A DNA stretch of 37,759 nt. It comes from an uncultured Methanobrevibacter sp. (GTDB lineage Archaea; Methanobacteriota; Methanobacteria; Methanobacteriales; Methanobacteriaceae). Below are positions 1 to 37,759 of the stretch, piece after piece. The notes under the pieces are model-generated. The model was given only the letters and a program-made list of their open reading frames with translations, had not been told where the DNA came from and made no database searches. The stretch's first letter is position 1; the number at the start of each line of letters is the position of its first letter. The position numbers were made by a program, and so were the translations under genes. Location: the NCBI GenBank assembly GCA_902796575.1, contig CADBPS010000073.1, positions 1-37,759 on the forward strand. Direction: 5' to 3'.

Positions 1-46
1 CACCTATCCTTAATTCTTCATTATTATCTCTTATTTCTTCTGCCAT
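1..46 (-). CDS. N-terminus of a gene cut by the left edge, possibly hdrA
   Basis: Fifteen codons on the minus strand begin with ATG at 46-44 and read MAEEIRDNNEELRIG before the edge. An AAGGTG ribosome site lies at 53-58, five to seven bases ahead, so this is a convincing translation start. The sequence resembles my memory of the N-terminus of methanogen heterodisulfide reductase subunit A, a flavin and iron-sulfur protein in which an acidic leader precedes a RIGVYVCHCG motif. The diagnostic cysteines would lie outside the window, so the name is a guess. The gene would have its own promoter in the AT-rich 47-302 stretch. Confidence 0.4.
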   Translation of the reverse strand, partial: MAEEIRDNNEELRIG

Positions 47-302
47 AATTTTCACCTTGTACAAGTGTGCGAAATTATCTAACATACTAAGTTAGATATT
101 AAATATGTAGTATAAACACACTTATAAATATTTCTGAATCAATATTGGAGTAAAGTATATATATGATAAAGTAAATTAAGATTATATTTAAAGTAAAAAT
201 TAAAATAAAGATTAATTAAATATATTTTTTCAAAAAACAATCAAGTAATATAAATTACTAAAAATAAAACTTTTTTAAAAAAGAAAAAATAGCAGAATTT
301 AG
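47..302. other. AT-rich intergenic stretch
   Basis: No gene is seen here. The part near 47-135 should hold the promoter of the gene leaving the left edge. A TATA-like stretch on the minus strand lies at 121-131, although the precise box is not certain. The part near 271-291 is runs of T and A that read as a T-rich tract on the minus strand, a likely terminator for the permease gene ending at 303. Confidence 0.4.
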
Positions 303-1208
303 CTATAATAACATGACAATAACAGGTAAAGTCAGAAGTGAAAAAACGGTATTCATGAAAATACAATCAGAGGTCAACTCAGAATCAAGATTATAGGTTA
401 TGGCAAGAACCAGTGACAGTAACCCTGAAGGCATTGCAGCTTCAATAACTGTAACATTAAACTCCAGATTAACTAAACCCAAAAGGGATACAATGCAAAA
501 TGCAATAAGTGGAAAAATCATTAACTTCATGACTGACGTGAACATTACAACATGCTTGGATCTTGACATCCCTTCAAATTCTATTGAAAGACCTAAAGAA
601 ATCATAATAAGAGGAATAGCTGCTTCAGAAAAATAATTAACCACATTTTCAAAAACAGGACCGATAGAAATAGAAAACATATTAAATGCAAATCCAATAA
701 TAATGGCCCACAGCGGCATGAAAAAGAGGATTTTCCGAATAGCCGCCCTAAAGGAACCTCCGAATTTCAAAGCCAGGACAAAAGACAAAATCAAAAAAGT
801 AAACATTGTAGAAATATCGCAGAAAATTGCCCTTAAAAAACCATCATGACCTAGAATTCCCAAATTTATAGGATATCCCATGAATGCCGTGTTTGCAATC
901 ATAACAGTGACTAAAATAGACCATAATCTGATATCTGAAAAATTAAGTTTTTTAAGAATGAGAAAAGAAATAATTCCTGTGACAAACGAGGATGCAAAAA
1001 TCACAAATGGAAGAACAGACAAACTGGGCAATAATGATAAATCAGCACTATATAATGCTGAAAAAATCATACAAGGTAAAAAAATGTTTATTACTAATTT
1101 ATTAAAAGCTTCAACCAAATCAGCAGTTAAAAAATTGATTCTTTTAAGAAAATACCCTACTGCAATCATTAAAATAATCGACAAAATAGTAATTAGAATA
1201 GCATTCAT
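303..1208 (-). CDS. AEC-family (auxin efflux carrier-like) permease
   Basis: A 301-aa polytopic membrane protein with about ten hydrophobic segments and no signal peptide beyond the first helix. The central NTAFMGYP stretch (about residues 105-112) matches the conserved N-x-x-x-x-G-x-P element of AEC transporters. Two related half-repeats are visible: EAAIPLIMISLGLSIEF (about 195-211) and EAAMPSGLLSLVLAITYNL (about 257-275) in the second half. In prokaryotes the family carries small organic acids or other anions across the cytoplasmic membrane; the substrate here cannot be read. Length is normal for the family. A TATA-like TTTAAATA (minus strand, 1240-1233) sits about 26 bases ahead of the ATG and no ribosome site is seen, so the transcript is probably leaderless. 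Confidence 0.8.
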   Translation of the reverse strand: MNAILITILSIILMIAVGYFLKRINFLTADLVEAFNKLVINIFLPCMIFSALYSADLSLLPSLSVLPFVIFASSFVTGIISFLILKKLNFSDIRLWSILVTVMIANTAFMGYPINLGILGHDGFLRAIFCDISTMFTFLILSFVLALKFGGSFRAAIRKILFFMPLWAIIIGFAFNMFSISIGPVFENVVNYFSEAAIPLIMISLGLSIEFEGMSRSKHVVMFTSVMKLMIFPLIAFCIVSLLGLVNLEFNVTVIEAAMPSGLLSLVLAITYNLDSELTSDCIFMNTVFSLLTLPVIVMLL

Positions 1209-1242
1209 TAAAAAAAGGTTTGTAAATTAAAATATTTAAAAT

Positions 1243-1262
1243 TTTGAGTAAAAAAAGAAATG
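1243..1262 (-). terminator. T-tract terminator of the RPA-radA operon
   Basis: After the radA stop the minus strand runs into CTTTTTTTAC without a strong stem. Oligo-T terminators are usual in archaea. It lies just upstream of the TATA-like element of the permease gene. Confidence 0.4.
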
Positions 1263-1274
1263 AAAGTTTGTTGT

Positions 1275-2210
1275 TTAATCAACAATCCCTTCATTAGTGA
1301 TTTTAAAGACACATTCTCCCTCAGGTAAATGAGGACTGTCAACCAAACGTGCTATTCTTTTACCTGCAAGGCCTTTTTTAAGCCAGATTCTATAAGTAGA
1401 AGCGTGACCTAAAACATGCCCACCGATAGCTTTGGTTGGACTTCCAAAAAATGAATCAGGTTTTGCCTGAACTTGATTTGTAATGAAAACAGCTACATTG
1501 TATGTGTTAGCGATTTGCTGAAGTGAATGCAAGTGCTGATTTAATTTCTGTTGTCTTACGGCTAAGGATTCTCTTCCAACATATTCTGCTCTAAAATGAG
1601 CCATTAATGAATCAACAATGACTAATCGAACGTTAGATCCCGACTGTATTAATTCGTTGATTTTATCAACCATTAATATCTGATGTGCGGAATTGAATGC
1701 GCGTGCAACATGAATGTTTTGCAGTACTTCTTCAACATCTAATTCAAATCCGTTGGCAATTTGTCTAACTCTTTCAGGACGGAATGTATTTTCTGTATCT
1801 ACAAAAACACATTCACCTTCCAAACCTCCCTGTTCAATAGGCATTTGTACAGTTACGGCTAATTCATGAGAAATTTGACTTTTACCAGATCCGAACTCTC
1901 CAAATACTTCGGTAATTGATTGAGTTTCAATTCCTCCATTTATTAAATCATTGAATCCCTGACTGCCGACTGATATATGACCTACATCTTTTCTTCTTTC
2001 ATCAACTTCCAATGCCGTTTCAAAACCGATATCTTCAGCTTTACGGGCGGCTTCGATTACTTTTTCTGCAACTCCTTCACCAATTTCGGCTTTAACAGAT
2101 AATTCTTTTGGAGTGGCTGTTGCTAATCTCATCATGTCTGCAAAGCCAGCATCTCTTAATTTTTCTGCAGTTTTTTCTCCAACACTAGGCAAATCTTCTA
2201 ATTCTACCAT
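1275..2210 (-). CDS. radA: DNA repair and recombination protein RadA
   Basis: Archaeal RecA/Rad51-type recombinase of 311 aa, which forms filaments on single-stranded DNA and catalyses strand exchange. The N-terminal helix-hairpin-helix [17 protein letters not shown] is at about residues 7-23, Walker A GEFGSGKS at about 104-111 and Walker B LVIVDS at about 196-201. The L2 region follows [14 protein letters not shown]. The gene is full length without an intein. The start chosen is the second ATG (2210), because GGAATGAT lies four bases before it; an ATG at 2219 would add MII and leave no room for a ribosome site. It sits 22 bases after the RPA gene on the same strand, so the single-strand binder and the recombinase are probably co-expressed. 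Confidence 0.97.
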
Positions 2211-2232
2211 AATAATCATTCCTTAATTTATT

Positions 2233-4821
2233 TTAATAGTATTTTTCCAATATTTTTTTAGGACTAAGTTTTCTTTCTTCACGATACTCATCAAAAGCAA
2301 CATTTGCTACAACTTCTATGGTTAAACCTTCTAAATCTTCAATACGACCATCTAAAATACCTGGATCATCAGATACGAGATTAACGATTTCATCTTTAGA
2401 CATTTCAAGAAGTTCTTCAACTAAATTTTCATAAAATGTAATTCCAATATCTCCTGTGTCATCAGTTAATGTAGCAGAGACAAATATTGTTATTTTAGGG
2501 TTATCAAAGACGTGTCCACAGTTATCACAAATAATTTCATCATCAAGCACATCACCTACGTTAAAACCGCATTGAGGACATTTTTTTATTAATAGATTAT
2601 CACCATTTATATCACCTAAAGTTCCGGATATTCTAACATTTACATCACCATCTTCAATAGCTTCAATATTCTTTGGAACATATATTGACTCTTTAATCTC
2701 ATCATATGAAGGTAAATTAAGTAATTCTTCTTCACTAGGCTTTACAATAGCAGTGGCTCCCGAAATACTTAATGTTAAATGATCATTGTAAAATGATACA
2801 GACGGATTTTGAATTTTAATAGCTTCTCCAAGTTCAAACTCTCTTTTCGCATCATCACCCCATAAAGAAACTCTTATTCCACCGGAGTTATCTGCTATCT
2901 CAATATTTCTTAAAAGGTTCTTTGTACCATCATTTCTTTCAATTTCACGTGCATCGAATGCTTCAAAGACTCTTCCAACAACGAAAATACTCTTATCATC
3001 CTCATCCAAATCTGAGATTTCGCGATAATCATATATCATAGCTTCCAATGTTTCAAATGAAGGTAACAGTTTTGATTCTTCTTCAGGCAATTCCATAATC
3101 CTGGAAGCTGAACCGATGTTTAATGATAAATCTTCATAACCCCATCTGACTCTTGCATTTTCAATTCTATATGCTTCGGAAGGTATGAGTTTAATATCGG
3201 ATTTTTCATCCCATAGAGATAATCCAACTACTTCAGTACCGTCGGAAAGAGTTGCTGAACGTACACGGCCAATACTTCCATCTGATGATCTTTCAAATGT
3301 TCTAACATCACCTACAGACATCAATCTTCCAACAACGTCAACTTCCACATCATCTTCATCAATGTCCTTTACCTGATTTATTGGCATTGGCTGCAGTGAT
3401 TCTTTTAGGTTGTCAAACAGCTCCAGTTCCTCATCAGTTAAATTATTAGGATTGACAGTTATTTGGGTGGCATAATTGGTATTTATTGAATGACCGTTAA
3501 CTGTATATTCATCATATTTAACGCTTCCACCGATTAATTTAACAATATCTCCTTTATTTATGTCTAAATCTGCACTGTCACCCCATAATGTGATTCTCAT
3601 TGAACCTGTGTCATCCATTAAATCGAAGTTTCTTAGCTGACCTTCAGTATTATCGGATTTTCTGATGAATTTTCTGATATCCTGTATTTTAGAAACAACA
3701 CCCATAATTGCAATATCAGTGTCCCCGTCATCCAAATCACCAATTTTTGACATTTCATGAATAAATTCGGGAACGTCAAAATCACCTTTAATAATTCTTC
3801 CATTCCAGTGACTTAACGATAATTCATCATTTCTCTCCCTGACCTGAGCCTGAAGTATTTTGATAGTATCTCCGTCATGCAAATCCAATGATTCAATTAA
3901 ATCGACATTATTGTTCCACAATGTGAATGAAATGGTTCCTGTTGCATCCTGAATTTCAAGTGATCCTACTTTTCCTTCTTTGCCGTTCTTATTAAAAGTT
4001 CTAATAGCCGGTATTTTAATAATACGGGCTATAACATTCACTTCACCATCATCAGCTTTAATATCTGAAATATTAGTTATATTTTCTTCATATTCTGGAA
4101 AATCAAGAGGATTAACATCATTTACTTTTTCAAATCTTGATCTAGGCCTCATAGTTGCTTCAAGACCAGTGTATCCATCTTTAATGTCAACGTCAGAAAC
4201 AGTAACAATGTCTCCTTCGTTGATACCTTTCAGGTGTTTAATATTCTCTGTCCATAATACAATACGTATTTCACCGGAATTATCGGCTAATAAAACATTA
4301 CAGACTTTTCCAGGTTTTCCTTTACTTGTTTTAAATGATCTGGGACTACCAATACTCATTACTCTTCCAGTTATGGATTTATCTTTATCTCCATCTTCAA
4401 GACTTGCAATGTTTACCGCACTGTGTTCTTCCTTTTCTGATAGAGATTCATTTTCCCGGTTGATAAACTCGCCGATGATTTGATCTGCAAAAGTTTCTTC
4501 AGTTACAAAGGAAACACCCTCGTATTCTTTTCTCAAACCATTCATTCTTTTTAAAAACTCTTCTTCAGATATAAACTCTTTAATTTGATTGTATTTTTCC
4601 TGAAGCTCATCATTCATTACGATTTTATCATGTGAATCATCATCAATGGAAATGTCACCGATACCTAAATGATTACTGACAACCATCCTGGCTGAATCAA
4701 TATCACTGATAAAATCCACATCAGAGTTAGATTGGATTATTTCTTCCATTTCTTTTATGAACTCATCTTTAGACAGTATATCTTTAACTTTTTCATATTC
4801 TATAAAAATTTCTTCTTCCAT
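2233..4821 (-). CDS. Replication protein A, multi-OB single-stranded DNA-binding protein
   Basis: 862 aa. At least five tandem OB folds are recognisable by a repeated pattern of a G-R-[LV] strand, R-x-[FI] turn, D-x-[ST]-G and L-W (about residues 145-235, 255-345, 363-460, 487-580 and 605-695). A sixth OB-like unit (about 720-830) holds a CPQC...CDNC zinc ribbon, the usual C-terminal zinc-bearing OB of euryarchaeal RPA. Two related acidic helical repeats occupy residues 8-118. The protein coats single-stranded DNA in replication and repair. It is first in an operon with radA. A GAGGGG ribosome site precedes the ATG. TATA-like CTTTATATATTG lies at 4876-4865, and a palindrome lies farther upstream. 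The family is certain; the exact number of functional OB folds is less so. Confidence 0.93.
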   Translation of the reverse strand: MEEEIFIEYEKVKDILSKDEFIKEMEEIIQSNSDVDFISDIDSARMVVSNHLGIGDISIDDDSHDKIVMNDELQEKYNQIKEFISEEEFLKRMNGLRKEYEGVSFVTEETFADQIIGEFINRENESLSEKEEHSAVNIASLEDGDKDKSITGRVMSIGSPRSFKTSKGKPGKVCNVLLADNSGEIRIVLWTENIKHLKGINEGDIVTVSDVDIKDGYTGLEATMRPRSRFEKVNDVNPLDFPEYEENITNISDIKADDGEVNVIARIIKIPAIRTFNKNGKEGKVGSLEIQDATGTISFTLWNNNVDLIESLDLHDGDTIKILQAQVRERNDELSLSHWNGRIIKGDFDVPEFIHEMSKIGDLDDGDTDIAIMGVVSKIQDIRKFIRKSDNTEGQLRNFDLMDDTGSMRITLWGDSADLDINKGDIVKLIGGSVKYDEYTVNGHSINTNYATQITVNPNNLTDEELELFDNLKESLQPMPINQVKDIDEDDVEVDVVGRLMSVGDVRTFERSSDGSIGRVRSATLSDGTEVVGLSLWDEKSDIKLIPSEAYRIENARVRWGYEDLSLNIGSASRIMELPEEESKLLPSFETLEAMIYDYREISDLDEDDKSIFVVGRVFEAFDAREIERNDGTKNLLRNIEIADNSGGIRVSLWGDDAKREFELGEAIKIQNPSVSFYNDHLTLSISGATAIVKPSEEELLNLPSYDEIKESIYVPKNIEAIEDGDVNVRISGTLGDINGDNLLIKKCPQCGFNVGDVLDDEIICDNCGHVFDNPKITIFVSATLTDDTGDIGITFYENLVEELLEMSKDEIVNLVSDDPGILDGRIEDLEGLTIEVVANVAFDEYREERKLSPKKILEKYY

Positions 4822-4864
4822 ACCAAACCCCTCGTTGAAAGTTAATTATTATTTTAAACTATTC

Positions 4865-4876
4865 AATATATAAAGT
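4865..4876 (-). promoter_or_regulatory. TATA box of the RPA-radA operon
   Basis: Minus-strand CTTTATATATTG is a near-consensus archaeal TATA box. Transcription would start about 25 bases downstream, near 4845, giving a leader of about 25 bases that includes the GAGGGG ribosome site. Confidence 0.6.
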
Positions 4877-4897
4877 ATTAGAGAGAGCATTTGGAGA

Positions 4898-4919
4898 CAA
4901 TTATTTCGCGAAAAAATTG
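4898..4919. promoter_or_regulatory. 22-bp near-perfect palindrome upstream of RPA-radA
   Basis: The core is TTTCGCGAAA (4904-4913) and the outer arms are CAATT and AATTG. Ten of eleven base pairs are symmetric; only the 4903/4914 pair fails. It lies about 22 bases upstream of the RPA TATA box in a stretch that is otherwise almost all A and T. It looks like an operator for a dimeric regulator; no regulator gene is adjacent on the operon strand. Confidence 0.5.
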
Positions 4920-5190
4920 TAAAAAATTCCTCATAATTTTGCTTTAATGATAATATTAGTGCTATTTTATTAGCTATTTTAGTTTTTATATATATTATAA
5001 AAGCATACATTTAAACAAAGAAATTTGCATTCATAAATTAGAAAAAAATTCCCAGTTATATACTTTTTTATGATTTTTTGTTATTTTACATCAATTAACA
5101 TATTAATACTACTAACACATATTAAAAATATGAAGTGATAACAAGGAGCATGGTATTATAAACTACAACAAGATAATTCTGATTCTATCA

Positions 5191-5739
5191 GTGATAATAC
5201 TTGTAATTATAGTAGCCGGAGTTTTAATGTTAACGTCACCCGCAGCAAAAGAAAATACAAAAATTATTGTAACAAGCAATCCAGAATTATATGATGGGGA
5301 CAGCTTGTCAGTTAAATTAACCAACTTAAATAATATCCCAATAGCTAATCAAACTGTTGATATTGCAATAATTGATAATAACGGCATGGAAAATCATCAA
5401 AGTGTGATAACAACTGCAGATGGCAATAGCAGTTTGCGGTTAAATGGAATATCTCCGGACAATTATACTGTGAAAGTAAATTACAGCGGCAATGAAGAAT
5501 ATATGAATTGCAATACCACTGAAAACTTAAAAATTAAAGAAAAAGAAATTCAAAAGCTCATATCTGATAATTTACAGGTCAGAGAAAGCACTGAAAATAA
5601 TTTACCTGATGTTGATTCAGGCGGAGTAACACGTGAAGAAGCCGAAGCATATGGCTGGGAGTACACCCCCGATCATGGAGGACATTATATTGGTGTTAAC
5701 GACCGTCGGGATGAAGAAGCGGGAATGTATCATGATTAG
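5191..5739 (+). CDS. Membrane-anchored Ig-like domain protein, start uncertain
   Basis: The protein has an N-terminal hydrophobic helix, then a beta-rich domain (about residues 25-115) with YDGDSLSVKLTN and PDNYTVKVNYSGNEEY. These are patterns of the Ig-like or prealbumin-like domains common in Methanobrevibacter surface proteins. The last 35 residues are acidic and end HGGHYIGVNDRRDEEAGMYHD without a second membrane segment. GTG at 5191 is the first standard start in frame, but the frame stays open and hydrophobic back to about 5155. The only good ribosome site (AAGGAG, 5143-5148) points to 5150-5158, where there is an out-of-frame ATG and in-frame ATT or ATA. The true protein is therefore probably about 11-12 residues longer. 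Function unknown, likely outside the cell membrane. Confidence 0.65.
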   Translation: MIILVIIVAGVLMLTSPAAKENTKIIVTSNPELYDGDSLSVKLTNLNNIPIANQTVDIAIIDNNGMENHQSVITTADGNSSLRLNGISPDNYTVKVNYSGNEEYMNCNTTENLKIKEKEIQKLISDNLQVRESTENNLPDVDSGGVTREEAEAYGWEYTPDHGGHYIGVNDRRDEEAGMYHD

Positions 5740-5837
5740 AAACAAAGCCATGTGAAAAAATTTTATTATGCAATACAAGATTTATACGAGTTATTATCAT
5801 TATAAGACTGTTAAACTAATGTAAAAAATAAAAAATC

Positions 5838-5874
5838 AGATTATAAACAACCAATAAACTTATAATCTTTTTAA
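5838..5874. terminator. Bidirectional hairpin terminator
   Basis: Arms AGATTATAA (5838-5846) and TTATAATCT (5860-5868) pair perfectly around a 13-base loop. T-rich sequence follows in both directions. It serves the Ig-like gene from the left and the broken small ORF from the right. Confidence 0.6.
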
Positions 5875-5887
5875 AAAAAGTTTAACT

Positions 5888-6067
5888 TTAATCTGAAATG
5901 AATCTAGCTTTTTTAAGAATTGTGGCCTCAGCATTATCTTTCAATACAATTCTTTGTGCTTTATGTCATCCAGACTTGCTTATAGGCTGTTGTGTTCTTA
6001 TTTGTCTTGATTCACAAATTATTTTATCTCCAATTAGCCGGTCACCTATTTCATAATATGTTGGCAT
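5888..6067 (-). pseudogene. 59-codon small ORF interrupted by an in-frame TGA
   Basis: From ATG at 6067 the frame reads MPTYYEIGDRLIGDKIIC and onward to about codon 33, meets TGA at 6068-6066 minus 102 bases (positions 5968-5966), then stays open for 25 more codons, with KAQRIVLKDNAEATILKKARF, to TAA at 5888. Both halves look coding: no other stop, with charged and hydrophobic residues mixed. The start overlaps the end of the regulator gene (TAATAATG) behind GAGGAGTTG, so the two are translationally coupled. The simplest reading is a recent nonsense mutation, for example TGG to TGA. The intact product would be a basic, unrecognised cytoplasmic protein, perhaps the partner of the upstream regulator. 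Confidence 0.55.
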
Positions 6068-6069
6068 TA

Positions 6070-6414
6070 TTACAACTCCTCAAGAACATTTTCTTTAATC
6101 AATTTTGCCATAATCTCATTTACTTCAAAAACATCTAATTTTAATGCATCAGCAATATCCAATGCATCAAAAACATCATGTGTCTTTGCAAACTCAATAA
6201 TTTCCTTTTCTTGTTGTTCATAAGGAATATCTCTCAGATGGATTACATCCATATTTCTAAGTTTTTCCAACATTGCTTCCCGGACAAAATCTGAACTACT
6301 TAAGAATAATCCATCAATAACAAATTTATTTATTAAATCGAATTCTTCATCAGATAATTCTATTGTAACAGATTTATTTGATGATTGGTTAATACCATTT
6401 GCTTCAGTTAACAT
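6070..6414 (-). CDS. Ribbon-helix-helix regulator with C-terminal winged-helix-like region
   Basis: 114 aa. Residues about 14-56 (KSVTIELSDEEFDLINKFV, then SSSDFVREAMLEKL) have the strand-helix-helix pattern of ribbon-helix-helix DNA-binding proteins, as in many antitoxins and CopG-like repressors. Residues about 68-114 are helical (IIEFAKTHDVFDALDIADAL, then EVNEIMAKLIKENVLEEL) and resemble a small winged helix. It is followed by a coupled small ORF. A TATA-like CTTTATATGG (minus strand, 6440-6431) lies about 25 bases upstream of the ATG and no ribosome site is seen, so the message is probably leaderless. The pair could be a regulator with its effector or a degraded toxin-antitoxin unit; the DNA target is unknown. 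Confidence 0.65.
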   Translation of the reverse strand: MLTEANGINQSSNKSVTIELSDEEFDLINKFVIDGLFLSSSDFVREAMLEKLRNMDVIHLRDIPYEQQEKEIIEFAKTHDVFDALDIADALKLDVFEVNEIMAKLIKENVLEEL

Positions 6415-6724
6415 TTGTTATTATGTCAACCCATATAAAGATTTCCATATTTAACTGATTTACAAATTCATCTCCAACCTAGAAGCCAAAGTATTCATTC
6501 AGAAATTAGATAAATAAGTCAATTTGAATTGGATTAAACAGGTTAACAATCAGAACAGAAATAGCATTGCATGCGATACAAGACAGAATCCGAAGCATAC
6601 TATTACATGAAAAAACTATAATATAATAATGCGATTAAAAGGTTATATGACAAGACTCTGAGCTACAACCGGCAAATTTTAAATAACATTCATTAAAACA
6701 TGAATAATTAAAGGAGAAATTAAC
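6415..6724. other. Divergent intergenic region
   Basis: Holds the leftward promoter of the ribbon-helix-helix gene (TATA-like 6431-6440) and, at the right end, a TATA-like TTTTAAATA near 6678-6688 with an AAAGGAG ribosome site before the 6725 gene. A short plus-strand reading frame from ATG 6571 (MRYKTESEAYYYMKKL, then stop) continues open after the stop with coding-looking residues, so a gene remnant is possible but not supported enough to call. Confidence 0.35.
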
Positions 6725-7084
6725 ATGAAATTAACGGAAAAATTTATTTTTCACATCCCCCTGTTTAGATATGTGGATGAAGAATTACTTCCTATCAACA
6801 ATATAGACAGCATTATTGATGAATTAATTGAAAAATTCAATGAAAACAACTACAAAAGCTTATATTTAATGAATGTAAAAGGTTTTTACAAGTCAAGATG
6901 CTTTGATGAGATTTTAATAACCATGTACATATCCTCATCAGATGAAAACAGAACACCCCCTGATGAGATATTCAGGAAGTGGTTTGAAAAAAATAATGAT
7001 AAATTAAAACAGGAATCCTTCGCCTTTGAATATAATGATACAATGTTTGTTGAAGAGATAATTGAAAGTGAATTTAACATTTAG
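6725..7084 (+). CDS. Hypothetical protein, 119 aa
   Basis: A soluble, acidic protein with no signal peptide or membrane segment. The start is firm: AAAGGAG lies eight bases before the ATG. Predicted helices (NNIDSIIDELIEKFNEN at about 25-41, PDEIFRKWFEKNNDKLKQE at about 79-97) alternate with strands (SLYLMNVKGFY, EILITMYISS, SFAFEYND). I do not recognise a family and see no catalytic motif. It ends 67 bases before the zinc-ribbon gene, which appears to have its own promoter. Confidence 0.6.
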   Translation: MKLTEKFIFHIPLFRYVDEELLPINNIDSIIDELIEKFNENNYKSLYLMNVKGFYKSRCFDEILITMYISSSDENRTPPDEIFRKWFEKNNDKLKQESFAFEYNDTMFVEEIIESEFNI

Positions 7085-7121
7085 TTTAGTCAGCATTCAT
7101 TTCAAAGAGGATATGAAAATT

Positions 7122-7130
7122 ATTTATATT
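7122..7130 (+). promoter_or_regulatory. TATA box of a leaderless gene
   Basis: ATTTATATT lies 22-30 bases ahead of the ATG at 7152 and there is no ribosome site between them. Transcription should begin at or just before the ATG. Confidence 0.5.
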
Positions 7131-7151
7131 CTTATTAACAAATTATACACC

Positions 7152-7802
7152 ATGTATTGCAGAAATTGTGGAAAGGAACTTAATGAAGGTGATGAATTTT
7201 GCACTCACAGCGGTCAAAAAACCTATAATCCGTTTTCCAACAACAATAAGAAGAAAAATCTTTACATTGCATTGATATTATCCCTTCTTTTCACTGGTTT
7301 GGGTACTATTTATGCCGGAAAAACCAAAAAAGGTTTAATTCTCGTTGCTTTGAGAATTATAATTCCGCTCTCGATAAGCTTATTCCGGCCATTAATAATA
7401 TTGACGGGCGTAGTAATGATATATGGAATTTTTGATGCTTATAATGAGGTTGAAATTGCTAATGGCAATAATAATCCTAATCTGATTCGGGACTTCATGA
7501 GTCTGGATATCTATAAAAAAATAACAATTGTTGTAATTCTTATTTTGGTATGCGCTCCAATAGTAGCCTTTTTCACAACACCTGAATATAATGTATCAAA
7601 CGATTACTCCGGACATTCTTCATATAGCAGCAGTAGCAGTGGCAGCGGAAGGGGAAGTTCACATTCTTCAAGCCACTACGGTGGAGTGGACACATCTCCG
7701 TCATCGATAGCTAATAACGACCCCGACTGGTATTATGATTATTACGATTATGGAGACTACGATTATTATGACGAGTATCTGGAATCGGAAGGATATGATT
7801 AA
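7152..7802 (+). CDS. Zinc-ribbon TM2-like membrane protein with D/Y-rich tail
   Basis: 216 aa. The N-terminal zinc ribbon starts CRNCGKEL at residues 3-10 and its second half reads FCTHSGQK, so the fourth cysteine is a serine (codon AGC). The membrane part (about residues 35-120) begins YIALILSLLFTGLGTIYAG, typical of TM2-domain proteins. A further helix lies at about 128-150. The last 65 residues are low complexity: a Ser/Gly/His stretch and then an Asp/Tyr stretch ending YDEYLESEGYD. The start is set by the zinc ribbon and by a TATA box; the longer frame back to 7062 adds non-homologous residues. Function unknown; the zinc ribbon would face the cytoplasm. Confidence 0.75.
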   Translation: MYCRNCGKELNEGDEFCTHSGQKTYNPFSNNNKKKNLYIALILSLLFTGLGTIYAGKTKKGLILVALRIIIPLSISLFRPLIILTGVVMIYGIFDAYNEVEIANGNNNPNLIRDFMSLDIYKKITIVVILILVCAPIVAFFTTPEYNVSNDYSGHSSYSSSSSGSGRGSSHSSSHYGGVDTSPSSIANNDPDWYYDYYDYGDYDYYDEYLESEGYD

Positions 7803-7816
7803 AGCAGACAAGAGAA

Positions 7817-8605
7817 CTATTTATTGTTGTCCTGAATAATCTGTTTTAACTCTTTAATCTCATTTTTTAATTCATCAATCTTTTCTTCATTTTTCAATAA
7901 CTGATTATTAATATCATCGATTTTAACCTCATTGGCATCTATTTTATTGTTTAATTCTTTTATATGATATGTTCCTTCCTGCAGCAGATTATCAGTGAAA
8001 TATGTGGAAAAAGCACCTGTAATTGCACTGAACATGAAAACACCAATAACCAGTAAAATCAGACTGATCATCTTTCCATATAGGGTATTTGGAATCACAT
8101 CCCCATATCCTACTGTTGTTATACTAACAATAACAAACCACAAATCATTAAACAGATTATTCATGGTGGGATCAACTAAATAAAGACTTAAAGTAGATCC
8201 AATTACAACTATAATTAATATTGCAAGAATTTCATCAAGCCGAGTATTTTTTAAAAAATCTCCGATAATTTTGAAATATTCACCAATAAGTATGAGAATC
8301 CTCAAAAGCCTGACAATGTTCAGATATCTGAGAGGTAAAATCGGAGACAGTATGATATCAAATGGTATTGCTGCAAGCAATTCCAGCCAGTTTCTCTTGA
8401 AATATTCTTTCCTGTTATCTGATTTAAGAAGTCCTTTCAGGAAATCGAAAAGCAATATAATACATGTGAAAATATCAAAAATCATGATTTTTTGATATAA
8501 CCCATAAGGAACATTAGTAACGACTGCAGATGTAATTAACAGCGCATCAATTATGATTATAATAGATAAAATAACTTTATAGATATTTAAAATTTGTTTA
8601 TTCAA
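7817..8605 (-). CDS. Potassium channel of the voltage-gated-like (VIC) superfamily
   Basis: 262 aa. Hydrophobic segments S1-S4 fill residues 10-115. S4-like VRLLRILILIGEYFK (about 98-112) carries arginines at three-residue spacing. The pore helix and filter are SITTVGYGD at 161-169, the K+ selectivity signature, followed by S6 (about 176-200). The C-terminus (about 213-262) is a charged coiled coil, not a regulatory RCK domain. The protein should form a tetrameric K+ channel in the cytoplasmic membrane. The only standard start that keeps S1 intact is TTG at 8605, with GGGGT about nine bases upstream; ATG 8610 is out of frame. It ends 14 bases from the convergent zinc-ribbon gene. Confidence 0.88.
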   Translation of the reverse strand: MNKQILNIYKVILSIIIIIDALLITSAVVTNVPYGLYQKIMIFDIFTCIILLFDFLKGLLKSDNRKEYFKRNWLELLAAIPFDIILSPILPLRYLNIVRLLRILILIGEYFKIIGDFLKNTRLDEILAILIIVVIGSTLSLYLVDPTMNNLFNDLWFVIVSITTVGYGDVIPNTLYGKMISLILLVIGVFMFSAITGAFSTYFTDNLLQEGTYHIKELNNKIDANEVKIDDINNQLLKNEEKIDELKNEIKELKQIIQDNNK

Positions 8606-8664
8606 TTCATTAACCCCATTAATGTAAAACTACAACATACAATCTAAATAAACTTTTAAAACAG

Positions 8665-9696
8665 CTATTTAACTCCAATAATTCTATTGACATATGGAAT
8701 CTTATTGAAAATAAACAGCAGAATTATCGAACAGATTAAAGTTAAAACAAACAATGAAGGTGCCAGAATTTTAACGGGAGGATTGTAAGTTGCAAAAAAA
8801 TTCCTATATACTCTCAGTATTGGTGCATGAACCAGATAAATTCCATAACTATATTTAGCCAATCTGATTACAAAATTATGAATTAAATCATCATTATATT
8901 TCAAATTAAGATTTTTGAAAAGTAAAAATATTCCAATAACTTCAATAGCATTTGTAATTGAATACCTGTCAAAGCTGTAAAGTTCATCCGGAGTTGAAAG
9001 CATAACTGAAATCAAAATCATTATAATGGATGAAATTACTATCAAAAAAATGTCAAAGTAAATATTGTTCAAAAGTTTTCTTTCAGTATGCCTTAAATAA
9101 TATCCCAAAACAACAAGACCTATCGGACTTGTGAAATAAGATAATCTTATCGGAAATGAATGGTATAATGTGAAATCAAACAGACAGGTAATGAGCCATA
9201 AAACCAAAAAGTATTCAACCTCTTTTAAATCACAGTGACAAATCCATTTGTTGAAGATAGGCATGCTCAAATAAGTTCCAAGAATCATCCAAAAGAACCA
9301 GTTAGGATAAAAATACTCTTTACGACCCAAAAATGCATTTTTAAGAAATTCAACAGGATCAACTAAGTTCAGCGAGAAAATCGGAGAAACCAGAAGCAAC
9401 ACAATCGATATGAGTAATGTCCAAAATAAAAATGGAGCAACAATCCGTGGTATTCTCCTTGATAAAAAAGATTTAATTGTCCAATCTCTGCCTAACGACA
9501 GTGCACCTGACAACATTAAAAATAAATCAACACCTATCCTGAAACATACAGAATTAATATCACATATAAACCATGTAGGCGAATATAGTACAACAGAATC
9601 ATACTTAAAATTAAAAACATAGATAACCAGTACTGATACAATAGCCAGTGCCCTGAGGGCATCAAGATAATAAATGCGATTGGAACTGTAAGACAT
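8665..9696 (-). CDS. Acyltransferase-3 family membrane protein
   Basis: 343 aa with about ten membrane helices. It opens YYLDALRALAIVSVLVIYV (about residues 9-27), the LD-x-L-R-x-x-A motif of the acyltransferase-3 family (OatA, WecH relatives), and continues GVDLFLMLSGALSLGR and NWFFWMILGTYLSMPIFNKW. Family members transfer acetyl or other acyl groups to cell-surface sugars from the cytoplasmic side. The histidine that normally ends the first motif is tyrosine here (TAT for CAT), so activity is doubtful. The gene lies at the edge of the glycan region, consistent with glycan decoration. TATA-like AATTTATATG at 9734-9725 suggests a very short leader. Confidence 0.82.
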   Translation of the reverse strand: MSYSSNRIYYLDALRALAIVSVLVIYVFNFKYDSVVLYSPTWFICDINSVCFRIGVDLFLMLSGALSLGRDWTIKSFLSRRIPRIVAPFLFWTLLISIVLLLVSPIFSLNLVDPVEFLKNAFLGRKEYFYPNWFFWMILGTYLSMPIFNKWICHCDLKEVEYFLVLWLITCLFDFTLYHSFPIRLSYFTSPIGLVVLGYYLRHTERKLLNNIYFDIFLIVISSIIMILISVMLSTPDELYSFDRYSITNAIEVIGIFLLFKNLNLKYNDDLIHNFVIRLAKYSYGIYLVHAPILRVYRNFFATYNPPVKILAPSLFVLTLICSIILLFIFNKIPYVNRIIGVK

Positions 9697-9962
9697 CTAA
9701 TCATAATATTTAATTTAACATCATATAAATTTATCTTAGAGTCAAAGAATTTTAAAAAATATGCATTATATCATTTTTATTTTATAAATAATTATAAAAA
9801 ATTGGTATATATTTAAATAAATATTATTAAACAGTTTTTTTAAAATAAAGCCAAAATCCAATGATAATAAATAAAATAACCCTTTGTAGTCAAAAATGCA
9901 AATATTATAAAAGGCAACATTATAGAAATCAATAAATTACATGAGAATACTATATAATATCA
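9697..9962. other. Divergent promoter region
   Basis: Carries the leftward promoter of the acyltransferase (TATA-like 9725-9734) and a rightward TATA-like ATATTATAAAAGG near 9902-9914 for the GT-C gene. No gene seen. The right-hand gene has no clear ribosome site. Confidence 0.4.
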
Positions 9963-11429
9963 ATGAAAATTAACGAGATAAAACGGGAACACATCGGAAT
10001 TGCAATATTCTTATTTTCAATAGCTTTGTATATCATCACGATTACAAAGGTCAATTTAGGACTGAATGTTGACGAAGCATTTTCATTAATGATTACAAAC
10101 ACTAATTTCATGGATACTATCAGTCTGACTGCCAGTGATGTCCATCCGCCGTTATATTACCTGATTCTTAAAGTATTCATGAAAATCTTCGCTTTTGAAA
10201 ACATAGATAGAATTATAATAGCCAAGCTCTTTTCCATAATACCTACATTACTGCTGCTGATTGTCAGCTATACAAAAATTAGAAAAGAGTTCGGATGGCT
10301 GGTCTGCGGCATATTTGCCCTTTGTATTGCAAGCATGCCAAATTTCATGTATTATAATTTAACGATACGGATGTATCCTTTTGCAATGTTTTTTGTCACT
10401 ATGGTGTTTTTAATAGCTTATGACTTAACAGAAAGGAATGATTTAAAGAATTGGATTTTAATAACAATTTTTACCATTGCATCTTTTTACACTCATTATT
10501 ATGCAGTAATAGCATGTTCAATTATTTACGCTATACTATTAGTTTATTTCATACTTAATAACAGAAATCAAATAAAATATCTGATTGTTTCATTTGTTGC
10601 TTCAGTTTTAGCTTATATTCCATGGGTTTATGTTATTTTATCTCAAATCAACAAGTATCAGGGCGATTACTGGATTCAGCCACTGTATCTTCAGCAGTTA
10701 ATTGAAACTTACTGGTATGTTTTTTCTTCATACACCACATCTTCGGAAATTATTGGAGTTTTATTAACAATAGCTGTATTTATTTTAGTTTTATGTTATG
10801 TAAAAGATAAAAATAAAGAAAAAAAAGATCATTATGCAGTAATTGCATTGTCAATAATTATTTTAACAATAATATCCGGATTATTAGTGTCAGTTCTGGT
10901 TATGCCACTTTTTAATCAGCGCTATGTATTTCCGGTTTTAGGCATTTTTTGGTTGGGATTTTCTATTTTACTGGCTAAAAATTATGATAATAAAAAGATA
11001 TTTGCTTTGTGTTTAGTGATACTGTTATGTGCAAGCGGAATAAATACAATATATTTCATAAATTCCGAGGACATAGGCAGCAGGAACATGGCGGTTCTGG
11101 AGAATGTAACCTTTGAAGATGGTGATGTTATTATTCATGACAATCTGCACACACAGCTTACATATGAAAGATGGTACTATCCTCAGTGCGACAATTACAA
11201 TTATGATGATGGAAATACCGATTTTGTCAAGATTACAAATGATACTTTGGCAAATAATCATACGGTGTGGGTATTTTACAGGGATTCCGGTGATACGAGA
11301 CTTAGAGGTTCTGATGGAGCAATATTGAATGATTTTTCAAAATCCTATAATCTGGAACAGGTGGCTCAACTGGAAGCTGATCCGTTTAACAATCTCCCAA
11401 CTGGAATTTACAAAGTTAATACGCGTTAG
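9963..11429 (+). CDS. GT-C glycosyltransferase (family 39-like), polytopic
   Basis: 488 aa with about eleven membrane helices and a soluble C-terminal domain (about 365-488). The first extracytoplasmic loop has LNVDEAFSLM, whose Asp-Glu pair is the catalytic signature of GT-C enzymes, and then SDVHPPLYYLILKVFMK, a motif of the PMT/family-39 group. Such enzymes move a sugar from a polyprenyl-phosphate donor to a glycan or protein on the outer face of the membrane. Its 3' end overlaps the end of the convergent sugar-phosphate transferase gene by 14 bases. It is the only rightward gene in this end of the glycan cluster, so it is transcribed independently. Donor and acceptor unknown. Confidence 0.82.
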   Translation: MKINEIKREHIGIAIFLFSIALYIITITKVNLGLNVDEAFSLMITNTNFMDTISLTASDVHPPLYYLILKVFMKIFAFENIDRIIIAKLFSIIPTLLLLIVSYTKIRKEFGWLVCGIFALCIASMPNFMYYNLTIRMYPFAMFFVTMVFLIAYDLTERNDLKNWILITIFTIASFYTHYYAVIACSIIYAILLVYFILNNRNQIKYLIVSFVASVLAYIPWVYVILSQINKYQGDYWIQPLYLQQLIETYWYVFSSYTTSSEIIGVLLTIAVFILVLCYVKDKNKEKKDHYAVIALSIIILTIISGLLVSVLVMPLFNQRYVFPVLGIFWLGFSILLAKNYDNKKIFALCLVILLCASGINTIYFINSEDIGSRNMAVLENVTFEDGDVIIHDNLHTQLTYERWYYPQCDNYNYDDGNTDFVKITNDTLANNHTVWVFYRDSGDTRLRGSDGAILNDFSKSYNLEQVAQLEADPFNNLPTGIYKVNTR

Positions 11430-12819
11430 GATTCTTTTTAACAACAGTTTTTATCATTATTCCTAAATCCAATCCCAAGTGCCAGTTTTCTACATATTCA
11501 ATATCAAATTCTATTCTTTTTTTGATGGATGTATCTCCTCTGCAACCATGAATCTGAGCCCATCCCGTCAAACCCGGCTTGACCTGATGCTTAACCATGT
11601 ATTTTGGAATGTTCTTTCTGAATTCATCAACAAAAAATGGTCTTTCAGGTCTTGGACCAACAACGCTCATATCCCCTTTTAAAACATTGAAAAATTGAGG
11701 CAACTCATCTATGCTTGTTTTTCTAATCAAATCCCCCACTTTTGTTTTCCTTGGATCGTCTCTTGTTGTCCATCCAGACTTTTCTTCGCTGGGTTTCTGG
11801 ACTTTCATACTTCGAAATTTATACATTTCAAAAGGTTTTCCTTTAAAACCGATTCTTTCCTGCTTAAATATGATTGGTCCTGGAGATGTCAGCTTAATAG
11901 CAACAGCTGTAACCAGCATTACAGGAGATGTGATAATAATTGCAATAATCGCAATAACATAATCTGAAACAAATTTCAGCATTCTGTTAAAGGAATCATC
12001 TAGAGGAACATATCTGATGTTAATAATCGGCATGTCCTCAATCATATCAACAGATGGCTGGGCAGGGAAGTATCTTATATAGTCGGGAATGATTTCCGCC
12101 TTGATTCCAACCCGTTCACAGCTTTCCACAAGGCTGTTGATTTTGTAATAATATTTCAATGGTATTGCAAGCACAACACGATCATAGCTGTTTTTTTCTA
12201 AGATATCATCTAAATCATCGAAACTTCCTATTATTTTACTGCCTTCAATTTCAGCACCGACATGGTCACTTCTTCCTATAAATCCGCTGATATCAAAGCC
12301 CAAATATGGATTGTCATTGATTTTATGTGCAAATTCAAATGCCAAATCATTATCTCCAACAATAAGAATATGTTTCAGATTCCTGTTGTTTAAACGGATT
12401 TTTTTAAGAAAACTTCTTACAATAAATCGTTCAATTATACCAAAAATGGTTGCTATAACACTTAACAGGAAAAGCATTATTCTTGAAAAGTTAGGCTGGT
12501 TGAAGATAAATAAAACTGCGACCAAAATAACAAAAGCCAAAATATTAACCTTGATGATATTGGTAGCTTCTGAAAAAATGGATTTATATGTTCTGTGGGG
12601 CTTGTACAAACCGAAAGAAAAGTATAGAATCAGATATGTCGGGATAACAGCAAATGTCAAAAAGAAAAGATAACTGTCAACGCCTAAATGACCTCCAATC
12701 GGTCCGAACAATGTGGTTTTAAATCTTAACCACCACGAACTAATTAATGAAATCACGATGACAGCCACATCGAGTAAAACTAATAAAAAATTAAATGTTC
12801 TCTGATTTTCCTTTATCAT
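11416..12819 (-). CDS. Polyprenyl-phosphate sugar-1-phosphate transferase (WbaP-like)
   Basis: 467 aa. Four N-terminal helices are followed by a CoA-binding-like Rossmann region (about residues 125-245), one more membrane segment and the C-terminal bacterial sugar transferase domain. The latter shows KLTSPGPIIFKQERIG, DELPQFFNVLKGDMSVVGPRPER and KPGLTGWAQIHG, all diagnostic. The enzyme loads the first sugar phosphate onto a membrane lipid phosphate and so probably initiates the polysaccharide built by the neighbouring transferases. ATG at 12819 is chosen because GTGGT lies five to six bases before it; GTG at 12834 is possible. The gene stands alone behind its own promoter at the downstream end of the leftward cluster. 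Confidence 0.92.
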   Translation of the reverse strand: MIKENQRTFNFLLVLLDVAVIVISLISSWWLRFKTTLFGPIGGHLGVDSYLFFLTFAVIPTYLILYFSFGLYKPHRTYKSIFSEATNIIKVNILAFVILVAVLFIFNQPNFSRIMLFLLSVIATIFGIIERFIVRSFLKKIRLNNRNLKHILIVGDNDLAFEFAHKINDNPYLGFDISGFIGRSDHVGAEIEGSKIIGSFDDLDDILEKNSYDRVVLAIPLKYYYKINSLVESCERVGIKAEIIPDYIRYFPAQPSVDMIEDMPIINIRYVPLDDSFNRMLKFVSDYVIAIIAIIITSPVMLVTAVAIKLTSPGPIIFKQERIGFKGKPFEMYKFRSMKVQKPSEEKSGWTTRDDPRKTKVGDLIRKTSIDELPQFFNVLKGDMSVVGPRPERPFFVDEFRKNIPKYMVKHQVKPGLTGWAQIHGCRGDTSIKKRIEFDIEYVENWHLGLDLGIMIKTVVKKNPNAY

Positions 12820-12864
12820 TAAATACCACGACACTAATATGAGTGTAATTTATGTTTTTTATAT

Positions 12865-12897
12865 GATATTTAATTTTTCTTTTAGGAAAACTGAAAG
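12865..12897 (-). promoter_or_regulatory. Promoter of the sugar-1-phosphate transferase with shared motif
   Basis: The minus strand reads TTTCCTAAAAGAAAAATTAA followed by ATATCATATAAAAAAC, a TATA-rich region ahead of the start. The TTTCCTAAA-GAAAA element is nearly repeated upstream of the 731-aa membrane protein gene at 26531-26563. Confidence 0.45.
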
Positions 12898-12900
12898 AGT

Positions 12901-12933
12901 AAAAAAATCCGAATTTTTAAATTAATTGGATTT
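12901..12933 (-). terminator. Hairpin-T-tract terminator of the 12952-16814 operon
   Basis: On the minus strand AAATCC (12933-12928) pairs with GGATTT (12910-12905) and is followed directly by more T, giving a T7 run. It lies just after the stop of the GT2 gene ending at 12952. Confidence 0.5.
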
Positions 12934-12951
12934 GACCTGCATGAGTGATTA

Positions 12952-13809
12952 TTACTTGTTTTTCTTGAAAATGTTTAAAAAAAGCTTTAAAACAAATAAT
13001 AGAAAAATTCCAAGATATACAAATAAATTAACAAAAATACTGGATTGGGAAGCATGGTGCTTGTTGTAATAGATATACATTGCACGATAGAATTCATAAA
13101 TAAGCTTAGGTCTTTGTTTTTTACTGCTTGCACCTTTTAAGTGGGTTATTTTTGATTGACCATAATACATAATCTTATAACCGGCCTGTTTAATTCTAAA
13201 GCATAAGTCAATATCTTCACCGTACATAAAAAAAGTTTCATCCAAAAGACCAACATCATCCAGAACATTTCTGCGTATAAACATGAATGCTCCGGTTAAA
13301 CAGTCAATTTCATAAATGCCGTCATCATCTAAATCATCCAGATTATAATCATTATCCCTGCTATCTGTTGGAATATGGAACAGTCTGAAAAAGGAATTTT
13401 TAACATTGGGAAAACTCCTTTTACATGCCTTATCCAAGGTATTATCTTCTAAAAGTACCTGGCATCCGCATGCACCAACACTTTCATGAACTTCTATATA
13501 GCTGTAGATGTCAGATAGGGTATTATTCCAGACAATAGTATCTGAATTTAAAAGAAGAACATATTTTGATGAAATATTTTTCAATGCAATGTTATTTCCT
13601 GAAGCAAAACCCTTATTTTCATCTGATTTGATGAAAACAACCCTGTCTTTAAAATAATTCTCAAGTTTTAATAAACTGTCATCACTGGATGCATTATCCA
13701 CAACGATAATTTCAACATCAAATGGATATTGATACTTTAAAATTGAATCGACAGTATTTCTGGTTAATTCAAAAGTATTGTAATTGACAATAACAACAGA
13801 TAAATCCAC
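12952..13809 (-). CDS. Family-2 glycosyltransferase, rhamnosyltransferase-like
   Basis: 285 aa. GT-A fold with VVIVNYNTFELTRNTVDSIL at the N-terminus, VDNASSDDS, LLNSDT (the metal-site DxD position, about residue 90) and GAFMFIRRNVLDDVGLLDE followed by FMYGEDIDLCFRIKQAG. This pattern is shared by WbbL-type rhamnosyltransferases; with rfbB and rfbC in the same locus, dTDP-rhamnose or a related dTDP-sugar is a plausible donor. A hydrophobic C-terminus (about 258-280) tethers it to the membrane. The start is GTG, four bases after the preceding gene ends its start region, with GGTGAG just ahead. Last gene of a four-gene operon. Confidence 0.85.
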   Translation of the reverse strand: MDLSVVIVNYNTFELTRNTVDSILKYQYPFDVEIIVVDNASSDDSLLKLENYFKDRVVFIKSDENKGFASGNNIALKNISSKYVLLLNSDTIVWNNTLSDIYSYIEVHESVGACGCQVLLEDNTLDKACKRSFPNVKNSFFRLFHIPTDSRDNDYNLDDLDDDGIYEIDCLTGAFMFIRRNVLDDVGLLDETFFMYGEDIDLCFRIKQAGYKIMYYGQSKITHLKGASSKKQRPKLIYEFYRAMYIYYNKHHASQSSIFVNLFVYLGIFLLFVLKLFLNIFKKNK

Positions 13810-13813
13810 AAAC

Positions 13814-14770
13814 TCACCTTTTAAAAAATTTTAATGTATTTGCAATAAGTTTATACTCCAGTCTAAAGTAATTTCCAAGATTGGATTTTTTGAATTCAAC
13901 TTTTTTAACCCTGGACTTATTAAGCAATCCCTCCTTAAGCCCTGAGAGATAAACCGACCCGAAACCTTTTCTGGTAAAAAACAAATATTTGATTAAAAAT
14001 CCGAAAAACAGAAAAATAAAATTAATAATCTTTAGAGGAATTGGAATATTCTTATAAACTGTCCATACATTGTTTCTGGCAGCTATTTTAACTTTAAATT
14101 CGTTGTGTCTACTGCCCGTTGTTGCACTTCCGACATGATATACAACAGCATCAGGACAGCATAAATTCCTGTAACCGTTTATCTGACTTCTAACCGCCAG
14201 GTCTATATCTTCAACATAAGCAAAGTAATTCTCATCAAACAAGCCCAAATCAATTAAAATAGATTTTTTGTATAATGCAGCACCTGCACAACTGGAAAAT
14301 ATTTCAAAAACATGGTGATAATCATCGCTGCGCATATTTTCCCCAATCTTTTTACTCCATGCAAGCAGATTATATTCATCACCTGCATCATCTATCAAAT
14401 CTGGATTTCTGGCCTGAAGCATTTTTGCCTGAATGGAAAAGATATCGTCACCATCAATCAGATTAAGCATTGATTTGACACAATCCTTTTCAATAAATGC
14501 ATCATTATTCAAGGAAAAAATATAATCATATCTAGCTTTTAAAATACCCTGATTGACAGCTTTTGCAAAACCCAGATTCTGGTTATTTCTGATAACCACA
14601 ACAGGAAAATCAAATGAACTTTCTTCTATAAATTTCAAACTGTTATCCTCAGAGGCATTATCAACAATAATTACTTCACCAATATAATCTGCATCATAAC
14701 CAAGACAGTCAAAATATTTTTCTAGAAACTTTTCACCATTGTAATTTGGTGTTACAACACTAACCTTCAT
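13814..14770 (-). CDS. Family-2 glycosyltransferase
   Basis: 318 aa. Starts VSVVTPNYNGEKFLEKYFD and has VDNASEDNS, SLNNDAFIE (nucleotide/metal site), then GAALYKKSILIDLGLFDE and YFAYVEDIDLAVRSQINGY, the acceptor-side motif shared with rhamnosyltransferase-like enzymes. A hydrophobic stretch near 240-262 suggests membrane association. Third gene of the operon 16814 to 12952; six bases separate it from the stop of the preceding gene and four from the start of the next, so translation is likely coupled. Donor and acceptor cannot be read. Confidence 0.85.
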   Translation of the reverse strand: MKVSVVTPNYNGEKFLEKYFDCLGYDADYIGEVIIVDNASEDNSLKFIEESSFDFPVVVIRNNQNLGFAKAVNQGILKARYDYIFSLNNDAFIEKDCVKSMLNLIDGDDIFSIQAKMLQARNPDLIDDAGDEYNLLAWSKKIGENMRSDDYHHVFEIFSSCAGAALYKKSILIDLGLFDENYFAYVEDIDLAVRSQINGYRNLCCPDAVVYHVGSATTGSRHNEFKVKIAARNNVWTVYKNIPIPLKIINFIFLFFGFLIKYLFFTRKGFGSVYLSGLKEGLLNKSRVKKVEFKKSNLGNYFRLEYKLIANTLKFFKR

Positions 14771-14776
14771 AAGAAT

Positions 14777-15736
14777 CTATATTGAATTTTTAAATTTCCT
14801 CCACAGTTTATAATATAATTTTGGACTAAATAAAAATAATTTAATCTTGAGAGAAAATTTTAAATCTCCCCTGTAGTGTGATAATTTTTCAAACAATGAT
14901 AATTCTTCCATACGATTTATTACCTTGTCATAATCACATCCATTATAAAACAGATAATTCATATTGCCGAAAATTGCCTTTGGAATTCTGGATGTGTGAA
15001 TTAACCGGGACAATTCAGTATATCCCTGTTTTGTATAAAAATCAGCCAAATTATCCAATACGCAAATAAAATCAAATCTTTTTAACCTGGATGAAGACGA
15101 CAGAGATGATGGATGCTGAACATAAAAATAAGTTGTTTCATTTGAAATTTTAATATTTTCACCATAAATTAAAGCTTTAAGAGCAAATTCAGTGTCTTCA
15201 CCATAATTAACATCCAGATTAAACCTTAAATTGTTATTAACAATAATATCTCTTTTATAAGATAGCTGAACAAAATTAAAGGGAATTTTCATGTTAAGTT
15301 CCAGCCTAATGAATTCAGCTGTTGAGAGAACTTTTTCATCATAAAAATGGGGCTTTGAAATAATCTCTCCGTTGTAATTTTTAACTAGCTGTATGAGACT
15401 AAAGTCATATCCTGCATTATAGAGCAATGACAAATGATTGGGATGAATATAATCATCTCCATCGACGAAAACAATATACTCCCCATTTGATTCGTCAATA
15501 CCTAAATTTCTGGCAGAACCTACTCCATTGTTTGATTTTGAAATAATTTTATGAGGCAAATCGGATTTTGATAATTTTTCGTTAATGATTTCAAGACTGT
15601 TATCAGTTGACCCGTTGTTGATAACAATAATTTCATAGCTTTCAAAGTTCTGATGAATAATTGAATCAAGGGTTTCTCCAATATAATCAGCTTCGTTATA
15701 AACAGGTACAATAACACTCATTTTTAAATCAGTCAT
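14777..15736 (-). CDS. Family-2 glycosyltransferase
   Basis: 319 aa. The GT-A domain opens VIVPVYNEADYIGETLDSII (about residues 8-27) with INNGSTDNS, VFVDGDDYIHPNHL (DxD site) and EDTEFALKALIYG. The C-terminal 100 residues are helical and basic. The start at ATG 15736 is supported by GGGTGG five bases earlier; it overlaps the stop of the glycerophosphotransferase gene by eight bases. GTG 15745 and ATG 15721 are alternatives. Because it is coupled to a CDP-glycerol transferase homologue, it may act on the same acceptor chain (inference). Confidence 0.85.
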   Translation of the reverse strand: MTDLKMSVIVPVYNEADYIGETLDSIIHQNFESYEIIVINNGSTDNSLEIINEKLSKSDLPHKIISKSNNGVGSARNLGIDESNGEYIVFVDGDDYIHPNHLSLLYNAGYDFSLIQLVKNYNGEIISKPHFYDEKVLSTAEFIRLELNMKIPFNFVQLSYKRDIIVNNNLRFNLDVNYGEDTEFALKALIYGENIKISNETTYFYVQHPSSLSSSSRLKRFDFICVLDNLADFYTKQGYTELSRLIHTSRIPKAIFGNMNYLFYNGCDYDKVINRMEELSLFEKLSHYRGDLKFSLKIKLFLFSPKLYYKLWRKFKNSI

Positions 15737-16814
15737 TATTGCCACCCTTTTTTAAAGCAAAGTCAACGATTCTTCTAGATGATTCGCCGTCAATTTCACC
15801 GAACTGAAGCTGAACAAATGACTCTAATTTAGATTTATCAGCACCCTTACTGATGCAGTCGATTAACTGCCTGGAATTATAGACAACCGGTCCTGGCAGG
15901 TCATGTTTGTAATCAAGGTAAAACCCTCTTTCGTTATTCAGATAATTATCCAGATCATAAGCAAAAAATATAATTGGCCTGTTTAAAAGGGCAAATTCTA
16001 TCATAATTGATGAGTAGTCTGTAATTAGAATATCACTAATCAGTAAAAGTTCCTGTTCGTTTTCGTAACTGCTGCAGTCCACATAATACTCACCGCTTTG
16101 AATATCATTTTTATAAAACTTTTTAACTTTAGGATGGAGTCTTAAAAGCAGAACATATTCATCAGACAATTTGGTGTTGAATTCCTTTAAATCCAGATAA
16201 TTAAAAACATTATTATACTCCGTGTCCTGTCTGAATGTGGGAGCATAAAGAACTATTTTTTTATCACAGTCAATGTTAAATTTTTTACAGAACTTTTCCC
16301 TCAGGGAAGATAAATCATGATTTTTAAAATAATAATCCGAACGGGGAAGACCTAAAACCTTAATTTTTGACTCATCTATTTGAAAGGCCTCCCTATAAAA
16401 TTCCTTAACAAACTCTGAAGTTATAATAAGATAATCAGTATTCTCAGATATTTTTTTAAGCATTTCTGCATTTTCAACACTGGCTCCAAATTTCTTGAAA
16501 GCCCCCGGAGCATGCCATAACTGAATAACCAGGGAGTCATTTTTGAATTTCATGAAAGCCAGAGGAAAAAAATTGTCATTTAGAAAAATATATTTGGAAG
16601 TAGCTAACCTGGTAAAAGAATTAAAGGAAAATTTGTCTTTGTAAAAATAATTAAACTCAAAAGCATTTCTTTTCTCAAACTCCTCACGGACATAGTTTAA
16701 ATTGCTTGAAAAGGAATTATTGGAATCGACAATAAATGAAACCCTGTGATTATTAACCGGGAGTTTAGTTAAGATATTAAAAAATAATGAAAAGATTTTG
16801 TGTTTTAAAAACAT
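15729..16814 (-). CDS. CDP-glycerol glycerophosphotransferase family protein (TagB/TagF-like)
   Basis: 361 aa. VIQLWHAPGAFKKFG (about residues 95-109) is the W-H-[AG]-x-G motif of the family, and LITDYSSIMIEFALLNRPIIFF (about 260-281) is its nucleotide-binding D-Y-S-S motif. VLYAPTFRQ lies between them. Bacterial relatives add glycerol phosphate or ribitol phosphate to teichoic acids; other members handle similar polyol phosphates. A basic N-terminus would sit on the membrane. It is first in a four-gene operon with three family-2 glycosyltransferases. TATA-like CTATTTATAC at 16840-16831 and AGAGGT at 16826-16821 precede the start. Product chemistry in this archaeon is an inference. Confidence 0.88.
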   Translation of the reverse strand: MFLKHKIFSLFFNILTKLPVNNHRVSFIVDSNNSFSSNLNYVREEFEKRNAFEFNYFYKDKFSFNSFTRLATSKYIFLNDNFFPLAFMKFKNDSLVIQLWHAPGAFKKFGASVENAEMLKKISENTDYLIITSEFVKEFYREAFQIDESKIKVLGLPRSDYYFKNHDLSSLREKFCKKFNIDCDKKIVLYAPTFRQDTEYNNVFNYLDLKEFNTKLSDEYVLLLRLHPKVKKFYKNDIQSGEYYVDCSSYENEQELLLISDILITDYSSIMIEFALLNRPIIFFAYDLDNYLNNERGFYLDYKHDLPGPVVYNSRQLIDCISKGADKSKLESFVQLQFGEIDGESSRRIVDFALKKGGNND

Positions 16815-17083
16815 TCATCACTACCTCTAGGTATAAATAGCTGTTCTATAATTATCACCAACACTTAGGATGTCAACAATGACTTTTAATTAAAATTTCG
16901 CCCTAAGACATTAGCATAACAGGTAATAACTATCAAAATTACCGGCCGATAAACAAAACTAACCTATTAGTTAATTTTGAAAAAGTAATATAAAAATATT
17001 TACATTACGGAAGTATTGTTAAGGAAAACAATAGCTTTTATAACTTAAAAACACCACATATATTATGAATTAAAAGAATTATA
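16815..17083. other. Intergenic region between two leftward operons
   Basis: No gene. It holds the TATA-like box of the glycerophosphotransferase operon (16831-16840). An inverted repeat has arms CAAAACTAAC (16954-16963) and GTTAATTTTG (16970-16979), nine of ten pairs matching. A perfect seven-base inverted repeat TATTGTT/AACAATA lies at 17014-17033 around AAGGAA. The hairpins follow the stop of the 17084 gene and may end that transcript. Confidence 0.4.
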
Positions 17084-18118
17084 TTATCTTAAAATATTTT
17101 TGATTTTGGATGATGCGAAGTGATATTTTCCGATTAATGATAAGTATTTAACCGTCTTTTCATAATCATCCTCCAGAATAGGTTTCGTTAAAATCTGATA
17201 TAATCTTTCACCGAATCCCGGTTTAATTTTAAGTTGCTTTTTAAGCAAAGGACTGGCATATTCAATCAGCTCAACTTTCTGATTAAATGAAATCTTACTG
17301 TCCCGTAAGCTGCTTATCCAATAAACAAAGTGCCTGTTGAAGACATCGGAAAAATATCTCTCAAGACCCATATCCTTGAGAAATTTATCGACCTGATAAT
17401 ATCCCTCTACCATTTTGTGCAGGTATTTTTTGTTTCTGATGTGTATTGTGGATTTATCTCCATCAGTATTTCTTATTGAATAGTTATAAGCATAAAAATC
17501 ATCAAGATAAACACTGGATTTGGACTTCACAAGGGATGCGATATAGACAAATAAATCCTCCGCCAGCATTGTTTCGAGAAATCTGATATTATTGTCAATC
17601 AGGAATTTTTTTTTGAATAACTTGGTCCAGATAGCCGGATCAATATAGAACAGCCTTAAATCTTCTTCAAAATTATTCACAATAATATTTTTTCCATTAA
17701 AAATAGTTTTTACTTTCACTTTTTTATCGGGAAAAACTTTATAGTAATTTGCAATCAGCATGTCAGCATCCTCATCTGCAGCGACATCATACATCCTTTC
17801 AAATGCATCATCAGCATAGCTGTCATCATGATCGGAAAAAATCACATATTCCCCATCGGATAAATCCAAACCAATGTTTCTGCCCTTACCCGGAAATCCA
17901 TCATTTTTATCCAAAAATACAACTTTCACATTTTCATATTCCTCATCAAAAGATTTCAGCAGATTTATTGTGTAGTCTTCATCAGAATTATCATCGACAA
18001 ATATTACCTGAATTTCACTAAAATCCATGCTTTGATTTTTAATGGATTTGAAAAGGGAACATAAAAATTCATTTGAATTATATGTTGGAATTATAACGCT
18101 GATTTTATATTTACTCAT
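17084..18118 (-). CDS. Family-2 glycosyltransferase (HDD type)
   Basis: 344 aa. SVIIPTYNSNEFLCSLFKSI, VDDNSDEDYT, GFPGKGRNIGLDLSDG and VIFSDHDDSYADDAFE (about residues 92-107) define the GT-A domain, with His-Asp-Asp at the usual DxD site. LAEDLFVYIASL is the likely catalytic acidic motif. The C-terminal about 120 residues are helical. It is a close paralogue of the gene just upstream (18115-19179), which shares GFPGxGRNIGLDL, the DHDDSY site, FLExMLAEDxxV and KDKSTIHIRN-like segments. It overlaps that gene by four bases (ATGA). Last gene of the leftward operon from about 23363. Confidence 0.86.
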   Translation of the reverse strand: MSKYKISVIIPTYNSNEFLCSLFKSIKNQSMDFSEIQVIFVDDNSDEDYTINLLKSFDEEYENVKVVFLDKNDGFPGKGRNIGLDLSDGEYVIFSDHDDSYADDAFERMYDVAADEDADMLIANYYKVFPDKKVKVKTIFNGKNIIVNNFEEDLRLFYIDPAIWTKLFKKKFLIDNNIRFLETMLAEDLFVYIASLVKSKSSVYLDDFYAYNYSIRNTDGDKSTIHIRNKKYLHKMVEGYYQVDKFLKDMGLERYFSDVFNRHFVYWISSLRDSKISFNQKVELIEYASPLLKKQLKIKPGFGERLYQILTKPILEDDYEKTVKYLSLIGKYHFASSKIKNILR

Positions 18119-19179
18119 AATAATCTCCTGAATTTATTTTTTAATTTGGAAACTAAACTGTTATCATTCATATTTATCTGGGATTTCTCCAGTCTGTTTG
18201 ACTCTGACACTGCCTCATCAAATTTTTTACTCAATATCAAATCAACCAGTTTATCATATCTTTTTTTAAAATATGGATCTGGAGAATAATATTTGTTAAA
18301 GACATCATATGATTTGACAAACAATTCCTTTTTGTCCTTATCTTGCAGTTTTGACAATACAATTGTATACAGCCATGAGGTTAAGTGATTTTTAAATATT
18401 ACTTTCCCGTATGACGTTTTATCCAGTCTTTCAAGCAGCAGGTCAATTTCATAGTATCCGTTTAAAATAGCTTCAATATACTTTCTGTTTCTTATGTGTA
18501 TTGTAGATTTATCCTTGCTGTTGTCCCTTATCTTATAGTTATATGAATAAAAACTGTTTAGATATATTATTCCATCTGCACACAATGATGCATTAACTGC
18601 AACATATACATCTTCTGCAAGCATTCCTTCAAGAAATCTGATATTGTTTTCCATTAAAAATTTTTTTCTGAATAATCTTGTCCATATTGCAGCGGGAACC
18701 CTGAAGAGGTTTTCATCCTTTGAAATATCTGAAACTTCAATTTCATCCGCGTCTCCATAGATTGATTTGAAGGGAATTACTTTATCGGGATACACCTGAT
18801 TGAAATTTGAAATCAGCATATCGTTACCGTTAATTTTATTCAGCATGATTTCAAAGGCATTTTCAGTGTATGAATCATCATGATCACAGAATATAACATA
18901 ATCAGAGCTTGCCAAGTCAAGACCTATATTTCTGCCGGTACCCGGAAATCCGGAATTTTCACTTTGAAAAACTGATTTGACATTATCATAGGACTCATCC
19001 AGATGTTTTAACAATTCCAGTGTTGCACTATCAGATGAGTTATCATCTACAAAAATAATTTCTATATTTTCAAATCCCAGACCCTGAGCTTTCATTGAAT
19101 CTAAAAACTCATTCAAATAGTTTCCAGAATTATATGTGGCAATGACAACTGTAATATTATAGCTATTCATATTTATCAT
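18115..19179 (-). CDS. Family-2 glycosyltransferase (HDD type), paralogue of its neighbour
   Basis: 354 aa. ITVVIATYNSGNYLNEFLDS, VDDNSSDSAT, GFPGTGRNIGLDLASSD and VIFCDHDDSYTENAFE match the downstream gene position for position. FLEGMLAEDVYVAVNAS and KSTIHIRNRKYIEAIL are also shared, so the two arose by tandem duplication and may add successive similar residues. Two ATGs, 19179 and 19170, are possible and neither has a clear ribosome site; the first overlaps the previous gene by 17 bases. The C-terminus is basic and helical. Confidence 0.86.
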   Translation of the reverse strand: MINMNSYNITVVIATYNSGNYLNEFLDSMKAQGLGFENIEIIFVDDNSSDSATLELLKHLDESYDNVKSVFQSENSGFPGTGRNIGLDLASSDYVIFCDHDDSYTENAFEIMLNKINGNDMLISNFNQVYPDKVIPFKSIYGDADEIEVSDISKDENLFRVPAAIWTRLFRKKFLMENNIRFLEGMLAEDVYVAVNASLCADGIIYLNSFYSYNYKIRDNSKDKSTIHIRNRKYIEAILNGYYEIDLLLERLDKTSYGKVIFKNHLTSWLYTIVLSKLQDKDKKELFVKSYDVFNKYYSPDPYFKKRYDKLVDLILSKKFDEAVSESNRLEKSQINMNDNSLVSKLKNKFRRLL

Positions 19180-20755
19180 TTAAAATTTTATCATATATTA
19201 AAATATATTCATCTGACATTTGTTTTGTATTCTTAAATTGAATCGATTTAAGACTGTTTATTTTATCATTATAATCATTTTGAGTAATATTTGTTATAAA
19301 ATCATATATCTGAGCCGGGTTTTTATAGTCAACCAGCCAGCCTCCGCCAGTTTCAGTAATTCTTTCCTTTAAAGCACCTATATCACTGGAAATTACAGGA
19401 AGTCCGGCCATCCATGATTCAGTTAAAGTATAGGAGTATGTTTCAGGACATGTTGATAATATTAACGAACAGGAAGGATTTATTTTATCCACTAATTTAT
19501 TAAAATCACTTCTCTCATACCTGCCGTGATTTATCCCATAACTGTTAAGGTTGGGTATTGTTGTGCCGAGAAAATTGAACTCCAATTTATTTTTTTTATC
19601 CAGTCTTTTAATTTCTTTTATTAGAAGTGAACCCTTATGTGGAGAAATATGGCCCGGAACCAGAATTTTAACAGGATTTGAAGTGAATTTTGGATTGAAG
19701 GATGTTTTATTCACACTGACACCATGTTCAATTACTTTAAGATTATCCAAATCGGGATAGAATTTTTTATATAAATCCATCGCTGAGCGTGTCGGAGCTA
19801 TATTGGCATGGGATTTCTTCAAAACATCCCCGCATATTTGTCTCCATAATTCAATGATTTCAGCACTTCTGGACACATCATCAACAGCTATACCTCCGCA
19901 TTCACCGCATTCAAATTCACAAAACTGATACTTGCAATTAATTAAATGAATAGATGGGCAGATATAATAGAAGTCATGTAGATTAATTAAAAAAGGAATT
20001 GATTTTTTATCAATAACATCAATTAAATTAAAACTATGATTAATTAAATGGTTAATATGAACAATATCTATATTAATTTTTGAAAGAATTTCATCATAAA
20101 CAGTCAGTAATTTCTCGCTGAATAATTGCTTTTTGAAATTGCTGCAGTTGATGATATTTCCCGAATTGTCAATAACCGAAAAATTTGTGTTATAAGAGAT
20201 ATTGTAATTAGCTATTTTTTCAAGGGAATCGGAAAAATGCCAAAGTTCAATGTCTTCTCCGTCTGAAGTTAGAATAAATGGATTGTAGGAATCATCAAGA
20301 TTACTGATAATATCCAAATTTAAAAATCCGGTACCTCCAACCGTTCCTATTTTTTCATGCAGAACAAAGAGTATGTTTTTTTTATCAGAGGCAAATTGTG
20401 ACAAATCCCTGTCCAAAGGCCTGATTAGCCTGTCTTCGCTGATACCATATAATGCATAATGAACCAGCGGATTGATTTTAACATCAGAATAATGATTCCT
20501 GTAAAAAACTCCATCAAAAGTGTCGTTAGGTTTTTTGCCTTCATCAAAACCGAAGAAAATGTAGTGAAGAAGAGGATCCATCCCAGATGATTTAACTTTA
20601 GGATATTTTTCCAGATAAAAATCATCATCAAAGAGATTATTGCTGCGAATAGCTTTATAACCCTTAATAATTTCTTCAGCTTTGGATTTATCCTTGATTT
20701 TACGGGATATGTATTGACTGGGAAAATGAGCGAATAACCTGTTTTTAAAATTCAT
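19163..20755 (-). CDS. HYL-module family-4-like glycosyltransferase
   Basis: 530 aa. After a basic N-terminal helix come two copies of a 35-residue repeat (about 38-110) with FYLEKYPKVKSSGMDPLLHY and FYRNHYSDVKINPLVHY, called here the HYL module. A GT-B type transferase follows (about 128-520): GTVGGTGFLNLDI, a cysteine-rich patch with CPSIHLINC and CEFECGECGG (about 265-290), ILVPGHISPHKG, then CPETYSYTLTESWMAGLPVISSDIG, the E-x7-E-like donor-site motif of family 4. It overlaps its neighbours on both sides (11 and 17 bases), so it is a middle gene of the operon. Acceptor and donor unknown; acts on the cytoplasmic side. Confidence 0.85.
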   Translation of the reverse strand: MNFKNRLFAHFPSQYISRKIKDKSKAEEIIKGYKAIRSNNLFDDDFYLEKYPKVKSSGMDPLLHYIFFGFDEGKKPNDTFDGVFYRNHYSDVKINPLVHYALYGISEDRLIRPLDRDLSQFASDKKNILFVLHEKIGTVGGTGFLNLDIISNLDDSYNPFILTSDGEDIELWHFSDSLEKIANYNISYNTNFSVIDNSGNIINCSNFKKQLFSEKLLTVYDEILSKINIDIVHINHLINHSFNLIDVIDKKSIPFLINLHDFYYICPSIHLINCKYQFCEFECGECGGIAVDDVSRSAEIIELWRQICGDVLKKSHANIAPTRSAMDLYKKFYPDLDNLKVIEHGVSVNKTSFNPKFTSNPVKILVPGHISPHKGSLLIKEIKRLDKKNKLEFNFLGTTIPNLNSYGINHGRYERSDFNKLVDKINPSCSLILSTCPETYSYTLTESWMAGLPVISSDIGALKERITETGGGWLVDYKNPAQIYDFITNITQNDYNDKINSLKSIQFKNTKQMSDEYILIYDKILNDKYE

Positions 20756-22322
20756 AAGAATCAGTTATAATTTCCTCAAGGCCTTTAAGAAAATCCTGTG
20801 TGAAATCATTTTCAATAATAATATCCGCAGAAACATCCTTATTGAACGATAAAGACAAGTCATAATCGGAGGTATCTGAATTGTCGTCATTAACAATTAT
20901 TTTAACAAGATCATCACGGGAAATAATTCTGTTCAAATCATATTTATCAGTAAATGAAATTAAAACATCACAGGAGTTTCCAATGTAATTGTTATTCAAA
21001 TCGCTGATGATTTCGACAGTATAATTCATATCATTGAATTTTTTTGAAATATCATGAATTAATTCATTGTTCACATCGGAGATTATGGTAATTTTAAGAT
21101 TTTTTTCTGTGAAAAACTTTTTTGAATGTATTTTATCCAGAAGCAAATGCTTTGATAAAAACTGACCCCATCTCTTCCAGAATACGGAGTAATTATGCTT
21201 GTCATTTTTGAAATAATTTTTGGATTTTACACGGGTACTGGATTCATGGTGGAATAATAATGCATTGCCTGCAAATAGAACCTTATGTTTGTTCTTATAT
21301 AATTTTAAGCAGAAATCAACGTCTTCCAGACCATATATGTAATCTTCATCCAAACCGCCCAAATCCATATATATTTCCCTGTCAACAAGCATTACTGCAC
21401 CTGTGACGGCTACACAATGATTATTTTTAGTCAGCGAATTATCAAAAACATCCAATTTGGAATTTGATTTATTAATAGCATATAAACAACATGGATTCAT
21501 TCTTTCAGCAAATATATCTCCGCTGTGCTGGATTTTAAAAGATACCTCCCTGTTTGCATTATAATAGAAAGGAAAGACCAGTTTAGCACCTACGGCAGCT
21601 GCATCATCATTATATAAAATGGTACCTACCAGTTCATTTAACCATCCGTAAGTAGGTTCTATATCGTTATTCAGTAAAAGCAAATATTTTCCGTTAGCTA
21701 TTTTGGCGGCATCATTATTGCCTTTTGAAAAACTTACATTAACATCATTTTCAATAATTTTAATCGGCAAATCAAGACTTTTCAGGTAACTGACAGAATC
21801 ATCCTTTGAATCGTTGTCAACAACAATAATTTCATAGTTTGAATAGTTGGTTTTATTATCGAAATCAGTGAATAATCTCTTCAAATGATCAATACCATCT
21901 CTGTTTAAGATAATAATAGAAACAAGCGGTTCATCATCGAATTTGTAATTTGACAGGAATGCCTGATTCGTTTCCTGAATTTCTTCTCTTCTTCTAATGG
22001 AAAATGCCTGCTGGGTAAATTTGCCTTCATTTTTACCATGGACAATATAGTGATAAAGAGGATTTATGTTTTGACGCCTGACATCAGGATATGCAGTGAA
22101 ATAAAAATCCGAATCAAAATCAAGTGAAGGCAGCTTGCCTTCCAGATATCCTCTGCCCAGATAATGAGTTAAGGGATCTCCCGAAACATCATCATATGTT
22201 TCAGTATAAAATTTCTCATCAAATAAGCCTGAACCTGCAATAGCTGAATAATATTTATGATATCTGAGGGATTTTTTATAATCAAAACGGGATGAAATCA
22301 GCAGACGAATGAAACTAACCAT
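20745..22322 (-). CDS. HYL-module family-2 glycosyltransferase with C-terminal Rossmann-like domain
   Basis: 525 aa. Residues about 33-105 hold two HYL repeats (DPLTHYLGRGYLEGKLP and NPLYHYIVHGKNEGKF). The GT2 domain (about 128-390) has SIIILNRDGIDHLKRLF, VDNDSKDDS, FSKGNNDAAKIANGKYLLLLNNDIEPTYGW and YIYGLEDVDFCLKLYKN. The last about 120 residues begin LKITIISDVN and look like a degenerate nucleotide-binding half domain. The start ATG follows the stop of the DUF616 gene directly (TAAATG) behind GGTGAT, so translation is coupled. It is a paralogue of the 33116-34651 gene, which has the same three-part layout. Confidence 0.86.
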   Translation of the reverse strand: MVSFIRLLISSRFDYKKSLRYHKYYSAIAGSGLFDEKFYTETYDDVSGDPLTHYLGRGYLEGKLPSLDFDSDFYFTAYPDVRRQNINPLYHYIVHGKNEGKFTQQAFSIRRREEIQETNQAFLSNYKFDDEPLVSIIILNRDGIDHLKRLFTDFDNKTNYSNYEIIVVDNDSKDDSVSYLKSLDLPIKIIENDVNVSFSKGNNDAAKIANGKYLLLLNNDIEPTYGWLNELVGTILYNDDAAAVGAKLVFPFYYNANREVSFKIQHSGDIFAERMNPCCLYAINKSNSKLDVFDNSLTKNNHCVAVTGAVMLVDREIYMDLGGLDEDYIYGLEDVDFCLKLYKNKHKVLFAGNALLFHHESSTRVKSKNYFKNDKHNYSVFWKRWGQFLSKHLLLDKIHSKKFFTEKNLKITIISDVNNELIHDISKKFNDMNYTVEIISDLNNNYIGNSCDVLISFTDKYDLNRIISRDDLVKIIVNDDNSDTSDYDLSLSFNKDVSADIIIENDFTQDFLKGLEEIITDSYEF

Positions 22323-23363
22323 TTAATCACCATTATTTCTTAATTTTCTAAGTACACTAGTTAATTTCCATGAAAATGAATCTCTAACATCATTTATCTG
22401 TCTATCCCAATAGTCCCTATTCTGATTTAAAGCTTCAGCTTCATCCCTTAGGGCATCAATATCATTGAACAGCAAAAGAATCTCCTCTGTAGTCAATATG
22501 TTTTTTTCCTGAATATTGCCTTCAAGGGATTTAATCAGATTCCTGCTTGTAATATAATCATCCACTTCAAAATTATGATGGTAATCACCCTGTCTGGCCC
22601 AGTATTTATTATCCCAGTAATAACAGGGACTGACTGAAGGATGAAAATCATTCTTCCAGGCCACATATGCAAAACTAATCTGATCCTGATTGGTGTGTCT
22701 GATAATTTCTTCCCACCAGTCGTTCATTAAATTAATTACTGACGGATTATTATGCTGTCTAAAAATAGCTCCCAATGCAGGAAGCCCATAATTTCTAGGC
22801 ATTCCTTCTTTTCTGTAAGTATCAACCTGATTCAGTATAGAATAATTTGAATATCTTGGAAATTGAATAGAACTGTTGGCTTCATCAAAAATACAATCTC
22901 TTTCGGGATGAACAGCATTCAACATTGGAGAATTAGCATATTTTAATATATATTCCCTGATACTGCCTACAAGTTTAAATGAACCGTCAATCCAGAAACT
23001 ATATTCACAATCCGGAAAATATTTGTTTGGAAAAACCTTATACTGCTTTGCAATTCTATTGTCATCCAGTGTAGAATTTTCCATTTGAATAATTTCCCAG
23101 GTATCCGATTTTAAATCAGGATTTTGAGTAAAACAAACATAACGTGTATTATCATCAATAACATCAGGTTCTTTTAAGGAATCATAATCGCCAGTGAATG
23201 CCGTATAAACAACCAGTTCACTGTCTGCAATATCCTTTTTCAGCTCTTCATCTACTTCAAGTGAAGACTGAAACAGGTCGCTTAAAATAAAACCGTCAAC
23301 ATTAGACTCATGTCTAGCTCTAATAACTTCATAAGGATTAATATCATCTGTCATACAAATCAT
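22323..23363 (-). CDS. DUF616-type glycosyltransferase
   Basis: 346 aa. VVYTAFTGDYDSLKEP, the R-Y-V-C-F-T strand, the K-Q-Y-K turn and YSFWIDGSFKLVGSIREYI (about residues 120-138) are hallmarks of the DUF616 (TOD1/MUCI70-like) family, with Asp-Gly in place of a DxD. The tail DSFSWKLTSVLRKLR resembles the tails of bacterial surface-glycan transferases. It is the first gene of the leftward operon. ATG 23363 is chosen because GGGCGG lies four bases before it; TTG 23375 and ATG 23354 are possible. The DUF616 half of the 855-aa fusion protein is its close paralogue. Acceptor unknown. Confidence 0.82.
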   Translation of the reverse strand: MICMTDDINPYEVIRARHESNVDGFILSDLFQSSLEVDEELKKDIADSELVVYTAFTGDYDSLKEPDVIDDNTRYVCFTQNPDLKSDTWEIIQMENSTLDDNRIAKQYKVFPNKYFPDCEYSFWIDGSFKLVGSIREYILKYANSPMLNAVHPERDCIFDEANSSIQFPRYSNYSILNQVDTYRKEGMPRNYGLPALGAIFRQHNNPSVINLMNDWWEEIIRHTNQDQISFAYVAWKNDFHPSVSPCYYWDNKYWARQGDYHHNFEVDDYITSRNLIKSLEGNIQEKNILTTEEILLLFNDIDALRDEAEALNQNRDYWDRQINDVRDSFSWKLTSVLRKLRNNGD

Positions 23364-23475
23364 TGAACCGCCCAACTTTAGAGAATCGGGAACTTTAAAA
23401 TTTTATGGATAATGCCTTTTTGCCTAATCTATCTATAAGTTAAATAAGTTACAGCATTGGCGAACTTTCATAACT

Positions 23476-23757
23476 TTAATGGAAAAATGCAATCATTCCA
23501 GGTAATGATTCCAGCATGGCCTGAATACCTAAAATAAATATTGCCAGCCCACCAATAAAATTAATATGCCGGGCATATTTAATAGCAGCCCTAGTACCAA
23601 GTGTTCCTATTAAAATCCAACAAACAACAGCCGTTAAACTTAAAATACCCAGTATCACAGGATTAACGGAAGCAGCTACACCCTGAGCAGCTAAAATAAG
23701 ATTCTCAATATTACCGAAAACAATTAAAGTAAAGAACTGTTTGAATTCACCGGACAT
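23476..23757 (-). CDS. Small three-helix membrane protein, half-transporter-like (copy 2)
   Basis: 93 aa with three hydrophobic segments. TM1 contains IVFGNIENLILAAQGV with a glutamate in the membrane, TM2 ILGILSLTAVVCWILIGTLG, and TM3 FIGGLAIFILGIQAML. Arg/Lys cluster in the TM2-TM3 loop (TRAAIKYARH), so N-terminus inside and C-terminus outside is likely. It starts at the base after the stop of its paralogue (TAAATG) behind AGGGGGAC. Layout and the acidic TM1 site recall one repeat of 3+3 inverted-repeat cation carriers such as MntP or TerC relatives, but the family name is not established. Confidence 0.7.
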   Translation of the reverse strand: MSGEFKQFFTLIVFGNIENLILAAQGVAASVNPVILGILSLTAVVCWILIGTLGTRAAIKYARHINFIGGLAIFILGIQAMLESLPGMIAFFH

Positions 23758-24042
23758 TTATGTCCCCCTTATTGAATTAAGCATGGCCTGAGCACCTAAA
23801 ATAAAAATAACAAGACCACCAAAGAAATCAATGAAATGAACATACTGTAAAGCTACCTGAGTTCCAATTGTTCCAATCGTTAACCAAAAAGTTACTGCAA
23901 TAATACTGGCAATACCCAGTTTCAATGGATTTACACCAGCCACAACTCCCTGTGACGAAAGCACCAAATTTTCAATATTGCCAAAGATTATTAATCCAGC
24001 AAAAGGCAAATATTGCTCCAACACATCAATCACCATTTTCAT
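23758..24042 (-). CDS. Small three-helix membrane protein, half-transporter-like (copy 1)
   Basis: 94 aa, clearly paralogous to the next gene: LIIFGNIENLVLSSQGVVAGVNP, TFWLTIGTIGTQ-like TM2 and FFGGLVIFILGAQAML are all shared in place. Here the basic residues are in the TM1-TM2 loop (NPLKLG) and at the C-terminus (SIRGT), while the TM2-TM3 loop has almost none. This is opposite to its partner and would place the N-terminus outside. TATA-like TTATATATTT (around 24107-24112) lies upstream, giving a leader of about 40 bases. The equal dose and coupled translation fit a heterodimer. Confidence 0.7.
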   Translation of the reverse strand: MKMVIDVLEQYLPFAGLIIFGNIENLVLSSQGVVAGVNPLKLGIASIIAVTFWLTIGTIGTQVALQYVHFIDFFGGLVIFILGAQAMLNSIRGT

Positions 24043-24288
24043 TAAAAAATCGGAAAATCATTTCCGACATAATCCGTTTCCAATAATTAGTATTGAGAAT
24101 TAAAAATATATAAAATTATCCTTAATCCCATGCATCAGAAGAATAGTTGTTAAAAATATTTCAAAAAATAAAATCAATAATAAAAAACATGCATTAGTCG
24201 GAATTGGAAAATGAAAAAAATTCAGCAATATTATAAAAATAGCTTTTAATTAAAAAGAAAGTAAAGTTTAAAGACAAGCTTTAAATCT
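24043..24288. other. Intergenic region with promoter and terminator
   Basis: The left-reading promoter of the small membrane-protein pair lies near 24107-24112. The right end is a strong hairpin that terminates the 24289 gene. No gene seen between. Confidence 0.4.
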
Positions 24289-24293
24289 TTACT
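24260..24293 (-). terminator. Hairpin terminator that includes a stop codon
   Basis: AGTAAAGTTTAAAG (24260-24273) pairs with CTTTAAATCTTTACT (24279-24293) with a one-base bulge and a five-base loop. T-rich sequence follows on the minus strand. The upstream arm contains the TAA stop (24291-24289) of the 731-aa protein gene. Confidence 0.55.
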
Positions 24294-26484
24294 TGTAATA
24301 CACTTTGTATATCCTAACCCCATTATCCTCAAATACCTGTGAAAACGTTACGTTATCATTGGACAGTGGCGTTAAATCTTCTTTTGAAAGAATATAACTT
24401 ATATTAAGTTTTTCCATATCCTGTGTATTTAAGCTTACAACAACATGATCTGATTTTTCCAGAGTTGAAGATGCAGGTATTTCAATTACAGTCGGGAAGG
24501 AATCCTGAAATACTATTTTCAAGTGCGAATAACGGTTGTAAATATCATATGATTCATTGTTTGGATCCAGTTTCGAGAACAAATCAAAATTAGGATAAAT
24601 ATTCACACTGTTAAGCGTATGCGCCCCCGAACCAATTATTTCGTTGATAAACATTTCATGACCTTCAACAACCCATATTGCATCCGGATCGCTTTCAACA
24701 ATACTGGAAACCTCCTGAATAATCGGCTGATCGTAGTAATAATCAACACCGGACTCGATAGGATTTGCAAAAGCGCCGGCAGCAACCGAAATCACCACCA
24801 CACAACATAAAAGACCAAACTGTGCTTTTTTATTTTCAGCACTGTTAAGAATGAAGAAGAATGTTATTCCAAAAAGAACAAATGAAACAATCAGCATTGA
24901 AACAGAATAATATTTTGTTCCCATAAAGTAAAAATCACTGAACAAAACAATACCAACCAGCAAAAGACTTATAGCTAAACTTTTTACAGAAAAAGATTTG
25001 CCTAAAAAATCAATCGGTTTCAGTACAGCTAGTGAGCGGATTACTAAAAACACATCCACGAGAGTGATAATAACAAGCAGTCTTGTACTCATTGACATAC
25101 TCAACAGAGTAATTTTTCCGACAATTTCCGGGAATGTAATGAAATAATACACCAAAAAGAAAATATAAACTGCCATCAGTAAATGAAGCAGAACATCCCT
25201 TTGTTTTTGAACAAACTGCACAATGGAATAAAGTATAATGCCCAGAGGGAAAAATGAAACGAAATAAGCCAGACTTATTTTTACAGGAAGCTGCTGGGGA
25301 GTCAATGCATAAAATAGAGTTCTCATATAATCCAGCAGATATGTAGGATTTGCAGCACCGTAATATAAATCAACACCGCCAAAATACTTCCTGCCTCCAG
25401 GATAATAGGTGTTCAATGTAGTAAACAGTGCATCATAGGATTTAGTGAATATGTAAATAAGACTAACAATTAAAATTACTGAAAATACAATAAAATGTAT
25501 TAAATCCTTCTTCGAAAATGTAAATTCCCTCCAGTTCTTGTAAACCACCCATATCATCAAAGCAAGAATAATATATGCAATCGGAACCTGCCATGCGGGA
25601 TAAACAGAAACTGTATATGCAACACCGCAAAAGGCAATGAGAACTGAAATGAGTAATCGCTTCTTAAAATCATTGCTGAGCATGAATTTATCCAAGAGCA
25701 ATACAGCTATTTGTCCAAAAATAAGCATTTCAACCAGAAAATTCACACCAAACCACCATTGAACCAGTGGGGATAAAGTAATTAATAATGAATAAACAAG
25801 AGATAATGTTTTATTTTCTTTTGTAATTAACATTCCCAGCTCAAAAGATACTAATAACAATACAATTAAACGACCAAGCCAATAAAAAGAAAGACCCATT
25901 CCCTTAGGCAAAAATAAATAACCCCAGAAAAATGGACGGAACAGACTGGCTATGTCCAGAACAGGCTGTCCATATAACAGAAACATATCAGTAGGCACTG
26001 ACCTTACAATATCACTGAAATAGGCGAAATTATTAAAATACTGGGAAAATGCAAATGGTGTAGCTACACTAAATTCATCGCCGTGAACCGTAAAAGGAAC
26101 ACCAAACAAAGCACTATGCTGATTTGCAGATATATTGAGCAAACTTAATGATGATCCGTGAATCTGAAGCAAAACACCAATCACAAAAACAGAAAGTGCA
26201 ATTATAAAACGATTTTTATACAGAAAACTGGAAGATTTATCCCTTAACTCTTTTTTAACAAGTATCGTGAAAAATATTAAAAACAACACAATTAATGCAA
26301 GCATATGCTTAAAGGAAAACAGTTGAAATACAATGTTAACTGCAGATAAATCATCAATATTGAAAAAAGCAGAAGAATTCTCTAAAAGAACGATGTAACA
26401 TTCGCTTACAAATGAGAAGAATATCGATAAAATCAAAATCAATGAAATCTCTTTTCTATTAAGCTCAATATTATGAACATTCAT
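24289..26484 (-). CDS. Large polytopic membrane protein, GT-C/YfhO-like
   Basis: 731 aa with about thirteen to fourteen membrane helices and a soluble C-terminal domain of about 150 residues. A large first extracytoplasmic loop holds VPFTVHGDEFSVATPF and a proline- and aromatic-rich stretch (RPFFWGYLFLPKGMGLSFYW). This is the layout of YfhO-like and related GT-C membrane proteins that glycosylate surface polymers, with GDE a possible catalytic acidic site. I cannot assign a family firmly. ATG 26484 is preferred because GGGTGA lies four bases upstream. It stands alone with its own promoter and terminator. Confidence 0.65.
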   Translation of the reverse strand: MNVHNIELNRKEISLILILSIFFSFVSECYIVLLENSSAFFNIDDLSAVNIVFQLFSFKHMLALIVLFLIFFTILVKKELRDKSSSFLYKNRFIIALSVFVIGVLLQIHGSSLSLLNISANQHSALFGVPFTVHGDEFSVATPFAFSQYFNNFAYFSDIVRSVPTDMFLLYGQPVLDIASLFRPFFWGYLFLPKGMGLSFYWLGRLIVLLLVSFELGMLITKENKTLSLVYSLLITLSPLVQWWFGVNFLVEMLIFGQIAVLLLDKFMLSNDFKKRLLISVLIAFCGVAYTVSVYPAWQVPIAYIILALMIWVVYKNWREFTFSKKDLIHFIVFSVILIVSLIYIFTKSYDALFTTLNTYYPGGRKYFGGVDLYYGAANPTYLLDYMRTLFYALTPQQLPVKISLAYFVSFFPLGIILYSIVQFVQKQRDVLLHLLMAVYIFFLVYYFITFPEIVGKITLLSMSMSTRLLVIITLVDVFLVIRSLAVLKPIDFLGKSFSVKSLAISLLLVGIVLFSDFYFMGTKYYSVSMLIVSFVLFGITFFFILNSAENKKAQFGLLCCVVVISVAAGAFANPIESGVDYYYDQPIIQEVSSIVESDPDAIWVVEGHEMFINEIIGSGAHTLNSVNIYPNFDLFSKLDPNNESYDIYNRYSHLKIVFQDSFPTVIEIPASSTLEKSDHVVVSLNTQDMEKLNISYILSKEDLTPLSNDNVTFSQVFEDNGVRIYKVYYK

Positions 26485-26530
26485 TTTTTCACCCAAACTT
26501 AACCTAGTATATGTTAAAGATTGGGATTAT

Positions 26531-26563
26531 GAAATATTAAACTTTTCTTTAGGAAAGTGTAAG
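26531..26563 (-). promoter_or_regulatory. Promoter of the 731-aa protein with shared motif
   Basis: The minus strand reads ACTTTCCTAAAGAAAAGTTT then AATATTTC, nearly the same as the promoter element at 12865-12897. The AT-rich part would serve as TATA box, about 50 bases ahead of the ATG. Confidence 0.4.
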
Positions 26564-26692
26564 GCTCCTGATAATAATTTATGGCCTAAAATAGTTTTAC
26601 ATGAAATGATATAAACAACTAAAAATAAGATTTAAAAGCGGATTAAACGCCAAAAAAGAAAAAAAGATATTAATTGCTATAATATAATGCAA

Positions 26693-27453
26693 TTAATAAT
26701 CTACTGTCCCTATATCATTGTTTGAATTTTCAGGTAAAACAGTTTGAACATCCGCCACATCATCATGTTGCTGGATTTCAGACTCAACAGAATTATTTGC
26801 AATGTAATCAGAAAGTGAAGGAATTTCAACATTAAGTTTTGGTGTATCTATTTGATTAGGCGGAGTACTATCAGAGTTATTATTCAAAGTTACAATAGCA
26901 TCATCATAACGATAAGTTACACTTATATCATCTGCCTCAAAAATCAGAACCATTATTGGAATATATTGTTAAAGATACTGCTCTTAAAGATCTGGCTTAA
27001 ACACACAAAGTTTTTTGCCCAAAATGTCTGCAAAATGAGATATCTCATTATCATAAAATTTAGATTGGAGATTACCATCGACAAAAATTATGAAAAAACT
27101 GTTAACATTAACTGGACGAACCCCACCAATATTAAACTGATTAAAAAAATCCTTCATCAGGAAAAACATTAGGATTCTTATCAATTGAAGGTTCCCTAGA
27201 CAAATCAACAACAGTCTTATTTAAATCAGAAATCCTTTTTTCAATGTTATTAAATTCTGAAAGCAAATTGTCAATAGTATCAACACCAACATTATTGGTA
27301 CAAATTATTCTCATTGGCACTGCTTGTACCCACAGAAATATGATGATTGGATGATGCTAATGCATTTTCTACAGAATCATTCTCAAATGTCACAGCATAG
27401 CTGGTACAAATCAAAGCACCAACCACCAAAATTAATAGTATTTTTTTCAACAT
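26693..27453 (-). pseudogene. Frameshifted gene for a secreted protein
   Basis: The reading starts at ATG 27453 behind AAGTGAT with a clear signal peptide (LKKILLILVVGALICTSYA) and runs about 53 codons. It then continues only by changing frame three times: NVGVDTIDNLLSEFNNIEKR to about 27140, FIIFVDGNLQSKFYDNEISH to 26984, and finally an 86-codon segment, ADDISVTYRYDDAIVTL to DIGTVDY, ending at 26693. Each segment looks coding, and together they would give an acidic extracytoplasmic protein of about 245 residues. Three shifts in one gene argue for decay over programmed shifting. No homologue recognised. Confidence 0.55.
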
Positions 27454-27638
27454 ATGATCACTTACATATACATTTTGAGCAAATTGTTATAAATATATTC
27501 TATAACATTCCATGATTGTTCAATCCTTAAAGCTTATATGTTATTTTTATTTAATAATACGCTTTCACGGATAGAAATAAAATAATTCATTAATTTGTTA
27601 TTCAGACTAAATTCACAAATAATATGTTTATACACTCA

Positions 27639-29162
27639 TTAATTTGAAAGAATATCATCCCATATTTCAATCCTATTTTCAATGGAATAATTTCTTAAAA
27701 CTTTATCCAAAGCATTAATGCGAATTGATCTTCTTAAGTCTTCATTTGAAATAAGTTTTTCTATATTCCCAATCCACTCATCATCAGTTTTAGCTAAAAA
27801 TCCGTCAACACCGTCTTCAACAACTCCATTATAAACACACATATCAGAATACACACCCGGTATTCCAAGAATAGCTAGTTCAATGAATTTCAATTCACTT
27901 TTACACTGATTAAATGGTGTATCTTTTAAAGGAACAAGACAAACATCCCAATTGACATTACTGGATAACCATTTCATGAATTTTTCAAAGTTCATATTGT
28001 CTGCGGGAAGTTCAATAGCTTTAAACCATTCTTCATTAACATTATCTGATTCGTTGAATCCCCCAATAACTTCAAAATCAAAGTCATATTTTTCTTTTAA
28101 TTTTAATATAATATTTTTTATTAAGAATAAATCTTTAGAATGGGTTAAAGTTCCATAATATCCTAATTTTAACTTGCCTTCACTTTTAATGTCTTCATTT
28201 ATATCAAAAACAGAGTCTACATAGTAATTGGAAATAATAATTGTTTTATTTTTATCAAATTTTGAGGCTAAAGCCTGTGTTGATACAGTTATAATATCTG
28301 CTGAATCAATAAATTTGGAGATTGAATCACGAACACGATTCACATATTCATAAGAGGGACTGTTTTTTTCAACTCCAAGCAGGTCATCATCGGTTTCATA
28401 GATGATTTTAATACCGTGTTCCATGCATTTAACTCTTAAAATATCCAAAAAAGGTAAAATCCTTTGAACAATTACCACATCAAATAATTTTGTTCTTAAA
28501 ATGTTATTGATATCCATCATTTGAAAGGAATCCATACCGTACATGAAAAAGGTATATTTTTGACTTTCAGACAGTCTGGAGAATAATGCATGCAGACGGA
28601 TATACGGGCATGGTGCAAGATTTTCAAAAGGATCATTAGTAAAAACACCAACACGAATTCTATCAGTTTCAATTGGAGATTCACGCTGAATATAAGGAAT
28701 TAGTGTCTTTTTATCAGTTATATAATACGAATCCCGGACGATATCTTCAACCTTGGATTTTTCACTTGAAAAATATTGGGAAAAGAGTGGTGTTTCAAGT
28801 GTATTGATATAGCTATTATCAAGGTTGTTAATCACATGCCCCTTGAAAAAACCCTTCAAAACATAATCTAAAATCGGATTATCACAATTGTATTCGCTTT
28901 TATAAAAGTTTAAATTAAAAACATCAGTGGTGTAACTTTGCTGAACATCAAGGGAATCATTAATTCCATAATACAGGTAATGAAGAACATAATCCAAATT
29001 ATTGACATCATGAACTTCACAATATTTTGCTTCATCAATGATATGTGAGTCTTTAATGCATTTGTAAGCTTTTTTATAATCAGAAATCTTGGATAAATTT
29101 CCCCTGGATTTTAAAGTGATATAAGCATTCGGGTTTTTCTTTACTAAATTGGAAAAATTCAT
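27639..29162 (-). CDS. HYL-module glycosyltransferase, family-4-like
   Basis: 507 aa. Degenerate HYL repeats lie at about 45-120 (LDYVLHYLYYG and NPILDYVLKGFFKGH). The GT-B part (about 170-505) has RVGVFTNDPFENLAPCPYIR, VIVQRILPF, IIYETDDDLLG, LKLGYYGTLTHSKD, CKSELKFIELAILGIPGV and DGVDGFLAKTDDEW. The two Cys-Lys-Ser-Glu-Leu and Glu-Thr-Asp-Asp-Asp motifs recur in the 855-aa fusion protein, whose C-terminal half is a paralogue. Monocistronic: a divergent gene lies upstream and the pseudogene region downstream. TATA-like TTTATATA lies near 29227-29235. Confidence 0.84.
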   Translation of the reverse strand: MNFSNLVKKNPNAYITLKSRGNLSKISDYKKAYKCIKDSHIIDEAKYCEVHDVNNLDYVLHYLYYGINDSLDVQQSYTTDVFNLNFYKSEYNCDNPILDYVLKGFFKGHVINNLDNSYINTLETPLFSQYFSSEKSKVEDIVRDSYYITDKKTLIPYIQRESPIETDRIRVGVFTNDPFENLAPCPYIRLHALFSRLSESQKYTFFMYGMDSFQMMDINNILRTKLFDVVIVQRILPFLDILRVKCMEHGIKIIYETDDDLLGVEKNSPSYEYVNRVRDSISKFIDSADIITVSTQALASKFDKNKTIIISNYYVDSVFDINEDIKSEGKLKLGYYGTLTHSKDLFLIKNIILKLKEKYDFDFEVIGGFNESDNVNEEWFKAIELPADNMNFEKFMKWLSSNVNWDVCLVPLKDTPFNQCKSELKFIELAILGIPGVYSDMCVYNGVVEDGVDGFLAKTDDEWIGNIEKLISNEDLRRSIRINALDKVLRNYSIENRIEIWDDILSN

Positions 29163-29441
29163 TATTACAACTCAAAGCTAGTTAAATAGACATTGGAAAA
29201 CCTATAATGATAATATGTTAAAAGAATATATAAAAATTTCTCAGAATTAAAAAGTAACAGATAAACTTTTAAATCATGACAATATCCTCTAACTTTAGTT
29301 TTAATCATCTATACAACTGGAATGCAATATCAAATAGAAAAAATTAAATGAATAAAGTAAGTTTAAAAAAAATCCTGAAGCATAATGCAGTAAAAATGAT
29401 ACATAGTAACTATAAATATTCAGCACGATAAAGGTAAAACC
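29163..29441. other. Divergent promoter region
   Basis: A leftward TATA-like element (about 29227-29235) serves the 27639 gene. A rightward CTATAAATA at 29410-29418 lies 24-32 bases before the ATG at 29442, so that message is leaderless or has only a few extra bases. No gene seen. Confidence 0.45.
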
Positions 29442-30542
29442 ATGTCATATAAAGTAACTGTTATTATTCCTTCATACAATAGTGTTGATTTTTTGGATTC
29501 AACAATTTCATCTATTAAATCCCAAACAATCGGTTTTGAAAATATAGAATTAATAATTGTAGATGATTATTCAACAGACTCCACACAAGAACTTATTGAC
29601 CGATATTGCGATGAATATGAAAATATTAAAACCTATGAATCTGGTAAAAAGACAGGAACCCCCGGAAGAGCCAGAAATATAGGAATAAAAAATAGTACAT
29701 CCGATTATATAATGTTTATCGACCACGACGACAAGTATCTTCCAGACACAGTTGAAAAATTATATAATGCCATTACCTCCAACAGCAGTGATGTTGCTAT
29801 CGGTAAATTCCAAACATTCGGTGAAAACTATATTGTCAGTGAAGACTGGATTACAGATGATACCGTTTTAAATTCAATTGATGAGAATTTACTGTTTTTT
29901 TCCATCAATAACATTTGGAGAATGATTTTTCCAAAGGAATTTTTAATTAAAAACAATATCACTTTTCCGGAAGGTGTTTTCGCTGAGGATTTAACATTTA
30001 TGGTTGATGCCTTTGTTAATTCAGACAAAATTGTTTTTATAAATGATATTGTGTATAATTTCCGTTTAAGAACAGGCGATAATTCATCAACTAGTTTATC
30101 AAAAGGTATGCACTATTTAAACGGTTTGATTGATGGTTATTTAGACACAAATGATGTACTGGAGAAAAATGATTGTTTAAAATATTATGACACTATATTC
30201 AATCAGCATTTATCTGTCTGGCTAAGCGATGTTGCCTTAAGTGAAACGATTGAATTTGAAGATAAAAAAAAGTTAATCGACAAATCAATTCCGCTATTTA
30301 AAAAATTAAACAATATTGAACCGTTTCCGCAAAACAATGCCATTAAAAGCATTATAACACAGATTGTTAATGATAATTTAGATGAAGCATATATGCAAAT
30401 GGGAGATTATCAGTTATTCAGAAACAGAATACAGAATCTTGAAGTGGAACTCAATGCAAAAAAACAGCAAATAGCTACATTGCAGACTACAAAAGGCTGG
30501 TTTAAATATAAAATTAAAAACATATGGGAAAGATTAAGGTGA
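29442..30542 (+). CDS. Family-2 glycosyltransferase with C-terminal coiled coil
   Basis: 366 aa. VTVIIPSYNSVDFLDSTISS, VDDYSTDSTQE, GTPGRARNIGIKNSTSDYIM and IDHDDKYLPDTVE (about residues 90-102) show the GT-A fold with the same His-Asp-Asp variant as the 17084 and 18115 genes. FPEGVFAEDLTFMVDAF is the acidic motif. The C-terminus is a coiled coil (RIQNLEVELNAKKQQIATLQ, about 330-349) and a basic tail, probably for membrane or partner contact. It is the only rightward gene among its neighbours. Its stop codon lies one base from the stop of the convergent fusion gene, within a shared hairpin. Confidence 0.86.
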   Translation: MSYKVTVIIPSYNSVDFLDSTISSIKSQTIGFENIELIIVDDYSTDSTQELIDRYCDEYENIKTYESGKKTGTPGRARNIGIKNSTSDYIMFIDHDDKYLPDTVEKLYNAITSNSSDVAIGKFQTFGENYIVSEDWITDDTVLNSIDENLLFFSINNIWRMIFPKEFLIKNNITFPEGVFAEDLTFMVDAFVNSDKIVFINDIVYNFRLRTGDNSSTSLSKGMHYLNGLIDGYLDTNDVLEKNDCLKYYDTIFNQHLSVWLSDVALSETIEFEDKKKLIDKSIPLFKKLNNIEPFPQNNAIKSIITQIVNDNLDEAYMQMGDYQLFRNRIQNLEVELNAKKQQIATLQTTKGWFKYKIKNIWERLR

Positions 30543-30550
30543 TTTAATCT
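30531..30550. terminator. Hairpin spanning both stop codons of convergent genes
   Basis: AGATTAA (30531-30537) and TTAATCT (30544-30550) pair perfectly around GGTGAT. TGA of the rightward gene (30540-30542) and TAA of the leftward gene (30546-30544) both fall inside it, so the shared spacer is a single base. Confidence 0.5.
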
Positions 30551-33111
30551 TCAATTAATCTTTTAAATATATTGTCCCATTGATTTACACGTGATTTGAG
30601 ATTATAATTTTCTAAAATATCTTCCCTTGCATTGTTGACAATACCGTTACGCAGGCTTCCGTCTTCAATCAGTAACGACAGCTTGCTTACCCATTCATCC
30701 TCATCATTAGCTAGAAATCCAGTTACACCATCCTCTATTGATTCATTGTATACATTAACATCACTTGCAACGACAGGTATTCCCAAAGCTGAAAATTCAA
30801 TATATTTGAGTTCGCTTTTACATTTGTTGAACTCATTGTTGACTAACGGAATGATTCCAATATCCCAGTCTGAATTTTTACCCAGCCAGTCATAAAACGT
30901 TTTCATCGGCATCGGATAATATGGTATTTTTTTAACATTGTACCAGTCTGAGGTTTCGTTAATGGATGCACCGGCAATTTCAAAGATGATTTTAACACCT
31001 TTTTTTGAAAAAATATCTTTTAATCTTAAAATCACATTATGAATTAATTCCAAATCATTATCATGAGTTAATGTCCCAAAATAACCAATTTTGATTATTT
31101 CATCACCCCTGTAGGCAAATGGCTTCAATTGCAAGGAATTATTTGCATAATAGTTTTTTATGATTTCAACATTATTAATATCCAGCTTATTGAAGCGTTT
31201 TTTTAACTCTTCAGTACTGACAACCACCTGATCTGAATTATTAACCAGCTTTTTAATACTGTTGAAATTACCCTGAATATAGTTATATGAAGGATTTGCA
31301 GGATTCAAATCAAGAAAATCATCGTCGGTTTCATAAACTATTTTAATATGCTGTTTTTTTGAATTTTTAAGAATCTGATTTGAATACGGATTCACTCTCT
31401 GAATGACAACAACATCAAATATTTTGGAGTTTATCATATTTTGCTTGTCCAGAAGAGGCATTATCTCCTGACCGTAAATGAAAAATGTATAATCTCCAGT
31501 CTTTGCCAGCTGTGTGAACGGTGTGTGAATTCTGATAAAAGGACATGCATTCATGTTGTCATAGTTATCCTCTAAAAACACACCAACTTTTATTTTACCG
31601 TTGTCAAATTCTTTATTTGTCACAATATAGTCTATTAAAACTTTTGAATCTGTTATGTAAGTATTGTTTTCAAGTTCATTTTCAATCCTCTCGGTTGCAA
31701 ATTTATCCAGTTGGGAATGTAAGTTTTCGGATAAATTAGTAACGAAATTCTGATATTTTCTGTTGAAATTCAGTTTTTCATCAAAGCCCTGTCTGATATA
31801 ATGCAAAACAGGATCCTGACCTTCAGTATCATTAGCACTGATGTAGTAATATAAATCAAAAATCGGATCTATGTAGTTCAGTTTTGTATCTATTGAATCC
31901 TTGTAACCTTCCACCATATAATGGCTTAGCGCATCAGGGCACGGATGTATTTTGGTATACTCGGCATCATTTAAAATACCTAAATTCCTCATAACTGTGT
32001 ATTCATCTTCTTTTTCCAAAAAATCCTCTTTTTCATTTTTTAAAATATGTAAATGAGGATTGTTTTTTATTTTACGTGCATATGCACCGGCATTTCTTAA
32101 TGGTTTAGTTAATTTTAATGAATTTGAATTAATAAATGTGTTATATTCGTTTTGAAGAAAACCTACTCTTCCGGCCGTGTCTATTCTGTAACCTGCCATT
32201 CCCTTGACATCATTTACAAGCAGATACAATTCCTCCCTTGATAACTCGATAGTATCTCCCAGTTCCATGTTGCTGACGTCAACACCTATTTTGGCTCTTA
32301 AATTATCGCTTGTAATTGGAGTGGTCAGGATAATCTTGTGATGATAATTTCCTTCTTCCTTTGCCCAGTATTTATTATCCCAGTAATAACAGGAACTGAC
32401 AGACGGATGAAAATCATTTTTCCAAGCAACATATGCAAAACTAAGCTGATCCTGGTTGGTATATTTTATATTCTCATCCCACCAATCTTCCATTAACTTA
32501 ATAACATTAGAATCATTATGTTTTCTGAAAATAGCGCCCATAACACCCAATCCATAATGTTTGGGAAATCCCTGGGATTTGTAGTAATTAACCTGTTCTT
32601 CCATAACTGCACGGGGATAGCGGGGAATAATTTTTGAAGCCTTATACTCCTCATAAACACAGTCACGTTCCGTATGGACAACAACAAGCATCGGCGAATC
32701 AGCTTTAATATTATTGTAAATATATTCCCTAATACTTCCCTTGATTTTAAATGTACCATCCAGCCAGAAACTGTATTTATAATCTTTTAAATACTTATGT
32801 GGAAGTAGTTTATACTGTTTTGCTTTTCTGTTATTATCTAAAATAGATTCCTCCATCTGAACAATTTTCCATAAATCAGATTCTAAATTCGGATTATCTG
32901 TAAAGCAGATATAATCACAATTTTCATCAATGAATTCAGGATGTTTTAAAGTATCATAATCTCCCGTGAAAGCAGTGTATATTGCAAGTTTATTATTTTT
33001 AATGTCTTCAACTGTTTTTTCTGCAGAATCTGTTGAATGATTAAATAAATCCCTGTTGACGTGCTCTTTTGAAACCTTAAGGAATGTTTCATATATCTCA
33101 TCATAACCCAT
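30544..33111 (-). CDS. Fused DUF616 glycosyltransferase, HYL module and GT4-like transferase
   Basis: 855 aa. Residues about 40-255 are a DUF616 domain (LAIYTAFTGDYDTLKHP, YSFWLDGTFKIKGSIREYI). A tail motif NSLKLTKPLR (about 329-338) follows, then two HYL repeats (about 378-446; CPDALSHYMVEGY and DPVLHYIRQGFDE) and a GT-B domain (about 505-850) with IKVGVFLEDNYDNMNACPF, IVYETDDDFLD, IKIGYFGTLTHD, NKCKSELKYIEFSALGIPVV and DGVTGFLANDEDEW. Two sugar-transfer activities in one chain are likely, acting in sequence or on the same acceptor. It begins four bases after the preceding gene and ends against the convergent gene. Confidence 0.88.
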   Translation of the reverse strand: MGYDEIYETFLKVSKEHVNRDLFNHSTDSAEKTVEDIKNNKLAIYTAFTGDYDTLKHPEFIDENCDYICFTDNPNLESDLWKIVQMEESILDNNRKAKQYKLLPHKYLKDYKYSFWLDGTFKIKGSIREYIYNNIKADSPMLVVVHTERDCVYEEYKASKIIPRYPRAVMEEQVNYYKSQGFPKHYGLGVMGAIFRKHNDSNVIKLMEDWWDENIKYTNQDQLSFAYVAWKNDFHPSVSSCYYWDNKYWAKEEGNYHHKIILTTPITSDNLRAKIGVDVSNMELGDTIELSREELYLLVNDVKGMAGYRIDTAGRVGFLQNEYNTFINSNSLKLTKPLRNAGAYARKIKNNPHLHILKNEKEDFLEKEDEYTVMRNLGILNDAEYTKIHPCPDALSHYMVEGYKDSIDTKLNYIDPIFDLYYYISANDTEGQDPVLHYIRQGFDEKLNFNRKYQNFVTNLSENLHSQLDKFATERIENELENNTYITDSKVLIDYIVTNKEFDNGKIKVGVFLEDNYDNMNACPFIRIHTPFTQLAKTGDYTFFIYGQEIMPLLDKQNMINSKIFDVVVIQRVNPYSNQILKNSKKQHIKIVYETDDDFLDLNPANPSYNYIQGNFNSIKKLVNNSDQVVVSTEELKKRFNKLDINNVEIIKNYYANNSLQLKPFAYRGDEIIKIGYFGTLTHDNDLELIHNVILRLKDIFSKKGVKIIFEIAGASINETSDWYNVKKIPYYPMPMKTFYDWLGKNSDWDIGIIPLVNNEFNKCKSELKYIEFSALGIPVVASDVNVYNESIEDGVTGFLANDEDEWVSKLSLLIEDGSLRNGIVNNAREDILENYNLKSRVNQWDNIFKRLIED

Positions 33112-33115
33112 GTTA

Positions 33116-34651
33116 TCACAAATATTTATCTTTTATTGAATCTAATAATTTATCCGCATAATTATCCTGCTTTTCTAAACATATATCATATCTTTCATCA
33201 GCATTAGGTGAAATTAATACTTTAATAATATTTAATCTTGAAATAATTTTATTAACATCATAATTTTCATCAGCTGATAATAAAATATCACAGTCTTCGC
33301 CGATATCAAGATTTTTCGGATTTGGAATTAATTTAACATTGTATCCCTTATTATTTAAATCTTTAGCCAAATTGGATATGAAATCTGTATTTTTGGATAT
33401 GATAGAAATATCCAATTTTTTATTGGAAATCAAGTTGTTATGGTAAATTTTACCTTTCAGTATTTCCTTGAAGATAAAATCTCCCCACTTATTATAGAAA
33501 TACATTATATTTTCATAGTTAATTCTGTTTTTTTCATCCTGGTCTTCTAATCGGGTTGCTGATTCATGGTGAAATAACAATGCAAACGGACAGAAAATTG
33601 ATTTATAACCTTTTTCATAGAGTTTAAATGCAAAATCAATATCTTCATAACCGTAAAAATAGTTTTCATCCAGTCCTTCAAGCTCAAAATAAAGTTCACG
33701 GGAAACAAGTAAACAGGCAGCTGTATTTGAAATAACCTCCCGATGATGATTTCTCTCACCTGAAAAGAGCAGCGTGGAAAACATATATTCATGATATGGA
33801 CCGTAAATATAAGGAGTTCTTTCTTCCCTGAATTTAACTCCTGCATGCTGAATTGTAAATGATTTTCCCTGACTTGCCATATCATCATAATATGGAAATA
33901 TTAATTTAGCACCGACAGAACCTACATTTTCATTATTCAGCATACATCCAACCATTTCATTCAGCCATCCATAGGTAGGTTCCATATCATTATTCAATAA
34001 CAGCAGATAATCTCCTTCAGCTATTTTAGCAGCATCATTATTGCCTTTTGAAAAACTGTGATTAACATCATTTTCAATAATTTTTATGTTCAAATCCAGT
34101 GATTTTAAATAGCTGACAGACTCGTCAGTGGATGCATTATCAACTACAATAATTTCATAATTTGAATAATTGGTCAGGCTGTCAAAATCTGCGAACAGCC
34201 TTTGCAGGTGGTTCAACCCATTCCGGTTCAGGATAATAATTGAAACTAATGGTTCATCGTTAAAATCGTAATTTGACAGAAATGCCCTGTTTGTATCGAG
34301 AATTTTTGTTTTTCTCAATGTAAAAGGGTCACTGTCCATTTTAAAACCCTCAACATCATTGTCAATATAATGTATTAATGGATTAAGATTATTTTTTTCA
34401 ACTTCAGGATATTCCTCCAGATATCTCCTTAAATTAAATGTTGGAGAGGGAAGTTTATGTTCCTTGGCACCGTAAAAGAGGTAATGAAGCAAAGGATCCA
34501 TTCCTGATTTCTTAACATGAGGATATGCTTTTAAATAATATTTTTTATCAAATAATCCTGATTTCATTATCTTATCATAACTTTCCTGATAAAGTTTGGC
34601 TTTTTTAGTATTGAACTTTGATTTAATCAGAAAATCCTTAAAAGTCACCAT
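33116..34651 (-). CDS. HYL-module family-2 glycosyltransferase with C-terminal Rossmann-like domain
   Basis: 511 aa. HYL repeats at about 30-105 (MDPLLHYLFYGAKEHKLP and NPLIHYIDNDVEG). The GT2 domain has SIIILNRNGLNHLQRLF, VDNASTDES, HSFSKGNNDAAKIAEGDYLLLLNNDMEPTYGW and YGYEDIDFAFKLYEKGY. The last about 120 residues start LDISIISKNTDF and resemble a half Rossmann fold, as in its paralogue at 20745-22322. ATG 34651 is chosen over 34690 because GAGTGGT sits ahead of it and because its paralogue starts the same way (Met-Val-x-Phe). Operon member between the 34706 gene and the fusion gene. Confidence 0.86.
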   Translation of the reverse strand: MVTFKDFLIKSKFNTKKAKLYQESYDKIMKSGLFDKKYYLKAYPHVKKSGMDPLLHYLFYGAKEHKLPSPTFNLRRYLEEYPEVEKNNLNPLIHYIDNDVEGFKMDSDPFTLRKTKILDTNRAFLSNYDFNDEPLVSIIILNRNGLNHLQRLFADFDSLTNYSNYEIIVVDNASTDESVSYLKSLDLNIKIIENDVNHSFSKGNNDAAKIAEGDYLLLLNNDMEPTYGWLNEMVGCMLNNENVGSVGAKLIFPYYDDMASQGKSFTIQHAGVKFREERTPYIYGPYHEYMFSTLLFSGERNHHREVISNTAACLLVSRELYFELEGLDENYFYGYEDIDFAFKLYEKGYKSIFCPFALLFHHESATRLEDQDEKNRINYENIMYFYNKWGDFIFKEILKGKIYHNNLISNKKLDISIISKNTDFISNLAKDLNNKGYNVKLIPNPKNLDIGEDCDILLSADENYDVNKIISRLNIIKVLISPNADERYDICLEKQDNYADKLLDSIKDKYL

Positions 34652-34705
34652 AATACCACTCGCAAAAAAATAAATTATTAATATCTCCAAAAAAAATATT
34701 CACAA

Positions 34706-35824
34706 TCAAAACCTTATTAATTTTCTAAATTTATTATCATTAGAGTTATTTTTCTTTAATTCCTCTTTTAAAGCATTAACCTCATTTTGTAATACTTCTG
34801 ACAATGTCTTATAATGATTTAATAAAAATTCTGCCTGTAACTTTTCATAGTTTAAGTCAAATATTTCACTGTTTTTCGAAATGCAGATAGATTTATAAAA
34901 GGACTGGTCTTCATAATGCCATCCTTCAAAATCGCATACATCATCCAAATTAAAGTATTCGTATTTTTCTTTGATTACTTCAATAAACCTGTCTTTAAAT
35001 TCTAAATTAAGTCTTAGATATACAAATTTTAAGTTAACAATAATAAACATTAAAAATTCATCTTTAACTTCCTCATAAATTTCTTTTTCTTTTAGAATTT
35101 CCCGAACATGAGCTAATACCTTGAAAATATCGAATGATTTCCCATCTCCAGTTGTAGAAATTGAGTTATCCCGGATTCTGTAATTGTATAATATTTTTCT
35201 GAGAACAGAGGTCTTTTCTGCACTGAAAAATACTGTGTAGAAGAAATATAAATCCTCATATATCAGTCCTTCGGGGAAAAGGAAATTATCAAGAAATGAT
35301 TTCTTGTACAACTTATTAAATGGGGCATGAGATATTTTAAACAGTATATCTAAAACATCATTGTAATCAAAATTCAAATCGTCAAAAGAATCAGGTATGA
35401 TTTCCAGATTAGTAAATGGTCCTTCACTGTATTCTTTGGCAGTTTCATCATAAAACTGGAATTTAAACATTGTAATATCAGAATCAAATACTTTAACATG
35501 ATTATACAATTCTTCCAGTGCATTTTCCTCAAGCCAGTCATCAGAATCAACAAAAAGAACATATTCCCCCCGAACATGTTTAATTCCAGTATTGCGTGCA
35601 CCGCTCAGCCCCTTATTTTCCTGAGTTATTATTTTAAATCTGGAATCCCTAACAGAGTAGCCTTCAAGGATTCCTAATGATAAATCTGTGGATCCATCAT
35701 TTACACAGATAACTTCAAAATCCTCAAAAGTCTGATTAATCAAACTGTCCAAGCACTTTCTTAGGTAATTGGCTACATTATACACCGGCAGAACAACTGA
35801 AATTTTCGTGCTCAAGATTTTCAC
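34706..35824 (-). CDS. Family-2 glycosyltransferase
   Basis: 372 aa. ISVVLPVYNVANYLRKCLDSL (about residues 8-28), VNDGSTDLSLGIL, NKGLSGARNTGI and VLFVDSDDWLEENALEEL (DxD at about 95) are a textbook GT2 core of the polysaccharide type. FPEGLIYEDLYFFYTVFF holds the acidic site. The C-terminus is a coiled coil (about 325-360) and a basic end. The start is uncertain: GTG 35824 directly follows AGGTGA, while TTG 35815 has better spacing. It begins five bases after rfbB, in the same operon. Confidence 0.86.
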   Translation of the reverse strand: MKILSTKISVVLPVYNVANYLRKCLDSLINQTFEDFEVICVNDGSTDLSLGILEGYSVRDSRFKIITQENKGLSGARNTGIKHVRGEYVLFVDSDDWLEENALEELYNHVKVFDSDITMFKFQFYDETAKEYSEGPFTNLEIIPDSFDDLNFDYNDVLDILFKISHAPFNKLYKKSFLDNFLFPEGLIYEDLYFFYTVFFSAEKTSVLRKILYNYRIRDNSISTTGDGKSFDIFKVLAHVREILKEKEIYEEVKDEFLMFIIVNLKFVYLRLNLEFKDRFIEVIKEKYEYFNLDDVCDFEGWHYEDQSFYKSICISKNSEIFDLNYEKLQAEFLLNHYKTLSEVLQNEVNALKEELKKNNSNDNKFRKLIRF

Positions 35825-35828
35825 TCAC

Positions 35829-36836
35829 CTATCTGTTCGAATACATTTTTTCATAGTATTTCTGATATTCTCCACTTTTAACCTGATTCATCCAATCCTG
35901 ATTATCAAGATACCAGTTAATCGTTTCTTTTATACCAGTTTCAAATGTATATTTTGGTTTCCAGCCTAATTCATTAGTAATCTTATCCGAATCTATTGCA
36001 TATCTTCTGTCATGCCCTAACCTGTCTGCAACAAATTCTATTAAAGATTCATCTTTGCCTAATGCATCAAGTATCAGTTTTACAATCTGGATGTTTTGTC
36101 TTTCATTGTGTCCGCCAATATTGTACACTTCACCAAGTTTACCTTCATGCAGAACAAGATCAATAGCCTGACAGTGGTCATATACATGCAGCCAGTCACG
36201 TATATTCTTTCCATCGCCGTATATTGGCAGTTTCTTGTCTTCAAGTGCATTGGATATCATTAAAGGTATTAATTTTTCCGGAAATTGATAAGGACCATAA
36301 TTATTGGAACATCTTGTGATGTTAATAGGTAAATCAAATGTTTCAAAATATGCTCTTGTGATTAAATCTCCTCCTGCTTTTGATGCAGAATATGGGCTGT
36401 TAGGCTGTAAAGGAGTGTTTTCAGTAAAATAGCCTGTTTCACCCAGTGTTCCGTAAACTTCATCTGTAGAAATCTGAATGTATTTTTCGACTCCAAATTC
36501 CTTGGAGGCGTTTAAAAGCACCTGTGTTCCCAGTACATTTGACTTGATAAAAATCTCAGGGTCTTCAATGCTTCTGTCAACATGACTTTCAGCAGCAAAA
36601 TTAATAACATAATCGGATTTGGATACTAAATCACTGACAAGTTCTTTGTCACGAATATCTCCTTTAACAAAAGTATAGTTTTCATGATTTTCAATGTCCT
36701 TTAAATTTTCAAGGTTTCCGCAGTATGTTAATGCATCCAGATTAATTATTTCATAATCAGAGTATTTATCCAACATGTATTTTACAAAATTACTTCCAAT
36801 GAATCCTGCTCCGCCTGTTACTAGAATTTTAGACAT
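35829..36836 (-). CDS. rfbB: dTDP-glucose 4,6-dehydratase
   Basis: 335 aa, usual length. It converts dTDP-glucose to dTDP-4-keto-6-deoxyglucose, the common precursor of dTDP-rhamnose and other deoxysugars. The NAD site is GGAGFIGSNF (residues 8-17), the catalytic core STDEVYG (about 120-126) and YSASK (about 148-152). AESHVDRSI, TRCSNNYGPYQ and RDWLHVYDH are signature stretches. It sits ten bases after rfbC and just ahead of a family-2 glycosyltransferase, so it likely supplies donor sugar to the cluster. Confidence 0.97.
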   Translation of the reverse strand: MSKILVTGGAGFIGSNFVKYMLDKYSDYEIINLDALTYCGNLENLKDIENHENYTFVKGDIRDKELVSDLVSKSDYVINFAAESHVDRSIEDPEIFIKSNVLGTQVLLNASKEFGVEKYIQISTDEVYGTLGETGYFTENTPLQPNSPYSASKAGGDLITRAYFETFDLPINITRCSNNYGPYQFPEKLIPLMISNALEDKKLPIYGDGKNIRDWLHVYDHCQAIDLVLHEGKLGEVYNIGGHNERQNIQIVKLILDALGKDESLIEFVADRLGHDRRYAIDSDKITNELGWKPKYTFETGIKETINWYLDNQDWMNQVKSGEYQKYYEKMYSNR

Positions 36837-36846
36837 ATTTATTCAC

Positions 36847-37404
36847 CTAATATTTAATTTTTGATTCAGATAATTTAGGCCACTGCTTATCTTTGTCTGA
36901 AAAAATCAGCTCATCCAACTCATCGATTGGCCAGTCAATGTTAATGTCGGGATCATTCCATATGATTCCGCTTTCATCCTCACCATGGTAGAATTCTGTG
37001 CATTTATATACAAATTCAGCCTCGTCTGACAGCACAACAAATCCGTGGGCAAAACATGGAGGAATATATAACTGTTTTTTATTTTCATCAGATAAAATAG
37101 CTCCAAACCATTCACCATAAGTTGGTGAATCTGCTCTTAAGTCAACACCAACATCAAATACTTCACCCTTAATAACACGAACTAATTTACCCTGAGGATA
37201 CTTTAACTGTAAATGAAGTCCTCTTAAAACACCTTTCGATGATTTTGACTGATTATCCTGAACAAAAGACAAATCATATCCAGCATTTTTAAAATCATCC
37301 TCATGATATGTCTCCATGAAATAACCTCTATTATCTCCAAAAACAGTTGGTTCAACAATGAACATATCATCGATTTTTGTTTTTGTAAATTTAAACTGTC
37401 CCAT
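36847..37404 (-). CDS. rfbC: dTDP-4-dehydrorhamnose 3,5-epimerase
   Basis: 185 aa cupin enzyme that epimerises C3 and C5 of dTDP-4-keto-6-deoxyglucose. It shows FGDNRGYFMETYH near the start, NQSKSSKGVLRGLHLQ (active-site His), GKLVRVIKGEVFDVGVDLR, and PPCFAHGFVVLSDEAEFVYKCT. AAGGTGAT lies five bases before the ATG. First gene of the leftward operon. The partner genes for dTDP-rhamnose, rfbA and rfbD, are not in the window. Confidence 0.96.
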   Translation of the reverse strand: MGQFKFTKTKIDDMFIVEPTVFGDNRGYFMETYHEDDFKNAGYDLSFVQDNQSKSSKGVLRGLHLQLKYPQGKLVRVIKGEVFDVGVDLRADSPTYGEWFGAILSDENKKQLYIPPCFAHGFVVLSDEAEFVYKCTEFYHGEDESGIIWNDPDINIDWPIDELDELIFSDKDKQWPKLSESKIKY

Positions 37405-37419
37405 CTGAAATCACCTTAG

Positions 37420-37452
37420 GATAATATATAATTTTAAAACTATATAATATTA
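37420..37452 (-). promoter_or_regulatory. rfbC promoter region
   Basis: Two TATA-like stretches, AATTATATATTA (37432-37421) and ATTATATAG (around 37447-37439), precede the start. The farther one places transcription near 37420 and leaves the ribosome site in the message. Confidence 0.45.
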
Positions 37453-37615
37453 AATGTATAATCTCAAAGGGTGGCTGTCAATTTCTTAGTGCAAATATGC
37501 TGTTTTACCTCAGATATTTTTATTTTTCGTTAATGAAACTGAATAATCATTGTTTATTCCAAAATTTTTTTCAATGCCGTCAACCTAATTTTTGATTTCA
37601 TATTTTTTCCTTTTT
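37453..37615. other. Intergenic stretch before the right-edge gene
   Basis: No gene seen. It contains GGGTGGCTGTCAATTTC at about 37469-37485, which could be an insertion-sequence end, and many T runs near 37595-37617, which follow the stop of the gene coming from the right. Confidence 0.3.
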
Positions 37616-37759
37616 TTAAATTGGTTTGTAGTTCATGTTGAATTTTCGTTGCTTTTTGGGTTTTCTGGGTGTTGATGGTTTTTTCATGTTTTTGTTTGGG
37701 GATTTTATGCAGGAATCTATTAATTTTCTTGTGTATTTTCTTATTATTTCTTTGGTGGG
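37616..37759 (-). CDS. C-terminal end of a basic protein cut by the right edge, possibly a transposase
   Basis: Forty-seven codons are open on the minus strand from the edge to TAA at 37618-37616. The translation is very basic: PTKEIIRKYTRKLIDSCIKS, then KKPSTPRKPKKQRKF and MNYKPI. About a third of the residues are Lys or Arg, as in transposase tails, but no catalytic motif is within the window, so the family cannot be confirmed. Confidence 0.4.
   Translation of the reverse strand, partial: PTKEIIRKYTRKLIDSCIKSPNKNMKKPSTPRKPKKQRKFNMNYKPI

Follow-up and report, generated by a model that had tools for sequence, protein, structure and literature searches.

The capsule polymerases Cps3D and Cps7D contain a TPR solenoid preceded by a bundle of positively charged helices; when this solenoid is truncated, elongation becomes more distributive and the linker glycan is no longer elongated (PMC11666461). 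Membrane-associated amphipathic helices have been described in KpsC (PMC10148158) and WbdD (PMC11231755). Here we analyzed a tandem repeat, next to basic segments, in five proteins encoded within a 37,759-nucleotide stretch of DNA from an uncultured Methanobrevibacter sp. (hereafter, the window).

Repeat-bearing proteins of the window

The window contains RadA-like and RPA-like genes (1275-4821, named from sequence) and then a large surface-glycan cluster. A teichoic-acid type CDP-glycerol glycerophosphotransferase (PF04464, E=2.7e-76) is encoded at 15729-16814 (minus strand) within this archaeal cluster. The five ORFs that an earlier note on this DNA had described as carrying a repeated module (19163-20755, 20745-22322, 27639-29162, 30544-33111 and 33116-34651) were all present and all lie on the minus strand, a detail absent from that note; the last of them may start at ATG 34651 or, alternatively, at an upstream TTG at 34690. 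The features are given below, where bit scores are those of leave-one-protein-out HMMs, i.e. of repeat profiles built without the tested protein, and E values are those of a mostly bacterial profile.

20420..20635, minus strand, canonical repeat pair (aa 41-112) of the GT4 enzyme 19163-20755; 47.9 bits, E=1.3e-30
20636..20755, minus strand, basic N-terminal segment (aa 1-40) of 19163-20755; net +4 in the first 30 residues
22020..22226, minus strand, canonical repeat pair (aa 33-101) of the GT2 enzyme 20745-22322; 51.5 bits, E=6.1e-31
22227..22322, minus strand, basic N-terminal segment (aa 1-32) of 20745-22322; net +5 in the first 30 residues
28848..29042, minus strand, degenerate repeat pair (aa 41-105) of the GT4 enzyme 27639-29162; 25.3 bits, orthologues
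29043..29162, minus strand, basic N-terminal segment (aa 1-40) of 27639-29162; net +5 in the first 30 residues
31762..31977, minus strand, degenerate repeat pair (aa 379-450) between TOD1_MUCI70 and GT4 in the fusion 30544-33111; 33.0 bits, E=0.024, orthologues
31978..32112 (approximate limits), minus strand, basic linker with an LTKPLR-type motif before the internal pair of 30544-33111; sequence, with modules of bacteria likewise preceded by basic segments
34343..34555, minus strand, canonical repeat pair of the GT2 enzyme 33116-34651; 62.3 bits, E=1.7e-34, block mean pLDDT 92-97
34556..34651, minus strand, two basic N-terminal helices (H4-10, H15-31) packed before the pair of 33116-34651; block mean pLDDT 88-97, net +5 in the first 30 residues

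The repeats are real in all five proteins, which scored between 25 and 62 bits when held out, whereas the maxima of 200 shuffles per protein never exceeded 9.5 bits. Both copies are clear in the three canonical proteins, and those of 27639-29162 and 30544-33111 are degenerate. When a mostly bacterial module profile was run over the 1.97 Mb assembly to which the window contig belongs, it recovered the pairs of the three canonical proteins (E=1e-30 to 2e-34) and one degenerate copy in 30544-33111, it did not find the repeats of 27639-29162 at E<=1, and it revealed no further carriers in the genome. In three related genomes, orthologues of the two degenerate proteins had weak copies, one or two in number, at the corresponding position (one copy in those of 27639-29162), and the order of these genes is kept in the three relatives, with best matches of about 50-78% identity. 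TOD1_MUCI70 occurs twice in the window, fused with the repeat pair and GT4 in 30544-33111 and alone at 22323-23375 (both minus strand), and the stand-alone gene yielded no copy of the repeat.

Repeat unit, predicted fold and distribution

The repeat length of about 35 residues proposed in the earlier note had to be corrected to 38, the commonest spacing between copies (201 cases), and the number of copies per ORF ranges from 1 to 14. Y and H never vary across the aligned set, in which strong conservation is also seen for F, G, P, L, E, G and R. AlphaFold2 predicted a four-repeat bacterial array as an all-helical solenoid (pLDDT 96, pTM 0.86) with three short helices per repeat. In the model of the whole 33116-34651 protein, the N-terminal 100 residues form eight helices (block mean pLDDT 88-97), two of which precede the repeats and correspond to the helical stretch that the earlier note placed before each pair, and the repeat unit is joined to the GT2 part through a weak, low-confidence linker, the overall pTM being only 0.45. 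Structure prediction therefore points to a compact helical unit of its own, and the module is best described as a 38-residue, three-helix tandem repeat forming a predicted helical solenoid.

Pfam places GT2 at residues 136-256 and 150-263, i.e. beyond the module, and GT4 also follows it, with TOD1_MUCI70 on its N-terminal side in the fusion 30544-33111. This confirms that the module stands ahead of GT2, ahead of GT4 and, in the fusion, between TOD1_MUCI70 and GT4, as had been proposed. These boundaries, together with the separate helical unit in the models, place the module outside the catalytic folds, and the view of it as mobile and independent of enzyme type is supported. No Pfam or NCBIfam model covering the repeat was found in the window proteins or in plasmid homologues, so that the module does not coincide with a domain described in those libraries. 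In agreement with this, the 25 commonest of the 36 Pfam families in 108 sampled carriers included no candidate for the repeat, although a rare weak match could escape such a survey, and neither sequence searches of the PDB (nothing significant) nor literature searches for the repeat motif returned the repeat. Foldseek comparison of the four-repeat model with the PDB gave no fold match (best E 5.7); it did match giant-virus proteins, including GT2, FkbM methyltransferase and DUF5672 proteins (best E=5e-5, the rest weaker), and the full-length model retrieved, among the matches listed, glycosyltransferases and related synthases only. A TPR or Sel1 identity (34-36-residue two-helix units) was discarded on the basis of the 38-residue three-helix unit, the absence of a match to TPR/Sel1 Pfam models at E<=1 in the window proteins and the absence of a PDB fold match. 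Searches of Pfam, NCBIfam and the PDB thus found neither the repeat family nor its predicted fold, and a description in InterPro or the AlphaFold DB is possible.

The module is widespread in Bacteria and occurs also in one archaeal family and in viruses. A tblastn search with one module returned 114 plasmid records, mainly of alphaproteobacteria but also from E. coli and Enterobacter loci and Bacteroides, and in the annotated E. coli plasmid example the module is accompanied by rfb genes and an ABC exporter. A degenerate DNA pattern run over genome contigs gave at least 120 stretches, labelled in their records as Alpha-, Beta-, Gamma- and Deltaproteobacteria, Cyanobacteria, Melainabacteria, Acidobacteria, Verrucomicrobia, Lentisphaeria and Actinomycetes, and 115 of the 120 listed hold the module at E<1e-8. 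Within the archaeal phylum 69 of 152 genomes carry it, all in the family of the window (14 of 20 genera), and none of the 24 genomes of other families in an earlier scan had it. This distribution, together with published work on related methanogens (PMC3445992), suggests that the archaeal copies are probably of bacterial origin. A viral scan with a single archaeal module and a tblastn search of phages yielded no relatives, and the bacterial-type pattern gave 50 viral contigs with repeats in all 50. An unverified faecal 'bacteriophage' record, MT836085.1 (L227), matches the repeat in five places, and its viral nature is in doubt.

Partner proteins and proposed role of the module

The earlier note anticipated that the partners would be almost only glycosyltransferases. 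In a random draw of 30 carriers of 350-1450 aa, 21 showed a glycan-type enzyme domain, of which 20 had a glycosyltransferase or pyruvyl-transferase domain and one a methyltransferase only; four were of the secreted RTX, peptidase or lipase-like type (for two of these the assignment came from sequence character or a weak match and not from a Pfam call), and five had no partner assigned. The preference for glycan-building enzymes was thus borne out, whereas the exclusivity was not. In relatives of the window's organism the module is found on LicD, TupA-like ATP-grasp and methyltransferase proteins, sulfotransferases are also among the carriers, and repeat arrays were seen at the C terminus of RTX, M10, subtilase, trypsin, GH16 and GH26 proteins. 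The secreted carriers, which include peptidases and a 5'-nucleotidase C-terminal domain, are therefore not solely glycan-acting. Moreover, a repeat pair lies inside the stretch matched by PHROG 598, a DNA-ejection family, in two phage proteins (L197:6178-7293 and L225:2106-3392). The module is thus biased toward glycan enzymes and extends beyond them. ORFs in L059, L072, L104, L156 and similar loci probably encode secreted alphaproteobacterial proteins with long repeat arrays at the end, those of L059 and L072 ending in a short glycine- and threonine-rich tail. Those of L147 and L068 consist almost entirely of repeats, each with 11 copies or more, and the sequence covered shows no evident partner domain.

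The segment ahead of the module was then compared between classes that we assigned ourselves by sequence and Pfam. On glycan (cytoplasmic) enzymes the 45 residues before the module had a net charge of +2.9 versus -0.6 in controls (n=90, p=2e-8), and on secreted carriers the same segment was acidic (-3.2, n=20). Four of the module enzymes in the window have a basic N terminus and the fusion has a basic linker ahead of its internal pair, and the module-less GT2s of the window have a basic C terminus instead, a strongly hydrophobic segment being present in two of these. A W-[RK]-x-T-x-P-L-R type motif was rare before the module (4 of 99), and only the general basic charge holds. This charge fits a membrane association of the segment, with the repeats doing something further, and such a putative membrane role is drawn from composition, the hydrophobic-moment excess before the module being small (0.339 versus 0.313, p=0.016).

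The docking, membrane or acceptor-binding role suggested in the earlier note is plausible. We propose, with a probability of about 0.5, that the basic segment and the repeats tether the enzyme at the membrane assembly site and hold a glycan polymer or a partner, the module being an accessory solenoid on surface-glycan enzymes. In the window enzymes, the basic N-terminal helices would place the enzyme at the cytoplasmic face of the membrane, and the repeats would keep hold of the lipid-linked glycan as it grows, or of a partner enzyme attached to that glycan, so that successive enzymes would act on one and the same chain; in secreted and phage ejection proteins the repeats may likewise attach the protein to envelope glycan. 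This tethering is suggested by the fact that glycan enzymes, with folds unrelated to one another, predominate among the partners, by the clustering of module enzymes (two or more module ORFs within at most 8 kb at 18 of 118 sampled loci, and five in the window), by the basic charge preceding the module in the window and in sampled carriers, and by a fold predicted with high confidence. A wider and more speculative extension is that a repeat superfamily with its own fold, spread over Bacteria, one archaeal family, phages and giant viruses, might be a general envelope-glycan adaptor that keeps polymerising enzymes on the chain, fixes secreted proteins to the coat and helps the ejection apparatus onto the envelope.

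The same clustering would also be expected if the repeats bound a common scaffold or one another and thereby assembled the enzymes of a cluster, making no direct contact with glycan. Such protein docking is a serious if doubtful rival: helical tandem repeats commonly bind proteins, and do so more often than they bind other ligands, which counts against glycan binding, as do the conserved F, Y, H, G and P, all of which could be structural, and the peptidases and 5'-nucleotidase domain among the secreted carriers. WbdA, in addition, is recruited to WbdD through its C-terminal region (PMC11231755). No conserved scaffold candidate was identified, however, and a cytoplasmic scaffold could not be the partner of the terminal repeats of secreted proteins or of phage ejection proteins. 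Glycan is the ligand most obviously common to all three settings, and for this reason binding to envelope glycan or polymer is rated somewhat above pure protein docking. An improbable alternative is a ligand-free spacer or folding aid separating a membrane-bound N terminus from the catalytic domain; the variable copy number, as in length spacers, and the position of the module between basic segment and catalytic domain in the window enzymes agree with it, but neither the strong sequence conservation across phyla nor the C-terminal position on secreted proteins would be expected of a pure spacer. Finally, that the repeats, which directly adjoin GT domains, belong to the ordinary glycosyltransferase fold has a negligible chance of being correct, being refuted by GT2 domains that begin past the module, by its separate modelled unit and by the many carriers lacking any GT domain.

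The module fills a stretch left blank by domain libraries in many large polysaccharide enzymes whose annotation is poor. A named profile would flag glycan-assembly proteins in bacteria, methanogens and viruses, and would supply a defined, testable part for the question of how a growing chain is held, and its length set, by cytoplasmic enzymes. Since the solenoid is confidently predicted and has no PDB counterpart, it is a cheap structural target.

Comparison with known systems

Two described families touch the module. DUF4214 (PF13946), a small domain of undescribed function, co-occurs with it in two or more sampled proteins, including a GT2/GT4 protein, and is a separate Pfam family, located in the glycosyltransferase protein of L100 at residues 27-75 versus 202-273 for the module. 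The C-terminal part of PHROG 16346, a phage family without known function, matches one repeat copy (positions 60-94 of 95, E=8.6e-11), the match spanning that single copy only.

As in KpsC and WbdD, the glycan enzymes that carry the module are flanked by a basic or amphipathic segment thought to hold them at the membrane (PMC10148158, PMC11231755), but in KpsC and WbdD this segment is C-terminal, whereas here it directly precedes the repeats and is usually N-terminal. Among studied systems the closest analogue is the TPR domain of the TagF-like Cps3D and Cps7D of Actinobacillus pleuropneumoniae, which share with the window enzymes a helical solenoid N-terminal to the glycan enzyme and positively charged helices ahead of it (PMC11666461), and this analogy favors tethering to the nascent glycan or the assembly site. 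The likeness to that processivity solenoid is drawn from architecture alone, and the module differs from the TPR helix pair in having three short helices per 38 residues and no TPR model match. The architecture has a known functional analogue, whereas for the repeat family and the fold predicted for it no counterpart was found in the libraries searched.
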